Shown: positions 1 through 64,000 of the stretch, in pieces
How positions within the stretch are numbered: position 1 is the first letter of the stretch
Layout of the letters: the number at the start of each line of letters is the position of its first letter
Assembly (NCBI RefSeq): GCF_020037015.1
Contig: NZ_JAIQDE010000014.1
Span: 62,001-126,000, forward strand
DNA from: Corallococcus sp. AS-1-6
GTDB lineage: Bacteria; Myxococcota; Myxococcia; Myxococcales; Myxococcaceae
Direction: 5' to 3'
DNA length: 64,000 nucleotides
Program-made: the position numbers and the translations under genes
The notes under the pieces: generated by a model
Seen by the model: only the letters and a program-made list of their open reading frames with translations
Told to the model about the DNA's origin: nothing
Databases searched by the model: none

Positions 1-592
1 GGAGCTGGACGAGCGCAGCACCAAGGCCGTCAGCCGCATCCAGTCCGCCGCGGAGCGGGCCCACCGGATGATCCGCGACCTGCTCGACTTCACCCAGGCG
101 CGCCTGGGCGGCGGCCTGCGCATCCAGCGGCGCCCGTCGGACCTGCACGAAATCGTGGACGGCGTGCTGGAGGAGATTGAAGCCACGCACCCGGACCGGG
201 AGATCCGCCGGCGCCGGAGCGGCAGCGGCCTGGGCGTGTGGGATCCGGACCGGCTGGGGCAACTGGCCCAGAACCTGGTCACCAACGCGCTGAAGTACAG
301 CCCCCGGGACACCGCCATCCAGGTGGAGACCCACGGCGGGGACGACGCCGTGTCGCTGTCCATCCACAACGAGGGGGCGCCCATCTCACCGGAGCGGATG
401 AGCCGCCTCTTCGAGCCGCTGCAGCGCGCCAGCGGCGAGGTGGACCACAGCAGCCGGAGCATCGGCCTGGGGCTCTACATCGTGAAACAACTGGTGGAGG
501 CCCACAGGGGCATCATCACCGTGACGTCCACCGCCGAGGAGGGCACCACCTTCACCGTGCGGCTGCCCCGCGACCTCCCGGCGAGCCTGTAG
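1..592 (+). CDS. Sensor histidine kinase, C-terminal part (5' end outside window)
   Basis: The frame is open from base 2, so the gene starts upstream of the window. What remains is the end of a HisKA dimerisation helix (ERAHRMIRDLLDFTQ, residues about 18-32 of the visible part) followed by a HATPase_c domain. The N box (QNLVTNALKYS) and G2 box (GLGLYIV) are clear. The G1 box reads HNEGAPI, so the usual Asp is replaced by Asn, as in some kinases with variant ATP lids. The phospho-acceptor His and all sensory domains lie outside the window. It should autophosphorylate in the cytoplasm and pass phosphate to a response regulator. No partner is adjacent downstream, where a convergent tRNA follows. 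Family assignment is secure; the signal is unknown. Confidence 0.9.
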   Translation, partial: ELDERSTKAVSRIQSAAERAHRMIRDLLDFTQARLGGGLRIQRRPSDLHEIVDGVLEEIEATHPDREIRRRRSGSGLGVWDPDRLGQLAQNLVTNALKYSPRDTAIQVETHGGDDAVSLSIHNEGAPISPERMSRLFEPLQRASGEVDHSSRSIGLGLYIVKQLVEAHRGIITVTSTAEEGTTFTVRLPRDLPASL

Positions 593-631
593 CGAGGGCG
601 CGGCGGCCTCCGGCGCCGGAGGCCGCAAAAG

Positions 632-663
632 CAAAAGGCCCGCGAGATTTCTCTCGCGGGCCT
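632..663 (-). terminator. Rho-independent terminator of tRNA-Ala
   Basis: A perfect 12-bp stem (636-647 pairing with 652-663, 4-nt loop) is followed on the minus strand by a T-tract (complement of AAAA at 633-636). It lies 14 bases past the 3' end of tRNA-Ala on the same strand, so it most likely ends the tRNA transcript. In the plus direction the hairpin has no T-tract. Confidence 0.85.
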
Positions 664-677
664 CTCTCACTTCAGTG

Positions 678-750
<73 letters not shown>

Positions 751-817
751 GTCTCTTCTGCTGCGTGCTGCCCGGCCCGCCGTGGGGAGCGGTCCGTGCC
801 GTGAGGCGGCGCGACTT

Positions 818-1216
818 CTACGGCTTCTTCGTCCCGGACGCCACAACTTTTTGCGGCTTCGCGACGGTTTTTACCTTCAAACGGTCCGCCACCTCTTCTC
901 CTTCCCGGAGCAGGTCGGTGAGGGACGCGGCATGATCCGCCGCCGCCTTCTCCGCCGCCGCGATGTTCTGGAGCAGGCGGGCGAAGTTCGCGGGCAGCTC
1001 CAGCCGGCCTGCCTGGACGGCCTGCCAGACGGCCTCGCCCAGCTCGCGGTGGGTCTGCTCCTTCTTGTCCTTGAGGAAGGCCGCCTTGCCGTTGGCCCGC
1101 GCCAGCTCCGTGTTGCGCTCGACGGCCTCCCGCAGCCTGGCCAGCTTGGCCTCGGCCGCCTGGAAGGCTTCGTTGATCTGCCGCATCACTTCCGCCTGCT
1201 TCGGATCTGCCGCCAC
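818..1216 (-). CDS. Small helical coiled-coil protein of unknown function
   Basis: A 132-residue, almost wholly helical, charged protein rich in Ala, Glu, Lys and Arg, with heptad-like patterns between about residues 10 and 115 and a basic tail. No signal peptide or membrane segment is seen and I recognise no family. Two GTG codons are possible starts at 1225 and 1216. The second is preferred because GAGGGTGA sits five bases before it as a ribosome binding site. It follows the RsmB-like methyltransferase gene by 59 bases on the same strand and precedes tRNA-Ala. The context suggests nothing more precise than possible co-expression with RNA-modification functions. Confidence 0.7.
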   Translation of the reverse strand: MAADPKQAEVMRQINEAFQAAEAKLARLREAVERNTELARANGKAAFLKDKKEQTHRELGEAVWQAVQAGRLELPANFARLLQNIAAAEKAAADHAASLTDLLREGEEVADRLKVKTVAKPQKVVASGTKKP

Positions 1217-1275
1217 GGCTGTCACCCTCGGGAGAGAGAAGGTCTTTCGTGCGTAACGTGGCGGCTCGCCGACTG

Positions 1276-2655
1276 TCAACCCGCCTTGCGGACCAGCCGG
1301 GCGGCGAAGAAGCCCCCGCCGGGGACCCGGGGCGGCAGGGCCCGCAGGTAGGGGCCGTCCACGCCCACCTGGAGCTCCGCGGGCCACCCCTCCCCCACCG
1401 GCTCCAGCGCGAAGCCCGGGTGCTTCTGGAGGAAGCCCTCCACCACCGCGTCGTTCTCCTCCGGGAGCACGGAGCACGTGGCGTAGACGATGCGCGCCCC
1501 GGGCTTCACCTGCGCGGCCACCTCCGCGAGCAACTGGGACTGCGTGGCCTGGAACTCCGTGATGGCCTTCGCGGACAGCTTCCACTTCTGATCCGGCTCG
1601 CGCGCCAGGGAGCCCGTGCCGCTGCACGGCGCGTCCACCAGCACCACGTCCACGTCCCCCAGCGGCACCGGGTGCGGGAACGCCACCTGCTTCAGGCCGA
1701 ACTCGCGCACCCGGTCGCGCGCGTCGGAGAGCCGCCGCTTGGAGCGGTCCCCCGCGAGCACCTTCCCCTTCGCGCCCACCAGGTCCGCGAGCCCCAGCGT
1801 CTTGCCGCCGGCCCCCGCGCACACGTCCGCCACCGTCAGCCCCGCCAGGGTCGCCCCGGGAGGCAGGCACGCCAGGACGATGAGCTGGCTGCCCACGTCC
1901 TGCACCTGGAGCCGCCGGGCCTTCATCGTCCGCGACTCGAAGATGCGGTGGCTGGAGTCCGAGACCCGCAGCGCGTCCGGCGCGCAGGGCACCGCCTCCG
2001 CCGCCACGCCCTCCTCCGCCAGCGCCGCGAGCACCGCGTCGCGGGTGCCCGGGGGCCGCGCGCGGAAGTGCAGCGACGGCTCCTCGTCCAGGGACGCCAT
2101 CAGCCCCGCGAGCGTTGCCTCCGGATACACCTGCGCCAGCCGCTGCGTGAGCCAGCCGGGGAACGAGTACCGGGTGGCCAGCCGCTCGACGACGGCCTCC
2201 GCGCCCTCCGCCGCCGCGGGCTCCGCCAGGGGTTTGGTGGCGAGCCCCTCCAGCACCGCGTCATGCAGCGTGCGCGGACGCACCGGCCCCGGCAGCTTCA
2301 CCTCCGGCCCGATGCGCGCCCAGCCCTCGCCACAGAAGAGGCGCCGCCAGAGCGTGTAGCGCACCAGCGCCTGATCCTCCGTGAGCGCGTGCTTGCCCGG
2401 GGAGTGCCCCAACTGCCGCGCCGCCAGGTCCAACAGCCGCGTGTGCCGGGACAGCTCGCGCGCCGCCAGGGCCACGAAGCGCCGCTCCTGCCCGCCCAGG
2501 CCCTCCGCCTCCCGCAGCGCGGTGGCGAGCGCGGCCTTCAGCGGCTCACCCTTGAGGACGGCGATGTGCGTCTCCACCGCCGCGGTGGCCGCGCGCCGGG
2601 ACGGACGCCCCAGACGTGACGGCTCATGCGGCGTGGGCCAGAGGGGAATGTCCAC
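1276..2655 (-). CDS. RsmB/NOP2-Sun family rRNA (cytosine-5) methyltransferase
   Basis: This 459-residue protein has the architecture of RsmB-type enzymes: an N-terminal helical NusB-like region (about 20-150) and a C-terminal Rossmann methyltransferase domain. SAM motif I is DVCAGAGGKT (277-286). The two family cysteines are present: DAPCSGTG at 341-348 (C344, product release) and ATCSVLPEEN around 392-401 (C394, the nucleophile). It should methylate C5 of a cytosine in RNA, most likely 16S rRNA, using S-adenosylmethionine. The N-terminal part is poorly conserved, so the exact target (RsmB or a related RCMT) is not certain. The receiver-cupin gene lies 9 bases upstream, so the two are probably one transcript. 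Confidence 0.88.
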   Translation of the reverse strand: MDIPLWPTPHEPSRLGRPSRRAATAAVETHIAVLKGEPLKAALATALREAEGLGGQERRFVALAARELSRHTRLLDLAARQLGHSPGKHALTEDQALVRYTLWRRLFCGEGWARIGPEVKLPGPVRPRTLHDAVLEGLATKPLAEPAAAEGAEAVVERLATRYSFPGWLTQRLAQVYPEATLAGLMASLDEEPSLHFRARPPGTRDAVLAALAEEGVAAEAVPCAPDALRVSDSSHRIFESRTMKARRLQVQDVGSQLIVLACLPPGATLAGLTVADVCAGAGGKTLGLADLVGAKGKVLAGDRSKRRLSDARDRVREFGLKQVAFPHPVPLGDVDVVLVDAPCSGTGSLAREPDQKWKLSAKAITEFQATQSQLLAEVAAQVKPGARIVYATCSVLPEENDAVVEGFLQKHPGFALEPVGEGWPAELQVGVDGPYLRALPPRVPGGGFFAARLVRKAG

Positions 2656-2664
2656 GGATGACCT

Positions 2665-3336
2665 CTACGCCTGGCCGCGCAGCGGAACGCACACGGCCAG
2701 CGCACCGGCCCGCGTCTTCACCCGGGGCGACGCGCCCTGGGCCAGGAACAGGTAGCACGGCGCGGCATAGCGCTCGCCGTCCAGCTCCAGGTCGCCCTCC
2801 AGCACGAGGACCCCATGGGCGGACTGGGAGCGGTCCCACGGGAAGGACGCCTCCGGCGCCAGCCGCAGCCAGGTCCGGGCGCTGTCCGGCGCCGAACCCG
2901 CCACACGCACTCCGAGTGATACTTCAATCCACTCAGGGGAATCCCCGGCCAGGGGCTCCCGGGCCGCGGCGACCACCTGGCGCTTGAGCTCCAGGAAGCG
3001 CTCCACCAGCCCCAGGATGTCGTCCACCTGGAAGGGCTTGATCAGCAGCGCGTCCGGCACGGAGGGGTGCAGGACCTGGGCGACCTCATCCGGGCCGGCG
3101 GCGCTGACGATGGCCACCGGGTAGCGCTGGCGGCGCGCGGCCTCCAGGATGCCCCGGCCATCCGTGTGCCCCCCGGCGATGCGCATGTCGGTCATCACCA
3201 GCTCGAAGCGGTCCGCCGTCAGGGCGCGCAGCGCTTCGTCGAGGGTGCCCACCGCCCGCACGTCCGCCAGCTCGGAGACCAGCTCCCCCATTCCCTCCCG
3301 GAGGCTCGGATCATCCTCGACCAGCAGGACCTTCAT
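2665..3336 (-). CDS. Response regulator with receiver domain and C-terminal cupin-like domain
   Basis: This 223-residue protein has a complete receiver domain (1-120): acidic pair D8/D9, phospho-acceptor D50 (VMTDM), S78 and K100 (LLIKPF). It has no DNA-binding output. Residues about 135-220 instead have the beta-rich pattern of a cupin (WLRLAPEASFPWD, then HGVLVLEGDLELDG). Only a few His/Glu candidates for metal binding are visible, so metal binding is uncertain. The ATG at 3336 is preceded by GGAAGA; the frame runs upstream into tRNA-Leu, which excludes longer starts. It is nine bases upstream of the rRNA methyltransferase gene. A kinase partner is not adjacent. The receiver call is sure; the cupin call is from pattern only. 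Confidence 0.85.
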   Translation of the reverse strand: MKVLLVEDDPSLREGMGELVSELADVRAVGTLDEALRALTADRFELVMTDMRIAGGHTDGRGILEAARRQRYPVAIVSAAGPDEVAQVLHPSVPDALLIKPFQVDDILGLVERFLELKRQVVAAAREPLAGDSPEWIEVSLGVRVAGSAPDSARTWLRLAPEASFPWDRSQSAHGVLVLEGDLELDGERYAAPCYLFLAQGASPRVKTRAGALAVCVPLRGQA

Positions 3337-3427
3337 CGCATCTTCCAGCGCGGGGACCAGGGGAGCGCTTTCACGTTCGGGCAGCCCGGGAGGATGGCAT
3401 CTCGGGCGCCGGGTCTGCGTTTGAAGA

Positions 3428-3513
3428 TGGCCCTCCCCGGACTCGAACCGGGACGCGGGGTCAGCCGCAGCGGATTTTGAGTCCGCCTCGTCTACCAATT
3501 TCGACAGAGGGCC
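3428..3513 (-). tRNA. tRNA-Leu (anticodon CAA)
   Basis: An 86-nt class II tRNA on the minus strand. Acceptor GGCCCTC pairs perfectly with GAGGGCC, U8 and discriminator A are in place, the T-arm reads GGTTCGAGTCC, and the anticodon loop is CTCAAAA, giving CAA. A variable arm (TGCGGCTGACCCCGC) has the length expected for leucine tRNAs. CCA is not encoded. It lies 91 bases upstream of the receiver-cupin gene on the same strand. Confidence 0.96.
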
Positions 3514-3612
3514 CCTTGGGTGTGAGCGAGGCGGCCGAACGTATATCGCGCCTTCGGTCCGTGTGCATCCGAAGATTGCGGCTGTCCACGCACACCGCTA
3601 AAGGGGCAGCGC

Positions 3613-4359
3613 ATGTACAACCTCCTCATCTCCCTGGCCGTCGGGCTGGCGGTCGGCGTGCTGGTGAAGTTCGCCGGCGGCTTCTCCTGGTGGGCCGGCA
3701 TCGTGCCCGGCGTCATCGTCTTCTTCGCCACCTACATCGTGCTCGCCCGCCGGGTCTCCACCCGGGTCCAGGCGCTGATGACGACGGTGCAGAAGGATCT
3801 CCAGGGCCAGCCCGCCACCCAGAAGGAGGCCCAGGGCCGCGTGGACCGGGCCGTCCAGACGCTGGAGCAGGGCCTGGTCTGGGACAAGTGGCAGTTCCTG
3901 ATCGGCCCGGAGCTCCACGCGCAGATCGGGATGCTGAAGTACATGGTGAAGGACCTGGACGGCGCGAAGCCCCACCTGGAGAAGGCCAGCGGCCGCAACT
4001 ACATGGCCAAGGCCATGGAGGGCGCCCTGCACTTCCGCCGCAACGACGTGCCCGCCATGAAGACCTCCTTCGAGGCCGCGGTGAAGAGCGGCAAGAAGGA
4101 GTCCATCGTCTGGGCCGTGTACGCGTGGTGCCTGCTGCAGCTCAAGGACAAGGACGCGGCCCAGCGCGTGCTCGCGCGCGGCGTGGAGCAGAACCCCTCC
4201 GACGAGAAGCTCAAGGGCAGCCTCGCCCAGTTGCAGAACGACAAGCGCCTGAAGATGAAGCCCTACGAGCCGCTCTGGTGGCAGTTCGGCCTGGAGGCGC
4301 CGCCGATGATGCCGCCCCAGGGTGGCGGGCGCCGCGTGCAGTTCACCCACCGGCGCTGA
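3613..4359 (+). CDS. Membrane-anchored TPR-like protein
   Basis: This 248-residue protein has two closely spaced hydrophobic helices at the N-terminus (about 4-22 and 26-45), then a soluble helical region (about 60-215) with TPR-like spacing of small and aromatic residues, for example ALHFRRNDVPAMKTSFEAAV and WAVYAWCLLQLKDKDAAQ. The C-terminus is rich in Pro, Gly and Met. The ATG is preceded by AAGGGG. It is probably an inner-membrane scaffold with the helical domain in the cytoplasm; its partner is unknown. It stands alone between tRNA-Leu (divergent) and a 540-base non-coding stretch. A similar arrangement of two N-terminal helices plus helical repeats occurs in the gene at 61139-61894, but I cannot say whether they are related. 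Confidence 0.75.
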   Translation: MYNLLISLAVGLAVGVLVKFAGGFSWWAGIVPGVIVFFATYIVLARRVSTRVQALMTTVQKDLQGQPATQKEAQGRVDRAVQTLEQGLVWDKWQFLIGPELHAQIGMLKYMVKDLDGAKPHLEKASGRNYMAKAMEGALHFRRNDVPAMKTSFEAAVKSGKKESIVWAVYAWCLLQLKDKDAAQRVLARGVEQNPSDEKLKGSLAQLQNDKRLKMKPYEPLWWQFGLEAPPMMPPQGGGRRVQFTHRR

Positions 4360-4903
4360 AGTCCCGGTGGAAGTGATGGCCCGGCGCCACTGCAATGGCG
4401 CCAGGGCCCGCTTCCGCCGCCTGCCGTGACCCCGTCGATGGCGCCGCCCCGCGCGGCCCGCCTCCGGGGGTTCCCGACGGATCCGCCGCTCCCTCCCACC
4501 CCGGGGCCCTGGCTCCCAGGGCGGCCCGCGTCCGGCAATTCCTACCGTGCGCTCGGGACCCACGCTGCAACGTCTTCCGGCTGGCTTGTTGGCTGTCTCG
4601 TGGGCCCCCATGCAACCCCCTGAAAAGAGGCCGTCGCGCGAGTGAGGCGCGGGGCACACGGCTTGCTCCCGGGCAAGGGCACGCGGGCGACCGGGGCGCA
4701 AGGTTCCCAAAGCCCCCGCGGAGGCGGACGGGCTTGGCAGCCGGAGGTCTCGGGTGAAGTTTGGATGGGTGGGTGGGTGCTTGCGGAACGAGGCGGCGGC
4801 GGGTGCGCGTGGGGCGCAAGGGCGTGGGGAGCACCTGGAAGGGCGTGGGGCCCGAGACTTTCGGCCTGCCATTTCGGGACAGGCGAGCGGAGCGAACCAG
4901 TTC
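4360..4903 (+). other. Non-coding stretch with GC-rich possible structured leader
   Basis: No convincing gene lies between the TPR-like gene and the diguanylate cyclase gene. The last 260 bases are G-rich, with short GGGT repeats near 4766-4780. The part from about 4650 to 4755 contains several complementary GC blocks and short elements (GGGCAAGGG, GGGCGCAAGG, GGCAGCCGG) loosely reminiscent of a GEMM/c-di-GMP-I aptamer. It does not match the consensus well. Treat it as an untranslated leader of unknown role. Confidence 0.4.
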
Positions 4904-5860
4904 ATGGAACGGCACGGCCGCAGCAGTGAGCGCGCGCTCCTGCTCATCATCGAGGACGACACCGGCGTGCGCGAAGGCCTGATGGACCTGCTCGCCCCGC
5001 GCTTCGACGTGCTGGCCGCCACGGACGCGGACGCGGGCGTGGAGCTGGCGCGCGAGCACCGCCCGGACCTGGTGCTCCTGGACCGGTTCCTGCCCTCCGG
5101 GGATGGGCTGGCGGTCCTGGAGACGCTCCAGGGCGACGTGCGCACGGAGACGGTGCCCGTCATCTTCCTCACAGGGGACGCGGACGAGGCGACCCTGGAG
5201 CGATGCCTGGAGATGGGCGCCGTGGACTTCATCCACAAGCCGGCGAGCTCGCGCGAGTTGCTCGCCCGCATCGACCGCGCGGTGCGCCAGAGCGAGCAGC
5301 AGCGCAAGCTCCAGGTGCTGGCGCAGACGGACGCGCTCACGGGCCTGGCGAACTTCCGGGCGCTGTCCGTGCGGCTGGAGGACGAGTTCAAGCGCGCCCA
5401 GCGCTACGGCTACGCGCTGAGCGTGGTGGTCATCGACCTGGACCACCTGAAGGCCATCAACGACGGCATGGGCCACGACGTGGGCAACCGCGCCATCCTG
5501 GCCCTGGCCACGCTGATGCAGGGCAACCTGCGCGAGTCCGACTTCGCGGCGCGCTTCGGCGGGGACGAGTTCGTCGTGCTGCTGCCGCACCAGACGTCGC
5601 TGGAGGCCGCGGTGTTCGCGGAGCGCCTGCGCTCGGAGCTGCGCGGCGTGAACGTGCAGCGCGGTGACGGGCGCCCGGCGCCCTTCGGGTTGAGCATCAG
5701 CGTGGGCGTGGCGGACCACACGGCCGACTCCCCGCGCGAGAGCACGGAGGCCTTGCTGAAGGCGGCGGACGCCGCGCTCTACGAGGCCAAGCGGGAGGGG
5801 CGCGACCGGGTGGTGGTGTACGGCCAGTCGATGCACTCGACCGCGGCACAGCGGCACTGA
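4904..5860 (+). CDS. Response regulator diguanylate cyclase (REC-GGDEF)
   Basis: This 318-residue protein makes cyclic di-GMP from two GTP. The N-terminal receiver domain (about 11-130) has E17-D18-D19, phospho-acceptor D60 (LVLLDRFLPSGDG) and K112. The GGDEF domain (about 140-305) has the intact signature FGGDEF (218-223). An inhibitory I-site RESD (210-213) sits five residues before it, so feedback inhibition by product is expected. The start at ATG 4904 gives a normal receiver; longer in-frame starts add a low-complexity tail that is probably not translated. The FAD/receiver fusion gene begins 26 bases downstream and is likely co-transcribed. No kinase is adjacent. The domain call is secure. 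Confidence 0.93.
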   Translation: MERHGRSSERALLLIIEDDTGVREGLMDLLAPRFDVLAATDADAGVELAREHRPDLVLLDRFLPSGDGLAVLETLQGDVRTETVPVIFLTGDADEATLERCLEMGAVDFIHKPASSRELLARIDRAVRQSEQQRKLQVLAQTDALTGLANFRALSVRLEDEFKRAQRYGYALSVVVIDLDHLKAINDGMGHDVGNRAILALATLMQGNLRESDFAARFGGDEFVVLLPHQTSLEAAVFAERLRSELRGVNVQRGDGRPAPFGLSISVGVADHTADSPRESTEALLKAADAALYEAKREGRDRVVVYGQSMHSTAAQRH

Positions 5861-5886
5861 CGGCGGGACGGGAACGAGGGCGCGCG

Positions 5887-7623
5887 ATGAGCGGGACCAG
5901 CAAGCTGGCGAGTGGTTCGAGGGTGGCGATCGTCGGCGGCGGCATCGCCGGGGCGGGGCTCGCGGCCTCGCTTCTCTTCAACGGCCGCGCGAGGGGCGTG
6001 GCCCTGGACGTGCGCGTCTACGCGGGGGGCACCGAGGAGCGCACCGCGCCCCCTGCCCTGCTCACGCCGGAGTGCCGGTCGCGGCTCGCCGCGCTGGGCT
6101 GCCGGATACCGCCGGAGTGGCGCGCGCACGAGCTGCGCGGCGTGGAGGTCATCTCCCAGGGCGAGCGCGAGCTGCTGCCCTGCGCGGCCGGCGGGCTCTG
6201 GGTCGTGGATGGCTGGCCCCGGGGTGAAGGCGGCCTGGACATGGTGCGCCACGTGCTGTCCACGGCGGCCAGCGCGCAGGGCGCCCGGTTCGTGAACCGC
6301 CACGTGGAGCGCGTGGAGCGGCAGGCGCCCGCCCCGGACGCGCCCGCGGCGGTGCGCAACGCGGGGCCCCTCGTCGTCCGCGCGCAGGGCAGCGGCGAGC
6401 GCTTCCACGCGGTGGCGCTGGCCGCGGGCGCGGGGCCGCTGCTGGGGGACGCCTTCTTCAAGGGCTTCAAGCCGGCGCCGTCCATGCCGGCGGTGCAGGC
6501 GCGCATCCAGGGCGGGATGCCGGGCCGCGACCTGGCGCCGGTGGCGCGGCTGTGGGTGGCGCCGCTGCCCTCCGTGGACGCGCTGTTCCTCATCCCGGGC
6601 GCGTCGTCCGTGTACGCGCTGGCGTTCGGCGCGGCGGTGACGCCCGCGGACCTGTGCCAGGTGCTGATGATGGCCGCGCGCGACGGCCTGCTGGACGAAG
6701 GCTTCGAGCTCACCGCGCTGGAGACGACGCGCCTGCCCTTCGGCCCCGGCCGCACGCTGGTGGCGCCCGGGCAGTTGGTGGTGGGCCCCGCGGCCTTCGG
6801 CCACCCGCTGCAGGTGGGCCTGTCGGAGACGCTGGCGTCGTGCAGCCGCGCCGCGGTGGCGCTGCTGGATGGCGGGCTGGACGCGCCGTCGCTGGAGCGC
6901 CGCTACGTGCGCGACGGGCTGGGCGAGCTGATGGAGGACGCGGCGGCGGGAGCGCGCTCCCTCACCTGGCTGCGCCGCGCGGGCAAGCGGGCCCCGGCGG
7001 CGTTCGTCGCGGCGCGCGCGAAGCACTCGGCGGGCGGCGTGTACGGCGGCGGCGTGCTGGGGTTGAGCTCCCCCACCCCGCTGGGCCTCCTGTCCGCGGC
7101 GCGCTGGTCGGGCGTGCGCGAGGTGGTGGGCTCGTGGCTGCGCACGCCCATCGAGCCCGTGCCCACGCTGGTGCCGGAGGTGGAGCCGGACCTCTACTAC
7201 GTGGTGGACGACGACGCGGACACGCGCGAGGCGCTCACGCTCCTGTTGGAGAGCACCGGCGCGCGCGTGGTGTCCTTCGCGGACGAGCTGGCGCTGTTCT
7301 GCGCGGTGGCGCGCCGTCCGCCCACCGCCATCCTGCTGGACGTGGTGCTGCACTGGGTGGACGGCCTGCGTCTGTGTGAAGGCCTCAAGCAGCACCCGCT
7401 CACCCGCGACACGCGCGTGCTGGTGATGAGCGGCCTCAACCGTCCGCACGTGCGGCAGCGCGCGCTCGACGCGGGCGCGGAGGCCTTCCTGCCCAAGCCG
7501 GTGAACCCGGATCGCCTCCTGTGCCAGCTCACCGGCCGCGTGCCGGACCCGCTCGGCGCGCCGCGCGACGTCATCCGGCCTCCAGTCACGGAAACATTTG
7601 GCGAAGACCGTTTTGCGTCCTGA
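5887..7623 (+). CDS. FAD-dependent oxidoreductase-like protein fused to a receiver domain
   Basis: In this 578-residue protein, residues about 13-300 look like a flavoprotein monooxygenase or halogenase/reductase-type fold, beginning with a Rossmann dinucleotide motif VAIVGGGIAGAGLAASLL. Residues about 436-560 form a full receiver domain: YYVVDDDAD, acceptor D485 (AILLDVVLHW), MSGLN and LPKPV. All residues needed for phosphorylation and Mg binding are present. A single polypeptide therefore seems to join a redox or flavin-binding module to a phosphorylation switch. ATG 5887 follows ACGAGGG. It lies 26 bases after the REC-GGDEF gene, suggesting one signalling operon. The substrate is unknown, and the flavin domain could be a sensor rather than an enzyme. 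Both domains are read directly from motifs. Confidence 0.85.
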   Translation: MSGTSKLASGSRVAIVGGGIAGAGLAASLLFNGRARGVALDVRVYAGGTEERTAPPALLTPECRSRLAALGCRIPPEWRAHELRGVEVISQGERELLPCAAGGLWVVDGWPRGEGGLDMVRHVLSTAASAQGARFVNRHVERVERQAPAPDAPAAVRNAGPLVVRAQGSGERFHAVALAAGAGPLLGDAFFKGFKPAPSMPAVQARIQGGMPGRDLAPVARLWVAPLPSVDALFLIPGASSVYALAFGAAVTPADLCQVLMMAARDGLLDEGFELTALETTRLPFGPGRTLVAPGQLVVGPAAFGHPLQVGLSETLASCSRAAVALLDGGLDAPSLERRYVRDGLGELMEDAAAGARSLTWLRRAGKRAPAAFVAARAKHSAGGVYGGGVLGLSSPTPLGLLSAARWSGVREVVGSWLRTPIEPVPTLVPEVEPDLYYVVDDDADTREALTLLLESTGARVVSFADELALFCAVARRPPTAILLDVVLHWVDGLRLCEGLKQHPLTRDTRVLVMSGLNRPHVRQRALDAGAEAFLPKPVNPDRLLCQLTGRVPDPLGAPRDVIRPPVTETFGEDRFAS

Positions 7624-7674
7624 AACCCACCTGCACGCAACCACGATCACATCGACGGGATAATCCCTACAAAA

Positions 7675-7697
7675 GCATGAAGCCTCGCACTTCATGC
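7675..7697 (+). other. Perfect hairpin in leader of the 7719 gene
   Basis: GCATGAAG (7675-7682) and CTTCATGC (7690-7697) form an 8-bp perfect stem with a 7-base loop. No T-tract follows, so it is not a standard terminator of the preceding gene. It ends 21 bases before the ATG at 7719. GGGATAATCCC (7657-7667), which contains a good -10-like GATAAT, lies just upstream but has no clear -35. A leader element or a protein-binding site are both possible. Confidence 0.35.
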
Positions 7698-7718
7698 TCC
7701 ACCAAAAGGGAGTCCCTC

Positions 7719-8600
7719 ATGTTCGCCTCGAAGCTGCCGCGTCTCACGCAGACGACGTCCCGGTTGTTCAAGCACGCGCCGGAGCTCAAGCGCACCTTCT
7801 CCACCCAGGTGCCGTCGCAAGAGGATCAGTTGCTCAAGGTCCGCGCGGAGAAGAACCGCGTCAAGCACCAGCAGCACGACCTCATGAGCGACATCATGAA
7901 CGCCGAGGACCGGCGTCACGGCGGCAACAACCAGCTCGCGCCGCGCATCCGTCCGGACGTGCCGCTCACGCGCCGGGACAACTTCCCCTTCAACGAAGTC
8001 CAGCCGAAGTACGAGACGCCGAAGTCGGCCATCGACCGCGACGGCAAGCTGCAGCCGGTGGACGCGAAGGACCGCACGGTGACGCTGACGGCGCACGTGG
8101 ACGGCGCGAAGGAGACGAAGGCCCACTCGCCCTTCACGTCCTTCAGCGGCGTGCCCGTGGGCGTGGATGGCAAGGCCGTGGAGCAGAAGCTCGTGGACAA
8201 CCCGGACTACGGCCAGAGCCGCATCGTCCACAACCCGGCGCTCGACGCGAAGGGCGGGGACGTCTTCGACCAGTTCGACATCCAGCGGGACATCCGCACG
8301 TCCACGCACCCGGGCCTGGACGAGACGGCCGTGAACCGCAGCCAGCCCGGCACGCCGGTGTGGCAGCCGGAGCCCCACGAGCGGCCCATCCTCGCGGACG
8401 TCGGCGTGGACCCGACCAAGCCCCACTTCACCTACCGCGAGCGCGCGATGATGAACTCCAAGCGCGATCAGGAGTACCTGGTGCGCGGCACCATCCACGA
8501 CTTCACGCTGGAGCGCCCGGACGCCAACGGCGACCTGAAGCACGTGCCGCGCGATCAGTTCGCCGACCAGTTCGACGACGCGCACAAGAAGACGAAGTAG
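7719..8600 (+). CDS. Conserved-looking soluble protein of unknown function
   Basis: A 293-residue hydrophilic protein without membrane segment. The first 25 residues (MFASKLPRL...) are basic and hydroxylated but not a classical signal peptide. The middle is rich in Asp, Lys, Pro and His, with short motifs such as FTSFSGVPVG and HFTYRERAMM. Composition suggests an extended or partly disordered protein. I recognise no family. The ATG at 7719 has AAAGGGAG as ribosome binding site; an in-frame ATG at 7677 lies inside a hairpin and is less likely. It is preceded by a 95-base gap and followed by a 13-bp inverted repeat, so it is probably a single-gene transcript. Confidence 0.75.
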   Translation: MFASKLPRLTQTTSRLFKHAPELKRTFSTQVPSQEDQLLKVRAEKNRVKHQQHDLMSDIMNAEDRRHGGNNQLAPRIRPDVPLTRRDNFPFNEVQPKYETPKSAIDRDGKLQPVDAKDRTVTLTAHVDGAKETKAHSPFTSFSGVPVGVDGKAVEQKLVDNPDYGQSRIVHNPALDAKGGDVFDQFDIQRDIRTSTHPGLDETAVNRSQPGTPVWQPEPHERPILADVGVDPTKPHFTYRERAMMNSKRDQEYLVRGTIHDFTLERPDANGDLKHVPRDQFADQFDDAHKKTK

Positions 8601-8651
8601 CCCGCGAACCGGTCCGGCGCCGAGCCCCCGCGCCGGACCCGCTCCGCCGGG

Positions 8652-8691
8652 ATTTCACCCACGGATATCCTTCAATCACCGTGGGTGAAAT
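8652..8691. terminator. 13-bp inverted repeat between convergent genes
   Basis: ATTTCACCCACGG (8652-8664) and its exact complement (8679-8691) flank a 14-base loop. It lies between the stop at 8600 and the convergent stop at 8709, the usual place for a shared terminator. No T-tract follows on either strand, so it may act as an mRNA 3' stem or a bidirectional pause rather than a classical intrinsic terminator. Confidence 0.5.
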
Positions 8692-8708
8692 GCGGTCAGT
8701 CCTGGCGC

Positions 8709-9302
8709 TCAGGCCTCCACGTGGTGCAGGCCCCGCCGCAGGAGGAGCGAGCCGGACATCATGGAGATGCCCCGGAAGAAGACGGCGAGCCCCACCAGCG
8801 TGCCCACCAGCCACACGGAGGACGCGGGCCACCGGGCCATCACGCCGAGGCCCAGGACCAGGGAGATGAGGCCGTAGGCCAGGTCCCAGCCCCACTGGAA
8901 GTAGCGGTCCATGACGGAGGTGATGACGTGGAAGAGGCCGCTGGCGAAGAAGTAGCCGGCGATCAGCAGCGTGAGGGACGCAAGCCCCGCGGCCGGGTAC
9001 ATGACGGTCAGGATGCCGACGACGGTCGTGAGGATGCCGCCGAGCATGAAGGACCAGAAGGCGCTGTGGCTCTCCTTGCGTGAGCGGATCCCCGCGGCGA
9101 TCTCCAGGACCCCGCCAATCACCAGCATCATCCCCACGAAGAAGACGGTGACCATGCTGGTGAAGAACGTGGCGCCCAGCAGCACCACCCCCGCGATTGC
9201 CGTCAGCAGGCCCAGGATGAAGGGAGCGCCCCACATGGCCGAGGCCCCCCTGGGAGGACGGTCCGGCCGGGTCTCCGGCGCACGTTCGACGTTCGTTCGC
9301 AT
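8709..9302 (-). CDS. HdeD-family six-helix membrane protein
   Basis: This 197-residue protein has a polar N-terminus (about 25 residues) followed by six hydrophobic segments arranged in three pairs, for example WGAPFILGLLTAIAGVVLLGA and TVFFVGMMLVIGGVLEIAAG. This is the pattern of the HdeD/DUF308 family. Family members are inner-membrane proteins linked to acid stress in E. coli; the molecular role is not established. Start ATG 9302 is preceded by GTGGAGATC; the in-frame extension upstream is arginine- and proline-rich and unlikely to be translated. It is separated from miaA by about 180 bases and is probably independently transcribed. Confidence 0.85.
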   Translation of the reverse strand: MRTNVERAPETRPDRPPRGASAMWGAPFILGLLTAIAGVVLLGATFFTSMVTVFFVGMMLVIGGVLEIAAGIRSRKESHSAFWSFMLGGILTTVVGILTVMYPAAGLASLTLLIAGYFFASGLFHVITSVMDRYFQWGWDLAYGLISLVLGLGVMARWPASSVWLVGTLVGLAVFFRGISMMSGSLLLRRGLHHVEA

Positions 9303-9483
9303 GGCGATCTCCACGGTGATGGCTGCCCGCCTCGGGCCCTCGGCCGCCTGCCGGTCCGGGAGTGGACGGGGTGGGGGTAGCGCTTCCTCGTGGAAGATGG
9401 GCGCGCGACCGGGCGCGAACAATCGCCTCCCACCCACGAAATGAGGCGGGACGGCGAGCAGGGGCCAGGGTGGCCCACCGCGC

Positions 9484-10380
9484 CTAGAGGGCAGGACGGG
9501 TGTACGGCGGCGACAGGAACACCGCGCCGGGCTCCTTGCGGAACCAGGTGAGCTGCCGCTTGGCGTAGCGCCGCGTCTCCCGCGCGGTGTCGGCGATGGC
9601 TTCTGCTTGTGTCATCCGGCCCTCCACCACGGCGCGGGCCTGCACGTAGCCGACGCTGCGCATGGGTGCCGCGTCCGCGTAGCCCTGCTCCAGCAGGGCG
9701 CGGGTCTCCTCCACGAGTCCCCGCGAGAAGAGCGCCTCCGTGCGCGTGTTGATGGCGGCGTAGAGGGACTCGCGCGGCGGGTCCAGCACGTAGAGCTGGA
9801 AGGGGTGGCGGTCCGGCGCGAAGGCGTGGGCGCGGCGGAACTCGGACGCGGGCACGCCCGTCTGCGCGTGGATCTCCAGGGCGCGGACGACGCGCACCAG
9901 GTCCTGGGGAGGCAGCTTCGCCGCGGTCTCCGGATCCACCTCGGCCAGCCGGCGGTGCACGGCCTCCCTCCCCTGCTCCGCCGCGAGCGCCTCCAGCTCC
10001 GCGCGCAGCGAAGGCAGGGCGCCGGGCGCGTCCACCACGCCGTGCAGCAGGATGCGCAGGTACAGGCCGGTGCCGCCGACGACGAACACCGGCCGGCCCC
10101 GCGAGGCGATGTCCGCGATGGCCACGTCCGCGAGGCGCTGGTACCCGGCGGCGGAGAAGGGCTCGAGCGGATCCACGCAGGAGACCAGGTGGTGCGGCAC
10201 GGCGGCCTGCTCCTCGGCGGAGGGCTTCGCGGTGCCGATGTCGAAGGCGCGGTACACCTGCTGCGAGTCCGCGCTGACAATCTCCCCGCCCACGGCGCGC
10301 GCCCACTCGATGGCCAGCGCCGTCTTCCCCGACGCCGTGGGCCCAGCGATCACCGTCAACGGCACCCGCGTCTCAGCCAC
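9484..10380 (-). CDS. miaA: tRNA dimethylallyltransferase
   Basis: This 298-residue enzyme transfers a dimethylallyl group from DMAPP to N6 of A37 in tRNAs reading codons that start with U. The P-loop GPTASGKT (13-20), the DSQQVYR motif (about 38-44), the GGTGLYLR motif (about 101-108) and the tRNA-binding region ending in RRYAKRQLTWFR are all typical, and the length is normal. It acts in the cytoplasm and is constitutive in most bacteria. It lies 57 bases after the HprK-like kinase gene on the same strand, so it may be read through from the peptide operon. Its conserved housekeeping role suggests the adjacency is incidental. Confidence 0.97.
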   Translation of the reverse strand: MAETRVPLTVIAGPTASGKTALAIEWARAVGGEIVSADSQQVYRAFDIGTAKPSAEEQAAVPHHLVSCVDPLEPFSAAGYQRLADVAIADIASRGRPVFVVGGTGLYLRILLHGVVDAPGALPSLRAELEALAAEQGREAVHRRLAEVDPETAAKLPPQDLVRVVRALEIHAQTGVPASEFRRAHAFAPDRHPFQLYVLDPPRESLYAAINTRTEALFSRGLVEETRALLEQGYADAAPMRSVGYVQARAVVEGRMTQAEAIADTARETRRYAKRQLTWFRKEPGAVFLSPPYTRPAL

Positions 10381-10437
10381 CAGCGTCCGCCTCCCGCACC
10401 CGCTGTAGCGCAGCCGCGAGGCAAGCGCGAGCCCCCG

Positions 10438-11274
10438 CTACGCCAGCCGCGCCCGCACGACCTCCGCCGCGCTGGCATCCCGCGCGAACATGAGCCGGGC
10501 GGTCTCCACGGACGACAGCACGCGTCCGGCCGCGCCCACCAGCGCTCCCCGGCCCGAGGGCGTGGGCTCGGGCAAGAGCGCGTTGAGCAGCAGCACGCGA
10601 GCCACCTCCCCTGCCCCCTGCGCCTCCCACCGCGACCCCGCGTCCCAGCCCAGCGTGCCCACCGCGACGAGCGCCGCCTCGGCGGTCCGGGCCGGCACGT
10701 TCCAGGGCGTCCCCGCGGCCCGCCAACCGCCATCCTCCACGGGCCACACAGCGACCAGCTCGTCCGCGAGCACCGCCCCACCCGCCTCGCGCCACAGCCC
10801 GCCCAGGGTGCTCTTGCCCGCGCCGGAGTGCCCCACGAACAGCGCGGCCCGGCCTCCATGCACCAGCCCCACGCCGTGGAGGAGCAGCCCGCCGCGCTTC
10901 GCCAGCGCGGACGCGAGCATCACCTTGATCACGTTCTCCACCGGGTAGCGCCCGGACCCGACCACGTCCGCGTGGCACCGGTCCTCGGAGAGCACCGCCG
11001 AATACCCGGCGCCCTCCACGCGCAGCGTCCCCGCGTCACCGGGCACGAGCCGGGGCAGCTCCTGCACAGTGGGCGGAGCACGGGGACTGGGAGGGTTCCG
11101 CATCACCAGCCGGGCATCGGGAGCCACGGCCTCCGCAGCGAGGAACGCGCCGAACACGTGCCGGAGTGGACCGGCGAGCGCGTCATCCTCCACCTCGAGC
11201 GCCACCGTCCACCCGGCCAGGGTGATCCGGAGCGCGCCGTCACGGGGACCCGGCGCGGGGTCCCCGCCGTTCAC
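10438..11274 (-). CDS. HprK-related kinase of a PqqD/peptide operon
   Basis: This 278-residue protein has a Walker A motif GHSGAGKST (148-156) preceded by LLLHGVGLVHGGRAALFVG, the layout of HPr-kinase-like proteins (the HprK-related kinase families found with PqqD-like proteins). A partner Asp/Glu pair appears in LADELVAVW. It lacks the N-terminal domain of true HPr kinase. The start GTG at 11274 overlaps the stop of the 54-residue peptide gene in a GTGA tetranucleotide, so translation is probably coupled. Its substrate is not known; modification of the small peptide or a carrier is an inference from context. A longer start at GTG 11283 is possible. Family call good, function open. Confidence 0.8.
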   Translation of the reverse strand: MNGGDPAPGPRDGALRITLAGWTVALEVEDDALAGPLRHVFGAFLAAEAVAPDARLVMRNPPSPRAPPTVQELPRLVPGDAGTLRVEGAGYSAVLSEDRCHADVVGSGRYPVENVIKVMLASALAKRGGLLLHGVGLVHGGRAALFVGHSGAGKSTLGGLWREAGGAVLADELVAVWPVEDGGWRAAGTPWNVPARTAEAALVAVGTLGWDAGSRWEAQGAGEVARVLLLNALLPEPTPSGRGALVGAAGRVLSSVETARLMFARDASAAEVVRARLA

Positions 11275-11435
11275 GGCATGCACTCCGATTCGCCGGGGAT
11301 GGTGCACATGGACAACTGCGCCAGCGCGACGAAGGGCTGCTCCCACAGGATGGCGGGAGGCACGTACACGGCGGGCGCCGCCGGCGGCTTCGGCACGGAG
11401 GGACCCGCTGGAGGCTGTGAAGGTCGTTGGCTCAC
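11271..11435 (-). CDS. Candidate ribosomal precursor peptide (54 residues)
   Basis: This is a short open frame missed by length-based calling. GTG 11435 follows AGGTGGG by about eight bases, and the TGA stop overlaps the kinase start (GTGA). The peptide has a Pro-rich N-terminal half (residues 5-27, with repeated PP), an aromatic/hydrophobic centre (YVPPAILWEQPFVALAQ, about 24-40) and a short C-terminus with Cys44 and Cys52 and two Pro. It has no signal peptide. The leader-plus-core layout next to a PqqD-like protein, a protease-like protein and a kinase fits a RiPP-type precursor. That function is inference; the frame, ribosome binding site and coupling are directly visible. Confidence 0.65.
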   Translation of the reverse strand: MSQRPSQPPAGPSVPKPPAAPAVYVPPAILWEQPFVALAQLSMCTIPGESECMP

Positions 11436-11447
11436 GTGATGGCCCAC

Positions 11448-14400
11448 CTAGAAGGGCACCGGGAAGGCACAGATACGACCATCCCCGGTACCGACATGCA
11501 ACCGGCTCACGGTGTGATCGATGGTCGGAGTGCCGATGGTCTGCGCCGGGGCCACGGTCACCTGCCCGGAGTCCGTCCCCGTCTCCAGCTCCAGTTGGTG
11601 CACCTTGCCGTCCGAGCCGCCGACGTAGATGCGCGCCACCCCGTTCTGGTTGAGGGTGAAGGAGCCGGCCGGGCCCTCGATGGGCGTGGACCACAGCATC
11701 ACCGGCACGTTGGTCGCGTCCATCTCATAGCGCTCCACCCTGCCGTCCGCCGTGCTCACCACGAAGCCCCGGCCCAGGGGCCGCGCGAAGTGGGTGAACG
11801 CCCGCGCCGTGGTGGGCCGCACGGCGACCGTCCAGGCCGTCGCGAACGTGGCCGGGTTCACGCCGTACACCCGGCCATCATTGGCGGTGACCAGGATCTG
11901 GTTGCTCGTGGCGTTGCGGACCACGCCGAACTCCAGGTCCCCCAGCGACAGCCGCGCCACCTCCGCGCCCGTGAGGCTGTTGAGCACGCGCAGCGTGGCC
12001 GTGCTCGTGCCCGAGCGGGTCGGCACGTAGAGCCGGTTCGTCGTGTAGTCCACCAGCATGCCGCCGCTCACCATGCCCAGGTCCCCGGGCCGGTAGCGCC
12101 AGATGAGCGCGCCCGTGGCCGCGTTCAGCGCGACCACCTGGTTCTGCGCGGACGTGTTGCGCGTGGCGAAGATGGCCAGGTCCACGTTCGAGTACGTCGT
12201 CCGGTACTCCGGGTTCGCGTAGTCGAGCAACTGCGTCACCGGGAACGAGCTGATGTTCCCCAGGCCCAGCGTGGTGTTCCTCCACAGGAACTCACCCGTG
12301 GCGGTGTTGATGACCGCCGGCACGCCGCTCTGGTCGCCAACGACGATCCACTGCTGCCCGGGCCGGCCCAGCAGCGGCACCACCGGGAAGCGGCTGGCGA
12401 TCTTGCCCGCCATCTTCACCGGCCGGAAGCGCTCCGCGCCGTCCTCGGACGGGTTCGTGGTGTTCGTGAGCGTGGCCACCACCGAGTCGTTGAAGGAGCT
12501 GAAGATGCCCACGCCCAGCTCCGTCACGGGCTGCAGCGTCGTGTCCAACCCCACCGAGTAGCACCACAGCGGGTTGCCCGCCACGCGCGCCCGGGGGGTG
12601 GCCAGCAGGCCCACCGAGGTGGGCTGGTTGCCCGGCCCGTACCGCAGCTCATCGTCCGCGTTGAACACGCGGTAGACGTACGTCGTGCCGTTGGTGACGC
12701 CCGTGTCCGTCATGGACGACGCGGAGCTGAACTCGTCCACGTACGCCACCGTCGCGTTGCCCAGCACGTCACCCACCGCGTAGCGCGTGCCGCTGGTCGG
12801 CGCGGTGTTGGGCGTCGCCCCTTCGGCGCGCAGCACCAGGGTGCCGCCGTGGTTGAACGGGTTGTCCCAGGTGAGCGTCACGCTGCCGTCGCGGGCCACG
12901 CCCGTGAGGCGCCCCACGTCCGGGGAGGCGGTGACCGCGAGCAACGTCATCGTCGCCTCCACGCGGATGCGCGGATCGTTCCAGCCCTGGTTCAGCTCCA
13001 GGCGGTGGCGGAACGCCGTGTCCGCGGGGACGGCGGTGAAGCCCGAATAGGTGATGCGGAAGGTGGCCTCGCCGCCCACAGGGATGCCGGTGTCCGACGC
13101 CCAGATGTAGCCGCCCGCCTCCGTGAAGACGCTCCAGTCCCCGAACGCCTGCGGCCCCGACGCGGCCACCGCGAAGTAGTTCACCGCGGGCTTGAACAGC
13201 TTCACCTCGTAGATGGGCAGCGTGCCCCGGTTCTGCACCGTGTACGCCACCGTCACGCCCGTGGCCGCCGTGGACATCGTCTCCTGGCTCAGCCGCACGC
13301 GGTGCTCCACGATGCGGCCCTTGCGCGCGGTGACGGCATCCCCCGCCACCGCCGAGCCGTTGAGCGTCCCGTCCACCTGCGCCTGGAACTGGTAGCGGGC
13401 GCCGGGTGTGCCGGACACCTGGTAGCGCCAGGTGAACTGCGCGGAGGCGCCCGGAGCCAACTGCGCCACGCTCTCCGGCGACGGGCCGGACACGAGTGAC
13501 GCCGCCGCGGTGCCCAGCAGCACCGGCACGCGCGGCCGCACCTGGGTGTACGTGTTCGTGGTGGAGGTGTTGAGCACCGTCAGGCGCAGCGTCACCTGAT
13601 CACCGGGGAACGCGTCCACCAGGTCCATGTCCGCCGCGGCGACCAGGGCGCCCACGTCCGCCATGGGCGAGTCCACCAGCGGCGCGTTCGCGCCGGTCGC
13701 GCGAGCCCGGACGCGCGCGGCCACGGCACCGGCGGCGGTGGGCCGCAGGGTGACCGCGATGACGCCCGCGGCCTGCACCGCCACGGGCACGTTGCCGGTG
13801 GGGAGCTTGCTCACGGTGGTGAGCGGCACGCTGGTCGTGGAGGCGGGGTTGTCCACGACCACCGAGGACGAGCCCGTGCCCCGGTTCTCCACCACCACGC
13901 GCGCCACGGTCGTGCCGTTGACCGCCAGCATGCGCGGCGACAGCGTCACGTTCGCCGCCAGGATGCCGCGATTCCACGGCGTCATGGTGCCGACGTTGTA
14001 CGAGTAGGTCGTGCCGTCACACTGGTCGCGGGCATACGTCCCCGTGACGAGGCGCTCGGTGGAGCTGTCGTTGGAACGGTTCGACGGCCCCACCACGCTC
14101 AGCACGAAGCGCGCGGACTCATTGCGCGCCAGGCCACGTCCCTCGTCCACGCAGCCCCACGTGGACTGGAAGGTGATGCGCCGCTCGTTGGAGTCGAGGT
14201 ACTCGACCTTCCAGTGCGGGTTCTCCTCCGCCGGCAGGCCGCCCAGGAGCTGGTAGCCCGCGGGCAGCACGAAGGACACCTCCGACAGGCGGGCGTCGGT
14301 CGTGGCCTGGGTCGTGTTCGTCACCTCCAGGACCAGGTCGGACGCATCCTCCATCACCACGCGGGCGACGGTCTCCCCGGCGGAGGGGACGGGGCGCACG

Positions 14401-14474
14401 GTCCAGGTCCGGTTCTGGGAGAAGCCCACCGCGGGCAGCAGCACGGCGACGAGCGCGAGGATGCGGACGTTCAT
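11448..14474 (-). CDS. Large exported protein with beta-sandwich repeats and PQQ-like propeller
   Basis: This 1008-residue protein begins with a Sec signal peptide (MNVRILALVAVLLPAVGFSQ). Residues about 20-480 are beta-rich repeats resembling CARDB/DUF11-type surface domains (VVVENRGTGSSSVVVDNP, LTVLNTSTTNTYTQ). An Ig/FN3-like part follows (about 515-620), then a C-terminal beta-propeller with blade motifs such as INTATGEFLWRN and LNAATGALIWRYRPG. It is expected in the periplasm or at the outer surface. ATG 14474 has GAGG six bases upstream; it begins 13 bases after the lipoprotein stop. The precursor-peptide gene follows 12 bases later. Its place in the middle of the operon suggests it binds or displays the exported product, but this is not shown. 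Confidence 0.8.
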   Translation of the reverse strand: MNVRILALVAVLLPAVGFSQNRTWTVRPVPSAGETVARVVMEDASDLVLEVTNTTQATTDARLSEVSFVLPAGYQLLGGLPAEENPHWKVEYLDSNERRITFQSTWGCVDEGRGLARNESARFVLSVVGPSNRSNDSSTERLVTGTYARDQCDGTTYSYNVGTMTPWNRGILAANVTLSPRMLAVNGTTVARVVVENRGTGSSSVVVDNPASTTSVPLTTVSKLPTGNVPVAVQAAGVIAVTLRPTAAGAVAARVRARATGANAPLVDSPMADVGALVAAADMDLVDAFPGDQVTLRLTVLNTSTTNTYTQVRPRVPVLLGTAAASLVSGPSPESVAQLAPGASAQFTWRYQVSGTPGARYQFQAQVDGTLNGSAVAGDAVTARKGRIVEHRVRLSQETMSTAATGVTVAYTVQNRGTLPIYEVKLFKPAVNYFAVAASGPQAFGDWSVFTEAGGYIWASDTGIPVGGEATFRITYSGFTAVPADTAFRHRLELNQGWNDPRIRVEATMTLLAVTASPDVGRLTGVARDGSVTLTWDNPFNHGGTLVLRAEGATPNTAPTSGTRYAVGDVLGNATVAYVDEFSSASSMTDTGVTNGTTYVYRVFNADDELRYGPGNQPTSVGLLATPRARVAGNPLWCYSVGLDTTLQPVTELGVGIFSSFNDSVVATLTNTTNPSEDGAERFRPVKMAGKIASRFPVVPLLGRPGQQWIVVGDQSGVPAVINTATGEFLWRNTTLGLGNISSFPVTQLLDYANPEYRTTYSNVDLAIFATRNTSAQNQVVALNAATGALIWRYRPGDLGMVSGGMLVDYTTNRLYVPTRSGTSTATLRVLNSLTGAEVARLSLGDLEFGVVRNATSNQILVTANDGRVYGVNPATFATAWTVAVRPTTARAFTHFARPLGRGFVVSTADGRVERYEMDATNVPVMLWSTPIEGPAGSFTLNQNGVARIYVGGSDGKVHQLELETGTDSGQVTVAPAQTIGTPTIDHTVSRLHVGTGDGRICAFPVPF

Positions 14475-14487
14475 GGCGGGCCTCACG

Positions 14488-15066
14488 TCACGGCTCCAGG
14501 GTGAAGGACGTGGAGGCCAACTGCACCCCGTCCAGGAAGAAGCGCACCTGCCAGGTGCCCGTCATGCGCGACATGGACACCGGCGTGCCCGCCACCGGCA
14601 GCGAATAGCGCAGCGTTCGCGTCTCCTCCGGCGGTGCCTCCACCGTCGCGCTCCGCTTCTCGTACGGACGCCCGCCCGGCGCGATGAACTCCACGTCCAC
14701 CACGCCCTTGTTCCGCACGCCGCTCACCACGAAGTCCACGTCCACCTGCTGCACCTCGGACAGCGGCGTGGGCTCCGCGCCCGCGCCCACCACCTCGGCG
14801 CTCCCGGTCGGGGGCGGCAGCGCCACCGGCGGCGGCACCTCCTCCCCGCCCTCGTCCGGAGGCGGCTGCTCACCGGACGGAGCCGGAGGCGGCGGCCGGG
14901 CCACGCTCCCGCCACCGGCCAGCACGTCGGCCGGATCCACGGGAGTGACGGAGCCGCCGCCCTGCCCCGGCTTCATGGCAGCCGGCGGCGGCAGGGGGGA
15001 CACCCCTTCCGAGCACGCCGACAGCACCATCGCACCCGCCAGCACGGTCACGAGCGCACGCATCAT
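14488..15066 (-). CDS. Lipoprotein with Pro-rich linker and beta domain
   Basis: This 192-residue protein has a lipobox ending at Cys18 (AGAMVLSAC), then a Pro/Gly/Glu linker (about 20-95) and a C-terminal beta domain (about 100-192) containing VDVDFVVSGVRNKG and TGTWQVRFFLDG. The latter resembles part of the beta domains of the neighbouring large exported protein. ATG 15066 overlaps the PqqD stop as ATGA; a second ATG at 15063 is also possible. GGAGGAG precedes both. It probably sits in the outer or inner membrane as a companion of the 1008-residue protein, whose gene starts 13 bases downstream. No enzymatic motif is visible. Confidence 0.8.
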   Translation of the reverse strand: MMRALVTVLAGAMVLSACSEGVSPLPPPAAMKPGQGGGSVTPVDPADVLAGGGSVARPPPPAPSGEQPPPDEGGEEVPPPVALPPPTGSAEVVGAGAEPTPLSEVQQVDVDFVVSGVRNKGVVDVEFIAPGGRPYEKRSATVEAPPEETRTLRYSLPVAGTPVSMSRMTGTWQVRFFLDGVQLASTSFTLEP

Positions 15067-15377
15067 GTCTCCTCCAGGGGCGCGGCACCGGCCGGCGCGC
15101 GCACTTCGTCCAACAGACCTCGCCGCTGAAGCTCCTCCAGGAAGCGCAGCGTGTCGGTCAGCACCGGACCGACGTCGGTCGAAAACTCGGAAGCCACCTG
15201 CTCCGCCACCGCCCGGGCCGTGCGCTGTCCGTCGCACAGCGCCCAGATGCGCGCCGCCGTCGGGTTGAGCCCGCGCAGCGTGCGCCCCTCCGCGTCCAGC
15301 ACCAGGAAGTCCGCGCCAAAGCCCTCCCCCGAGGTCCCCGCACGCCGCCGGGGAACGCTGCCTTCCTGGAAGCTCAT
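15063..15377 (-). CDS. PqqD-family peptide-binding (RRE-like) protein
   Basis: This 104-residue protein matches the PqqD fold: a beta-hairpin segment FLVLDAEGRTLRGLNPTAAR, then helices IWALCDGQRTARAVAEQV and DTLRFLEELQRRGLL. PqqD-like proteins bind leader peptides and present them to modifying enzymes; a free-standing copy is usual in peptide-modification clusters and in HprK-related kinase clusters. ATG 15377 overlaps the preceding gene's stop (ATGA), and its own stop overlaps the lipoprotein start (ATGA). The likely client is the 54-residue peptide encoded in the same operon. Fold assignment is confident; the client is inferred. Confidence 0.82.
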   Translation of the reverse strand: MSFQEGSVPRRRAGTSGEGFGADFLVLDAEGRTLRGLNPTAARIWALCDGQRTARAVAEQVASEFSTDVGPVLTDTLRFLEELQRRGLLDEVRAPAGAAPLEET

Positions 15378-15784
15378 GCACGGCCCGTCCTTCCCAGCCA
15401 CGCGGCCACCTGGCGCTTCAGCGTCGCGCGCCAGCGGCCCAGGCGACGGGGCCCCACGTCCCAGCGGTCCATCTCCAGCAACGCGCCGCCCCGGCGCACA
15501 CGCCGCGCACGCCCGAGGATACGGACGAGCGGCAGCGGCGGATCTTCCACCCCGCCATTGTCCCCGCGAAGCGCGCAGACGCTGCCGTCGCACCAGCGCA
15601 CCCGGTGCAACACCAGCGAGGACTCGAAGCGCGCCAGCACCACCTCACCCGGGCGCGGCGCCTCCACCAGCGGCTCCACCTCCGCCACGTCCCCCGCACG
15701 CAACGACGGCCACATGCTGTCCCCGGCGACAGGGATCCAACGGAGGCCATCGATCATGGAGACGGGCTGGGGAGCGCTCGACAT
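15374..15784 (-). CDS. S24/S26-type serine peptidase-like protein
   Basis: This protein of about 136 residues has a signature IPVAGDSMWPSLRAGD. Ser23 is the expected nucleophile of signal-peptidase-I/LexA-type folds. A later segment LVLHRVRWCDG (His60) and GDNGGVED match the second conserved block, in which archaeal/eukaryotic-like members use His instead of Lys. No transmembrane anchor is obvious, so it may be cytosolic. It is the first gene of the coupled operon and could remove a leader peptide. The start is uncertain: ATG 15784 is chosen, with ATG 15757 and upstream TTG codons also in frame. Family call is motif-based; catalytic activity is not proven. Confidence 0.75.
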   Translation of the reverse strand: MSSAPQPVSMIDGLRWIPVAGDSMWPSLRAGDVAEVEPLVEAPRPGEVVLARFESSLVLHRVRWCDGSVCALRGDNGGVEDPPLPLVRILGRARRVRRGGALLEMDRWDVGPRRLGRWRATLKRQVAAWLGRTGRA

Positions 15785-15955
15785 GGAGGATGGAATGTAC
15801 TCCAACCTCTCAATGTCCGCGAATCTACGCAGCCTCAATCCCCCAGCGATTCCCAGGACTTACGATGCTTAACACCTTTACTTCCAGGCTTTCAGGGAAG
15901 ACAGGCCGCCCCCCTCCCCTCCGGCCGGGCGCGTCATGCCGGAGGGGCTCCTGGA

Positions 15956-17248
15956 TCAGGCCGTGGGGGCTGGAGCCGGGGCGTCCGGCTGCGCGCGCAC
16001 GGTGGCGGCGACGCTGTCGAGCGCCACGGGCACGGGCTCACCGCCCGCCATGGGCTTGAGCTTCGCCTGGCCGGTGGTGCGCTCCTGCTCGCCCAGCACC
16101 AGCGTGAAGCGGGCGCCGGACTTGTCCGCGCGCTTCATCTGGCTCTTGAGGCTGCCGCCGCGCGTGTCGAAGTCCACCTTGAGGCCCTCGCGGCGCAGGC
16201 GGCTGGCGAGCTTGAGGCCCTCGTCCTGCGAGCCCTCGTCCGCCACGGCGATGAACAGGTCCGGCCGCTGGGTGAACGTCTTGCCGCTCTCCTTCAGGAG
16301 CAGCACCAGCCGGTCCAGGCCCATGGCGTAGCCCACCGCGGGCACGTCCGGCCCGCCCAGGCCCTTCATCATCTTGTCGTAGCGCCCGCCGCCGCCCACC
16401 GTGCTGGCGGTGCCCAGCGCGGGGTGCGAGGCGATGAACTCGAAGACGGTGCGCGTGTAGTAGTCCAGGCCGCGCACCAGCCGGTGGTTCACCACGTACT
16501 TGATGCCCAGCACGCCCAGCTTGCGCTGCAGGTCCGTGAAGTGCGCGCGGCACGGCTCGCACAGGAACTCCAGCACGTTGGGCCCGGCCGCGGCCACCGC
16601 CTGGCACTTCTCGTTCTTGCAGTCCAGGACGCGCAGCGGGTTGCGCTCCAGCCGCTGCTGGCAGTCCGCGCACAGCTCTTCCCGGTGCGCCTTCAGGTAC
16701 TCCACCAGCTTCGCGTGGTACGCGGGCCGGCAGTTGTCGTCGCCCAGCGAGTTGATGTTCAGGGTGACGTCCGTGAGGCCCAGGGCCTCCAGGAACTGCA
16801 CCACCACGTCCATCAGCTCCGCGTCCTGCGCGGGCTCCTTCGCGCCGTAGGCCTCCGCGCCAATCTGGGAGAACTGACGGTAGCGGCCCGTCTTCATCCG
16901 CTCGTAGCGGAACATGGGCCCCATGTAGAACCAGCGCGACACCGGCTCCTGGTTGTTCACCGAGTGCTCGATGTACGCGCGCGCCGCGGGCGCGGTGCCC
17001 TCCGGACGCAGGGACAGGCTGCGGCCGCCCTTGTCCTCGAAGGTGTACATCTCCTTGCCGACGATGTCCGTCTCCTCGCCCACGCTGCGCACGAAGAGGG
17101 CCGTGTCCTCCACCATGGGCGTGCGCACCTCGCCGTAGCCGAAGCGGCCGAACAGCGTGCGCGCGGTGGACTCCACGAACTGCCACACTTCAATCTCGCC
17201 CGGCAGAAGGTCGTTCATCCCCTTCACGCCGTTGATCTTCTGGCTCAC
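15956..17248 (-). CDS. hisS: Histidyl-tRNA synthetase
   Basis: This 430-residue class II aminoacyl-tRNA synthetase charges tRNA-His. Motif 2 (SLRPEGTAPAARAYIEHS, FRYERMKTGRYRQF), the histidine-specific motif LVRGLDYYTRTVFEF and the GGGGRYD loop are all present, with a C-terminal anticodon-binding domain (about 330-420). A Cys-rich insertion (CADCQQR, CKNEKC, CEPC; about 190-235) is characteristic of one HisRS subgroup and may bind zinc. Start GTG 17248 overlaps the psd stop as GTGA, so the two genes are translationally coupled. A short Ala/Pro tail ends the protein. Assignment is secure. Confidence 0.97.
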   Translation of the reverse strand: MSQKINGVKGMNDLLPGEIEVWQFVESTARTLFGRFGYGEVRTPMVEDTALFVRSVGEETDIVGKEMYTFEDKGGRSLSLRPEGTAPAARAYIEHSVNNQEPVSRWFYMGPMFRYERMKTGRYRQFSQIGAEAYGAKEPAQDAELMDVVVQFLEALGLTDVTLNINSLGDDNCRPAYHAKLVEYLKAHREELCADCQQRLERNPLRVLDCKNEKCQAVAAAGPNVLEFLCEPCRAHFTDLQRKLGVLGIKYVVNHRLVRGLDYYTRTVFEFIASHPALGTASTVGGGGRYDKMMKGLGGPDVPAVGYAMGLDRLVLLLKESGKTFTQRPDLFIAVADEGSQDEGLKLASRLRREGLKVDFDTRGGSLKSQMKRADKSGARFTLVLGEQERTTGQAKLKPMAGGEPVPVALDSVAATVRAQPDAPAPAPTA

Positions 17249-18087
17249 GTGATGACTCCGATACGCGTGCCCATGCGCACCACCGCTTCCGGCTGCATGC
17301 TGTCGTCCCAGCGCACGCGGCCGGGCTCGAAGCAGAGGATGACGGTGGAGCCCATCTCGAAGCGGCCCAGCTCGCCGCCCTTCTCCACCGGGATGCCCGC
17401 GCTGTAGCGGTGCACCTTGCCGGGCTGGCCCACGTGCGTGGTGATGTCCTCGTAGGACGCCTTGATGCGCGACACGCAGGTGGCGCCCACCTTCACCACC
17501 GCCACCTTGCCGGCCACGGTGTCCAGGTACGTCACGAGCCGCTCGTTCACGCAGAACAGCGACTGCTTGTTCTTCACCGACGCGGGGTTCACCGGCCAGA
17601 ACTCACCCGGGATGTACGCGTACCCGGTGATGGTGCCGCCCAGCGGCGAGTGGATGCGGTGGTAGTCGCGCGGGGACAGGTACACCGTCGTCCAGGCGCC
17701 GCCGTGGAAGGGCTTCGCCGCCTGCGCGTCCCCCAGGAGCTCGTCCACCGTGTACTCGATGCCCTTGGCCTGCAGGCAGCGGCCGTTGTCCGCGTAGCCC
17801 ACCTGGGACACCCGGCCGTCCACCGGGGACACGACGACCTTCTCGCCGGGGTCCACCGGGCGCAGGCCCGGCTTCAGGCCGCGGGTGAAGAACTGGGCGA
17901 AGGTCGGGTACTTCTCGAAGGAGTGCTCCGCCTCCTCCATGTCCACGTTGTACGCCTTGGCGAAGGTGCGCATGGCCCAGTGGTGCACCGGCGCGGGCGC
18001 GGGCAGGCGCGTGGCCAGGCCCACCGCGGAGGACACCGCCGACTTGGGCAGCACGCGCATCAACTTCATGAAGGTCTGTTCGTTCAT
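17245..18087 (-). CDS. psd: Phosphatidylserine decarboxylase
   Basis: This 280-residue proenzyme makes phosphatidylethanolamine from phosphatidylserine at the inner membrane. The charge-relay residues for self-cleavage are visible: D90 (SPVDGR), H143 and H146 (YHRIHSP), and S247 in MGST. The last is a variant of the usual LGST in which cleavage after Gly246 creates the pyruvoyl group. The length fits the full-length bacterial enzyme. ATG 18087 is the start; the stop overlaps hisS (GTGA). Coupling of a lipid enzyme to hisS has no obvious functional reason. Confidence 0.96.
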   Translation of the reverse strand: MNEQTFMKLMRVLPKSAVSSAVGLATRLPAPAPVHHWAMRTFAKAYNVDMEEAEHSFEKYPTFAQFFTRGLKPGLRPVDPGEKVVVSPVDGRVSQVGYADNGRCLQAKGIEYTVDELLGDAQAAKPFHGGAWTTVYLSPRDYHRIHSPLGGTITGYAYIPGEFWPVNPASVKNKQSLFCVNERLVTYLDTVAGKVAVVKVGATCVSRIKASYEDITTHVGQPGKVHRYSAGIPVEKGGELGRFEMGSTVILCFEPGRVRWDDSMQPEAVVRMGTRIGVIT

Positions 18088-18118
18088 CGAAGGTCGTCAG
18101 CTCTTGAAAGAGAGAGGT

Positions 18119-18805
18119 TCAACGCCCGCCGCCGTCCGCGGGCACCGTGCCGCCGTCCTCATAACGGCGCACGGTCCGCATGGCGCTCTTGGGTAACAGC
18201 GCCAGCACACGGCCGTCTTCAACCACCACCACGGAGTCCCGGTGGCTGGGGTACCCCAGTTGGCAGGACGCCCGGTCGCTGAGCTGCCAGGTCTCCCGCA
18301 TCCCCCGCCCCTCCACCGTGACGGGCGTGCCCCGGCCGAAGCAGCCCTCGAAGCCGGCCACCAGCTCGGAGGCCGGGGTGCCCATCTGGGGCCCGGCGAT
18401 CGCCCCGGCGTCCCCCGGCCCGGCGTCCACGGGCTCGGCCGCCACGGGCTCGGCCTGGCGCGGGAAGTCCGTGGAAGAGGGGTCCATCGTGGGCAGCGCG
18501 CCGGCGTTGGCCACCGCGCGGCGCTGCTCGTCGAGCGCCGCCTGCATGCGGGTGCGGCCCGCCTGGATGCGCTGGAGCAGGTCCTGGGACGCGGCGGAGT
18601 CCACGCTGTCCGCGGGCACGCGCTGCAACTGCGCTTCAATCTCTCCGATGGACGGGTCCAGGTACGCGTCGTCCAGCTTCTGGGCGTAGAGCGACGTCCA
18701 CCGGCGGCTGGCCTGCTCGAACTCGGGCGAGGGCGGCGCGGGCGAGCGGCTGCAGCCGCTGACGAACAGGAAGGCTGCGAGGCCAAGGCCCATGAAGGGC
18801 CGCAT
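18119..18805 (-). CDS. Lipoprotein of unknown function
   Basis: This protein of about 228 residues has a lipoprotein signal sequence (MGLGLAAFLFVSGC), then a helical region (about 25-105), an Ala/Pro/Asp-rich linker and a C-terminal part (about 150-215) with two Cys (GCFGRG, CQLGYP) that could form a disulphide. The C-terminal strand pattern DSVVVVEDGRVLALLP resembles SmpA/BamE-like small domains but too weakly to name. Starts at ATG 18805 or 18793 are both possible. It lies 31 bases upstream of psd on the same strand and is probably in the same transcript. Envelope location is likely; role unknown. Confidence 0.8.
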   Translation of the reverse strand: MRPFMGLGLAAFLFVSGCSRSPAPPSPEFEQASRRWTSLYAQKLDDAYLDPSIGEIEAQLQRVPADSVDSAASQDLLQRIQAGRTRMQAALDEQRRAVANAGALPTMDPSSTDFPRQAEPVAAEPVDAGPGDAGAIAGPQMGTPASELVAGFEGCFGRGTPVTVEGRGMRETWQLSDRASCQLGYPSHRDSVVVVEDGRVLALLPKSAMRTVRRYEDGGTVPADGGGR

Positions 18806-18895
18806 CGGACGGGGGACCTGGGGGCGCACGGCCCCGGTTTATGCCACCTTCCGTCCGGCCGCGCCCCTTTTCCGCACGGGGGCGGCGGGCCTGCC

Positions 18896-19627
18896 CTACA
18901 CGCCCAGGAACAGCCGCTTGCCGAAGTTGAGCGCCAGGTCCGCGTCGAAGATCTTCTGCGCGGAGGTCTCGATGTCGTACTCCACGCGCAGGTACTCCAC
19001 CGTGCGCGCGTCCGTGTCGCAGATGACGAAGCAGGCCCGGTTGTCGTAGTCGCGCGGCTGGCCCACGCTCCCCACGGACACGATGTACTTGTAGCCCTTG
19101 CGCAGCACGAACTTCTGCGCCACCACGTCGTTCACCTCGCCGTTGCCAATGGCGAACGCGCGGCACAGGTGGCTGTGGCCGATGAAGGTGACCTCCGGCA
19201 GCTCCGCCACGTACGGCGTCAGCTCCCGCGCCTGCTCCAGCGCGAAGATGTACTCGTACGCCTTCGGGTCGATGGGCGACCCGTGGCAGAAGCCCACCTC
19301 GCCGATGCGGTACGTGTACGGGAGGCTTCTGAGCCAGGCCAGGTTCTCGTCGGAGATGACGTTGGCGCTCCAGTCGAGCGCGTGCCGGGCGGCGTCGTAG
19401 TAGTACGAGTAGTCCATCCGCCCCGCCACCGCCGCGTCGTGGTTGCCCAGCAGCGTGATCTCCGCCACCGAGCGCACCAGGTCACAGCACGGGTTGGGGG
19501 ACGCCCCATAACCGACGATGTCCCCCAGCGACACGAAGCGGTCCACCTTCTGGTGCTCCGCCACCCTCAGCACCTCCGTGAGGGCCTCGATGTTGGAGTG
19601 GATGTCGGAGATGACGGCGATGCGCAT
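18896..19627 (-). CDS. Calcineurin-like metallophosphoesterase
   Basis: This 243-residue cytoplasmic protein has the five metal-binding blocks of the YfcE/diadenosine-tetraphosphatase-like group: SDIHSN (7-12), GDIVGYG, LGNHDAA, a CHGSP block and GHSH. An extra helical part around MDYSYYYDAARHALDW is typical of the long metallophosphoesterase_2 family. It should hydrolyse phosphodiesters or nucleotides with two bound metals; the substrate is unknown. The PilZ gene ends 7 bases upstream, so both are probably one transcript. A functional link with c-di-GMP is possible but unsupported beyond adjacency. Confidence 0.88.
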   Translation of the reverse strand: MRIAVISDIHSNIEALTEVLRVAEHQKVDRFVSLGDIVGYGASPNPCCDLVRSVAEITLLGNHDAAVAGRMDYSYYYDAARHALDWSANVISDENLAWLRSLPYTYRIGEVGFCHGSPIDPKAYEYIFALEQARELTPYVAELPEVTFIGHSHLCRAFAIGNGEVNDVVAQKFVLRKGYKYIVSVGSVGQPRDYDNRACFVICDTDARTVEYLRVEYDIETSAQKIFDADLALNFGKRLFLGV

Positions 19628-19634
19628 GGGAACC

Positions 19635-19973
19635 CTAGGGGTGGGTTTGCTGCTGGGAGATGATGCGCCGCAGACTCGTCAGCGCGTCCGCGTCCAACGC
19701 TTCGAATCTCAGGCCCATGCCCGGAGGGCGGCCGGCGGGCTGCTCTTCCTGCCGCAACCAGACGACCGTGGCCTGCGCCTGCAACTGCGTGTCCGTCGCC
19801 TGCTGCGTGAGCCGCACCTGCGCCCGCGTCCCCGCCGCCAGCGGGGTGCTCGTCCTCACGAAGAGGCCTCCCTCGCTCAGGTTGGCGATGCGTGCATACA
19901 GGGTCACGTTCTCACCCTCGCACCAGCAGCGCAGAAGGGTGCCGACCCGCGCGTGCTTTCGATTCTCGCTCAA
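19635..19973 (-). CDS. PilZ-domain protein
   Basis: This protein of about 112 residues is a single PilZ domain. The c-di-GMP motif RxxxR appears as RKHAR near the N-terminus, and the second motif (D/N)xSxxG as NLSEGG. The rest follows the six-stranded barrel (ARIANLSEGGLFVRT, QVRLTQQATDTQL, ATVVWLRQEEQ, GMGLRFEAL). TTG 19973 is preferred because GGGAGG lies eight bases upstream; an in-frame GTG at 20003 would add ten residues. It probably binds c-di-GMP and acts through a partner. The metallophosphoesterase gene follows 7 bases later on the same strand. Myxobacterial genomes carry many such single-domain PilZ proteins. Confidence 0.82.
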   Translation of the reverse strand: MSENRKHARVGTLLRCWCEGENVTLYARIANLSEGGLFVRTSTPLAAGTRAQVRLTQQATDTQLQAQATVVWLRQEEQPAGRPPGMGLRFEALDADALTSLRRIISQQQTHP

Positions 19974-20136
19974 CCGGGGGACCTCCCGACGTGGCACCTT
20001 CACTGTCCACGCCGGCGCTGAAAAAGGACGTCCGCACCGGATTTATTCATCCACTGCGTCCGGTCGAGCCTAGGGAGGGTGGGTGCGGCCCGTCAAGTTC
20101 CACACCGGGCTGTCCCGTCCCCGCGTCGGCGCTCCC

Positions 20137-21066
20137 CTACCCGCCCAGCGGGCCCAGGTCGTCGAAGTGGGTGAGCTTCTTGAACTCGGTGAAGCGGGCG
20201 TGGATCTCCGGGCGCTGCACCTCGCGCAGGCGCTCCAGGCTGAACTTCTCCACGGTGAAGGACGCCATCACGCTGCCCATGACCATGGCCTTGCGCAGCA
20301 CCTGCTGATCCACCTTGCCGGCGCCGGAGCTGGCCAGGGTGCCCATGAAGCCGCCCGCGAAGGTGTCACCCGCGCCGGTGGGGTCGAAGACCTCCGACAG
20401 GGGGAAGGCCGGGCAGGCGAAGATGTGGTCCTGCTCGAAGAGGAGCGCGCCGTGCTCGCCGCGCTTGATGACCACGCGGGACGGGCCCATGGCCAGGATG
20501 GCGCGGGCGGCCTTCACCACGTTGTGCTCGCCGGAGAGCTGGCGCGCCTCCGCGTCGTTGATGAAGAGCAGGTTCACGCGCTGGAGCGTCTTGAGGAGCG
20601 CGGGGCGGCTGCCCTGGATCCAGAAGTTCATCGTGTCCGCGGCCACCAGCTTGGGCGCCTTCACCTGATCCAGCACGCGCGACTGGAGCTCCGGGTGGAT
20701 GTTGCCCAGGAAGACGTAGGGCGTCTCGCGGTAGGCGGCCGGCAGGTTGGGCGAGAAGGCCTCGAAGACGTTGAGCTGGGTGTCCAGCGTCTGCGCCTCG
20801 TTGAGCTCCCAGCCGTACTTGCCCTTCCAGCGGAAGGTGCGGCCGGACTCGCGGGTGAGCCCCTCCAGGTCGATTCCGCGCCCGCGCAGGAACTGCAGGT
20901 GCGCCTCCGGGAAGTCCTCGCCAATCACCGCCACCAGTTGCACGGGGCTGAAGAAGGACGCGGAGGTGGAGAAGTAGGTGGCCGAGCCACCCAGCACGTC
21001 CTCCTTCTTGCCGAAGGGCGTTTCCAGCGAGTCCAGCGCGATTGAACCGACGACGAGCAGAGACAT
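20137..21066 (-). CDS. PfkB-family sugar/nucleoside kinase
   Basis: This 309-residue ribokinase-like protein has the C-terminal PfkB signature DPTGAGDTFAGGF (about 228-240), including the catalytic base Asp and the anion-hole GAGD. The N-terminal part starts SLLVVGSIALDS and has a GGSATYF lid region. It should phosphorylate a sugar or nucleoside with ATP. The insertion GRTFRWKGKYGWELNEAQTL is seen in a subgroup of unknown substrate often called PfkB-family kinases or putative ribokinase. No pathway genes lie nearby, so the substrate is open. The gene stands alone with 70-130-base gaps on both sides. Confidence 0.9.
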   Translation of the reverse strand: MSLLVVGSIALDSLETPFGKKEDVLGGSATYFSTSASFFSPVQLVAVIGEDFPEAHLQFLRGRGIDLEGLTRESGRTFRWKGKYGWELNEAQTLDTQLNVFEAFSPNLPAAYRETPYVFLGNIHPELQSRVLDQVKAPKLVAADTMNFWIQGSRPALLKTLQRVNLLFINDAEARQLSGEHNVVKAARAILAMGPSRVVIKRGEHGALLFEQDHIFACPAFPLSEVFDPTGAGDTFAGGFMGTLASSGAGKVDQQVLRKAMVMGSVMASFTVEKFSLERLREVQRPEIHARFTEFKKLTHFDDLGPLGG

Positions 21067-21193
21067 GGAGGCTTCTTCCTGGGGGTGACCCGGCGCGGGT
21101 ACGGCTTCGCGTCAGGGCACGGCGCATTCCAGGGGAAACCCCGTGCCCGTGCCGGGTACGACACCTTCCCGGCAACGTCAAGGGGACAACGGT

Positions 21194-22723
21194 CTAGAAC
21201 GCCGGGACGCCCGTGGTGGCGATGAGGGCCTTCAGGTCGTCGTCGGTGAAGAAGAAGCCCGCGCCGAAGAAGAAGTCGCGGCCGGCGATGAGGCGCCGGG
21301 TGGCCGCGTCCCGCTGCTTGGCGTTGAGGATGTCGTCCATGCCCGCCATGACGAACAGGTGGTCGAACGCCTGGGCGCGCAGCGTGGCGCGCAGGCGCGG
21401 GTAGCGCAGCTCGTCCGCAGTGAAGTTGAACGCGTCCATCTTCAGGGTCAGCGCGTCGTCGAAGAGGTGCAGGTCCGCGCCCACGCCGCCCGTGGATTCG
21501 ATGAGGCCCACGCGCAGGGTGGTGAAGTAGTAGCGCTTGGCGAACTGGAGGCTGACCTTGAAGGACTCCCGGGTCACCTTCTGCGTCTGGATGACCGGGT
21601 CCCCGTCAGACGGCGGGTTCGTCTGCACCACCTGCGTGCTGACGGAGCCGCGCGGGTCGTCGATGATCTCCAGCAGGTAGTACTTGTCCGGCTTGGGGAT
21701 GAGCCGCAGCGACAGGCCGTTCTTGGACGCGCCCTGGGCCACCAGGTAGCTGCTGAACAGGCCCACCTCCGTCTGGAGGGTGCTGAGGCGGGTGGCGAAC
21801 TCGCTGACGTCCGTGACGGCCTCGCTGAGGCGCTGGCCCAGTTGCTCGTCCGTGAGCAGCGCGCCCGCGGCGCCCTCGCCGTCCTTCACCTTGCGGGTGA
21901 TGTCCTCCAGGTTGGCCAGGGTGTTGTCCAGCCGGCCCAGCGTCTGCTTGAGGCTGGAGACGCTCTCCTTGAACTCCCCTTCCCCGCTGCCCACGATGTT
22001 CTTGACGGTGCCCAGCACCTCGCGGACGTCCTGGGTGATGCGCTCCACGTTGGTGACGATGCGCGTCACCTCCGCGCCGTTGCCCTGGGTGATGGCGCGC
22101 ACGTCGGAGGACACGCCCTCCACGTTCGCCATGATGGTGTCCAGGCGGTCCGTGTTGCGGCGCACCGTCGCGTCCACCGAGTCCGACAGCCGGACCAGGT
22201 TCTCCACGATGCGCTCCAGGCTGCCGGCGCCCTTCTCGCCGCCCAGCACCTCGCGCAGCGCGCCCGTCACCTGCTGGATGTCGGAGGTGATCTGCGACAG
22301 GGACTCGAAGACGGCCTCCACGCCCTGCGTGTCGATGACGCGGCGGATCTGCCCGCCGTTCTCCAGCTCCGGCGCCTGCTCCGTGCCGGGGTTCAGGTCC
22401 AGCAGGTAGTCGCCCAGGAGCGACTCCGAGCGCTTGGTGACCGCGGCGTCCTGGCGCAGGTCCACGCCCTTGCGAATCTTCAGCCAGATCTTCGCGCGGG
22501 TGCCCTCCAGGCTGATGTCGCTGATCTCGCCCACGGGGATGCCGGCGATCTGCACCCGCCCACGGACCGCCAGGCCGGACGCGTCCCGGAAGTAGGCCCA
22601 CACCTGGGTGGAGTCACGGTCGCTCAGTCCGCCCTTCTTGGCGAACAGCACGAACGTGATGAGGAATCCTCCGGCGGCGAGGACCAGCAGGCCAACACGG
22701 AAGGGCGTGACGAGCTTCTTCAC
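21194..22723 (-). CDS. MCE/MlaD-family substrate-binding protein of a lipid transporter
   Basis: This 509-residue protein has an N-terminal membrane anchor (about 7-27) and an MCE domain (about 38-115, VWAYFRDASGLAVRGRVQIAG and VGEISDISLEG). A long coiled-coil follows (about 130-320, DIQQVTGALREVL...). The C-terminal part (about 330-509) is beta-rich, with LRLIPKPDKYYLLEIIDDP. This is the layout of MlaD-like proteins that span the periplasm and pass lipids between membranes. The ATPase and permease genes are immediately upstream (120-base gap) in the same orientation. Length exceeds E. coli MlaD (about 180) because of the coiled-coil and C-terminal domain, as in other delta-type MCE proteins. 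Confidence 0.9.
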   Translation of the reverse strand: MKKLVTPFRVGLLVLAAGGFLITFVLFAKKGGLSDRDSTQVWAYFRDASGLAVRGRVQIAGIPVGEISDISLEGTRAKIWLKIRKGVDLRQDAAVTKRSESLLGDYLLDLNPGTEQAPELENGGQIRRVIDTQGVEAVFESLSQITSDIQQVTGALREVLGGEKGAGSLERIVENLVRLSDSVDATVRRNTDRLDTIMANVEGVSSDVRAITQGNGAEVTRIVTNVERITQDVREVLGTVKNIVGSGEGEFKESVSSLKQTLGRLDNTLANLEDITRKVKDGEGAAGALLTDEQLGQRLSEAVTDVSEFATRLSTLQTEVGLFSSYLVAQGASKNGLSLRLIPKPDKYYLLEIIDDPRGSVSTQVVQTNPPSDGDPVIQTQKVTRESFKVSLQFAKRYYFTTLRVGLIESTGGVGADLHLFDDALTLKMDAFNFTADELRYPRLRATLRAQAFDHLFVMAGMDDILNAKQRDAATRRLIAGRDFFFGAGFFFTDDDLKALIATTGVPAF

Positions 22724-22842
22724 CTGATGTGACTCCGAGCGCTACCACCGGCCGCGCGCGACTCTAACGATTTGCATGCCGGGTGCCAGCTTTTCATGAA
22801 GGGCTGGAATCCTTGGGGGACCGGATTCCCTACCCGAAATGC

Positions 22843-23616
22843 CTAGTTCTTGCCGAACCACGTCTGGAGGAAGACCTGGACGGCCGGGTGCTGGGACTCC
22901 CGCAGCTTCTCCGGCGGGCCGTACTCCACGATGACGCCCTTGGACAGGAAGGCGATCTGGTTGGCCACGTTGAAGGCGGACGCGATGTCGTGGCTGATGA
23001 CCACGCTGGTGACGCCCAGCTCCTTCTGCGCGGTGAGGATCATGTCATCCACGGAGTCCGTGGTGATGGGGTCCAGGCCGGTGGTGGGCTCGTCGTAGAG
23101 AACGACCTTGGGGTCCAGCACCACGGCGCGCGCCAAGCCCACTCGCTTGCGCATGCCGCCGGACAAGTCCGCGGGGAAGCGGCCCTCCACCTCTCGCTTG
23201 AGCCCCATGAGGTCCAGGCGCTTCCTCACCTGCTCGCGGATCTCGTCCTCGGACAGCTTCGTGTGCTGGCGCAGCGGGAAGGCGACGTTCTCGAACACCG
23301 TCATGGAGTCGAAGAGCGCGGCGGCCTGGAACACCATGCCGAAGCTGCGGCGCACCTGCTGCAGCGCCTCCACGCTCATGGGGACGATGTCCTGCCCGTC
23401 GATGATGACCTTGCCGCTGTCCGGCTTGAGCAGGCCGATCATGTGCTTCATCAGCACCGTCTTGCCGGAGCCGGAGCCGCCCAGGATGACGCAGGTGCTG
23501 CCCGCGGGCACGGTGAGGTTGATGCCGGTGAGGACCTTGTTGCCCGCGAACGTCTTGTGCAGGTCCACGATGTCGATCATGGCCCGCTCGGAGCCGGGCG
23601 CCGTCGCTGAGCTCAT
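22843..23616 (-). CDS. Mla-type ABC transporter ATP-binding protein
   Basis: This 257-residue ATPase has Walker A GGSGSGKT, Q-loop VFQAAALF, signature LSGGM, Walker B VVLYDEPTT and an H-loop SHD. The sequence GPPEKLRES and the MRKRVGLARA segment match MlaF/Ttg2A-type proteins. It energises MCE-dependent lipid transport at the inner membrane. ATG 23616 overlaps the permease stop by one base (TGATG), so the two are coupled. With the permease and the MCE protein it forms a core MlaFED-like unit; no MlaB or MlaC gene is seen nearby. Confidence 0.94.
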   Translation of the reverse strand: MSSATAPGSERAMIDIVDLHKTFAGNKVLTGINLTVPAGSTCVILGGSGSGKTVLMKHMIGLLKPDSGKVIIDGQDIVPMSVEALQQVRRSFGMVFQAAALFDSMTVFENVAFPLRQHTKLSEDEIREQVRKRLDLMGLKREVEGRFPADLSGGMRKRVGLARAVVLDPKVVLYDEPTTGLDPITTDSVDDMILTAQKELGVTSVVISHDIASAFNVANQIAFLSKGVIVEYGPPEKLRESQHPAVQVFLQTWFGKN

Positions 23617-24431
23617 CAGTGCATCAACATGCCGACGATGAAGTCGAGGATGAAGATGGCCAGCGCGCTCGAGACCATCGCCTCCGTGGTCGCCTGGCCC
23701 ACGCCCTTGGCGCCGCCGGAGGCGTTGAAGCCCTTGTAGCAACAGATGAGGGCCACGGAGAGGCCGAAGATGGCGCCCTTGAGCAGGCCCTCGTAGACGT
23801 CCGCCGGCGCCATCCACTGCTGGGTGCGGGACAGGAACGTGCCGGGGGAGATGCCCAGGCCGAAGACGGCGACCACGTAGGCGCCGCTCATGCCCGTGGT
23901 GTTGAAGAGCATGGTGAGCGCGGGGACCATGAACAGGCCGGCGAGCACCCGGGGCACCAGCAGGTACTGCACCGGGTTGACGGCCATGGTCTCCAGCGCG
24001 TCCACCTGCTCGGTGACGCGCATGGTGCCCAGCTCCGTGCACATGGCGGAGCCGGCGCGCATGGTGACCATCAGCGCGGCGAACACGGAGGCCAGCTCGC
24101 GCGTGAGCGTCAGGGCCACGGTGGGGCCCACCAGGCTCTCCGCGTCGAACAGGGCGAACGCCGTGGACGTCTGGAGGGCGAACACCATGCCGGTGAAGGT
24201 GCCGGTGAGCCCCACGATGAAGATGGAGCCCACGCCCACGAAGTCCAACTGGGTGAAGAGGTTGTGCAGCCGGAACGGGCGGCGCACGCTCCAGCGGAAG
24301 ACGTCCAGGCCCAGGGCCACCACGCCGCCAATGCTGCTGACGACGTCGATGAGGCCCTTGCCGAGGCCCTCCACCGACTGGATGAAGGCGCCGGTGAACC
24401 GGTTGGGTTTGCTGGGGGTCTCGGTGGTCAT
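23616..24431 (-). CDS. MlaE-type ABC transporter permease
   Basis: This 271-residue protein has the MlaE/YrbE fold: an N-terminal amphipathic part and five to six hydrophobic segments. The conserved blocks FVGVGSIFIVGLTGTFTG, TRELASVFAALMVTMRAGSAM and ELGTMRVTEQVDALETM (the permease signature for the coupling helix) are present. It forms the membrane channel part of the lipid transporter with the ATPase downstream. It starts the operon; the intergenic space of 235 bases upstream is shared with the divergent zinc-ribbon gene and must contain the promoters, but no clear motif is seen. Confidence 0.94.
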   Translation of the reverse strand: MTTETPSKPNRFTGAFIQSVEGLGKGLIDVVSSIGGVVALGLDVFRWSVRRPFRLHNLFTQLDFVGVGSIFIVGLTGTFTGMVFALQTSTAFALFDAESLVGPTVALTLTRELASVFAALMVTMRAGSAMCTELGTMRVTEQVDALETMAVNPVQYLLVPRVLAGLFMVPALTMLFNTTGMSGAYVVAVFGLGISPGTFLSRTQQWMAPADVYEGLLKGAIFGLSVALICCYKGFNASGGAKGVGQATTEAMVSSALAIFILDFIVGMLMH

Positions 24432-24666
24432 GCGTTCAGGCGGGCGACTCTACGTGCTCCGGACGGCGGCACAAGGGAACTGAGCGCGGGCCCATCCCAC
24501 CCCCACCTCCATCGGTTGGTTGGCCGGAGGGCTCCCACGCGGCGCGCGGGTGGGATGCGATGGGACTTCCTCCGCCTGGGGTCGGCCGTTATGTTGCGCG
24601 GCCCTTTTACTTCCACGTCCGGCGCGCCCCTTGCGGGGAGTTGCCGGGCCAGAGCGACACGACAGC

Positions 24667-25236
24667 ATGGCTACTCAGAAGGTCGGCGGCGAGGTGGATG
24701 CCCAGTGCACCCGCTGCAAGATGAACCTGGCGCACACCATCCTCGCGATGGTGGGTCCGAAGATCGTGCGCGTCCGCTGCAACACCTGCGGCGGGGACCA
24801 CGCGTTCCGGGGCGCCGCGGGCGTCACGGACCGTCCCACCAAGGCCTCCACGACCCGCGCGCCCCGCGCGGCCTCTTCCAGCGGCGGCAGCACCCGCGCG
24901 GAGAAGGTGGTCATCTCCTTTGACGAGCAGCTCGCGGGCAAGGACATCGCGAGCGCGCCCAAGTACAGCCCCAAGGACACCTACAAGGTCGACCAGGTGC
25001 TCCACCACCCGACGTTCGGCGTGGGCCTGGTGACGGCGGTGCGCGGCGACAAGGTGGACCTCACCTTCCGCACGGACACCAAGACGCTGGTGCACGGCCG
25101 TGGCGGTCCGCCGACGGACAAGCCCGTCTTCAGTCCGCCGACGAACAAGCACACCGGCCCCGCGGACAAGCCCCAGGCCGAGCCCCCTCCGGAGGCGGAC
25201 CTGGCCGCTGAGACTTCCCTGCCTTCCGGGGATTGA
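24667..25236 (+). CDS. Zinc-ribbon protein with Tudor/CarD-like C-terminal motif
   Basis: This 189-residue protein carries two CxxC pairs (CTRC at 14-17, CNTC at about 37-40) forming a zinc ribbon, a basic, Ser/Gly/Ala-rich linker (about 55-80), then YKVDQVLHHPTFGVGLVTAV. That last stretch resembles the Tudor-like domain at the C-terminus of UvrD/PcrA helicases or the RNA-polymerase-interacting domain of CarD-like proteins. The tail is Pro/Glu rich. Such proteins occur widely in myxobacteria and may bind RNA polymerase; I infer a regulatory role only from the fold. It is divergent from the Mla operon and separated by 45 bases from the next gene, which runs the same way. Confidence 0.75.
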   Translation: MATQKVGGEVDAQCTRCKMNLAHTILAMVGPKIVRVRCNTCGGDHAFRGAAGVTDRPTKASTTRAPRAASSSGGSTRAEKVVISFDEQLAGKDIASAPKYSPKDTYKVDQVLHHPTFGVGLVTAVRGDKVDLTFRTDTKTLVHGRGGPPTDKPVFSPPTNKHTGPADKPQAEPPPEADLAAETSLPSGD

Positions 25237-25281
25237 CCCGGAGGCCGGAGCGGCGGTCAACTGGGGCGCTGGGTCTCCCGA

Positions 25282-26685
25282 ATGCGTCCGCCGCTCCCTC
25301 TCGCTCTCTGCCTCCTGCTGCTGGGTGCCGCCGTCGCACGGGCGGCTCCGCCGGAGGTGGAGGCGACGCCCGGGCGCGTGGTGCTCGGGGAGGACGTGGT
25401 CGTGGAGGTGCGGGTGCGGGTGCCCAAGGGCGCCGGCCCCGTGCGCGCGGCGGCCTCCTCCGGCACCTGGGAGCGGACGCGGGTGGAGGGCGGCGCCGAG
25501 CGCGTCTTCCGCTGGACGCCTCCGCCGGTGCGCTACCCGCTGTGGGCGGTGCTCTCGTTCTGGGTGGAGGACGGCCGCGCGCCGGAGGTCACCACCGTGC
25601 GGCTGCCGCTCCTGGGACGCACCACGCTGGACGTGTCCACGGCGCCGGGCGCGGAGGTGGTGGTCGCGGTGGGCGAGGCGCGCTTCGGCCCGGTGAAGGC
25701 GGACGGGCACGGGCGCGCGCAGGTGCCCGTGGAGGTGCCGCCGGACGCGACGGAGGCGCGCGTGCTCGCGACCCGGGGCACGCTCACCACGGATCGCCGC
25801 GCGCCGCTGGAGGTGCCCGCCGTGCGTCCGCTCGTCGCCGCGCTCACGCCGGATCCGCTGCCCGTGGAGGGCGGCGGCTGGCTGATCATCGCGGGCGCCG
25901 AGGAGCGGGTCCCCGCCTCGGCGCTGAGCGTGGAGGCGGAGGGCGCCGACGTGAAGCCGGTGGATCCGGAGCGCGCGCGCTACACGGTGCGCCCGCGCGC
26001 GGACGCGACGGACGTGTCCGTCACCGTGCGCTGGAGTGACGCGCCCGCCGGGGACGCGGTGCGGCTCCAGGGCGCGGTGAAGCCCGCCGACGCACGGCCC
26101 GCGGACGTGGTGCTCATCCCGGACGCCCCTGCCCTCTTCCCTGGGCACGGGGTCCAGGTCCCGGTGCCGCAGCCGTCGCTGTTCCTCCTGGGCGGCGCCG
26201 CGTTCGCGAGCGGCGCCAACGGGGGACCGCTGCTGGGGCTGGGCGTCACCGTGCCGCTGCCGCTGTGGCGCTGGCGCGTGGCGGCCGAGGCCGAGGCGGG
26301 CCTTCGTCACGCGAGCCTGGACGGACAGCAGGCCGGCACGCAGGTGCGCTCCCGCGTCTGGGGGATGCCCCTGCTTTTGTCCGCGCGGGTCACCCTTTTC
26401 CAGCGTGGTTCCTTTCAACTGGACGGCCGTGCAGGCGGCGGAGTGCTGGCTTTGAGCCATCACCTGTCGACGAAAGCCATTGAGGCCGGTGCCGTCTTTC
26501 CTGACGCCTTGGATGAGCGCAGAGTGCGCGCCATGGGATTCCTGGCCGCACAGGGCGCGTATGGCTTGGGCCGCTGGAGCGTCCTCACGGAGGTGCGCGC
26601 GGCCCTGGCGCCCGTGGAGACGCCGTCGCTGCGCGCCGAGCTGGGCGGCGTGTCCGTGTCCGCGGGGCTGAGGTTCGTGCCGTGA
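25282..26685 (+). CDS. Exported protein with Ig-like repeats and C-terminal barrel-like domain
   Basis: This 467-residue protein has a Sec signal peptide (MRPPLPLALCLLLLGAAVARA). Residues about 22-290 are beta-rich modules with Val/Pro/Glu composition. Residues about 305-467 have alternating small and hydrophobic residues typical of outer-membrane beta strands (FLLGGAAFASGANGG, RVTLFQRGSFQLDGR), ending in FVP. It probably resides in the outer membrane. The stop overlaps the next gene's ATG (TGATG), so a lipoprotein partner is co-translated. Family not recognised. Confidence 0.8.
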   Translation: MRPPLPLALCLLLLGAAVARAAPPEVEATPGRVVLGEDVVVEVRVRVPKGAGPVRAAASSGTWERTRVEGGAERVFRWTPPPVRYPLWAVLSFWVEDGRAPEVTTVRLPLLGRTTLDVSTAPGAEVVVAVGEARFGPVKADGHGRAQVPVEVPPDATEARVLATRGTLTTDRRAPLEVPAVRPLVAALTPDPLPVEGGGWLIIAGAEERVPASALSVEAEGADVKPVDPERARYTVRPRADATDVSVTVRWSDAPAGDAVRLQGAVKPADARPADVVLIPDAPALFPGHGVQVPVPQPSLFLLGGAAFASGANGGPLLGLGVTVPLPLWRWRVAAEAEAGLRHASLDGQQAGTQVRSRVWGMPLLLSARVTLFQRGSFQLDGRAGGGVLALSHHLSTKAIEAGAVFPDALDERRVRAMGFLAAQGAYGLGRWSVLTEVRAALAPVETPSLRAELGGVSVSAGLRFVP

Positions 26686-27521
26686 TGCGCGCGGGCCTGG
26701 CCACGGTGGGGCTGGCGGTGCTGGCGTGGGCCTGCTCGGGCGACCCGGCGGCGCTGCCCGACCCCACCATCGTCAGCGTGGAGCCCGCGACGCTGCCGGT
26801 GAACACGAGGGACGAAGACGTCACCGTGCGGTTCGACGCGCGCTACAGCGTGGCCGTGGACTACGGCGCGAAGAAGGTGGACGCGCGCATGGGCTCCGGC
26901 CGCGTCTGGGTGGATGAGCTGGAGGCGACGGTGTCGAGCTTCGACCCGGCGGGCGTCGCCATCGTGACGGTGCCCCGGGGGCTGGGCGCGGGCTCGCACG
27001 CGGTGCGCCTGCGACTGGAGGACGGGCGCGAGGCGGTGGCCGATGACGCCCTCACCCTGCGCCCCGCGGGACAGGAGGTCATCGACCCGCCCCCGGCGGA
27101 GGACGGAGGCGTGCTCATCCTCACGGACGCGGGCCCCATCTCCAGCGACTTCGACGGCGGGGTCGACACCACGGACGGCGGCCAGCGGGTGGACGCGGGC
27201 CCCGGGCCGGACGAGCCGATGCGCGAGGGCGACGTCACGGGCTTCAGCTTCGACGCCATCGACGGCACGCGCGTGAGCCGGACGCCCTTCGTCATCACGG
27301 TGCGCGCCCTGGGGCCCCGGGCCGGGCACTTCCAGGGCTCGGTGGAGCTGAGCGCGTCGCGCGGCACGGTGACGCCCTCCAAGATCGGCCCCTGCGAGGT
27401 CGGCGTCTGCAACGCGTACGTCGTCATGGACGCGCCCGCGGGCAACGTGCGCCTCACCGCGCTGAACAGCTTCGGCGCGACCGGCGAGTCCAACACGTTC
27501 CGGCTGGAGCCCGCCAGGTAG
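26685..27521 (+). CDS. Lipoprotein with IPT-like and Asp-rich regions
   Basis: This 278-residue protein has a lipobox (LAVLAWAC, Cys at about 17). An IPT/TIG-like domain follows (IVSVEPATLPVNTRDEDVTV). The middle is rich in Asp and Gly (DGGVDTTDGG), common in myxobacterial surface lipoproteins. The C-terminal beta domain contains a Cys pair (GPCEVGVC). ATG 26685 overlaps the preceding stop; a GTG at 26682 is also in frame. It likely acts with the upstream barrel-like protein on the cell surface. No enzymatic function is visible. The convergent pseudouridine synthase ends 9 bases downstream. Confidence 0.8.
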   Translation: MRAGLATVGLAVLAWACSGDPAALPDPTIVSVEPATLPVNTRDEDVTVRFDARYSVAVDYGAKKVDARMGSGRVWVDELEATVSSFDPAGVAIVTVPRGLGAGSHAVRLRLEDGREAVADDALTLRPAGQEVIDPPPAEDGGVLILTDAGPISSDFDGGVDTTDGGQRVDAGPGPDEPMREGDVTGFSFDAIDGTRVSRTPFVITVRALGPRAGHFQGSVELSASRGTVTPSKIGPCEVGVCNAYVVMDAPAGNVRLTALNSFGATGESNTFRLEPAR

Positions 27522-27530
27522 CGCCGCGCC

Positions 27531-28232
27531 TCACCCCGCCGCGCGCAGCAGCTCCAGCGTGCGCCGCATGTCCTCGGGCAGCGGCGCATCCACCCCGCGC
27601 GCTGGCAGCCCGGGCAACGCGGGCCACTCCACGCGCGCGGCATGCAGCGGCGTCCGGGCCAGCACCTCCGCGGTCCCCTGCCCTCCCAGGTCGCCCTCCG
27701 TGAGCGGCGCCTCGCGGCCGTACTGGTGGTCCACGAGCAGCGGGTGCCCCAGGGACAGCAGGTGCACGCGGATCTGATGCGTGCGGCCCGTCAAAGGCTC
27801 CGCCTCCACCAGCGACGCGCGCGCGAAGGTCTCCACCGGGCGCACCCGCGTGCGTGACGCCTTGGCGTCCGGCTCCTCCGGCCTGGCCACGCGCATGCGC
27901 CCCTTGCGGCCGGCGACGAGCGGCGCGTCCACCATCCGGGGCGCCTCCAGCCGGCCCTCCACCAGGGCGCGGTAGCGCTTGCGCACCTTGCCCGTCTCGA
28001 AGGCCTGGGACAGCGCGCGGTGCACGGCCGCGTCCAGCGCGAACACCAGCGCGCCGGACGTGTCGCGGTCCAACCGGTGCACCACGTAGACCTTGCGGCC
28101 CAGCGAGGCCTCCAGCGTGTCGCGCAGGGACGCGCCGCCCTCGCGGCCGGGGATGACGAGCACCCCGGCCGGCTTGTCCACCACCATCACGCCCGCGCCC
28201 TCGAAGAGGACGCGGGGAACGTCTCCGCTCAT
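27531..28232 (-). CDS. RluA-family pseudouridine synthase
   Basis: This 233-residue enzyme isomerises uridine to pseudouridine in RNA. The catalytic motif HRLDRDTSG (around 52-60) is intact, followed by the KRYRALVEG and GRTHQIRVHL motifs of the RluA/RluC/RluD group. There is no S4 RNA-binding domain, so it resembles RluA or TruC-like short forms. Its exact target (23S rRNA or tRNA) cannot be read from sequence. ATG 28232 overlaps the stop of the upstream M16-like gene as ATGA, so it is the last gene of the M16 operon. Confidence 0.92.
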   Translation of the reverse strand: MSGDVPRVLFEGAGVMVVDKPAGVLVIPGREGGASLRDTLEASLGRKVYVVHRLDRDTSGALVFALDAAVHRALSQAFETGKVRKRYRALVEGRLEAPRMVDAPLVAGRKGRMRVARPEEPDAKASRTRVRPVETFARASLVEAEPLTGRTHQIRVHLLSLGHPLLVDHQYGREAPLTEGDLGGQGTAEVLARTPLHAARVEWPALPGLPARGVDAPLPEDMRRTLELLRAAG

Positions 28233-29722
28233 TCGTAGTCCGACGCAGGCACGACGGTGATGGGGCCCAGCCCTTCCAGCAGCGGCTTCACCTCCGACGC
28301 CTTGCCCAGCACCACGATGACGGGCCGGTCCGCGAAGGCGTACTTCCTCGCGGCCGCGGCCACGTCCTTCGGCGTCACGGCGCGCAGCCGGTCGCGGAAC
28401 TTCTCCACCCAGTCGTCGCCCAGGCCGTGCATGCGCATGTCCGCGATGACGGAGGCCACGGACTCGTTGGTCTCCGTGCGCAGCGGGTACAGGCCGGCCA
28501 GGTAGCTCTGCGCGTCCTTCAGCTCACGGGGCTTGAGGCCGCCGTCGCGCACGCCGTGGATCTCCTTCAGCGCCACGTCGATGATCACCCGCGTGGACGC
28601 CGTCTTCGTGAACGTGGACAGCGCGAAGATGCCTGCCGCGCTCATCGTGTCGAAGTAGGAGCTGACGCCGTAGGTGAGGCCCCGGTTGACGCGGATCTCG
28701 TTCATCAGCCGCGACGTGAAGCCGCCGCCCAGCGCGATGTTCATCGCCGTGGCCGGGAAGTAGTCCTCGTGGCCCAGCCAGAAGCCGGGGCCGCCCAGGC
28801 GCACCTGGGACTGCGTCTGGTCCGGCTTGTCCACCAGCAGCACCGTGCCGGCCTTCGCCAGCGGCTCCTGCCTGCGGGGCAGCATCGGCTCCGCGTCGGG
28901 GCCGCCCGTCCAGCCGGCGAAGGCGCGCTCGGCCTCCGCGGCCACGGTCGCCGGGTCGAGGGCGCCCACCACCGTGAGCAGGGAGATCTTCGGCCCCATG
29001 CACTCGGCGTGGAAGCGGACCACGTCGTCGCGGGTGAAGGTGGACACGGTGCGCTTGTTGCCGCCCAGGTCGCGCCCGTACGGATGGTCCCCCCACACGG
29101 CGCGCGTGAAGGCGCGGTCCGCGATGGAGGACGGATCATCCAGGTCGTTGGCGAACTGCGCCAGCGCGCGCTCGCGGGCGTCCGCGACCTCCTTCTCCGG
29201 GAACGTGGGCTCGCGCACCACCTGCCCCAGCACGTCCAGCATCGCGGAGAAGTGCTCCGCCGGCGTGGTGAGGTAGACGGACAGCACGTCCTCGTTGACG
29301 CCCGCGTAGAGGCTGGCGCCCACGAACTCGATGGCTTCGCTGATGCCATCCGCGTCCATGCGCTTCGTGCCCCGGCGCAGCAGGCGCGCGGTGAAGTCCG
29401 CCAGGCCGTCCTTGCCCGGCGGATCCCACACGCCGCCCGCGCGCATCACCAGCCGCACGGAGACCAGCGGCAGCGGCCCGCGCTCGGCGGCGATGACCCT
29501 CAGGCCCGTGGACGTGGTGCTCTCATGCAGCGCGGGCAGCTTCAGCTCGCCGGTGGCGGCGGACTTCGGCGCCTGCGCGGCCTTCACCAGCTTCTTGGCC
29601 CGGGCCGGGACGGCCTTCTTCACCTGCGCGACCTTCTTGCGCGCGGCGGTGGCCTGCTTGCGCACGGCCTTGGCGGCCTTGCGGACGGTGTTCTTCACTT
29701 TGGCGATCTTTCGGGAGGCCAT
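28229..29722 (-). CDS. M16-family protein lacking the zinc-binding motif (non-catalytic partner)
   Basis: This 497-residue protein begins with a strongly basic Lys/Ala segment (about 5-55), resembling histone H1-like tails, followed by two M16 domains. The HxxEH zinc site expected near the start of the first M16 domain reads GLADFTARLLRRGT, so the metal ligands are missing. The second half retains the M16 R/Y region GLTYGVSSYF. In bacteria such proteins pair with an active M16 subunit. The active partner is the gene just upstream (5-base gap). ATG 29722 is chosen because GGAGG is 11 bases before it. It is probably cytoplasmic or periplasmic; no signal peptide is seen. Confidence 0.88.
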   Translation of the reverse strand: MASRKIAKVKNTVRKAAKAVRKQATAARKKVAQVKKAVPARAKKLVKAAQAPKSAATGELKLPALHESTTSTGLRVIAAERGPLPLVSVRLVMRAGGVWDPPGKDGLADFTARLLRRGTKRMDADGISEAIEFVGASLYAGVNEDVLSVYLTTPAEHFSAMLDVLGQVVREPTFPEKEVADARERALAQFANDLDDPSSIADRAFTRAVWGDHPYGRDLGGNKRTVSTFTRDDVVRFHAECMGPKISLLTVVGALDPATVAAEAERAFAGWTGGPDAEPMLPRRQEPLAKAGTVLLVDKPDQTQSQVRLGGPGFWLGHEDYFPATAMNIALGGGFTSRLMNEIRVNRGLTYGVSSYFDTMSAAGIFALSTFTKTASTRVIIDVALKEIHGVRDGGLKPRELKDAQSYLAGLYPLRTETNESVASVIADMRMHGLGDDWVEKFRDRLRAVTPKDVAAAARKYAFADRPVIVVLGKASEVKPLLEGLGPITVVPASDYE

Positions 29723-29727
29723 GGGGT

Positions 29728-31068
29728 TCAAGCCTCCGCCGCTTCGTCACCGGCCTCGTCGGCGCCGGCTTCGGGATGGAGGGTGACCACCGAGCGGCGC
29801 TCGGGGGCGAAGTACTTCGCGGCCACGGCCTTCACCTGCTCCGCGGTGACGGACGCGTAGAAGGTCGGCAGGGACAGGCCCTCACGCCAGTCGCCCAGCA
29901 GGGCCTCGTAGTGGCCCAGGGCGTGGCCCCGGCCGCTGTTGGTGGACAGCTCCCGCAGGTGGTCCGCGCGCAGGTTGTTCTTCGCCTTCTGCAGCTCCTT
30001 GTCGGAGACGCCCTCGCGCGCGAGCCGCTCCAGCTCCGCGTACAGCAGGGCCTCCACCTTCGCCGCGTCCGAGTCCGGCTTGAGCTCCAGGTAGAACAGG
30101 ATGGTGCCCGGGTCGATGCGCCAGCTCCAGTCGAGCATCACCGACACGGCGGCCTTCTGGTCATACACCAGGGACTTCACCAGCCGGCTGCCCTCGCCCT
30201 TGGTGAGGATGTACTGGACCACGTCCAGCACCAGCGTGTCCTCGTTGCTGGCGGCGGGGCCTCGGAAGCCGATCATCACGGACGGCGACTGCGCGGGGTG
30301 GCGCACCACGGCGCGGCGCTCGCCCTTCTGCTCCGGCTCCGCGTTGAGCACCGGCGCGGGCGTGGGGCCGCGCGGGATGTTCCCGTAGTACTTGCGCACC
30401 AGCGCGAGCGTCTTCTTCGGGTCGATGTCCCCGACGATGTAGAGCACCGCGTTGTTGGGCGCGTAGTACGTGCGGAAGTACTCCTGGCAGTCCTCGCGGG
30501 TGATGTTCTCGATGTCCGCCATCCACCCGATGACGGGCCAGCGGTACGCGTGCGCCTTGTAGACGAGCGTGCCCAGCTCCTCGTCCATCATGCCGGGGAT
30601 CTCGTTGTCCACGCGGACGCGGCGCTCCTCCATCACGACCTGGCGCTCGCTGGCCAGCGTCTGGTCGGAGATGCGCAGGGAGCGCATCCGGTCCGACTCC
30701 AGGTCGAGCACCGTCTCCAGCGCGTCCGCGCTGAAGTCGTCGTAGTACACGGTCATGTCATTGGACGTGTACGCGTTGGAGCGGCCGCCGTTGGACTCCA
30801 GCGTCTTGTCGAACATCTTGGGGCCGTACTTCTTCGCCCCGTTGAACATCATGTGCTCGAACAGGTGGCTGATGCCGGTGATGCCGGGCCGCTCGTTGCG
30901 GCTGCCCACCTGGAAGAAGGTGTAGAGGCTGACCACCGGGGCCTGGTGGTTCGCCAGCAGGCGGACCTTGAGGCCGTTGGGCAGCGTTGCCTCGTGAACG
31001 TCGAAGAGGGCGGCGAGGGTGGGGTCCACCGCGCGCACGGCGGTGGACCGCGGGGATGCCTTGGACAT
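29728..31068 (-). CDS. M16 zinc metallopeptidase (active subunit)
   Basis: This 446-residue protein has the inverted zinc motif HLFEHMMF (HxxEH) followed by the distal Glu in a conserved ERQVVMEERR block. It is therefore a catalytic pitrilysin/processing-peptidase-like enzyme. The substrate-binding R/Y pair is not as clear. The catalytic subunit and the inactive partner encoded next form a typical two-protein M16B arrangement for degrading peptides. ATG 31068 is preferred; a GTG three codons upstream is possible. It starts the operon with the inactive partner and the pseudouridine synthase. The upstream gene on the same strand is separated by 27 bases. Confidence 0.92.
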   Translation of the reverse strand: MSKASPRSTAVRAVDPTLAALFDVHEATLPNGLKVRLLANHQAPVVSLYTFFQVGSRNERPGITGISHLFEHMMFNGAKKYGPKMFDKTLESNGGRSNAYTSNDMTVYYDDFSADALETVLDLESDRMRSLRISDQTLASERQVVMEERRVRVDNEIPGMMDEELGTLVYKAHAYRWPVIGWMADIENITREDCQEYFRTYYAPNNAVLYIVGDIDPKKTLALVRKYYGNIPRGPTPAPVLNAEPEQKGERRAVVRHPAQSPSVMIGFRGPAASNEDTLVLDVVQYILTKGEGSRLVKSLVYDQKAAVSVMLDWSWRIDPGTILFYLELKPDSDAAKVEALLYAELERLAREGVSDKELQKAKNNLRADHLRELSTNSGRGHALGHYEALLGDWREGLSLPTFYASVTAEQVKAVAAKYFAPERRSVVTLHPEAGADEAGDEAAEA

Positions 31069-31095
31069 AGGTGCCACACCGTAACCACGGCGCGG

Positions 31096-31764
31096 CTAGA
31101 GATCCACGACACCTTCACGCAGGGCCATCACCACCGCGTCCACGTGGGAGTTGACGCCCATCTTCCGGTAGATATGCGACAGGTGCGTGCGCACCGTGCG
31201 CCGCTCCAGCGTCATCACCCGCCCCACCTCCGCGTTGGACAGGCCCTTGGCCACGTACCGGAGGACATCCAGCTCCACGGCCGTCAGCCCCCAGGGCAGC
31301 TCGGCGGGCTTCTTGGCGGGTTTGGCCTGGACGGACTGGAAGTAGTTCCAGAAGCGCCGGGCGATGATGGGCTCCAGCACGGTGCCCCCGTCCATGACCT
31401 CCTGGATGCCGGAGCGGATCTTCTCCGGCCCCACCCGCTTCACCAGGTAGCCGGACGCGCCGGCCTGGATGGCCTCGTAGACCTTCTGCTCGTCCTCGAA
31501 GGACGTGAGGATGAGGATCTCCACCTCCGGGGCGCGGCGCTTGACCTTCTGGGTCACCTGGATGCCGTTGAGGCTGGGGAGCTCCAGGTCCAGCAGGACG
31601 AGCTGCGGGCGTTCACGGACGATGTCGTCCACCGCCTGTTCGCCGTCCTGGGAGGTGCCCACGACCTCCAGCTCCGGAAAGGTGCCCAGCACCTTGACCA
31701 GGTTGCGCAGCAACTGGGGCTGGTCCTCGACGACGAAGATGCGCGTGCGCTCCACGGAACTCAC
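31096..31764 (-). CDS. NarL/FixJ-type response regulator
   Basis: This 222-residue protein has a receiver domain (about 5-120: VEDQPQL with its acidic residues, acceptor Asp in VLLDLELPSLNG, and Lys in YLVKRVG). A C-terminal LuxR-type helix-turn-helix follows (about 155-215), with the pattern LTAVELDVLRYVAKGLSNAEVG. It should bind DNA when phosphorylated. GTG 31764 overlaps the pseudokinase gene stop as GTGA, so translation is coupled. No histidine kinase is adjacent. Phosphorylation by Ser/Thr kinase systems or an orphan HK is possible; nothing in the sequence decides it. Confidence 0.92.
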   Translation of the reverse strand: MSSVERTRIFVVEDQPQLLRNLVKVLGTFPELEVVGTSQDGEQAVDDIVRERPQLVLLDLELPSLNGIQVTQKVKRRAPEVEILILTSFEDEQKVYEAIQAGASGYLVKRVGPEKIRSGIQEVMDGGTVLEPIIARRFWNYFQSVQAKPAKKPAELPWGLTAVELDVLRYVAKGLSNAEVGRVMTLERRTVRTHLSHIYRKMGVNSHVDAVVMALREGVVDL

Positions 31765-34037
31765 CGCCTGGTGGGGGGAGGCTGGAACTGCTCGTCCAGC
31801 TTCTGGTGCTGGCCCCGCGAGAAGCGGAGCTGGAAGTCCTTCTGCTCGCCGGTGGAGATGGCCACCACGCGGATGTCGCGAGTGCCCACGCGGACCGGGT
31901 GGTTCACCAGCGGCGTCGCGCGGCGCACCTTCGCCCCGTCGATGAAGACGTTCGCCGGCAGGTTCGTGCGCAGCGTGAGGAACGCGCGCTGGTTCTTGGG
32001 AGGAACGGCGGGCTCGGCGGTGTCCTCCGCCGCCTCCTCGTCCTCGATGTCCCGCGCCCCTGGATTGAGCGGCGGCGCGGGCGGCGGAGGCGTGATGGGC
32101 TTGAGCGCGGACGGGTTCGCGGGCGTCTGCGTTCCGTTCGCCACCGGGGCATTGGGATCGTAGCGGGGCAGCTCCGGTTCCTGCACGGGCTCCAGGCCCA
32201 GCCGCCACGCGGCGACGGAGAACATGAACAGGCCCACCAGCGCGATGCCGCCCGCGATGAAGAGCAGGCGCTTGCGGCGGGTGCCCGCGTCCACCGCGTC
32301 CATGCGCGGCGTCTCCACGGTGTCGAAGCGCTGGTGCACCGGCACGTGCCGGTCCGACGGGGCGGGCTCGGCCATGTCGGAGCGCACGCGGCCCTCCGCC
32401 TTCGGAGGGGCCATGCGGCGCTCCGAGCGGGGCTCGGCGGGAAGCGCCTCCGTGGGTTCGGCGCGGCCCCGGCGTGGCCCACCCGCGTCGGCGGCCACGG
32501 GGGCCGGCGAGGGCGCGCCACCGCCAGCAGGGAGGACCGCCGTCTCCTGGCCGGGAGCCCTGCCCCCTGCCCCCTTCGCGGGACGCAGGGCCGGGCGCTT
32601 CGCCGGTTCTTCTTCCGCGCCCACGGGCTGGCCGGGGCGCAGGGCCGCGCGGCGGCCGGAAGGAGGAACAGGTTCATCCCCGCCCAGCGGTGGGCCGGGG
32701 CGCAAGGCGGCGCGGCGGCCGGTGGGCACGGGCGGCTCGTCGTCACCGAGGGCCGGGCCGGAGAAGTCCTCGATGACCTTCACGCGAGGATTGCGCCCGG
32801 CTCGCGCGGACGCCGGGCTGTCCGGGCGGCGGGCCTTCTGCGCAAGGACTCCCGGCGGCGCGTCCCAGCCCTGCTCCAGCGGCCCCGCGGGTGAGAGCTC
32901 GGTGCTCCGCGGTTCGCCTTCCGGCCCGGGCTCGTCGTCCAGGGGCGCGTCGTCATCCGGCGCGTAGTCCTCGGGGCGGAACTCCTCGAAGCCGGGCGCG
33001 GCCTCCTGCGTCTCGGCGGAGGCCTCCTGCTCCGAGGGCGCGCGGCTGTACGGCGCGCGCTGGACGATGGAGGCCTCGTGCTCCTCCGCGTGCAGGTCGT
33101 CCATCTCCGCGCCGGAGACGGGCTCCAGTTGGAAGGGCTCCGCGAACGGCACGGGCCCGGGGGCGGCGATGCTCACCTCGTTGGGGAACAGCTCCGACAC
33201 GAAGCGCGCCACCTCCTCCGCGCCGGGCAGGCCGCCGCCCGCGGAGAGGAAGTTGCGCAGGGCCTGGGCGAACTCACCGCACGAGCGGAAGCGGCGCTGG
33301 GGCGCCGGATCCAACGCGCGCATGATCGCCGGATCCAGCCGCGAGTTGATCCGCCGGTCCAGCCGGCTGGGCGGAGGCAGCGCCTCGCGGCGGGTGCTCA
33401 CGCCGCTGCCGGGCACCACGGCCTCGCGCAGCGTGAGCAGCTCGTACGCGATGGCGCCCAGCGAGTACACGTCCGACGCCTCCGTGGGCGACTCACCGCG
33501 GGTGACCTCCGGTGCCCGGTACGCGCTGCGGCCCCGGTGCGCGAACGTGCGCTTGAGCTGGGGCACGGACAGGAGCGCCTGGAGCGCGCCGAAGTCGCAG
33601 ATGGCCGGATAGCCCTCGCGCGCCAGCAGCACGTTGCCGGGGGTGATGGCCCCGTGGACGACGCCCGCGTCGTGCGCGAGCTGCACGGCCTCCAACAGTT
33701 GGATGACGATGGACAGCGCCACCGTGGGCGGCAGCAGCACCTCCTTCGTGTTGAGGCGCTGGAGCGCGACGCCCAGCGTGAAGCCGTCCACGTCCTCGCG
33801 CACCACGGCGAGCCGCTGGCGCACGAAGCCCACGTCCACGACGTGGAGGAGGCCCGGGTGGCGCACGGGCTGGAGCCGCCGCACGGTCTCCGCCAGCGCG
33901 CGGGCATACGCGGGGTCGGAGGTGCGCGGCAGGAAGAGCTTCACCGCGACGGGGAGGGTGGGCAGCAGCAGGGACTCGTACAGCTCCGCGAGGTCCCCCG
34001 CCTCCGTGCGGCCGACGAGCCGGTACGTCCCGCTCAT
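31761..34037 (-). CDS. Ser/Thr kinase-like protein with degenerate catalytic loop and PEGA-type C-terminus
   Basis: This 758-residue protein has an N-terminal kinase fold (about 5-275) with the VAVK lysine (K33), DFG (148-150) and YRAPEV. The catalytic loop reads HGAITPGN (128-135), so the catalytic Asp and following Lys are replaced by Ala and Thr, and the glycine-rich loop is poor. This suggests a pseudokinase. An acidic/Pro-rich region (about 300-640) contains a direct repeat of GRRAALRPG. One transmembrane helix (about 645-665, LLFIAGGIALVGLFMF) leads to an external PEGA-like beta domain (about 690-758). It is coupled to the NarL-type regulator. Domain reading is direct; loss of activity is inferred. 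Confidence 0.88.
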   Translation of the reverse strand: MSGTYRLVGRTEAGDLAELYESLLLPTLPVAVKLFLPRTSDPAYARALAETVRRLQPVRHPGLLHVVDVGFVRQRLAVVREDVDGFTLGVALQRLNTKEVLLPPTVALSIVIQLLEAVQLAHDAGVVHGAITPGNVLLAREGYPAICDFGALQALLSVPQLKRTFAHRGRSAYRAPEVTRGESPTEASDVYSLGAIAYELLTLREAVVPGSGVSTRREALPPPSRLDRRINSRLDPAIMRALDPAPQRRFRSCGEFAQALRNFLSAGGGLPGAEEVARFVSELFPNEVSIAAPGPVPFAEPFQLEPVSGAEMDDLHAEEHEASIVQRAPYSRAPSEQEASAETQEAAPGFEEFRPEDYAPDDDAPLDDEPGPEGEPRSTELSPAGPLEQGWDAPPGVLAQKARRPDSPASARAGRNPRVKVIEDFSGPALGDDEPPVPTGRRAALRPGPPLGGDEPVPPSGRRAALRPGQPVGAEEEPAKRPALRPAKGAGGRAPGQETAVLPAGGGAPSPAPVAADAGGPRRGRAEPTEALPAEPRSERRMAPPKAEGRVRSDMAEPAPSDRHVPVHQRFDTVETPRMDAVDAGTRRKRLLFIAGGIALVGLFMFSVAAWRLGLEPVQEPELPRYDPNAPVANGTQTPANPSALKPITPPPPAPPLNPGARDIEDEEAAEDTAEPAVPPKNQRAFLTLRTNLPANVFIDGAKVRRATPLVNHPVRVGTRDIRVVAISTGEQKDFQLRFSRGQHQKLDEQFQPPPTRR

Positions 34038-34357
34038 CGTTGCTTCCGGGGCGTCTTGGGCCCGTTGGCGCGGCGGCGCGACACGGCGGCGAACATGAAG
34101 CCGCACCACACGCACGACTCACCGCGCCGTCCACGGGGCAGCTCCAGGGTGCAGCCGGGGCAGCGAGGCCGGGGCCTGGCGGTGCGGACGGTGGCGGCGG
34201 AGACGCTGGCCCGGGTGCGGACGGGAGGCGGCTTGCGGGCCTCCAGGGCGAGCCGGGCCTCCAGACGGCGCACCCGGTCCTCCAGCGCGGTGATGCGAGC
34301 GGCCAGGCGCGCGTGGAGGTCCTCGGCGGTGGCCGGGGATGGACGTGGGGTGCGCAT
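34034..34357 (-). CDS. Small coiled-coil/zinc-ribbon protein
   Basis: A 107-residue protein with a helical coiled-coil (about 10-42, HARLAARITALEDRVRRLEA), a basic linker and a C-terminal pair of CxxC motifs (CPGC and CVWC, about 65-85) that probably bind zinc, followed by a basic tail. Its stop overlaps the pseudokinase ATG (ATGA), so it heads that operon. Its function is unknown; composition would suit a nucleic-acid- or protein-binding adaptor. ATG 34357 is the only sensible start. Confidence 0.72.
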   Translation of the reverse strand: MRTPRPSPATAEDLHARLAARITALEDRVRRLEARLALEARKPPPVRTRASVSAATVRTARPRPRCPGCTLELPRGRRGESCVWCGFMFAAVSRRRANGPKTPRKQR

Positions 34358-34443
34358 CGTTGGACGGGAGCGTGCCAGCCCCGTGCGAAGCCCGCAAGGA
34401 CGCGGGCGAAGGGGCTTGGGCGCGTGTTATGTCTTGAGGTCCC

Positions 34444-36138
34444 GTGTCGCCCCTACTCTCCCCTGCCAGGCCCATCCCGGGCGGACCCTCCGAGGATCCG
34501 CTGCACGGGAGCTTCCGTTCCTCCATCCGCCGCGAGCACGCCGACGACGCGGCCCGTCGGGCGAGGGATCTGCTCACCGACGAGGTGCTCGGCCGGCTGC
34601 TCACCACGCCGCGTGAACTGGTGGACCAGGTGCCGCACGCGCGGGACGTGTTCGTCAACCGCAACCTGCGCATGGACCACATCGAACTCATCGGGTTCGA
34701 CATGGACTACACGCTGGCCATCTACCACATGCGCCGGCTGGAGCAGTTGTCGTTCGACATGACGCTCGCGAAGCTGATCAGCGAGTACGGCTACCCGCCG
34801 TTCGTGGGCGGCCTGCTCTACGACCACCACTTCGTGATGCGCGGGCTGGCGGTGGACCGGGTCAACGGCAACGTCCTGAAGATGGACCGCTTCGGTCACG
34901 TGGGGCGCGCGTACCACGGCCTGCGTCCGCTGAAGCGCGACGCGTGGAAGGAGCTGTACCGCAACAAGCGCGTGCGGCTGCGCAACCCGCAGTTCGCGTG
35001 GAACGACACGCTCTTCTCGCTGCCGGAGACGTGCCTGTACTCGGGCATCATCGAGCTGATGGAGTCGCTGGGGCACACCGTGAACTACGGCAAGCTCTAC
35101 GACGACATCCGGGAAGCCATCGACACGGTGCACCGGGACAACTCGCTCAAGCGGGAGATCCGCAAGGACCTGTCGCGCTACGTGTTCCTGGATCCGGAGC
35201 TGGGGCCGGCGTTGCACAAGCTGCGCTCGGGCGGGAAGCGGCTGTTCCTGCTGACGAACTCCGCGTGGGACTACACGAACGCGGTGATGCGCTACCTGCT
35301 GGAGGGGCAGTTGGCGGAGTACCCCAGTTGGCGCAACTACTTCGACTTCGTGGTGACGGCGGCGGGCAAGCCGGCCTTCTTCACGGAGAACCGGCCGTTC
35401 CTGGAGCTGGACTCGTCCACGGAGGCCGGCAAGGTCGTGGGCGAGGCGAAGTCACTGGAGCGAGGCACGGTGTACTCGGGCGGCAACCTGGCCCAGTTCG
35501 AGGAGTTCACCGGCTACCGGGGCGAGCACATCCTCTACGTGGGCGACCACATCTACGGCGACATCCTGAAGTCGAAGAAGTCGTCGCTGTGGCGCACGTG
35601 CATGATCGTCCAGGAGATTGAGGACGAGATCACCTACACGGACGCGCGGCGCGAGGAGATCGTCACGCTGTCGGAGGTGGAGCTGACGCGCGCGCGGCTG
35701 GACGACGAGGTGAACCACCGCAAGACGGTGTTGAACACCCTGGAGCGCAGGCTGGAGCGCGAGGCGCTGTCGGGGCCCGAGCGCCAGGAGGTGGAGGAGC
35801 TGCGCAAGAAGGTGAAGGCGGAGCTGGAGAAGCTGCGCCGTTCGTTGAAGGAGACCAACGGCATCGCGAATACACTGGAGCGCGACGTCGAGGAGGGCTT
35901 CAACCCGTACTGGGGCCTGCTGTTCAAGGAGGGCAACGAGAACAGCCGCTTCGGCTACCAGGTGGAGCAGTACGCGTGTCTCTACACGAGCCGCGTGTCG
36001 AACTTCCTGCACCACTCGCCCATGCAGTACTACCGCTCGCCGCGCGACCTGATGGCGCACGAGCAGGCGGGAGCGCTGTCGAGCAAGATGTCCCCCATGG
36101 GCAGCGAGGGCCCGCCGAAGGGGTCGGAGAAGGAGTAG
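34444..36138 (+). CDS. HAD-superfamily 5'-nucleotidase (NT5C2-like)
   Basis: This 564-residue protein belongs to the cytosolic purine 5'-nucleotidase-like HAD group. Motif I is GFDMDYTLA (nucleophile Asp and acid/base Asp), motif II LLTNSAWDYT, and motif IV ILYVGDHIYGDI. The long cap region and the helical tail (about 430-490, LEREALSGPERQEVEELRKK) match this family rather than small HAD enzymes. It should dephosphorylate nucleoside monophosphates. Start GTG 34444 has GAGG four bases upstream; no alternative start lies before the HAD motif except the internal Met at about residue 77. It is convergent with the RsmJ-like gene, one base apart. Confidence 0.9.
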   Translation: MSPLLSPARPIPGGPSEDPLHGSFRSSIRREHADDAARRARDLLTDEVLGRLLTTPRELVDQVPHARDVFVNRNLRMDHIELIGFDMDYTLAIYHMRRLEQLSFDMTLAKLISEYGYPPFVGGLLYDHHFVMRGLAVDRVNGNVLKMDRFGHVGRAYHGLRPLKRDAWKELYRNKRVRLRNPQFAWNDTLFSLPETCLYSGIIELMESLGHTVNYGKLYDDIREAIDTVHRDNSLKREIRKDLSRYVFLDPELGPALHKLRSGGKRLFLLTNSAWDYTNAVMRYLLEGQLAEYPSWRNYFDFVVTAAGKPAFFTENRPFLELDSSTEAGKVVGEAKSLERGTVYSGGNLAQFEEFTGYRGEHILYVGDHIYGDILKSKKSSLWRTCMIVQEIEDEITYTDARREEIVTLSEVELTRARLDDEVNHRKTVLNTLERRLEREALSGPERQEVEELRKKVKAELEKLRRSLKETNGIANTLERDVEEGFNPYWGLLFKEGNENSRFGYQVEQYACLYTSRVSNFLHHSPMQYYRSPRDLMAHEQAGALSSKMSPMGSEGPPKGSEKE

Positions 36139-36139
36139 C

Positions 36140-36922
36140 TCAGGGAAGCGCGGGCAGCCGCCCCCAGATGACGTCGCTGAAGCGCGAGGTGGGCTCCGGC
36201 TGGATGCCCACCTTCTTCAGGTCATCGGTGTGACGGGCGCCCTTTACGACGACCCACCGGCGAGCGACGCGCCTCCCCTCCTCCACCGCTTCAGGGGTGA
36301 GGGGCGCGTGCTCCGCGAAGCGGCGCAGGACGTCGAAGGCGGGCTGGGCCTTCTTTGGCTTGGCGAACATCGGGTCGAAGAAGACGACGTCGAAGGACTT
36401 CGAGGGCAGCGTCTTCAGGTACGCGTGAGCATCCGCGTGGAGCACTTCAATGGCGCACGAGTCCGCGCCCCGGTCGTAGCGCTGGAGCCCCTCCGCGGCG
36501 ACGATGCACAGCGGCAGGCTCTTCTCCAGACCCACGACACGGCCCGTGGGCCCCACGGCAAGCGACGCCACCAGCGCGTCTTGAGCCAGTCCCAGGGTGC
36601 AGTCGAGCACGGCGTCGCCCGGAACAATCTCGGCGACCTTGAGGAACGCATCGTCGCGCTGGCCCTGGCGAAGCCGCATGCGCCGCAGGTGCGCCATGCC
36701 CGCGTGGAAGCCGAATGAACCCTGAGGCTCCCACAGCGTCACGCCATCGCCGCCCACGACGAGCAGCGCCTCCACCCTGGTGCCCAGCCAGGGCGCGATG
36801 CCCTCACTGGAGCGGCGCGAAAGGAACGGCAGGTTCCACCGCTGCGCCACGGCCCGCGCCTCGCGCACCGTGGCCGCATCCGTCTTCGTGCTGGTGGTGA
36901 CGGCGAGGGGAAGGGCCGGCAT
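36140..36922 (-). CDS. RsmJ-like class I SAM methyltransferase
   Basis: This 260-residue protein has a methyltransferase core with DAVLDCTLGLAQDA as motif I and FDPMFAKPKK as motif IV. The latter resembles LDPMFP of RsmJ, which methylates N2 of a guanine in 16S rRNA, and a further match is ARRWVVVKGAR (motif VI-like). The GLGRDA block of E. coli RsmJ is GLAQDA here. The N-terminal half (about 1-90) includes VEALLVVGGDGVTLW. The start is ATG 36922 with GGAG about 15 bases upstream; a longer frame overlaps the next gene. The name is tentative because only the core is recognised. Confidence 0.8.
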   Translation of the reverse strand: MPALPLAVTTSTKTDAATVREARAVAQRWNLPFLSRRSSEGIAPWLGTRVEALLVVGGDGVTLWEPQGSFGFHAGMAHLRRMRLRQGQRDDAFLKVAEIVPGDAVLDCTLGLAQDALVASLAVGPTGRVVGLEKSLPLCIVAAEGLQRYDRGADSCAIEVLHADAHAYLKTLPSKSFDVVFFDPMFAKPKKAQPAFDVLRRFAEHAPLTPEAVEEGRRVARRWVVVKGARHTDDLKKVGIQPEPTSRFSDVIWGRLPALP

Positions 36923-36935
36923 CGATACCGCCGCC

Positions 36936-39098
36936 CTACTCCGCGACCGCCGCCAGCTTCCGGCCACCCTGCATCTGCGCCACCGTCACGGACTGGTTCC
37001 GGCCGTTGCGCTTCGAGTGGTACAGGCACTGGTCCGCCAGGTCGATGAGCTGCTGCTTCTCCATCGCGTTGTCCGGGAACGTCGCGATGCCCAGCGACAT
37101 GGTGATCCGCAGCGGGCCCATCTCCGTCTGGAACACCTCCGCCATCACCGCCTCGCGGATGCGCTCCGCGATGATCTTCGCGCCCTGCGAGTCCGTCTCC
37201 GGCATCACCATCACGAACTCCTCGCCGCCGTAGCGCGCGACGACGTCCGTGTCCCGCGCCAGCGTCTTGATGATGCGCGCCACGCCCTTGAGCACCTGGT
37301 CGCCCGTCGGGTGGCCGTAGGTGTCGTTCACGCTCTTGAAGTGGTCCACGTCCGTCAACATGATGGAGCACTTGCGGTTGTACCGCCGCGCCTGCGCCAG
37401 GATGTCGTCCGCGCGCGACTGGAACGTGCGGTGGTTGAGCAGGCCCGTGAGCCCGTCCGTCGTCGCCATCTTCTCCATCTGCTCGTAGAGCTGCGCGCGC
37501 AACACCGCCTGCGCCGCCTGGATGGCGATGACCTCGATCATCCGCAGCACGTCCTGCTCGAACGCCGCCTTCTTGCGCGACCCCGCCACCAGCGTGCCCA
37601 GGATCCGGTCCCCCGCCACCAGCGGGAAGATCTTCAGCGCGCCCAGGCCGCGCACCTGCGTCTCCTCGTCGAAGATGACCTGGCGGTCCATCGCCTTGAT
37701 GTCCCGCCCCGGCAAGGGCGCCCCGTAGCGCACCACGTTCGCCACCAGGCCGTTGTTGTCCTGGAACGTCTGGCCCTCCAGCGCCTTGCCCTGCGCCGTC
37801 ACGCCCGTCATCCGCGCCACGCGGTGCACCCGCTTGCCCTCGTGCTCCGACACCAGCGTCACCGCGCAGAAGTCCAGCCCCGCCAACTGCCGCGTCGCCT
37901 CCAGCACCGCCACGAACACCTGGTCCGGGCTGCCCGCGCGGTTGAGCTCCTCAATCGCCCGGAAGAACCGGTCCTTCTCGTCGCGCGTCTTGCGGATGTA
38001 GCTCATCACCCGCTCCACCTCGATGGAGCGCAGCACCTCTCCCGCGATGGTGGTCAGCATCTTCTCGTCCTGGTCCGTGAACGGCTCGTTCTTCAGCTTG
38101 TCCGCCACCAGCACGCCGCGCACCAGCCCGCTGCCCTCCAGGATGGGCACCGCCAGCAGCGCCTGCACCGTGGGACCGCCGCTCTCGTAGTACGTGACGC
38201 CCTTGAGCCCCTGCGGCGAGTTCATCCGCACCGGCGCGCGGCGCTTCAAGACGCCGCCGATGATGCCCTCGCCCGCGTTGAACTTCTCGCGCTGCACCCG
38301 CTCCGAACCCGAGCGGCAGTCGTACAGCTTCAGGCTCCGGTCATCCGACGTGAGCAGGAACGCCGCGCAGGTGTCCGTGCGCAGGCCCGTCTCCGCGATC
38401 TCCAGCGCCGCGTGCACCGCGCCCTCAATCTCCTTCACCGACGCGACCAGCCACTTCTCGTCGGAGTTCATCCCGCTGAAGCTGTCCTGCGTCCCGGAGG
38501 ACACCAGCCGGAAGGTGCGCGCGCGCTCCTCCACCTCGCGGATGCGCTTCTGCACCGCGTCCGACTCCGCCCGCTTCGCCACCAGCATCCGCGCGGACAG
38601 CACCAGGTGGTACAGCCCCGCGAACAGCGCCAGGAACAGCGTGTGCGTCAGGAACCCGGTGACGTTCACCACCGGCCCGCCCAGCGTCACCAGGCCGTCG
38701 TACACCAGCGCCACGCCCAGGAGCGTCATGCCCGCGTTGCGAGGCAGGAACGCCACCAGGAACGCCATCAGGAGGTAGACGATGGGGAACAGCTCCCCGC
38801 CGCCAATGGCCACCACGATGAAGGCCGCGGAGATGAGCCCACCGCCCAACTCCAGGTCGTCGCGCAGGTCGATGACCGCGCCCACCGAGGAGCGCATGGC
38901 CCGGCGCCACGCCGCCATGCCGATGCCGACCAGCAGCCCCATCACCAGCGCCGCCTCCGTCCACCCCAGCGTGTGCAGGCCCCGGAAGCCGCCGCGCGCC
39001 AGGTGGACGAACGTGGCCAGCGCCACCGTCGCGGGGATGGCGCGGAAGAACGCGCGCATGAGCTTCGCGGGAGAGGGCACCACGGACAACGAGGTCAT
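36936..39098 (-). CDS. Membrane GAF-GGDEF diguanylate cyclase
   Basis: This 720-residue protein has an N-terminal membrane domain of several helices (about 20-180), two GAF domains (about 215-360 and 385-535) and a C-terminal GGDEF domain (about 555-700). The active-site signature is YGGEEF and an inhibitory I-site RDTD lies exactly five residues before it, so it should synthesise c-di-GMP and be feedback-inhibited. The GAF domains likely sense a small ligand. Start ATG 39098 overlaps the stop of the FtsB-like gene (ATGA), giving translational coupling. Domain content is secure; the signal is unknown. Confidence 0.93.
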   Translation of the reverse strand: MTSLSVVPSPAKLMRAFFRAIPATVALATFVHLARGGFRGLHTLGWTEAALVMGLLVGIGMAAWRRAMRSSVGAVIDLRDDLELGGGLISAAFIVVAIGGGELFPIVYLLMAFLVAFLPRNAGMTLLGVALVYDGLVTLGGPVVNVTGFLTHTLFLALFAGLYHLVLSARMLVAKRAESDAVQKRIREVEERARTFRLVSSGTQDSFSGMNSDEKWLVASVKEIEGAVHAALEIAETGLRTDTCAAFLLTSDDRSLKLYDCRSGSERVQREKFNAGEGIIGGVLKRRAPVRMNSPQGLKGVTYYESGGPTVQALLAVPILEGSGLVRGVLVADKLKNEPFTDQDEKMLTTIAGEVLRSIEVERVMSYIRKTRDEKDRFFRAIEELNRAGSPDQVFVAVLEATRQLAGLDFCAVTLVSEHEGKRVHRVARMTGVTAQGKALEGQTFQDNNGLVANVVRYGAPLPGRDIKAMDRQVIFDEETQVRGLGALKIFPLVAGDRILGTLVAGSRKKAAFEQDVLRMIEVIAIQAAQAVLRAQLYEQMEKMATTDGLTGLLNHRTFQSRADDILAQARRYNRKCSIMLTDVDHFKSVNDTYGHPTGDQVLKGVARIIKTLARDTDVVARYGGEEFVMVMPETDSQGAKIIAERIREAVMAEVFQTEMGPLRITMSLGIATFPDNAMEKQQLIDLADQCLYHSKRNGRNQSVTVAQMQGGRKLAAVAE

Positions 39099-39376
39099 GG
39101 CGACTCCAGGTGGAAGACGATTTCGCCCGGCTTCACGTAGCCGAGCTCCTCACGGACCGACTGCTCCAGCGCCGCCGGATCCTTGCGCAGCGCCGCGATC
39201 TCCTTGCGGAGCGCGTCGTTCTGCGCGGCCAGCGCGCGGTTGCGCTCGTCGAGCGCCTCCACGTCCTGGCGCAGGCGCAGGTAGCGCCGGAAGCCCTTGG
39301 CGTCCGCCACCGAAGCGAGGCTCAAGGCCACCGCCACCACCGCCGCCACCATCAGGAGCTTTCGCCGGGACGTCAT
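39095..39376 (-). CDS. FtsB/DivIC-like septum formation initiator
   Basis: A 93-residue protein with an N-terminal membrane helix (about 6-24) and a periplasmic coiled-coil with leucine heptads (LRLRQDVEALDERNRALAAQ, then LRKEIAALRK). The ending VREELGYVKPGEIVFHL closely follows the FtsB/DivIC C-terminal motif. FtsB with FtsL and FtsQ activates septal wall synthesis. The gene overlaps the diguanylate cyclase start by four bases (ATGA), which is unusual for a division gene. ATG 39376 is chosen; the in-frame extension is not plausible. It is about 80 bases from the thioredoxin-like gene's stop. Confidence 0.85.
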   Translation of the reverse strand: MTSRRKLLMVAAVVAVALSLASVADAKGFRRYLRLRQDVEALDERNRALAAQNDALRKEIAALRKDPAALEQSVREELGYVKPGEIVFHLESP

Positions 39377-39458
39377 GAGCGCCGGCGAAGGTACCAGCGG
39401 CCCCCCTGCCCGCAAGAATTCCGCTCCAGCCCTGTAGCACCCCGGGCGGGGGCTTGAA

Positions 39459-39977
39459 TCAGTCCGCCTTCAGCAGCTTTTCAATGGCCTTCGCCACGTC
39501 CGCCTGGCCTTCAATCCCCTGCCACGCGGCCACCGCGCGGCCGTGCTTGTCCAGGAGCACCGTGCTGGGCAGCGCCCGGATGCGGCCGAAGGCGCTCTGC
39601 CCCGCGCGCATCCGCTCGTCCGACAGGAGCACCGGGTACGGGAAGGCGTAGTGGTTCGCGAACGGCCCCAGCACCCGGCCCTCGTCGATGTCCATCCCCA
39701 CCGCGACGACCTGGAAGCCCTGGGGACCGTAGGTCTCCTGGATCTGCTTGAGCGTGGGCAGGTCCGCCAGGCACGGGAAGCACCAGGTGGCCATGAAGGA
39801 CACCAGCACCACCTTGCCGGGGAGCTGGCGCGGGTCGTACCGCGTGGGCCCCACCGACGGCAGCCACAGCGCCCGGTAGAACGCGGGCCCGGCGTCCACC
39901 GGCCCGCCGTGGGCGCACGCGCCCGTGAGGGCCAGCACGCCCAGCGCCACCGCGCCCAGGAGCGCGCGCCGTCGCAC
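39459..39977 (-). CDS. TlpA/ResA-like thioredoxin lipoprotein
   Basis: This protein of about 172 residues has a lipoprotein signal sequence (ALLGAVALGVLALTGAC) and a thioredoxin-like fold with the active site WCFPC (around residue 73), preceded by VVLVSFMAT. Later conserved parts are ALPSTVLLD (cis-Pro) and GMDIDEG. It should reduce disulphides or deliver reductant in the periplasm, as TlpA/ResA do for cytochrome maturation. GTG 39977 with GGAGG upstream gives the natural signal start; the frame is also open further upstream through the Fur gene's 3' end. It follows the Fur-like gene by 5 bases and is likely co-transcribed. Confidence 0.88.
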   Translation of the reverse strand: MRRRALLGAVALGVLALTGACAHGGPVDAGPAFYRALWLPSVGPTRYDPRQLPGKVVLVSFMATWCFPCLADLPTLKQIQETYGPQGFQVVAVGMDIDEGRVLGPFANHYAFPYPVLLSDERMRAGQSAFGRIRALPSTVLLDKHGRAVAAWQGIEGQADVAKAIEKLLKAD

Positions 39978-39982
39978 CGGAC

Positions 39983-40477
39983 TCAGGCCTCCGACCCCGG
40001 AGGGCCACCCCGGAGCTGGCACTCGCGGCACAGGCCGTACAGCTCCATCTTGTGCGACGTCACCGTGAAGCCGTGCTTGCGCGCCACCGCGTCCTGGAGC
40101 GTCTCGATGCGGTCGTTCTCGAACTCCACGATGGTGCCGCAGCTCGTGCAGATGAGGTGGTCGTGGTGCTCGCGCCCCGCCGCCGCCTCGTAGCGCGTCT
40201 GCCCGTCACCGAAGTTGCGCGCGTGGGCCAGGCCGCACTCGTTGAGCAGCTTCATCGTCCGGTAGACGGTGGCCACGGACACCTTGGTGTCCTGCTCGCG
40301 CACCTTGTTCCACAGCTCCTCCACGGACAGGTGGCCGCCCACCTCGAAGAAGGTGTCGATGATGAGGCTGCGCTGGCGCGTGCTCTTCAGGCCGTGCTGG
40401 GCCATGTAGCGCGCCAGCACCTCGTCCTTGTCCTTGTCCGCGTGGGAATGGGAGTGGCTGTGGTGGTGGGTCGTCAT
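39983..40477 (-). CDS. Fur-family metal-responsive regulator with His-rich N-terminus
   Basis: This 164-residue protein has a classic Fur fold: a winged helix (about 20-90, LKSTRQRSLIIDTFFEVGGH, VSVATVYRTMKLL) and a dimer domain with CTSC and CREC zinc sites. The first 20 residues include HHHSHSHSHADKDKD, an unusual metal-binding tail that may buffer or sense metal. The DNA-contact segment TVYRT matches Fur/Zur/PerR-type regulators; the metal cannot be told. Divergent from the 40716 gene over a 238-base gap that carries a candidate promoter; a Fur box is not clear. It is followed by the thioredoxin-like gene after 5 bases. Confidence 0.93.
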   Translation of the reverse strand: MTTHHHSHSHSHADKDKDEVLARYMAQHGLKSTRQRSLIIDTFFEVGGHLSVEELWNKVREQDTKVSVATVYRTMKLLNECGLAHARNFGDGQTRYEAAAGREHHDHLICTSCGTIVEFENDRIETLQDAVARKHGFTVTSHKMELYGLCRECQLRGGPPGSEA

Positions 40478-40646
40478 CTGCAATCTCTGGAGCACCCCAT
40501 GTGTTGGGGTGGGGATGCCTGCTCCCGCAAGACAATCTGGCCGGGCCGCCCGGGCGAGCGCCCGCTCCCCCGCTGACTACCACGGAGTCCGGCGTCTTCG
40601 ACTTGCGCCGCGCGTGGGCTGTTTACATTGAGGCCGGACTGGCTCA

Positions 40647-40674
40647 TTGACACCTGTCTGGCCGCGAAGATAAG
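40647..40674 (+). promoter_or_regulatory. Candidate sigma-70 promoter for the 40716 gene
   Basis: TTGACA (40647-40652) is followed after a 16-base spacer by GATAAG (40669-40674), about 40 bases before the ATG at 40716. The -35 is perfect; the -10 matches 4 of 6. This is one of the few such boxes in this GC-rich window, which supports it, but the transcription start is unverified. Confidence 0.45.
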
Positions 40675-40715
40675 GGCATCCGCCCTCGTAAACGAGCAAT
40701 TTTCCGAACCTTTCC

Positions 40716-41954
40716 ATGATCAGTCCCTGGCAGAGAAGACGGCAGCCCGATGACGTACCCACCCCGGTGGCGGTGGCGGTGTCGGACTTCTGCCGACGCG
40801 CGAAGGCTCCGGCCCCCGCACAGCAGGTCCGCGAAGCGCTCGCGCTCCTCACGGAGGAGGAGGACTTCCGGGTCCGCGCCCTCACGGATGGTGAACCGGA
40901 GACCTCTCCCCTGGGTCCCTTCGCGGTGGTGGACATCCTGCGCGGCGTGACGCCGGCGCTCGCGGCCCAGCGCCAGGAGTGCGGCTACTACGACGTGGCG
41001 CAGGAGCTGGCCCAGGTGCGCGAGGAGAAGACGCCGCCCCCCGCGCCCGCCCCCACGACGCCCGTGTTCGCGCTCCCCACCCCTCCTTCCGAGGAGACGG
41101 ACGCGAAGACGGGGCGCCGCAAGAGCGCCAAGGCGGAGGCCGCCGCCGTCCAGGAGCGCATCGCTCCGAAGAAGCGCACCACCGACGCGGACGACGCCGA
41201 CACCGCCGCGCCCGCCCAGGCCCCCCAGGCCCCGCCAGACGAGGAGGCCCCGCGCTTCCTCAAGCGCGAGCTGCCCCGCCCCCGCGGCCGCTTCACCCGC
41301 GTGGAGGCCCAGCGACTGTCCTTCTTTGAACTGACGCGCGCGGAGGGCAAGGAGACGCTGGAGGCCGCCATCGAGGCCACGGAGCACCGCTACTCCCTGC
41401 TGCGCACGCTGGAGCACCGCTACAACGGCCCGCGCGGGGAGCTGACCCAGGTCGACATGGAGAACGTGCTGCGCCAGCACGGCATCATGGAGACGCTGGA
41501 GGCCCGCGAGCGCCACAACATCGAGACCGCCTACGCGTCCCAGCGCGGCGCCGCCGGCCGGGTGGCCTGGGCGCTCGGCCTGTCCCCCAGCGAGCTGCAG
41601 CGGCTCACGCACGCGCTCAAGCTGGAGGAGGCCGTGGAGGCCCTGCGCGAGCGCTTCCGCAACGAGGTGCTGGCCACGGGCCACCTCACCCACCGGTTGG
41701 ACCTGCTCGGCCGGGACAAGTACCTGGTGGACCTGGGCATCCAGAAGCGCTTCGCCGACGCGCTCCGCAAGGAGCTGGAGCGGCTGGCGAAGGACGCCCT
41801 GCCGGACGCCACGGATCTCCACTCGCTGGCCAACGTCGTGGGGCGCAAGCACGGCGCGCCCGCGGAGCTGGTGACGCGCGCCTTCGAACGCCTGAACCTG
41901 ACGGAGGGCCTGCGCAAGCAGCTCTCCGCCCAGGCTCAATCTCCTTCGCACTGA
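40716..41954 (+). CDS. Large soluble protein with Pro/Ala linker and helical C-terminal domain
   Basis: A 412-residue cytoplasmic protein of unknown function. The N-terminal part (about 15-100) is helical with conserved-looking FAVVDILRGVTPALAAQ. A Pro/Ala/Thr linker follows (about 105-175), then a helical domain (about 190-400) with AGRVAWALGLSPSELQRL, which has a weak helix-turn-helix appearance, and RFADALRKELERL. It could bind nucleic acid but no known family was recognised. ATG 40716 has AAGG-like bases upstream only weakly. It stands in a cluster with the FmdB gene 23 bases after its stop, so they may be co-transcribed. Confidence 0.72.
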   Translation: MISPWQRRRQPDDVPTPVAVAVSDFCRRAKAPAPAQQVREALALLTEEEDFRVRALTDGEPETSPLGPFAVVDILRGVTPALAAQRQECGYYDVAQELAQVREEKTPPPAPAPTTPVFALPTPPSEETDAKTGRRKSAKAEAAAVQERIAPKKRTTDADDADTAAPAQAPQAPPDEEAPRFLKRELPRPRGRFTRVEAQRLSFFELTRAEGKETLEAAIEATEHRYSLLRTLEHRYNGPRGELTQVDMENVLRQHGIMETLEARERHNIETAYASQRGAAGRVAWALGLSPSELQRLTHALKLEEAVEALRERFRNEVLATGHLTHRLDLLGRDKYLVDLGIQKRFADALRKELERLAKDALPDATDLHSLANVVGRKHGAPAELVTRAFERLNLTEGLRKQLSAQAQSPSH

Positions 41955-41977
41955 CCCACCGACGAGGTACCCACCCC

Positions 41978-42298
41978 ATGCCCATCTACGAGTACGGCTG
42001 CTCGGCCTGTGGAAAGACCATCGACGTCCTGCAGAAGATGTCCGACCCGACGCCCCCCGCCTGCACCGCGTGCGGCGCCCAGGGCACGCTGAGCAAGCAG
42101 GTCAGCCGCTCCAGCTTCCACCTCAAGGGGGGCGGCTGGTATTCGGACCTGTACGGCTCCACGAAGAAGGACGGCGGCGGTTCGTCGTCGTCCTCCTCTT
42201 CGGCGTCGTCGTCCGCGGCGTCGAGCAGCACGAGCGCGGCGGCCAGCGCTCCCGCGGCCGCGCCGAGCACGCCGGCCGCGTCCGGCGACAAGTCGTAG
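41978..42298 (+). CDS. FmdB-family zinc-ribbon protein
   Basis: A 106-residue protein whose first 60 residues match the FmdB/CxxC_CxxC_SSSS family: MPIYEYGCSACGKT, then CTACGAQGTL and the FHLKGGGWYSDLYG block. The four cysteines form a zinc ribbon. The remaining 40 residues are Ser/Ala-rich and low complexity, typical for this family. Its role is not established; the name derives from a formamidase-operon regulator. The start has GAGGT upstream. It lies 23 bases after the preceding gene and is probably co-transcribed. Confidence 0.92.
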   Translation: MPIYEYGCSACGKTIDVLQKMSDPTPPACTACGAQGTLSKQVSRSSFHLKGGGWYSDLYGSTKKDGGGSSSSSSSASSSAASSSTSAAASAPAAAPSTPAASGDKS

Positions 42299-42364
42299 CG
42301 CCCGCGCTCCACCGCCCCCGGCTGAAAATTCGCTGGGGGCGCGGGGAGGCCGCACACTTGACGC

Positions 42365-42568
42365 GTGCCCTTTCCTCCCTCGAAGCGTCCCCCCCGCCAC
42401 TGCGCGCTGTGCGGCCATCCAGAGCTGACGGATGCGCGGGGGCAGGGGCGGTTCCTCCTGGTCGCGGACCCGCATGGCCGCGGCCCCGTGTGTCCTCCGC
42501 AGCGCGGCTGCCGCAACGGCAAGCTCGCGGCGACGGACACGCCGGCGCTGACGCAGGCCATCCGCTAG
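42365..42568 (+). CDS. Small Cys-containing protein (possible zinc-binding)
   Basis: This short frame of 67 residues starts with GTG 42365 and has a CxxC pair (CALC) and a later C...C (CPPQRGC) compatible with a zinc site. The basic, Pro-rich N-terminus and conserved-looking RGQGRFLLVAD segment suggest a real gene, similar in feel to YlxR-type small proteins but not a confirmed match. No strong ribosome binding site is seen. It lies between the FmdB gene and a lipoprotein gene on the same strand. The evidence is only the Cys spacing and frame. Confidence 0.55.
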   Translation: MPFPPSKRPPRHCALCGHPELTDARGQGRFLLVADPHGRGPVCPPQRGCRNGKLAATDTPALTQAIR

Positions 42569-42623
42569 GCTAAGCAGACACCCGCAGGCGCGCGCCGTCC
42601 CACCCCGCGCGCCTCCAGGTGCC

Positions 42624-43379
42624 ATGCCGCGTTCCTTCCGCTCCCTGTCGTCCCGTCTCCTGGTGCCGCTCGTGGTCGCGGCAGCCGCCGCCGGCTGCGC
42701 GTCCGCCACCCGCATGTCCCCCGAGGATCGCGCCTCCCTGGACCGGAGCCTCAGCGGCCCGGACGCGGAGCAGTACCTGCGCGTCTCCGCCTACCTGACG
42801 CCCTTCTTCGGGGACGCGTCCAAGCGGCTGCTCACGCCCTACCCTCCGGAGGACGTGCGGCTGGTGGACGACACCCAGGGCAAGCCCATCAACCCCGGCC
42901 CCATCCAGGCCATCCTCCCCGCCGGCTCGCGCGTGCGGATCTCCAAGGTGGAGTTCCCCACCGCGTGGGTCGTCACCGAGCGCGTCCTCTACTCGCCGCG
43001 CACCTGGCCGTGGGTGTACGTGACGGTGGAGGGCGCGCCCGCGGGCGAGCAGGTGGTGCTGGTGCTGCCGCCGAACCTGGACCGGCCGGACGCGTTCCGC
43101 GCGGAGCTGGGAAACACCCTGTCCCCCCACCCGCTGACGGAGCAGCTCAACGGCTTCAGCGCGGCGGTGCGGGAGGCCGTGCGCACCAAGAAGCTGGTGC
43201 CGGACATGCCCGCGGACGCGGTGCGCATGGCCTGGGGCCCGCCGGAGTCCGTGCGCCGCACGCTGGAGGGCACCGCGAAGAACGAGGAGTGGCGCTACAC
43301 CGGCGAGCGCCGCAAGGCGTTCCTCAGCGACGGCAGGCTGGTGCGCGCGGAGGAGGCGGGCAGGTCCGTCCTGCCCTGA
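42624..43379 (+). CDS. Lipoprotein of unknown function
   Basis: A 251-residue protein with a signal sequence ending in a lipobox-like AAAAGCAS (Cys25). The mature part is a mixed alpha/beta domain with FPTAWVVTERVLYSPRTWPWVYVTVEG, then a helical LTEQLNGFSAAVREAVRTKKL and a final WGPPESVRRT block. The last block resembles SmpA/BamE or outer-membrane-associated small domains, but I cannot name the family. AGGTG precedes ATG 42624. It ends 4 bases before the convergent PHP gene. Outer-membrane or periplasmic location is expected. Confidence 0.8.
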   Translation: MPRSFRSLSSRLLVPLVVAAAAAGCASATRMSPEDRASLDRSLSGPDAEQYLRVSAYLTPFFGDASKRLLTPYPPEDVRLVDDTQGKPINPGPIQAILPAGSRVRISKVEFPTAWVVTERVLYSPRTWPWVYVTVEGAPAGEQVVLVLPPNLDRPDAFRAELGNTLSPHPLTEQLNGFSAAVREAVRTKKLVPDMPADAVRMAWGPPESVRRTLEGTAKNEEWRYTGERRKAFLSDGRLVRAEEAGRSVLP

Positions 43380-43383
43380 GTCC

Positions 43384-44115
43384 CTAGCGCCGGCCGCCGC
43401 GGCGGTGCTGCTTCTTGCCGCCGCCACCGCCCTTGCGCTGGGCCTGGGCCTCGCCGGGCCGGGTGAGGCGGGGCAGCTCCCCGGCCATCACCGGCCAGTA
43501 GTCGCCCTTGAAGAGCTCCTCCACCAACTGGGCCTGGGTGAGCACGTCGCGCTTGAAGAAGGTGGCGCCGCGGCCCATCTCGTCCAGGGAGCCGCGCGCG
43601 TCGCTGCCGCCCACGCAGGGCACCTTGAGGACCTCCGCGGCCTCCACGGCCAGGTCGTTGGCCGTCTGCTTCACCTTGGCGTTGTAGCCCTCCACCGCGC
43701 ACAGCACGCCGGACAGCGAGCGCACGTAGTCCATGGCGGGGTTGGGCACGTCGCGGTCGAAGGGGCGGGCCGCGACGATGGCCGCTCCCAGCGCCTTCAC
43801 CTTGGGCAGGCACTCGGCGGCGCTCCAGGGCTTCTCCCGGTTGCTGCCCCACATCTGCACGGGCTCCGGCGCCAGCTCCGGCTTCGGGAAGAAGCACAGG
43901 TACTGGCCCCGGTCCGTCACGAGCTCCAGGCCCACGAAGACCTTCACCTTGGACTTCGCGCCGATCTCGAAGAGCTCGTCGCAGCCGTCCTGGGTGTTCG
44001 TCTCCGTGAACGCCACCGCGTCCAGGCCGAACAGGGCCGCCCGCTCCAGCACGGCGCGCGGCTCCAGGTCGCACCCCTTGGACAGGTGGGAATGGGCGTG
44101 TAGGTCGATGAGCAT
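43384..44115 (-). CDS. PHP-domain metal-dependent phosphoesterase
   Basis: A 243-residue protein of the PHP family: motif 1 MLIDLHAHSHLSKGC gives the HxH metal ligands, AFTETNTQDG the second motif, and VGGSDARG a later Asp ligand. These proteins hydrolyse nucleoside 3',5'-bisphosphates or phospho-sugars with metal ions. The C-terminus is basic and Gly/Arg-rich (GGGGGKKQHRRGGRR), possibly an RNA-binding tail. ATG 44115 is the start. It is followed 4 bases later by the convergent lipoprotein stop. A substrate cannot be assigned. Confidence 0.87.
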   Translation of the reverse strand: MLIDLHAHSHLSKGCDLEPRAVLERAALFGLDAVAFTETNTQDGCDELFEIGAKSKVKVFVGLELVTDRGQYLCFFPKPELAPEPVQMWGSNREKPWSAAECLPKVKALGAAIVAARPFDRDVPNPAMDYVRSLSGVLCAVEGYNAKVKQTANDLAVEAAEVLKVPCVGGSDARGSLDEMGRGATFFKRDVLTQAQLVEELFKGDYWPVMAGELPRLTRPGEAQAQRKGGGGGKKQHRRGGRR

Positions 44116-44172
44116 GGGCGACGCGTGCCTAACAGGCCTCCCGGGGCCTGTCGAGCCCGCGCGCACAGGCCC

Positions 44173-44442
44173 TCAGGCGTACGCGTAGGACTGGAAGTTG
44201 CCCTGCTTGGCCTGGCTGTTCTTCTCCTCGTACGTGCGGATGAGGTAGCCCATCAGCATCAGCGAGGACGTGTTCTCCAGCACCCGCGACGGATCCTTCG
44301 AGATGAGGTTCGCGCTGTAGTTCAGGAAGAACTGCGCCAGCTCCTCGCCCGCCTCCTTCACGATGAGGGCGTTGAGCGCACTCGGCTCCATGGTGCGGAT
44401 GGTGTTGATGAAATCCACCGCCAGGTCCTTCTTCGTCTTCAT
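44173..44442 (-). CDS. Small helical protein of unknown function
   Basis: An 89-residue, fully helical protein starting MKTKKDLAVDFINTIRT, with a hydrophobic core in GEELAQFFLNYSANL and SSLMLMGYLIRTYEE. No signal peptide, cysteines or known motif are seen. A longer frame exists but is low complexity, so ATG 44442 is taken. It lies 57 bases before the PHP gene start on the same strand and may be co-transcribed. The role is unknown. Confidence 0.7.
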   Translation of the reverse strand: MKTKKDLAVDFINTIRTMEPSALNALIVKEAGEELAQFFLNYSANLISKDPSRVLENTSSLMLMGYLIRTYEEKNSQAKQGNFQSYAYA

Positions 44443-44625
44443 GTCCACGGTCCTGCCCCCTCTTTCCGCCCATGCCCCTGGAGCCGGAAATGGCCCCGGG
44501 CCCCGCCCCAATCCAAGAACCGGGTGCGACCGGGTGAACCTATGCATGCCGGTCCACCTGCAAACCCCCACCCCTCGGCGCCCCCCCGCTCCCTCACGGA
44601 TCACGACCGGGGGTCCGCAGCATTT

Positions 44626-44655
44626 TTGACACCCCGAAACGGCGTGTGCGATAAC
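44626..44655 (+). promoter_or_regulatory. Candidate sigma-70 promoter for the 44700 gene
   Basis: TTGACA (44626-44631) and GATAAC (44650-44655) are separated by 18 bases, about 45 bases before the ATG at 44700. The -35 is perfect and the -10 is weak. It sits in the middle of the divergent gap between two small genes. Confidence 0.45.
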
Positions 44656-44699
44656 CCCCGGTCAAGCCTTTTCTCACCACCCACAAGGAGTGGCAGGCG

Positions 44700-44894
44700 A
44701 TGTTCACGGGCGTGAAGGTCTTCTCCGCGACGAAGGCCAAGGAGCGGGAAGAGTTGGGTGAGAACGTCACCCGCTGGATCAAGAGCAACGCGGACCTGGA
44801 GATCGTGGACCGGGTCGTGTGTCAGTCCTCGGACAACGAGTTCCACTGCTACACGCTGGTGCTCTTCTACAAGCACGCGAAGCCGCCGGCCTGA
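44700..44894 (+). CDS. Small soluble protein of unknown function
   Basis: A 64-residue protein starting MFTGVKVFSATKAKE. It has an AAGGAG ribosome binding site nine bases before ATG 44700. Predicted helix plus sheet order (REELGENVTRWIKSN, then VDRVVCQSSDNEFHCYTLVLFY) gives a compact mixed fold. The pattern resembles small conserved proteins with unknown function in myxobacteria and cyanobacteria, but I cannot name a family. It has its own candidate promoter and a strong downstream hairpin, so it is a single-gene transcript. Confidence 0.72.
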   Translation: MFTGVKVFSATKAKEREELGENVTRWIKSNADLEIVDRVVCQSSDNEFHCYTLVLFYKHAKPPA

Positions 44895-44923
44895 CCGCCG
44901 CGGCAAGCCCTGGACTCCTCCCG

Positions 44924-44984
44924 GGCCCGTCCTCTTCCGGCCACGCGCCTTCCGGTGCGTACGGGGAGGCCGGGCCTTTCTGTT
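44924..44984 (+). terminator. Rho-independent terminator after the 64-residue gene
   Basis: GGCCCGTCCTC (44924-44934) pairs with GAGGCCGGGCC (44966-44976) except for one mismatch, with inner GC pairing, and is followed by TTTCTGTTT (44977-44985). It ends the transcript of the 44700 gene before the sigma-54 activator gene. Confidence 0.55.
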
Positions 44985-44994
44985 TCCGTATGTT

Positions 44995-46383
44995 ATGGTC
45001 CGCGCCGTGGCGCGCTTCGGGGACGACAGCGGGGAGGAGGACCGACAGTTGCGCACGGACGCCCTGCCGGCGATCCGCTCGGCGCGGGTGCGGGTGCGGC
45101 TGGTGGTGCTGTCCGGCCCGGACGCGGGCCAGAGCTACCCGCTGACGCCCGGGCGCTACCGGGTGGGCGCGGACGCCGGCTCGGACGTCATCCTCGCGGA
45201 CCGGGCGGTGTCTCGCAGCCACCTGCTGTTGGACGTGCGCGAGGACGGCATCCAGGCGGTGGACGTGGGCTCGCGCAACGGCTCGTTCTGCGAGGGCATG
45301 CGCTTCACCACCCTGGAGGTGCGCCCCGGCGCGGTGCTCACGCTGGGCACCACGGAGCTGAAGCTCGTCCCGGAGGCGGAGAAGGCGCACGCCCTGCCCC
45401 TGTCCAACCGCGAACGCTTCGGCAACCTGGTGGGCCAGAGCCGCCGGATGCGCGAGGTGTTCACCCTGCTGGAGCGCGTGGCCCAGGGCGAGTCCGACGT
45501 GCTCATCCAGGGCGAGACGGGCACCGGCAAGGAGCTGTGCGCGGAAGGGCTGCACCTGCACGGCGGGCGCTCCAAGGGGCCCTTCGTCATCGTGGACCTG
45601 GCGGGCGTGGCGCCGCAGTTGCTGGAGTCGGAGCTGTTCGGCCACGTGAAGGGCGCCTTCACCGGCGCGCAGGCGGACCGGGCGGGCGCCTTCGAGCGCG
45701 CGCACGGCGGCACCCTCTTCCTGGATGAAGTCGGGGAGCTCCCGCTGGAGGTGCAGCCCCGGCTGTTGCGCGCGCTGGAGCGCCGGCAGGTGAAGCGGGT
45801 GGGCGCCAACGACTACCGCTCGGTGAACGTGCGGGTGGTGGCGGCCACGCACCAGGACCTGGAGGGCGCGGTGAAGGCGGGCCGCTTCCGGGGAGACCTG
45901 TTCCACCGGCTCGCGGTGCTGCGCGCCACGCTGCCGCCCCTGCGCGAGCGGCCGGAGGACATCCCGCTGCTCATCGACACGGTGCTGGAGCGCATGGGCA
46001 AGCCGCCCAGCGCCCTGTCGGACCAGACGCGCGCCCTGCTGGCCCAGTACCCGTGGCCGGGCAACGTGCGGGAGCTGCGCAACGTGGTGGACCGGGTGGT
46101 GAGCCTGGGCGAGTCCGCGCTGCCGGAGCTGCCGGACACGCCTGCCCCGCGCCCTGCCCTGTCGCCGGACCTGGGCCCGGAGGACACGCTGCCGCTGGCG
46201 CTGGAGCTGCCCTTCAAGGAAGCGAAGGAGCGCCTCATCGAAGGCTTCGAGCGCGACTACCTGCGCACGCTGCTCGAGCGGTGTGGCGGCAACGTCTCCA
46301 AGGCGTCGCGCGAGGCGGGCATCGACCGCGTCTACCTGCGCAAGCTCCTGCGCAAGCACGGGCTGGTGTCCGGCCCGGACTGA
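44995..46383 (+). CDS. FHA-domain sigma-54-dependent transcriptional activator
   Basis: A 462-residue protein with an N-terminal FHA domain (about 32-110: GRYRVGADAGSDVILADRA, SRSHLLL, GSRNGSF), an AAA+ sigma-54-interaction domain (about 135-360: Walker A GETGTGKE, GAFTGA loop, Walker B TLFLDEVGE) and a C-terminal Fis-type helix-turn-helix (about 420-460: GGNVSKASREAGIDRVYLR). The FHA domain binds phosphothreonine, so activity is likely tuned by Ser/Thr kinases, a scheme typical of myxobacteria. There is no receiver domain. ATG 44995 lacks a clear ribosome binding site; GTG 45007 is an alternative. Target genes are unknown. Family call is secure. Confidence 0.93.
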   Translation: MVRAVARFGDDSGEEDRQLRTDALPAIRSARVRVRLVVLSGPDAGQSYPLTPGRYRVGADAGSDVILADRAVSRSHLLLDVREDGIQAVDVGSRNGSFCEGMRFTTLEVRPGAVLTLGTTELKLVPEAEKAHALPLSNRERFGNLVGQSRRMREVFTLLERVAQGESDVLIQGETGTGKELCAEGLHLHGGRSKGPFVIVDLAGVAPQLLESELFGHVKGAFTGAQADRAGAFERAHGGTLFLDEVGELPLEVQPRLLRALERRQVKRVGANDYRSVNVRVVAATHQDLEGAVKAGRFRGDLFHRLAVLRATLPPLRERPEDIPLLIDTVLERMGKPPSALSDQTRALLAQYPWPGNVRELRNVVDRVVSLGESALPELPDTPAPRPALSPDLGPEDTLPLALELPFKEAKERLIEGFERDYLRTLLERCGGNVSKASREAGIDRVYLRKLLRKHGLVSGPD

Positions 46384-46521
46384 CGGCGGTCCCCTGCCCC
46401 CACTCGCGGTCGCGGTCCCCGTGGCCCGGGTGACACTGGGGCGGACCTCCCTGCCGGGGGTGGTTGTCGGACCGGGTTTCCGCCCCATCTTGGGAGCACC
46501 AACGCTCGCGAGGTGGGTGCC

Positions 46522-46998
46522 ATGCGCCAGGGATGGGGGAGGTGGCTGTTCGCTGGAGGGCTCGTGCTGGGCGTCACTGCGTGCCAGTCGCGGGACGGGG
46601 CCGTCGCGGAGAGCGGTATGGTGCCGCGGCTGACGGTGCTCCAGCCCGGGCCGGCGGTTCCCACGGAGGAAGGCACCGGCGGCAGCGGGAGCGCGGGCGC
46701 GGCGGTGGCGTCCGAGAGCGTGCCGGACTTCTACGGCACGGTGACGCTTTCGGGCTCACGGGGCTTCACGGTGCGCGATGACGACGGCGTGGAGCGGCCG
46801 TTCGTGGTGGCGCCGTCCACGCGCATCCTGCGCGACGGCAAGCGCGTGGCCCGCGCCCAGCTCCGGCCCGGCGTGCTGGTGCACACGACCTACGGCGAGC
46901 GGCTGGGGACGTGGGTGGCCACGGACGTGGAGATCTACTCCGGCACGCCGTCGCGGGACCTGACTGCGGCGGCGACCGTCACTCCGGTGAAGCGCTGA
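46522..46998 (+). CDS. Lipoprotein with small beta domain
   Basis: A 158-residue protein with a lipoprotein signal peptide (LFAGGLVLGVTACQS, Cys about 21). The mature part has a Gly/Ser/Ala linker (about 45-70) and a short beta domain (about 75-145) with DFYGTVTLSGSRGFTV and RDDDGVERPFVVAPS, resembling a DUF5666/SH3-like barrel of unknown function. ATG 46522 is preceded by GAGGTGGG. It ends 3 bases before a convergent lipoprotein gene's stop. Confidence 0.78.
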   Translation: MRQGWGRWLFAGGLVLGVTACQSRDGAVAESGMVPRLTVLQPGPAVPTEEGTGGSGSAGAAVASESVPDFYGTVTLSGSRGFTVRDDDGVERPFVVAPSTRILRDGKRVARAQLRPGVLVHTTYGERLGTWVATDVEIYSGTPSRDLTAAATVTPVKR

Positions 46999-47001
46999 GC
47001 G

Positions 47002-47967
47002 TCAGTAGACGGCGAGCGCCTGCGGCAGGTGGTAGCTGACGATGGTGAGCACGGGGATCTTCGGGCCCTCGTCCTCGTCGTCGGTGGTCATGCCGGAGGT
47101 GACGCGCAGGCCGTCGAAGCGCGCGAGGATGACGTAGTCGCGGCGGGTCTCCAGGAAGGGATCCGGCGCGGCCAGCCGGCCCAGGGCTTCGCGGCCGGTC
47201 TCCTCGGAGAGGTTGTCGTAGGTGCGCTCGGAGGCGGACTGGGTGGTGCTCTCTCGGGTGAAGATGGAGCCGCCCACGCGGCCCTCGCCGGTGAGCGCCG
47301 TGCGTCCGCCCAGGTCGCCGGAGGACTCCATGACGGTGTCGGTGTTGTACGCGACGCCGACCTCGCGGCGGGAGGCCACGGACTGGAGCCCCTGCTCCAC
47401 CAGCCACAGCGTGGGGCGCTCCCCTTCCGAGCGCTGGTCGGCCACCTGCGCGCGCAGGAGCACGTAGCGGCCGCGGTAGGTGTCCGGCTGGGCGACGGCG
47501 GACGCGAGCGAGAAGATGGGCACCTTGCGCGCGTGGAGCAGGCGCAGCTCGCCCTCCACGCTGCCGCCGCGCTGGGCCACCACGCGGGCGATGAGGTTGG
47601 CGGCGTCCGGACGCACGCGCAGGTCCTCCGCCCACGCGCTGCCCAGCACCGCGCCCAGTTGCGTGAAGCCGGGGGCCTCCGCGCACACCTTCAGGGCCAG
47701 CCACGCGTCGTCGCGAGAGGTCGCCTGGAGCCGGCGGGCGGCGGTCTCGCACGCGGCGGGCGTGGGGTAGCGGGCCAGGAAGGCGCGGGCGTCATGCGGC
47801 GACGCGGGCGGCTCCTCCGCGGCCACGGAGTGCCGGGGCGCGGGGGCCGGCGTCTTCGGAGGGGGCGCGTCCGTGAGGGCGCGGTCCTCCAGCGCGACGT
47901 GGGAGTGCGAGGCACCGCAGCCGGTGGCGAGCGCACCCAGGAGGGTCAGCAACGGAAGACGGGGCAT
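47002..47967 (-). CDS. Lipoprotein of unknown function
   Basis: A 321-residue protein with a signal sequence (LPLLTLLGALATGCGAS, lipobox Cys at about 17), a Pro/Ala linker (about 30-55) and a mixed alpha/beta body (about 60-321) with helical AFLARYPTPAACETAARRL and a later beta part (GRYVLLRAQVADQR, DYVILARFDGLRV) that may bind a ligand. AAGGAG precedes ATG 47967. It lies downstream of the Cys-rich gene at 48205-48891, with a 44-bp tandem repeat in the gap. No family recognised. Confidence 0.78.
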   Translation of the reverse strand: MPRLPLLTLLGALATGCGASHSHVALEDRALTDAPPPKTPAPAPRHSVAAEEPPASPHDARAFLARYPTPAACETAARRLQATSRDDAWLALKVCAEAPGFTQLGAVLGSAWAEDLRVRPDAANLIARVVAQRGGSVEGELRLLHARKVPIFSLASAVAQPDTYRGRYVLLRAQVADQRSEGERPTLWLVEQGLQSVASRREVGVAYNTDTVMESSGDLGGRTALTGEGRVGGSIFTRESTTQSASERTYDNLSEETGREALGRLAAPDPFLETRRDYVILARFDGLRVTSGMTTDDEDEGPKIPVLTIVSYHLPQALAVY

Positions 47968-47991
47968 GGCGCGGGGCTCCTTGAAGTGCGA

Positions 47992-48149
47992 CAGCGCGGC
48001 GGACTGGTACGGCGGAGGCTCCGCGCGATGGGGCTGCGCGGAACGGTGAAGCGCGACGGACTGGATGCGCGATGAAGCTGCGCGGGACGGTGAAGCGCGG
48101 CGGACTGGATGCGCGATGAGGCTGCGCGGGACGGTGAAGCGCGACGGAC
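47992..48149 (-). repeat. 44-bp tandem repeat (about 3.5 copies) in an intergenic region
   Basis: Two complete 44-base copies (48023-48066, 48067-48110) and a third to about 48149 differ at only a few bases. A degraded partial copy lies at about 47992-48012. The period is not a multiple of three and each unit carries GCGCGATG and GACGGT-type elements. It fills most of the gap upstream of the lipoprotein gene at 47002-47967. It is not a CRISPR array: units are adjacent without spacers. Confidence 0.85.
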
Positions 48150-48204
48150 CGGGAGACCTGCGTGCCCGACCGACGGGGCGTGCCCCCGGAGCGCGGTGGA
48201 CGCG

Positions 48205-48891
48205 CTACAGCGAGGCGGAGTCGGCGTGCTGGCTCGGGCGCGGCGGCGCCTGGCGCGGAATGGACGCGGAGGCGGGCAGCATCAGGGAGCACGCGTCGTG
48301 GCAGCGCTCGTCCATGCACGCGAGCGTGGTGGGCCCCGCCTGCTGCCGCGACACGGCCGCGTAGCAGCTCTCGCCGTTGCCGGGGCACTGGCTGCGCGCG
48401 GCGCACTCACAGCAGGTGGAGGCCACGGAGGCCATCAACTGCACCTCCTGGAGCACGGAGGACAGCGCGCGGTAGCAGGCGCGGGCCGCGGGCGCGAAGC
48501 GGCCCCTGGCATCCACCACCGGCGTGTTGCCTTCGATGCCGCAGCGGCCCACGACGTCCGCGTACTTGCGCTCGCAGACGGCGACGAGCTTGGGGTCGGG
48601 CATACCGTCCCGCGCGTTGCTCACGGCCTCCGAGCAGAGGGCCCGCGACGCGTCCTTCAGCAGCTTGATGTTCGCGGACTCCACGTCCGCGTTCGCGCCC
48701 TTCGAAGGCGGCACCTCCGCCTCGAACACGCACTCCTTGCCCGCGCGCAGCGTGTCGATGGTGCACGACCACGCGGTGGGAGACGCATCCACGAGCGGGG
48801 GCGCGCCCAGCGCTTCGGGAGGCAGGGACGACGGCGCGGGGCCGGACGGCGCGGCGCCGAGGATGAGCAGGGACAAGAGCATCGCCTTCAT
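48205..48891 (-). CDS. Exported cysteine-rich protein
   Basis: A 228-residue protein with a signal peptide (MKAMLLSLLILGAAPSG). The mature part contains about a dozen cysteines, especially in STCCECAARSQCPG and CMDERCHDACSLM, suggesting several disulphides or metal binding. The middle (about 60-130) is helical with a Cys pair (CERKYADVVGRC). The Pro-rich C-terminus is low complexity. It is the last gene before the tandem repeat and lies 34 bases downstream of the membrane phosphoesterase gene on the same strand. Its family is unrecognised. Confidence 0.78.
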   Translation of the reverse strand: MKAMLLSLLILGAAPSGPAPSSLPPEALGAPPLVDASPTAWSCTIDTLRAGKECVFEAEVPPSKGANADVESANIKLLKDASRALCSEAVSNARDGMPDPKLVAVCERKYADVVGRCGIEGNTPVVDARGRFAPAARACYRALSSVLQEVQLMASVASTCCECAARSQCPGNGESCYAAVSRQQAGPTTLACMDERCHDACSLMLPASASIPRQAPPRPSQHADSASL

Positions 48892-48925
48892 GGGGATGGC
48901 AGCGTAGGACTTTGGCCCGCGCCGC

Positions 48926-50740
48926 TCAAACCGCTCCGCCAGGAGGATGTTCGTCCACCATCATGCCCGGGGGTCCCGGTGGACCGGTCTCCCGCCGCCC
49001 CGGAAGCGCCTTCGTCCGGCCGATGACGATGGGCGGCTCGATGAGCCGGGGCGGTGTCGCCCGCGTGTCCGCCGGGTCCGGCACCCACACCGGCTCCTCC
49101 GGAGAACGCCCCCGCTTCCACCGTCGCGGCACCCGCCGGAACCCCACCGGGTACACCGTGAGATTGCCCGTCTCGTCGAAGTGGAGCCGCAGGAAGTTCT
49201 TCCAGTCCGGGATCGACAGCGCCGAGAACGCCTCGTTGGGGTGACAGGAGAACACGTTGAGCGACAGCAGCAGGTACACGCCCACCACCAGCGGCCCCAC
49301 CAGCGCACCGCCGCCGAACAGCAGCAGCCCGCTGAAGAAGTCCCGCCGCAGGCTCCACTGGAGCTCCGCCGCCAGCGGCGAGGCGACGGCGGACACGCCC
49401 CACGTGAGCAGCAGCGCCACCCCCATGTGCGCCAATCCATGCGCCACGCCGGCGGCCTTCTTCCAGAGCGGTCCCCTCCGGCGGTCCGCGAACGCGACCG
49501 CGCCCAGCACCACGCCGGCCCCCAGCACCATGGAGCCCGTGCTCTGCAACGCCGCGTTGATGAGCTCCCGGAACGAAGGCGCGCCCACCGCCCCCTCGTT
49601 GAGGTTCGCGGCCACGCCCCAGCCCAGCAGCGTGTAGACGGCGCCCATGAACACGCCGAACCAGGGGTTGATCGCGGTGAACAGCAGGTTGCGCCAGGTG
49701 AGCCACTGCGACGTCCGCCGCGACGGGTAGCTCGCCTTCTGCACGAAGCCGCCGGGACTCTGGTCCACCTTGGGCAGGTGCGTGGGGTGCAGGAACGCCC
49801 CTCCCCCACCCGCGATGATCTTCTGCCGTCCGTCCGCGTTCTCGTGCCGCCGGTAATGGTGCAGGTCCCCCGCGAGGAAGACGCTCACCTTCTTGCCCAG
49901 CACCTCCTGCTCCAGGAAGTCGATGTTGTGGTCCAGGAAGCCGCGCCCCGCGTGAGGCACCACCTGCTGCTTCACCCACGCGGGCTCCGCGTTGCAGAGG
50001 ATGATCCGGTCCGTGCCGTGGATCCGCGCGGCCACCTTCTGGAAGAACTCCACCTGCGGCGCGTCCAGGTCGGACTCCAGTTGGAAGTCCGTGCCCAGCA
50101 GCCACCAGCCGTGCGGCAGCCTCAACGCGAAGTAGCTGCGCTGCTGCTGCGTGCGCCAGCCATTGGAGCGCCGGCCCTGGCAGAACAGGCGCGTGAAGGA
50201 CACCAGGCCGTCATACCAGTCATGGTTGCCCGGCACCGCGAACAGGTGCGGCCGGTGCCGCCGCTTGTTCAGCGCGTCCTCGTACGGCACCACCGTGCGC
50301 GCCTCGTACTCGTCCACGCTCGCGGTCGGATACACCTCGTCCCCGCCGAACACGAGCACGTCTCCGCCCCGCGTGACATGCGTCGTGCCGGACTCGTCCG
50401 TGAGCGCCAGCTCCGGCGCCATCACCGCGGACGCCACCGCGTAGGTGGAGTCCCAGCCGTCACCCAGGTCCGCCACGTAGTCCAGCCACAGCTCGTCTCG
50501 CGGATGGCCGGTGTCGTCCACCGAGTAGTCGAACGCCAGCGGCTGCGGCCGGGACACCGCGTCCAGGAGCCGCCGGTCCGCCTGCTTTCCGAACGTCCCG
50601 GACAGCAGCGCCTTGATGCCCGACTTCGCGAGCACGGCCGGGTCGTACCAGGACACCATCTTCCGGCCCGGAGGCGTCTGGGGCTCGGGCTCGACGCGCT
50701 GGCCCGGGATGCGGCTCACATCGGAGGCGCGGACGGCCAT
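48926..50740 (-). CDS. Metallophosphoesterase with C-terminal membrane region
   Basis: A 604-residue protein with a calcineurin-like domain (about 60-325). Visible motifs are GGDEVYP (variant of the GD motif), VPGNHDWYDG, a segment LPHGWWLLGTDFQLES, and a late GDLHHYRRH. Several hydrophobic segments follow (about 365-490), so the enzyme is membrane-anchored. The tail (about 520-604) is Pro/Arg-rich. ATG 50740 has GGAGGGG upstream and overlaps the 3' end of the GMC gene by 25 bases. It is the last enzyme gene of the lipid operon. The substrate is unknown; phospholipids or nucleotides are possible. Confidence 0.86.
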   Translation of the reverse strand: MAVRASDVSRIPGQRVEPEPQTPPGRKMVSWYDPAVLAKSGIKALLSGTFGKQADRRLLDAVSRPQPLAFDYSVDDTGHPRDELWLDYVADLGDGWDSTYAVASAVMAPELALTDESGTTHVTRGGDVLVFGGDEVYPTASVDEYEARTVVPYEDALNKRRHRPHLFAVPGNHDWYDGLVSFTRLFCQGRRSNGWRTQQQRSYFALRLPHGWWLLGTDFQLESDLDAPQVEFFQKVAARIHGTDRIILCNAEPAWVKQQVVPHAGRGFLDHNIDFLEQEVLGKKVSVFLAGDLHHYRRHENADGRQKIIAGGGGAFLHPTHLPKVDQSPGGFVQKASYPSRRTSQWLTWRNLLFTAINPWFGVFMGAVYTLLGWGVAANLNEGAVGAPSFRELINAALQSTGSMVLGAGVVLGAVAFADRRRGPLWKKAAGVAHGLAHMGVALLLTWGVSAVASPLAAELQWSLRRDFFSGLLLFGGGALVGPLVVGVYLLLSLNVFSCHPNEAFSALSIPDWKNFLRLHFDETGNLTVYPVGFRRVPRRWKRGRSPEEPVWVPDPADTRATPPRLIEPPIVIGRTKALPGRRETGPPGPPGMMVDEHPPGGAV

Positions 50741-52491
50741 GGCCCCTCCTCCGCTTCCCGCCACGTGCGTCCGCGCGTGCCCCGGCGGAACGAATCGATG
50801 ATCGAATCCGCGAACCGGTCCGCGAGCGCCGCGATGGTGAGGCTCGGGTTGGGCCCGACGGGGCCCGGCATCATCGCGCCGTCGGCCACGTACAGGCCCG
50901 GGTGGCCGAAGGCTTCACCCGTCGCGTCCACCACGCCCTCGTCCGGCCCGCGCCCCATGGGGCAGCCGCCCAGCGGGTGCACCGTGATGACCCGGCTCAG
51001 GTAGCTGAGCGGGTTCTGCAGCAGCCTCCCCTCCAGCGTCCGGGCGATGTCCGCCATCGACTGGCGCACCTGATCGAAGTACTCGCGAGACCCGCTCATC
51101 CGCCAGTCGATGGCCAGCATCCCGTCGTCCGTCAGCCGCATGTGGCCGTTGGGGAGGTCGCGCCCCATGCCCAGCAGCGGCAACGACGTCGCGGAGCCCA
51201 GGCAGTCCCCCAGCAGCTCGGCGATGTCCTCGCTCACGTCGGAGTCGTGCGCGTGTCCCGTCCACCCGCGAATCAGGCGCCACGCCAGCTTGAGGCCGCG
51301 CTCCATCAACGGCACCTGCCGCGCGCCCTCGTAGAGCCAGTTGACGAACTCCGGGTAGCCCGCGTCCTCGATGTAGTAGCCCCGGCCGGTGCCGCCCTCC
51401 TCCTGGCCGCGGAAGTGCAGCGCGCTGGTGATGACCGGCCCGTGCCCTCCCTCCAGGATGCGGGGCAGTTGCTTGCCGGTGCTCGAATCGTGGCACTGGC
51501 GCATGAAGCCCAGCAGGTCCCCGTTGCCGCAGAAGCGCGTGCCCAACTGGCCGCTCAGCCCGGGGAAGTTCCGCCGGTTCTTCAGGAGCAGGAACGGGGT
51601 GCCGAACGTGCCCGCCGCCAGCACCAGCCGGTCCGCCGTCACGGTGCTGCGCGGCAGCAGGGACTTGGGGCCTTCGCGCGGCACGTCCTCCGGCGTGTCC
51701 GTGTGGTCCAGGTACCGCACCACGTAGCCGCCCCCTTCCGAGGGCCACAGCTCCGTCACCTCCGCGAGCGTGCGCAGCTCCGCGCCCGCGCGCTTCGCCG
51801 CGGACAGGTACGTGTAATCGAGCGTGTTCTTGCTGCCCGAGTTGCAGCCGATGTCGCACTCGCCGCAGAGGTGACAGGTGGTGCGCGTGCGGCCGTGGAG
51901 GTTGGGGTGCTCCTCGCGGATGGGCTCGCCCGGGACGGGCACCTCGCCGGGGTTGCCGAACGTCACGGCCAGCGGCGGAAGCTGCCAGTCGTCCGCGTGG
52001 CCCAGGCGCTCGGCCGCGATCCTCATGGCCAGCGTCTTCGCGGTGGAGGCATACGGCGGATGCTCCAGCGGGTAGCGCTGCGCGTGCATCATCCGCTCCA
52101 CGGCGTCGTAGTGCGTCTCCAGGTCCGCGCGGGTGACGGGCCAGTCCTCGTAGCCTCCGCCATGGAGGTCCTCGTGGATGAAGGTCTTCTCGTCCTTGCG
52201 CAGGAGCACGTTCGCGTAGATGAGCGACCCGCCCCCCAGCCCCGAGGACACCACGCCGCCCAGCCCCTGGAAGGACCAGAGGTTGAACAGGCCGAGCATG
52301 CCCTTGCTCGGGTCCCAGAAGTTGCGGCGCATGTCGTACGGACTGCGCGCGAAGGAGCCCGGCGGATACGCCTTGCCCCGCTCCAGCACGCACACCCGCA
52401 GGCCCGCCTCCGCCAGCCGCCACGCCATCACGGAACCACCGAAGCCAGAGCCCACGATGACGACGTCGAAGTGCTCATCCCTCGTGGCCAT
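50716..52491 (-). CDS. GMC-family FAD oxidoreductase (cholesterol-oxidase-like)
   Basis: A 591-residue flavoprotein with the N-terminal FAD motif VVIVGSGFGGSVMAWRLAEA, the GMC signature region GLGGGSLIYANVLLR, and a C-terminal HPLGGCPMG and VADGAMMPG block with the catalytic His region. A CHLCGECDIGC segment (about 207-217) is unusual and could be a Cys-rich metal or redox site; it occurs in a bacterial GMC subgroup near sterol/steroid oxidases. It should oxidise an alcohol to a ketone or aldehyde. The start overlaps the patatin stop by 17 bases. The substrate is inferred from neighbours, not shown. Confidence 0.92.
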   Translation of the reverse strand: MATRDEHFDVVIVGSGFGGSVMAWRLAEAGLRVCVLERGKAYPPGSFARSPYDMRRNFWDPSKGMLGLFNLWSFQGLGGVVSSGLGGGSLIYANVLLRKDEKTFIHEDLHGGGYEDWPVTRADLETHYDAVERMMHAQRYPLEHPPYASTAKTLAMRIAAERLGHADDWQLPPLAVTFGNPGEVPVPGEPIREEHPNLHGRTRTTCHLCGECDIGCNSGSKNTLDYTYLSAAKRAGAELRTLAEVTELWPSEGGGYVVRYLDHTDTPEDVPREGPKSLLPRSTVTADRLVLAAGTFGTPFLLLKNRRNFPGLSGQLGTRFCGNGDLLGFMRQCHDSSTGKQLPRILEGGHGPVITSALHFRGQEEGGTGRGYYIEDAGYPEFVNWLYEGARQVPLMERGLKLAWRLIRGWTGHAHDSDVSEDIAELLGDCLGSATSLPLLGMGRDLPNGHMRLTDDGMLAIDWRMSGSREYFDQVRQSMADIARTLEGRLLQNPLSYLSRVITVHPLGGCPMGRGPDEGVVDATGEAFGHPGLYVADGAMMPGPVGPNPSLTIAALADRFADSIIDSFRRGTRGRTWREAEEGPWPSAPPM

Positions 52492-54595
52492 GGGGCGCCT
52501 CCCCTTCGTGCTCGCGCACCGGTGCCTCCGGGGCGTAGAGGTCCCAGAGCGCGCCCAGGAACAGGCGGCCGAAGCGCGCCATCATCTCCGCGCCCTCCAC
52601 GCCCCCGCGCGACGAGTGCATGCTGGACACCAGGTGGAGCAGCTCGCGCATGCCCAGCACCAGGACGCCCGCGCCCACCACCGGGCCGCGCGCGTCCACG
52701 CCTTCGTGCAGGTAGCTGTAGAGCCGGGTGGTGTCGCGCCAGAGGTCCGGGCCCGGGTCGTCGCGCAGCGTCTTCGTGCCGTCCAGGTAGTAGTCCTGGC
52801 CGTTCGCCTGGAAGCGCAGGCCGTAGCTCATGATCTTCGTGCGCGGATCATCCGTGGCGCGGAAGAGGTTGAAGCTCCCGTCGCGCACGGGCAGGTCCAT
52901 GCCCAGCGGCTTGTATTGCACGTGCGCCACCAGCCGGGCCGCGTGGTCCGGGTCGCGGATGAACGCCTCCATGTCGTCGATGGTGATGGTGCAGTGCATG
53001 GTGAAGGGCGTGGAGCGCCCGTCGTGGGCGCCCGCCTCGGGGTCGGTGGTGCCCATCGCGAGCGGACCGGACATGGTCTCGCGGAAGCTCAGGTCGTAGG
53101 CGGGTTCGGTCATCTGCGTGATCTCCGGGGTGAGGGGCAGGCCCCGGCCGTCCGCCACCGCCAGGTAGCGGCAGGCGTCCGAGTAGCCCTGGTCGATGAG
53201 GGTCGCCGCCGTGATGTGGCCCGCGTAGAAGTCCGGGTCCAGGGGCAGCGGGTGCTCGGGTTTGATGAGGTGCACGGTGATGGGCCGCGCGTGTCCCGGC
53301 ACGCGCTCGCCCGCGAGGATGCGCGCGTTGAGCTCGCGCACCTGCTCCAACTGGGCGAAGAGCGCGCCGTTCGCGCTCAACTCGATCATGTGGACGTACT
53401 GGTGGAAGAAGCCGTCGGAGTACCGGGGCGTGTTGCCGATGCACCAGACGATCCACACCTCGTCCGCGCCCCGGCGCACGGCCTCCATCACGTTGGCGTC
53501 CTGGATCCACACCGAGTCCAGGTACAGGTGGCTGTCCTTCGCCACCGGGGGCATGAAGAGCGGCAGGGAGATGCCCGCCACCAGCAGGTCGCGGTCCACG
53601 TCCGTGTGCGGGATGGCCTCGTTCGTCTTCCGGGTGAAGTCGCACACGTTGAAGGTGCCGGAGCGGTCGCGGTTGGCGCGGATGGCGTCCACGTCCACGC
53701 CCAGGTGCGGGAAGACGCGCTGGATGATGCCGTCCGCGTCCCCCAGCGCGGTGAGCTTCCAGGGCCGCGCGTAGTCGTCCAGCGGCATCAGCGACACGAA
53801 GTCCTTCACGTCCAGCGTCCGCCACCGCTCGCACATCTCCGCGGGGGACTGGCCGGACAGCCACATCGCCAGGGTGATGATGCCGCCGGACGTGCCGTCC
53901 GCGTGGCGGAAGGACAGCCGCGCGTCCGTCAGCGCGCGCAGCACGCCCGCCTGCCACGCCACGCGCATGCCGCCGCCCGCGAGCACCAGCGAACGCCGGG
54001 GGCCCTCCGCTGGAGACACCGGGACGGCCGCGCCCTCCCCGAGCGCGCGCGGGGGCGGCCGGGGAGGCCCGCCATTCCGGGTCGCCTCCGCGACACGCAG
54101 CGCGCTGACGGAGGGGCTGGCGACCTCTGGAGAGGCCTCCTCTGTCCGCGGCTTGAGCACGGTGATGATCTGCTCGCGCTGGCGCAGCGACGCGTAGAAC
54201 CCCAGCACCAGCACGGCGGACAGCAGGTCGAACGCCGCCACCCCCAGCGCCAGGGGCGACAGCAGGCCGCGCGCCACGCCCACGGTCACCATCCCGCAGG
54301 CGCCCACCTTCTGGAGGCCGGTCCATAGGAAGGCGGCGGGGTTCGCCCGGGGCTCGTGCAGGCCGTGCAGGAGCAGGCCGCCGAACAGCACCATGAACAT
54401 GCCCACGATGCGGAAGAAGTGCGCGGGCGCGGCGGACGCGTCCGCGTGCAGCAGCCGCAGCTCCAGCCCCGGCAGGAACATCTGCGCCGTGCCGGTCGCG
54501 ATCGTGATCCACCCGATGGCCGCGAGCGCCCAGCGCCACGGGCGTCCGTTGACGCGGGCCTGACGCTCCAACCATCGCGACGCGGCCGGGCTCAT
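52475..54595 (-). CDS. Patatin-like phospholipase with N-terminal membrane domain
   Basis: A 706-residue protein with four N-terminal hydrophobic segments (about 22-135), a Pro-rich linker, and a patatin domain from about 200: oxyanion GGGMR (207-211), nucleophile Ser236 in GTSGG, and a downstream Asp in YLDSVW. The usual DGG/DGA after the Asp is DSV here. Later parts, up to residue 650, have further helical and beta stretches. It should cleave fatty-acyl esters at the membrane. ATG 54595 overlaps the upstream membrane-protein stop (ATGA), and its own stop overlaps the GMC gene. Domain call is firm; activity is inferred. Confidence 0.88.
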   Translation of the reverse strand: MSPAASRWLERQARVNGRPWRWALAAIGWITIATGTAQMFLPGLELRLLHADASAAPAHFFRIVGMFMVLFGGLLLHGLHEPRANPAAFLWTGLQKVGACGMVTVGVARGLLSPLALGVAAFDLLSAVLVLGFYASLRQREQIITVLKPRTEEASPEVASPSVSALRVAEATRNGGPPRPPPRALGEGAAVPVSPAEGPRRSLVLAGGGMRVAWQAGVLRALTDARLSFRHADGTSGGIITLAMWLSGQSPAEMCERWRTLDVKDFVSLMPLDDYARPWKLTALGDADGIIQRVFPHLGVDVDAIRANRDRSGTFNVCDFTRKTNEAIPHTDVDRDLLVAGISLPLFMPPVAKDSHLYLDSVWIQDANVMEAVRRGADEVWIVWCIGNTPRYSDGFFHQYVHMIELSANGALFAQLEQVRELNARILAGERVPGHARPITVHLIKPEHPLPLDPDFYAGHITAATLIDQGYSDACRYLAVADGRGLPLTPEITQMTEPAYDLSFRETMSGPLAMGTTDPEAGAHDGRSTPFTMHCTITIDDMEAFIRDPDHAARLVAHVQYKPLGMDLPVRDGSFNLFRATDDPRTKIMSYGLRFQANGQDYYLDGTKTLRDDPGPDLWRDTTRLYSYLHEGVDARGPVVGAGVLVLGMRELLHLVSSMHSSRGGVEGAEMMARFGRLFLGALWDLYAPEAPVREHEGEAPHGHEG

Positions 54596-55134
54596 GCGTG
54601 GGCCTCCCGGCGCGCCGTCACGGACAGCCCCACGCGGAGGCGCTTCGCCGCCGGGTGCTCCGCGCGCAGCACCCGGTGCACGAAGTAGCCCAGCGTGAAC
54701 AGCCACTGCACCGTCCACAGCCCCACGCGGATGCGGTTCATCCGCATCCACGCGTCCAGCACCTCCCTCAGCCGTTCGGGCGACGTGATGCCGGCCGCCA
54801 TCTCGGCGTTGTACGGGAAGATGAAGATGCGCGTGAGCAGCGTGGCCACCACCACCGCCAGCAGCACGACCAGCGGGTACAAGAGAAGGGCCGTCCGGCG
54901 CTCGCGCCACGCCAGCACGCCGGAGGACAGCAGCATCACCGCCGTCATCCAGGTGAAGAAGCGCGTGGCCGCCTGCACCTGCGGCACGAACTGCAGGGAG
55001 TAGTTGTCCACCGTGAGCTGGGGCGCGATGGGGAACGAGAAGAGGATCAGCGACCAGCCCGTGCCCAGGTACATGGACGTGCACAGGAACAGCAGGCACG
55101 CGTTCGCCAGATCCAGACGGCCGCCGCGCTTCAT
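54592..55134 (-). CDS. Four-helix membrane protein of the lipid operon
   Basis: A 180-residue protein with four hydrophobic segments (about 8-30, 55-75, 82-105 and 135-160), a short cytoplasmic loop and a basic C-terminus. The sequence PYNAEMAAG and MNRIRVGLWTVQWLF are reminiscent of DUF1772-type integral proteins (anthrone-oxygenase-like), but the match is weak. ATG 55134 overlaps the decarboxylase-like gene's stop, and its stop overlaps the patatin start, so all three are coupled. A role in membrane recruitment of the operon's enzymes is a guess. Confidence 0.78.
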   Translation of the reverse strand: MKRGGRLDLANACLLFLCTSMYLGTGWSLILFSFPIAPQLTVDNYSLQFVPQVQAATRFFTWMTAVMLLSSGVLAWRERRTALLLYPLVVLLAVVVATLLTRIFIFPYNAEMAAGITSPERLREVLDAWMRMNRIRVGLWTVQWLFTLGYFVHRVLRAEHPAAKRLRVGLSVTARREAHA

Positions 55135-56072
55135 GGACGCGCTTCCTCGCGAGGCCGCGCTCCGGGCACGGGCCCCACGGCCTGGAGCGCCTCCGGCGGT
55201 GCCCCCTCCGGCTCCGGCGGCGGCATGGGCGTCTGATCCTGCCCCAGGTCCACCACGCTCTTGAGCCCCTCCGGGTACGTGTCCGGAGGCAGCGTGGGCT
55301 CGGTGAGGAACCACGCCTCGCAGTGGTCATCCAGCACGCCGCTGGACGCCGGGAAGAACCCGGTGAGGAACGGCCGGGGGGAGATGCCCAGGTCCCTCAG
55401 CACCTGCACGCGCGGATGGTCGCCCAGCTCCAGCGTCCCCCACGCGCGCCTCCCCAACCGGAAGCCGAAGCGGCCCCGGAAGTAGATGGTGGACTTCATC
55501 AGCATCCCCCGGAAGGCGCAGTAGTTCACCGCCGCCATCCGCAGCGGCAGCCACGCGAGCTTCGGCCGCTCGATGCGCACGCGCACCGCCTGCTGGCCGC
55601 CCTCCTCGTAGCGGCTGCTCACGGAGCCGTCCTCCATGCGGAAGTCCAGCCGGGCCAGGTGCTTGGGCATGCCCCAGATGCCCTTGCCGCCCTTCACGGA
55701 GATCTCCGTGTTCACCGGCAGGTCCACCACGTACTGCCCCACGCCGAAGCGCTTCTGGAACAGCAGGGGCAGCAGCGGCGGCGCGGGCCTGCGCCCGTGC
55801 GTGCACGCGAGCGCGATGCTGAACTCGATGTACGCGCCGATGTCCGTCTGCTTGTAGTCGATGACGGAGACGAGCAGCACGCTCCGGTCGCGCGACACGC
55901 GCAGCGGGTGCAGTTCGTTGCCGGGCAGCAGGGCCGCCGCGCGCCGCGCGTCCACGGTGAAGGCGGCCAACATCGCCGGGGCCCCCTTGGAGTCCACGGG
56001 CAGCGCGTAGGGAATGTCATCCACCCGCGAATAGCGGCCGGACTGGGTCTGGATGCGTCGAGGCAGGAACAT
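55131..56072 (-). CDS. Acetoacetate-decarboxylase-like protein
   Basis: A 313-residue protein matching the ADC-like fold: VNTEISVKGGKGIWGMPKH contains the expected Lys/Gly/Pro block of this superfamily, and FPASSGVLDDHCEAWFL ends the domain. Unlike true acetoacetate decarboxylase it is longer, with a Pro-rich tail. Proteins of this type act on beta-keto acids or merely bind acyl substrates. ATG 56072 follows AAAGGC. It lies 14 bases after the hydrolase gene's stop, and its stop overlaps the membrane-protein start. Whether it still decarboxylates cannot be read here. Confidence 0.82.
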   Translation of the reverse strand: MFLPRRIQTQSGRYSRVDDIPYALPVDSKGAPAMLAAFTVDARRAAALLPGNELHPLRVSRDRSVLLVSVIDYKQTDIGAYIEFSIALACTHGRRPAPPLLPLLFQKRFGVGQYVVDLPVNTEISVKGGKGIWGMPKHLARLDFRMEDGSVSSRYEEGGQQAVRVRIERPKLAWLPLRMAAVNYCAFRGMLMKSTIYFRGRFGFRLGRRAWGTLELGDHPRVQVLRDLGISPRPFLTGFFPASSGVLDDHCEAWFLTEPTLPPDTYPEGLKSVVDLGQDQTPMPPPEPEGAPPEALQAVGPVPGARPREEARP

Positions 56073-56086
56073 GGTTTTGCCTTTCG

Positions 56087-57145
56087 TCAGTGGATCACCG
56101 GGCGATCCAGCTCGGAGAGGATGAGGGGGAACACGTCCTGGGACGCGCGCTTGCCCATGAAGACGTCCAGGTGGCCGTAGTCCGGCAGGAGGTGCAGCGC
56201 GTGCCGGCCCGGGTGGAAGCGCTCCAGGTGTTCGAAGCTGCGGCGCTGGCTCTCCGCGAGGAAGCAGCGGTTCTGCTCGCCCGCGAGGAAGACGAACCGC
56301 GCGTCCGTCTGGGGCTCGCGCACGCCCAGGTCCTCCGGCAGCGCGCGGAAGCCCTCCACGGGCACCAGGTGGCCGGCGCGCACGCACGCGTCCATCTGGC
56401 GGAAGAAGCTGAAGGGCACCGGGCCGAACTCGTGCTGGAGCCAGTCATGCGTCTGGGCGTTGAGGTTCTCGTGGCGCCACAGCACCGGGAAGCCCGTGCC
56501 GTAGGTGAAGCTGGTCCAGCGGCAGACCAGGTTCTGGCACTCGTGATGCGTGGCCTGCACCACGCGCGTCAGCATCCGGGCCGTGCGCGTGGGGCCGCCG
56601 TAGGCCCACTGCGGATCCAGGAAGGGCGTCAGCCGCGCGACCAGCGGCACGGCGTAGTGCAGCTTCACCTTCGCGGTCGCGGGCACCACCGGGTGCAGCG
56701 ACACCGCGTTGGTGATGATGAGGTCCACCTCCGGAAGGAGCCCCGCCACCGCGGCCATGGTGAAGCTGGTGGAGCCCTGGCAGTGGATGATGGCCTTGAC
56801 CTTGTCCGCGCCCGTCTTCTCCCGCACGGCGCGGATGGCGGGCGGGTGGTCCATGACGGCGGCCTGGTCCAGGGTCCACTCGCCCGGCTCCACGTCCATG
56901 CTGGCGCGCCAGTTCTCCAGCCACACGTCGTAGCCGTCTTCAATCAGCGCATCCACGACGGTCTGGCGCACCGGCGCGCGGAAGATGTTCCCGCGCACGC
57001 CGGCCCCGTGCACCAGCACCACCGGCCCCTTGTCCGCCCTCTCAACGCCGCTCAGGTGCACCAGGTGCAGCGCGCGGCCGTCGCCCGCGAGGAAGGGAAC
57101 GATCTCCTCGGTGTAGCGCGGCTCATGGATGGTCTCCGCGGACAT
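56087..57145 (-). CDS. Alpha/beta hydrolase with Cys at the nucleophile elbow
   Basis: A 352-residue alpha/beta-hydrolase-fold protein. The oxyanion region is VVLVHGAGVRGNIF. The nucleophile elbow reads IIHCQGSTSF, with Cys where Ser is usual (H-C-Q-G), as in PHA-synthase-like proteins. A late HLLPDYGHLDVFMG supplies the expected catalytic His. It should hydrolyse or transfer an acyl or ester group on a hydrophobic substrate. ATG 57145 is chosen because GGGGGGA lies upstream; an in-frame extension is unlikely. It is the first gene of the overlapped lipid operon. The next gene begins 14 bases later. Confidence 0.85.
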   Translation of the reverse strand: MSAETIHEPRYTEEIVPFLAGDGRALHLVHLSGVERADKGPVVLVHGAGVRGNIFRAPVRQTVVDALIEDGYDVWLENWRASMDVEPGEWTLDQAAVMDHPPAIRAVREKTGADKVKAIIHCQGSTSFTMAAVAGLLPEVDLIITNAVSLHPVVPATAKVKLHYAVPLVARLTPFLDPQWAYGGPTRTARMLTRVVQATHHECQNLVCRWTSFTYGTGFPVLWRHENLNAQTHDWLQHEFGPVPFSFFRQMDACVRAGHLVPVEGFRALPEDLGVREPQTDARFVFLAGEQNRCFLAESQRRSFEHLERFHPGRHALHLLPDYGHLDVFMGKRASQDVFPLILSELDRPVIH

Positions 57146-57314
57146 GACAGCATCCCCCCACACCGCAAACGTTGGTCGGTGCGCGAGGGCCGACAACCGG
57201 CGTGCAACCCCACGCGGGGCGGCGCTCGCTGCGGCAGACCGGGACCGCGGGCAACGGCGCGGCGCCCCCCTGTCACGCCGCCCGCGCGGGCCTTCGGGGT
57301 GCTATGCGGGGGGC

Positions 57315-57662
57315 ATGGGCACGGATGCGGGCTGGAGTGACTACGAGGGCGGCGCGACGCTCGGGGGCATGGGCAGCCAGGGAGGCGCCATCGTGCGGGA
57401 CGAGGGCCTCCGCGGCCTCCTGCGTCTGACCTACGAAGCGGACGACTCGCGCTCGTTCCATGTCGTCACCTGCGGCATCTCCGGCTGGCTGGCGCATCCG
57501 CGCTTCTTCGACAACGCGGCGGACGCGCTCCACGCCTTCGAGTCGATGAAGCCCGCGTTGGAGGAACTGGGCACGACGCTCCCCGAGGGCGGGCCCCGGT
57601 CCACGGCGGACGGACGGGCGGCGGGTCCGCTGCTCGCGGCCTTCCGAGTGCGCTTCTCCTGA
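57315..57662 (+). CDS. Small protein of unknown function
   Basis: A 115-residue protein starting MGTDAGWSDYEGG, with a Gly-rich N-terminus, then RLTYEADDSRSFHVVTCGIS and a helical ADALHAFESMKPALEELG. No signal peptide or membrane segment is visible. GGGGG precedes ATG 57315. It is divergent from the hydrolase operon and separated from the dioxygenase-like gene by 130 bases. Function unknown; the moderate codon bias and ribosome binding site support it as a real gene. Confidence 0.65.
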   Translation: MGTDAGWSDYEGGATLGGMGSQGGAIVRDEGLRGLLRLTYEADDSRSFHVVTCGISGWLAHPRFFDNAADALHAFESMKPALEELGTTLPEGGPRSTADGRAAGPLLAAFRVRFS

Positions 57663-57794
57663 GTCGCGGCCCTTCCGCGCAAGGATTGCTTAAGGTTCTC
57701 CCGCGATAACCCGGTTCGCCGTCCGGTCAGCCCCGGGCGGTCCGCGGGTGGCCCCTCGCCGCCCCCGGCTCCCGAGCTCCCGGAGGAACCCCGG

Positions 57795-58796
57795 ATGAAG
57801 AGCGAATCCCCCCAGGACCCTTCCCCCAAGGTCATCACGCGCCGGAGCCTCCTGCGCGGCATCGGCCTGTCGCTGGCCGCGGTTCCCGTGGCGAAGCTGC
57901 TCGTCGCCTGCGGAGGCGACGACACGACGGGCGGCGACACCAACACCGACGCGGGCACGGACACCGATGCGGGAGTGGTGGACCCGGGCACCTGGGCCAC
58001 GGGAGGCACCGCGGCGATGACAGCCGCCGCCACGTATCCGGATCCGTTCGCGTCCGGCATGGGCACGGTGTGCAACCTCAACTGCGAGGCAACGCTGGGG
58101 CCCTGCTACGCGACCACGGTGGACCGCAAGGACATCAGCGAGGGCCATGACGGCCTGCCGGTGCGCCTGGCCTTCCTCGTCGTGGACGAGTCCTGCAAGC
58201 CCATCCCGGGTGCCACGGTGGACATCTGGCACGCGGGCCCGGAGGGCCTGTACTCCGGCGAGGACGCGAGCGACTTCTGCACGTCCGGGGACGCGACGGC
58301 CCGGTCGGCGCGGTGGTTCCGCGGCGTGCAGACCACGGACGCCAACGGGCGCGTGGACTTCGACACGTGCTTCCCCGGCTGGTACAGCAGCCGCACCATC
58401 CACATCCACTTCACGGTGCGGGTGAACGGCCAGGAGTTCGTCACGTCGCAGTTGTTCTTCGACGACGCGACGAGCGACGACATCATCAACCACCAGCCGC
58501 TCTACGACACGCGCGGCGCGCGCGACACGACCAACCAGAACGACACGGTGGTCTCCGCGGACGCGGTGGGCGACTACCTCTTCGCCACGCAGCGCATGTC
58601 GGACGGCGCGATGCTGGCGTCCAAGACGCTGGTCATCCGCTCGTCGCTGAACAACGCGTCCTGCGCCATACCGGGCGGCAGCAGTGGCGGTGGGCCCGGC
58701 GGTCCGCCTCCGGGCGGCGACGGAGGCATGGGTCCTCCACCTGGCTGGGATGGCGGCATGGGGCCGCCGCCGGGCTTCGACGGGGGCACGCCCTGA
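57795..58796 (+). CDS. Tat-exported intradiol-dioxygenase-like lipoprotein
   Basis: A 333-residue protein with a twin-arginine signal (RRSLLRG) and a lipobox (AKLLVACGG). The catalytic domain (about 90-285) resembles intradiol ring-cleavage dioxygenases such as protocatechuate 3,4-dioxygenase. GPCYAT supplies one Tyr ligand, and WYSSRTIHIHFTV supplies a Tyr and two His for Fe(III). The C-terminal 40 residues are Gly/Pro repeats (GGDGGMGPPPG, GWDGGMGPPPG). Secreted, cell-surface members of this fold are found in several bacteria and fungi. It may cleave catecholic substrates outside the cell; the substrate is not known. GGAGGAACC lies before ATG 57795. Confidence 0.85.
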   Translation: MKSESPQDPSPKVITRRSLLRGIGLSLAAVPVAKLLVACGGDDTTGGDTNTDAGTDTDAGVVDPGTWATGGTAAMTAAATYPDPFASGMGTVCNLNCEATLGPCYATTVDRKDISEGHDGLPVRLAFLVVDESCKPIPGATVDIWHAGPEGLYSGEDASDFCTSGDATARSARWFRGVQTTDANGRVDFDTCFPGWYSSRTIHIHFTVRVNGQEFVTSQLFFDDATSDDIINHQPLYDTRGARDTTNQNDTVVSADAVGDYLFATQRMSDGAMLASKTLVIRSSLNNASCAIPGGSSGGGPGGPPPGGDGGMGPPPGWDGGMGPPPGFDGGTP

Positions 58797-58855
58797 ACTA
58801 GGGTGATCCGGGCCCCCGGAGTCCTCCGGCGGGTGTCCGAAGGGAGGCATGGCGC

Positions 58856-59530
58856 ATGGGCGACCGCATCCTGCTGGTGGAGGATGACGACGCGCTCGGG
58901 TCCCAGATTGTCGGGCACCTGCGCGGCGCGGGCTTCGAGCCCGTGTGGTGGCGCGAGGGCCGGCTGCTGGTCTCCGGCGACCTGCCGGACGTGAGCCTCG
59001 TGGTGTTGGACCTGATGCTGCCGGGCGCCTATGGCATGGACATGCTCAAGGCGCTGAGGACCTTCTCGGAGGTCCCGGTGCTCATCCTGAGCGCGCGCAA
59101 CGACACGCTGGACAAGGTCCGGGCGCTGAAGCTGGGCGCGGACGACTACATGACCAAGCCCTTCTGGCCGGAGGAGCTGGTGGAGCGCGTACGTGCGCGC
59201 CTGCGCCGGCCCACGTTGCAGAAGGAGCAGGCGGTGGTGGAGGTGGGCCCGGTGCGCATCGACCTGCAGGGGCACACGGTGCAGGTGCAGGGGCGGCCGG
59301 TGGAGCTGACGCGGGTGGAGTTCGGCTTGCTCGCGGCGCTGGCGCGCAGGCCGCAGGAGGCGGTGACGCGGCAGTGGCTGGTGGAGCACGTGTTGGATCC
59401 GGAGCGTGAGGGCACGGAGCGCACGTTGGACGTCCACGTGTCGAGGCTGCGGCGCAAACTGGGGCCGGTGAAGTGCGTGGAGACGGTGTGGGGCGTGGGC
59501 TACCGGCTGGTGCCCGGGGAGGATGCGTGA
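58856..59530 (+). CDS. OmpR/PhoB-type response regulator
   Basis: A 224-residue protein with a full receiver domain (about 3-118: E9-D10-D11, acceptor Asp in LVVLDLMLPGAYG, Ser/Thr in ILSARN, Lys in TKPFWP) and a C-terminal winged-helix DNA-binding domain (about 130-220: ELTRVEFGLLAAL, TLDVHVSRLRRKLG, VWGVGYRLV). Phosphorylation by the kinase encoded next is expected. AGGGAGG lies before ATG 58856. The stop overlaps the kinase start (GTGA), a classic two-component arrangement. Its target genes are unknown. Confidence 0.95.
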   Translation: MGDRILLVEDDDALGSQIVGHLRGAGFEPVWWREGRLLVSGDLPDVSLVVLDLMLPGAYGMDMLKALRTFSEVPVLILSARNDTLDKVRALKLGADDYMTKPFWPEELVERVRARLRRPTLQKEQAVVEVGPVRIDLQGHTVQVQGRPVELTRVEFGLLAALARRPQEAVTRQWLVEHVLDPEREGTERTLDVHVSRLRRKLGPVKCVETVWGVGYRLVPGEDA

Positions 59531-61071
59531 AGCTGCGGTTGCGGCTGGCGCTCACGGCGGTGGCGGTGACGGTGCCCGCGGTGTTCGCGCTGGTGCAGGT
59601 GGAGCACTCGGTGCGCCGCCGCACGACGGACGACGTCATCATCGCGTCCACGCTGTCGCAGATGCAGTCCGGCGGCCGCGAGCGCTGCGAGGCCGCGCCC
59701 GAGACGTGGATGGTCCGCGCCCGTTCGCCCCAACGTCCCCCCTGGGAGCGCGAAGGCCTGCCCGACGGCAACGGAGGTCCGCCCTCCGGCAAGGTCGCCC
59801 CGAACGCCCCCCCAGGCAAAAGGCCCGCAGGCCCCAGGCCCGGGGATGAAGGTCCGCCGCGCATGGAGCCCCGGGGGCCGCTGGGACGGCGCCTGCCCCC
59901 GGTGAACCTCTACCCGTTCGACGGACAGTTCGTTTCGCGAAACCCGCAGGCACCGGCGCTGGACGACGAGCTACGCAAGGGCGTGCGGGAAGATGGCGTG
60001 GGCGTGCGCCGCTACTCGAAGGCGGACGGCGCGCTGGTGCAGGACCTGCTGTTGCGAATGCCCTGGGATGGAGGCCCCTGCGAGTACGTGCTCGCGCGGC
60101 GGGTGGAGCCCGCGGAGTCGCCGGAGGTGGGACTGCCGCCACTGTACGTCTGGGGAGTGCCCACGTTGATCCTCCTGTCCGCGATGGTGGTCGCGCTGGG
60201 ACCGGTGGTGCAGCGCCTGCGCCGGCTGACGGAAGAGGTGCGAGCCTCCTCGGGCAGCGGCTACGAGCAGCCCGTGACGGTGAGCGGCAGCGACGAGATC
60301 GCGGAGCTGGCCCGCGCCTTCCAGCAGGCGCGAGCGGAGATCCAGGCACAGATGGCGCACCAGCAAGCGCGCGAGCAGACGCTGCGGGACTTCCTGGCGA
60401 ACACGACGCACGACGTGATGACGCCGCTCACGGTGTTGCAGGGGCACCTGGCCGCGATGCAGCAGCGGATGCGAGCAGGTGAGCCATTGGAGTCAGGCCT
60501 GATGGTGTCCGCGATGAGCGAGGCGCACTACATGGCCTCGCTGGTGCACAACCTGGGAGCGGCGGCGAGGCTGGAGGCGGGAGCACCGCAGGTGCAGCAC
60601 GCGCCGGTGGACCTGAACGCGTTGGTGTCACGGGTGCTGGGCCGGCACCAGCCCATCGCGAGGCCCCAGCGCATCGCCCTGGAGAGCGGAGTCCCGGCGA
60701 CGCCCACCTGGGTGATGGGCGACGAGACCTTGCTGGAGCAGGCGGTGAGCAACGTGGTGCTCAACGGCATCCGGTACGGCCGCGAGGACGGCCACGTGGC
60801 GGTGGTGCTGGAGACGACGCGCCACCAGACCTTCCACCTGAGGGTCATCGACGACGGACCCGGCATCGCCGAGGAAGAGCGTTCCAGGATCCTGGAGCGC
60901 CGCTTCCGAGGCAACGACGCGAGGACACGAGAGCCCCAAGGCCAGGGCCTGGGCCTGCACATCGTGCACAACGTAGTGGAGCTGCACGGCTGGAAGATGA
61001 CCCTGGCCCCCTCGGAGTACGGAGGCCTGGAGGTCGCCTTCACCGGTCCGCTGATTCCCCCGCCGGAGTGA
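59527..61071 (+). CDS. Sensor histidine kinase, partner of the adjacent regulator
   Basis: A 514-residue membrane kinase with an N-terminal helix (about 6-22), a Pro/Gly/Arg-rich periplasmic region (about 60-130) and a second helix near 200-220. A HAMP-like linker follows, then a HisKA domain with the phospho-acceptor His in ANTTHDVMTPL and a HATPase domain (VVLNGIRYG, DDGPGI, GLGLHIV). GTG 59527 overlaps the regulator stop and has GGGGAGG upstream. The long Pro-rich periplasmic part is unusual. The signal is unknown. Confidence 0.94.
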   Translation: MKLRLRLALTAVAVTVPAVFALVQVEHSVRRRTTDDVIIASTLSQMQSGGRERCEAAPETWMVRARSPQRPPWEREGLPDGNGGPPSGKVAPNAPPGKRPAGPRPGDEGPPRMEPRGPLGRRLPPVNLYPFDGQFVSRNPQAPALDDELRKGVREDGVGVRRYSKADGALVQDLLLRMPWDGGPCEYVLARRVEPAESPEVGLPPLYVWGVPTLILLSAMVVALGPVVQRLRRLTEEVRASSGSGYEQPVTVSGSDEIAELARAFQQARAEIQAQMAHQQAREQTLRDFLANTTHDVMTPLTVLQGHLAAMQQRMRAGEPLESGLMVSAMSEAHYMASLVHNLGAAARLEAGAPQVQHAPVDLNALVSRVLGRHQPIARPQRIALESGVPATPTWVMGDETLLEQAVSNVVLNGIRYGREDGHVAVVLETTRHQTFHLRVIDDGPGIAEEERSRILERRFRGNDARTREPQGQGLGLHIVHNVVELHGWKMTLAPSEYGGLEVAFTGPLIPPPE

Positions 61072-61138
61072 CTGGACCCGATACATGGGGCCTGGGCCTC
61101 AAGTCAGCCCGAGTCGCTCCCACGGACCGGCTTCTGAC

Positions 61139-61894
61139 TCAGCGAGACCGCTTCACCACATACGGCCACGCGGCCTGGAGCGAGTCCTGTGACGCCTCCC
61201 CGAACAGAGCGATGGCGTCCACCGGCCGAGCCTCCCCGGTGAGCTGCTCGACGCACCATGCTTCCAGCGCATTCCGCAGACCACGCAGCGGCCCGTTGAG
61301 ATTCTCCAGCGCGGCATCGGCCAGCAGCGCGCGAGCCTCGGCCCAGTGCCCCTCTCGACACGCCACCACTGCGGAAGCGAGCGGGGCGAACCACAAGGGA
61401 ACGTCCACCCGCGACCGCGCCTCAGCCAGACGGGGCGCCACCCGTGCCAGCCGACCTTCGATCGCATCCACCAGCGCGAGCGCCGCGGACAACACCGCGC
61501 GGAACTGCGCCGTCAAACCCTTCCGTGACTCCAGACTGGAAAGCTCCCGCCCCGCCACCGGCAATTGCCAGATCTGGAGCCGGGCGATGCCGATGTTATA
61601 CGTGGGAACGACCTGGACCTTCGCCAGGGGCCGCGACGCCTCGAACCGCTCGAGCGCGGCGGCCACCCTCCCCTCCGACAACAACTGGAGCCCCTCGTCC
61701 GTGAGCTGCTTGCTCCGGCGGTAGCGAGGAAAAAAGTAGAGGGCTGTCGGCACCAGCAGGACGAACAGGACGACGGGAAACACCATCATCGCCAACTGTC
61801 GGTCGGGGATGAAGTGGCGCAGGAGCTGAGGCACTCCAAAGAACACCAGCAGCACCACTACGGCGTACGGCCAGGATTCCGCATGGGCCTTCAT
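61139..61894 (-). CDS. Membrane-anchored TPR-like protein
   Basis: A 251-residue protein with two hydrophobic helices at the N-terminus (about 9-26 and 34-54) and a soluble helical region (about 65-245) with TPR-like hairpins (TDEGLQLLSEGRVAAALERF, LADAALENLNGPLRGLRNAL). It is a likely inner-membrane scaffold. ATG 61894 is the start. It is convergent with the histidine kinase gene (67 bases). The layout is comparable to the 3613-4359 protein, but I see no clear sequence identity between them. No function is assigned. Confidence 0.78.
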   Translation of the reverse strand: MKAHAESWPYAVVVLLVFFGVPQLLRHFIPDRQLAMMVFPVVLFVLLVPTALYFFPRYRRSKQLTDEGLQLLSEGRVAAALERFEASRPLAKVQVVPTYNIGIARLQIWQLPVAGRELSSLESRKGLTAQFRAVLSAALALVDAIEGRLARVAPRLAEARSRVDVPLWFAPLASAVVACREGHWAEARALLADAALENLNGPLRGLRNALEAWCVEQLTGEARPVDAIALFGEASQDSLQAAWPYVVKRSR

Positions 61895-61966
61895 CGACAG
61901 AATTCGTAAGCAAACCCCGCGCCCAGACCATCAGGAGGGGGCGCGCGAAGCGTGACCGTGGGTCGC

Positions 61967-62062
61967 GACGTCGTGCGTGCGCGACCGCCAAGGTGGGGCG
62001 CGGACAGAGGCGCCCGACGGGGCCTCGTTGCATCAAAACTTGTCCGACCGTCGGACCAGTTT
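61967..62062. repeat. Diverged copy of a ~96-bp intergenic repeat
   Basis: This block matches 62105-62200 over its full length with few gaps (shared CGTGCGTGC, CCAAGGTGGGGCGCGGA, AGAGGCGCCCG and AAAAC-TGTCCGAC blocks). It ends in an imperfect palindrome (62035-62062). It sits between divergent genes, where a terminator is not expected. Confidence 0.8.
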
Positions 62063-62104
62063 CCGCCGCGTGTACCCAAGGCCGGGCTGGACCGGTGCGG
62101 GCGT

Positions 62105-62200
62105 GACGCCGTGCGTGCATGAACACCAAGGTGGGGCGCGGAAGAGGCGCCCGCCCGGGGCCGGTGGCCTCAAAACCTGTCCGACAGTCGGACAGGTTTT
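62105..62200. repeat. Second copy of the ~96-bp repeat, with perfect palindrome
   Basis: It is collinear with 61967-62062 and ends in AAAACCTGTCCGA (62172-62184), a CAG centre and the exact complement (62188-62200). T-runs flank the stem on both strands, so it could act as a bidirectional terminator or as a binding site. Two tandem-spaced copies suggest a dispersed extragenic palindromic repeat. Confidence 0.8.
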
Positions 62201-62316
62201 CGCCTCCCGCCGCCCGGGGGTGGGCTTGGCAAGTCCGCGATGCGGAAGGTGGGCCGCACGTCCATGTCAGACCCCTGTGGTGGGATGGCGACGCTGGAAC
62301 GAGGAGGGGGATGGGG

Positions 62317-63771
62317 ATGGAGCGGCGAGGACTCGTGGCGTACGTGGAAGCGCAAATCGAGCGCGATATCGCACTGGGACGGCTGCCCCCGAGCGGGCAG
62401 CTTGGCTCCGAAGCGAAGCTGGCGCGTCGTTATGAGGTGTGCCGGGGCACCATCCGCGAGGCGCTGCGGCGGTTGGCGGCGCGGGGGCTGGTGGTGCAGC
62501 GCCCCGGGCGAAAGACTCGCGCGGTGGCGTTGGATGAGTCACTGACGCTGGAGAACCTGGGCCTGGCGCTGCATGACGCGCGCTCCCCGCAGGCCCGGTG
62601 GCTGCTGGAGGGCTACTTCAGCCTCAAGCGGCAGGTGCTGGTGGAATTGCTCGTCGACTGCTGTTCGAAGGCTTCGGACCGCGACCTGGACCGGCTGGGG
62701 AGCGCGTGCTTCCGGCTCCAGGACGCGGCGCGCTGGGAGTCGGGGGCAACCTGCGCCCAGGCGGAGTTCGACCTGCTTCGGGAGGCTGCACGCGTGGCGG
62801 AGCGGCCCGGGCATGTGCTCCTCGTCCAGTCCCTGCAGCGGGCCTTCATGGGAGGCGCCGCCAAACTGCTGCCGCTTCTGGGCGGAGCCGCGCTGCGCGC
62901 GTGGGCCTCCCGCGCGATGGCAATGCTGCATGAGCGCGACGGGCGGGCGCTTCAGCACGAACTGCCGGCGCTGATGAAGGCTTGCGATGAGCTCGTCCTG
63001 AATGCCTTCGCCCCCGCTCCGCGGGCATCTGTCTCTGCCGAAGCCCCGCACAAACAGGAGACCAGCCTCGGTGCGCCCGCACGAGATGAAACACTGGAGC
63101 CGCACCCTTGCAACGAGGAAGGTAGCACCGCCAATTCCTCATCAGCGGCGTTACACGACGAAGCACCGGAGCACCACTCTTTCTGTGAGGAGCACAGTGC
63201 CGGCTCCTCCGTGTCAGCGACAGTGCAGGTCGACACGATCAAGCGGATCCCATGCATTGAGAAGCATGACACCTGCGTGTCAACCGCCGCGCAGGACGTG
63301 GCGCTGGAGCGGAACAACTGTGGTGAGGAGCGCAGTGCCGGCTCCTCCGTTTCAGCAACAGTGCAGGTCGATACGCTGAAGCGGATCCCATGCATCGAGG
63401 AGCCTGGCGCCTGCGTGTCAGCCCCAGCGCAGGACGTGGCGCTGGAGCGGAGTACCTGCGGTGAGGAGAAGCGTGCCCGCGCCTCCGCTTTAGCGGCAGT
63501 GCAGGTCGACGCGCTGAAGCGGCTCCCATGCATCGAGGAGATTGGCGCCTGCGTGTCACCCGCCGCGCAGGACGTGGCGCTGGAGCGGAGCACCTGCGGT
63601 GAGGAGCAGGGTGCGCGCGCCGCCTCGTCAACGACCGAGCATGACGGAACGCCGGAGCCGCGCTCTGACATGGAAAAGCGTGCCGCCGACATCGTCGCTT
63701 CAGCCACCATGCCGGACGGCGCACAGGAGTCGTGCTCCGGTGCGGAGCTGGCGGCTCCCGATTTCCCCTAA
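62317..63771 (+). CDS. GntR-family regulator with a tandem-repeat, cysteine-rich tail
   Basis: This protein of about 484 residues has an N-terminal winged helix of the GntR/FadR type (about 5-70: LVAYVEAQIERDIALGRL, LGSEAKLARRYEVCRGTIRE, RLAARGLVVQRPG) and a helical effector-like domain (about 80-225). The rest (about 250-484) consists of about ten repeats of roughly 23 residues, most with a Cys three residues from the unit end (RIPCIEE, RSTCGEE). Pairs of units form a 46-residue superunit (138 nt). ATG 62317 has GGAGG at suitable distance; 62311 is also in frame. The regulator domain is clear; the repeat tail matches nothing I know. Confidence 0.82.
   Translation: MERRGLVAYVEAQIERDIALGRLPPSGQLGSEAKLARRYEVCRGTIREALRRLAARGLVVQRPGRKTRAVALDESLTLENLGLALHDARSPQARWLLEGYFSLKRQVLVELLVDCCSKASDRDLDRLGSACFRLQDAARWESGATCAQAEFDLLREAARVAERPGHVLLVQSLQRAFMGGAAKLLPLLGGAALRAWASRAMAMLHERDGRALQHELPALMKACDELVLNAFAPAPRASVSAEAPHKQETSLGAPARDETLEPHPCNEEGSTANSSSAALHDEAPEHHSFCEEHSAGSSVSATVQVDTIKRIPCIEKHDTCVSTAAQDVALERNNCGEERSAGSSVSATVQVDTLKRIPCIEEPGACVSAPAQDVALERSTCGEEKRARASALAAVQVDALKRLPCIEEIGACVSPAAQDVALERSTCGEEQGARAASSTTEHDGTPEPRSDMEKRAADIVASATMPDGAQESCSGAELAAPDFP
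63064..63753 (+). repeat. Coding tandem repeats of about 69/138 bp in the GntR gene
   Basis: Three nearly identical 138-base superunits cover about 63187-63600 (each coding a VQVD-K-R-P-C half and an AQDVALER-C-GEE half). More diverged 69-base units lie on both sides. The period is a multiple of three, so the frame is kept. Such repeats are prone to expansion or contraction. Confidence 0.8.
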
Positions 63772-64000
63772 CGAGCTACCGAGGACACCGAAGCGCTCGG
63801 GCTTGCTCCTTGCATTCAGGTGGCGGCACTCCTCGTGGATCCGGACTTCGGGGCGATACCGTCTCCAGCGGCCCAGGATTCCCCCTCTATGCCCGTGAAG
63901 AATGCTCCGGGGACATGATGGGCTCTCCCACCTGGGAGTCCTGTTCAACGGCTCAGCACCGCTTAGGACTTTCTTCGGGCTTTCGGCGCGTAGACTGCGG
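63772..64000. other. Right-end stretch without a convincing gene
   Basis: The last 229 bases after the GntR-like gene have lower GC than the rest and no frame with normal codon bias that ends or begins here. Possible short frames on both strands are extensions of shadows. It may belong to a downstream intergenic region. Confidence 0.4.

Follow-up and report, generated by a model that had tools for sequence, protein, structure and literature searches.

The operon studied here comprises six genes, all on the minus strand, of Corallococcus sp. AS-1-6 (GCF_020037015.1, contig NZ_JAIQDE010000014.1), within an analysed stretch of 64,000 nt (hereafter the window), and is bounded by hisS (15956-17248) and miaA (9484-10380). 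From the hisS side it encodes a peptidase, a PqqD-like protein, a lipoprotein, a large exported protein, a short peptide and an HprK-like kinase. An initial annotation of the window had described these genes as coupled, and its coordinates and overlaps are correct; it had further read the peptide, its PqqD-like partner, the protease, the kinase and the exported partners as one unit, and their joint conservation in relatives bears this out. A strong kinase match (E ≤ 1e-28) is present in 52/96 family genomes, our own counted among them, with matches mostly from two genera, so that the counts are not independent. Among 36 strong-kinase loci read in other genomes of Myxococcaceae, 33 (L033-L064 and L135) preserve the order and strand of the full set of six genes. 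The full order is missing at the other three: no S26 peptidase was detected in the distant loci L066 and L068, and G050 is split, with S26, PqqD and peptide on one contig and the kinase on another. Within L033-L064, hisS adjoins the operon in 31/32 loci and miaA in 29/32, and the 4-nt overlap of the S26 and PqqD genes is kept in 32/32. Likewise, of 24 named records retrieved with the peptide as query, some of them from the same strains, 20 contain all six genes; the S26 gene is missing in the other four, two of which are contigs shorter than 5 kb. The M. xanthus AM003 contig L114 has all six. Gene finding relied on a codon-usage score.

The short frame (11271..11435) encodes a precursor peptide of 54 aa from a GTG codon. 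An alternative GTG at 11447 would lengthen it to 58 aa; the start at 11435 is backed by relatives carrying ATG there. No signal peptide is evident by eye. The initial annotation would have been overturned by a lack of conservation of this frame, or of the gene order, in relatives; both are conserved, the peptide giving one match per genome in 52/52 strong-kinase genomes, Corallococcus and Myxococcus among them. The frame is a real gene, under purifying selection specific to the peptide frame: when 42 distinct sequences of 31 codons are all compared pairwise, pN/pS is 0.30, versus 1.67 and 2.44 in the two shifted frames, and 6767 of 11689 differences fall on third positions. Selection is tighter in the leader motif (Y24-A39, YVPPAILWEQPFVALA, 11319..11366; pN/pS 0.116), which holds a YxxPxI of the RRE-binding kind, follows the register of linear polyphosphorylated peptides (LPPs, see below) and ends at a predicted cut after A39, than in the core (0.475). 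The latter is predicted to span Q40-P54 (QLSMCTIPGESECMP, 11274..11318) and contains Cys44, Cys52 and Ser42, the predicted phosphosite at +18 from the motif tyrosine (Y+18). The consensus reads YxPPAILWEQPFVALA up to the predicted cut and QxSxC..IPGESEC beyond it.

Conservation in the core differs by position. In type A peptides, those of systems with the Ig/BamB-like propeller, as here, Ser/Thr occupies Y+18 in 33/34 (shuffled mean 3.6), and 34/34 have two Cys beyond the leader. The pattern that collected 34 peptides required Y, P at +3, I/L/V at +5, W at +7 and F/L at +11, so that invariance there carries no weight; positions from +12 onward are free of its demands. The type A set consists of 33 of these 34 plus the G050 peptide, whose first residue is W. 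Across 55 hand-collected peptides of all types, Ser/Thr falls within +18 to +20 in 55/55 (shuffled mean 17.3, maximum 29 in 2000); the 21 peptides beyond type A were hand-picked, and those excluded were repeats, the L177 peptide and two frames (L141 and L158) whose calls lacked the Tyr part. No peptide was recognised at L142-L145, L150, L151 and L155. The Ser of the GESEC loop was also considered as phosphosite; it is present at +26 in 24/34, against 33/34 at +18, which is favoured, and Ser/Thr between the two Cys is missing in 5/35 peptides, one of the five having a single Cys.

The kinase (278 aa, 10438..11274) is assigned by catalytic residues, profile and predicted fold. Residues H133, S150, G151, G153, K154, S155, T156, D171 and E172 are invariant in 22/22 rows; H133, K154 and D171 stand for the catalytic His, the P-loop Lys and the first Asp, with Glu replacing the second catalytic Asp of known kinases in all 22. 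A profile search of the PDB retrieved HPr kinase/phosphorylase at 2.3e-4, and the predicted fold matches PEP carboxykinase at a TM of about 0.5 and HprK/P less well. The PqqD-like protein (104 aa, 15063..15377) is a discrete RRE that scores above the Pfam PqqD cut-off (5.7e-15, 55.8 bits). The peptidase (136 aa, 15374..15784) is of S26/S24 type, matches Pfam Peptidase_S24 above cut-off (2.3e-8) and, below the NCBIfam cut-offs, sigpep_I_arch (2e-4, the best family) and sod_Ni_protease (5e-4); we regard it as an archaeal-type, LppS-like signal peptidase I and the predicted leader peptidase. Its motifs GDSMWPSLR, HR and GDN followed by Asp are kept in 32/32 syntenic loci, the predicted catalytic residues S23, H60 and D75/D81 are conserved in loci and alignment, and no N-terminal membrane segment is evident by eye. 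In three related genomes (G165-G167) a kinase, a radical SAM enzyme and an S26 peptidase stand in tandem (3/3), which ties kinase and peptidase into one pathway. The kinase matches in G165 and G166 were flagged as having one TGA inside, and that in L171 stops at the gene's own stop codon.

Both remaining proteins are predicted to leave the cytoplasm. The lipoprotein (192 aa, 14488..15066) has a Pro-rich linker and a lipobox, LSAC, read from the translation; the protein is kept in 32/32 loci and matches no family in Pfam or NCBIfam. The exported protein (1008 aa from ATG, 11448..14474) shows by eye a signal peptide, followed by several Ig-like beta domains and a C-terminal BamB-like propeller, and matches Pfam PQQ_2 above cut-off. 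Its structure model (pLDDT 87.6) retrieved BamB structures with TM-scores (target) mostly of 0.66-0.77; ranked by E-value, the first ten hits of that fold search are Ig-like chains with TM-scores close to 0.1, most of them from ciliary proteins. By sequence, nothing in the PDB matched at E ≤ 0.1.

Across Myxococcota the exported Ig/BamB-like propeller protein and the lipoprotein track the peptide. Every family genome whose kinase matches at E ≤ 1e-28 has both the exported protein and the peptide (52/52), the profiles having been built from some of the searched genomes, so that these counts too are not independent; of the remaining 44 genomes, 6 have the exported protein (E ≤ 1e-20) and 2 the peptide (E ≤ 1e-13; 4 at E ≤ 0.1). 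We scanned a further 11 loci with the exported protein (130 kb) in all six frames for a short frame with [YW]xxPx[ILV] and at least two Cys. Such a frame was found 7 times, always as the immediate neighbour of the exported protein or of its lipoprotein; none lies near the exported protein at four of the 11 (L166-L169, from two genomes with peptides elsewhere). In the distant drafts L163-L165, peptide, lipoprotein and exported protein are still adjacent, with kinase and PqqD on other contigs. In type B loci, a second, unlike exported protein of about 1900 aa adjoins the peptide, with FG-GAP repeats in the one tested. Given this association, the exported partner may be a receptor or carrier of the peptide, and it may display the peptide, as the initial annotation proposed; its conservation points to a function at the cell envelope.

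Overall, we suggest that the operon is probably the Myxococcota version of an LPP-type RiPP pathway, acting with exported partners. By homology, the PqqD-like RRE would grip the YxxPxI of the 54-aa precursor, the kinase would phosphorylate Ser42 (core residue 3), perhaps several times, and the signal peptidase would cut after Ala39, between VALA and Q, freeing a 15-residue core with its Cys pair; the exported Ig/propeller protein and the lipoprotein, with which it is associated, may then be the partners of this core in a function at the cell envelope. The initial annotation had held the chemistry to be new or absent. This is not supported: in the HprK-like kinase the operon has the modifying enzyme to be expected, because its counterparts LppK and BsfK phosphorylate their precursors (PMC13381572; PMC10368454). 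Its remark that no radical SAM enzyme lies nearby holds for the adjacent and 10 flanking genes, but not for five related loci (L130, L131, L171, L173 and L175), where one stands beside the kinase; a SPASM domain is present in the four of these enzymes tested by Pfam.

These enzymes raise the question of whether the precursor might be matured by a radical SAM enzyme at another locus, with the kinase as an accessory and the conserved Cys pair as a thioether target. We consider this highly improbable, given that the L130 enzyme yields partial matches of 28-35% identity, or none (G062), in six type A genomes (G000, G002, G014, G053, G062 and G067; best match 2.8e-7 in our own genome and 6.6e-11 in G002), and that type A and radical SAM kinases fall into separate groups in the tree. 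A radical SAM enzyme from elsewhere in our own genome was likewise discarded as a candidate, the matches being partial and of low identity. Very unlikely, too, is a degenerate lasso cluster in which a cyclase encoded elsewhere closes the precursor and leaves the kinase a purely tailoring role, as for the Bsf lasso peptides. Phosphorylated lasso peptides as described do have the leader motif, an RRE and an HprK-like kinase in common with the operon, and Glu would lie 8 and 10 residues into the core if this began at Ser42; yet neither a B2 protease nor an asparagine-synthase-like cyclase is encoded by the adjacent genes or by 10 flanking ones, our own genome has a weak Transglut_core3 (B2) match (27.8 bits, cut-off 26) that lies on another contig, and the place of B2 is taken by a separate S26 peptidase. 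Lasso-peptide membership was rejected.

A third alternative concerns the destination of the peptide, which could stay in the cell as a regulator or cofactor, for instance of the kinase, the exported protein being merely co-transcribed. The lack of a linked exporter and of an evident signal peptide would suit this, and tight gene coupling would by itself keep the genes together. However, peptide, lipoprotein and exported protein are neighbours in L163-L165 despite the separate contigs of kinase and PqqD, and type B peptides adjoin a different exported protein altogether; we thus find an intracellular role unlikely. Under the LPP-type pathway with exported partners that we prefer, a wider reading is conceivable, if speculative: throughout Myxococcota, phosphorylated (in some lineages radical-SAM-modified) Cys-tailed peptides might serve large exported propeller proteins as their dedicated ligands or cargo. 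If so, a peptide kinase in the cytoplasm would, with an RRE and a signal-peptidase-like enzyme, charge a propeller outside the cell, and the whole would be a machine of the cell surface that exists in two versions, type A with the Ig/BamB-like propeller and type B with the protein of about 1900 aa and FG-GAP repeats. The biological role of LPPs is described as unknown (PMC13381572); the exported partner offers a first lead on what LPP-like peptides are for, and deleting the genes in a tractable model bacterium becomes a way to test the function of an LPP-type RiPP.

Our literature searches retrieved no description of this system in myxobacteria. The initial annotation had pointed to known but functionally undefined PqqD/HprK systems, of which the HPr-rel-A models are an example; the LPPs, rather than these, match most closely. 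HPr-rel-A (TIGR04352/TIGR04353) and SynChlorMet (TIGR04248/TIGR04249) share with the operon the pairing of PqqD-like and HprK-like proteins and weak profile matches (kinase against TIGR04352, 19.8 bits, cut-off 200; PqqD-like protein against TIGR04353, 20.9 bits, cut-off 35), and membership in either was dismissed, every match being far under the curated cut-offs. An anti-phage defence role was also set aside, with no PADLOC match at E ≤ 0.01 for the six proteins searched. With phosphorylated lasso peptides (paeninodin; Bsf; PMC10368454; PMC9266682) the operon shares an RRE-assisted HprK-like kinase and a YxxPxL-like leader; unlike them, as described there, it has a serine peptidase and neither B2 protease nor macrolactam cyclase. 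BsfK, the HprK-like kinase of Bsf from Bradymonas, phosphorylates its precursor with RRE help at Ser3, near the leader junction (PMC10368454), and has the same H-K (21) and K-D (17) spacings as our kinase. Since the phosphoserine of BsfA sits at Y+19, versus the predicted Y+18 here, homology does not fix the exact phosphosite.

The LPPs were described from the lpp cluster of Paenibacillus alginolyticus (Popov et al. 2026, PMC13381572), where the HprK-like LppK phosphorylates its precursor. According to that account, an RRE binds their Y/WxxP, the leader is removed after Y+15 and the Ser at Y+18 carries phosphate, with the consensus YxxPxVLxHQxIxFET before the cut and xxS after it. The operon likewise combines a discrete RRE, an HprK-like kinase, an archaeal-type signal peptidase and a Y/WxxP leader, without a cyclase; LppS is the same kind of enzyme as our peptidase and uses Ser/His/Asp. 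Peptide and LPP consensus share a gap-free register (Y0, P3, V/I5, L6, Q9 and S18), in which the LPP cleavage point T-1 corresponds to Ala at +15 and the phosphorylated S3 to Ser at +18; H8, F13 and E14 of the LPPs have no equivalent in the peptide, where Ala mostly takes the place of T15. In the published core set an NTP-transferase (LppN) and an MsbA-like exporter (LppD) are linked, whereas the operon has neither; NTP_transf_5 genes are unlinked in our own genome (contigs C82 and C2) and adjoin the relatives L130 and L131. An ABC ATPase is encoded in the window at 22843-24042, near an MlaD protein and about 7 kb off. LPPs were termed restricted to Bacillota, with patchy gain and loss in Bacilli (PMC13381572), in contrast to the mostly fixed hisS-miaA position of the operon in Myxococcota. 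Also unlike the LPP clusters as described are the predicted 15-residue core with its Cys pair and the conserved exported Ig/propeller protein and lipoprotein. Thus, compared with the published LPPs, what is new is the phylum, the exported protein and lipoprotein that track the peptide, and the radical SAM relatives, the module recurring in related loci, where a radical SAM enzyme or a different giant exported partner accompanies it.

Between hisS and miaA lie six minus-strand genes in the order S24/S26-type peptidase, PqqD-like protein, lipoprotein, 1008-aa exported protein, 54-aa peptide and HprK-like kinase (hereafter type A). The initial annotation had placed a coupled peptide operon at 10438-15784, and both its coordinates and its coupled starts agree with the window sequence. 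The genome is 9.5 Mb. Kinase matches were found in 82 of 96 family genomes at E<=1e-3 and in 52 of the 96 at E<=1e-28. The locus was examined in 36 of these 52 strong-kinase genomes, the window excluded, and 33 (L033-L064 and L135) carry the six genes in identical order and strand; the conservation in relatives that had been proposed as a check thus holds. Among L033-L064, hisS adjoins the operon in 31/32 and miaA in 29/32, and the S26 and PqqD genes overlap by 4 nt in all 32. The three loci without the full order are distant: L066 and L068, in which S26 was not found, and G050, whose kinase lies on a different contig from S26-PqqD-peptide. The named relatives belong to the Myxococcaceae, with Corallococcus nearest, and their records include Corallococcus, Myxococcus, Pyxidicoccus and Citreicoccus; a contig of M. 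xanthus AM003 (L114) holds the complete six-gene set. A whole Myxococcus-like hisS-to-miaA locus also occurs on a contig recorded under Comamonas sp. KCTC 72670 (L122), an assembly that is probably mislabelled or contaminated. At L033, in G028, a genome of the same genus assembled as one contig, the gene for the exported protein is interrupted, giving three frames (about 4551-7575), through either sequencing error or decay.

The frame of the 54-aa peptide is a genuine gene. When all pairs among 42 distinct DNA sequences covering its conserved 31-codon stretch are compared, the peptide frame gives a pN/pS of 0.30 versus 1.67 and 2.44 in the two other frames of the same strand. The leader motif is fixed (0.116) and the tail looser (0.475), as expected of a RiPP precursor. 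The type A consensus is YxPPAILWEQPFVALA|QxS, with exactly two Cys after the leader in 34/34 peptides. Counting from the leader Tyr (Y0), the consensus at Y+15 forms what we take to be an AxA-type signal-peptidase site. Y+18 is Ser or Thr in 33 of the 34, against a mean of 3.6 and a maximum of 12 in 2000 shuffles. In a hand-collected set of 55 peptides covering all types, every one has Ser/Thr within +18 to +20 (mean 17.3 and maximum 29 after shuffling). The tally of Ser at +18 preceded comparison with the paper on linear polyphosphorylated peptides (LPP; PMC13381572).

Peptide, kinase and exported protein occur together. A profile built from 16 peptides of the six-gene loci matches 52/52 strong-kinase genomes at E<=1e-13, once per genome, and in the remaining 44 family genomes matches two at this threshold and four at E<=0.1; the exported protein (E<=1e-20) is present in 52/52 and 6/44, respectively, the species being related and the counts thus not independent events. 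In genus g3, three genomes have both peptide and exported protein and three others have neither.

The model of the 1008-aa protein (pLDDT 87.6) is a chain of Ig-like beta domains with a BamB-like propeller at its end, and its profile matches 62/195 phylum genomes (E<=1e-20). Eleven further loci of this protein were examined (L160-L170): seven (L160-L165, L170) have a short [YW]xxPx[ILV] frame with a Cys tail beside the exported protein or its lipoprotein, and L166-L169, from two genomes, show no credible peptide frame beside the exported protein. In a control scan of 130,482 bases for frames of 30-110 aa with this motif, those with at least two Cys occurred exactly seven times in the eleven loci, and were the same seven. 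In L163-L165, from draft genomes of other families (GC 35 to 64%), the peptide gene keeps its place beside those for the exported protein and lipoprotein, a kinase, radical SAM and S26 peptidase tandem lies on another contig (3/3), and PqqD on yet another; the system thus divides into two stable units, the peptide with the exported proteins and the enzymes. From such adjacency, we infer that the mature peptide would bind or load the exported protein. L160-L162 and L170 harbor Cys-rich variants (WxAPx[VI]..LLC[ST].G...C....CC....C...C.GG) beside exported-protein homologs, three of these loci with a convergent S26 neighbour. L163 also contains a 530-aa radical SAM-like gene (13308-14987), which is separated by about 3 kb from the gene for the exported protein and is distinct from the one beside the kinase of that genome (G165).

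Two related versions were found. Type B, seen in many Myxococcaceae (L069-L072, L140-L159, L180), combines PqqD and an HprK-like kinase with a peptide (YxPPxVRSEKxLVPDLF..S..C..C) and an exported protein of about 1900 aa, which in L070, the only one tested, has Ig-like and FG-GAP repeats. The fifth part is an S26 domain; in L071 and L072, the two examples tested, it is fused to a GNAT acetyltransferase. The full set of five is present in 14/25 loci examined near weaker kinase matches (L069-L072, which also supplied the type B profiles, L140, L147-L149, L152, L156-L159 and L180). Both types share a genome in G002, G006, G014, G015 and G079. At L151 (1068-1490) an S26 homolog directly follows an HprK-like kinase, its catalytic Ser apparently replaced by Cys. 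Type R (L130, L131) comprises PqqD, peptide, exported protein, lipoprotein, kinase and a radical SAM/SPASM enzyme, and adjoins an LppN-like NTP_transf_5 gene. In a tree of 38 kinases (two long unlabelled rows uncounted), a single branch sets apart each of three groups, namely type A, type B and the five radical SAM kinases (supports 89/92, 96/93 and 93/91); being unrooted, the tree is compatible with radical SAM loss in type A or gain in type R. L177 (G128:C1:5389000-5402000; 4336-12683) is the second cluster of its genome, with an HprK-like kinase and NTP_transf_5; it also holds a Transglut_core3 (B2) and PqqD fusion, a radical SAM, a YEPPRIV peptide and, upstream, a gene of 1140 aa. Pfam searches of three of its genes showed no cyclase.

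The kinase His, P-loop and Asp are kept in 22/22 rows, at spacings identical to those of BsfK, the kinase of a phosphorylated lasso system, whereas the last Asp of known kinases is replaced by Glu. In its predicted structure (pLDDT 91) the kinase resembles PEP carboxykinase (TM about 0.5), with a weaker similarity to HprK/P; its profile retrieves HPr kinase/phosphorylase from the PDB at 2.3e-4. According to PMC10368454, BsfK (Bradymonas) phosphorylates Ser3, its PqqD-like RRE speeds the reaction, and YxxPxL residues can be changed to Ala without loss of phosphorylation. The leader motif may therefore count more in cleavage than in the kinase step.

The closest worked-out system is the LPP family (PMC13381572). 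There, the peptidase LppS (Ser29, His68, Asp93) cuts after T-1, assisted by the RRE, and the consensus YxxPxVLxHQxIxFET|xxS is cut after Y+15, with phosphoserine at Y+18; the type A consensus aligns to it without a gap, placing the predicted cut site at Y+15 and Ser at Y+18. The operon S26 protein keeps GDSM, HR, and GDN with the following Asp in 32/32. By homology, the RRE would bind the peptide, the kinase phosphorylate it and the S26 peptidase cut it. That source describes LPPs and paeninodins as "restricted to the Bacillota", and a word search for "myxo" in its main text returned nothing; nor did a literature search, whose coverage excluded most subscription journals, find a description of the operon system in myxobacteria. 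The own genome also encodes, both unlinked to the operon, a second PqqD-family gene (L002 1444-1722, G000:C8; 92 aa) and two side-by-side LppN-like NTP_transf_5 genes (G000:C82:242894-244750). Overall, we have good confidence that the operon works like the LPP system: it shares the RRE, kinase, peptidase, motif and lack of a cyclase, but has neither a linked NTP-transferase nor a linked exporter. Given these two differences, we file it as an LPP variant rather than a plain member.
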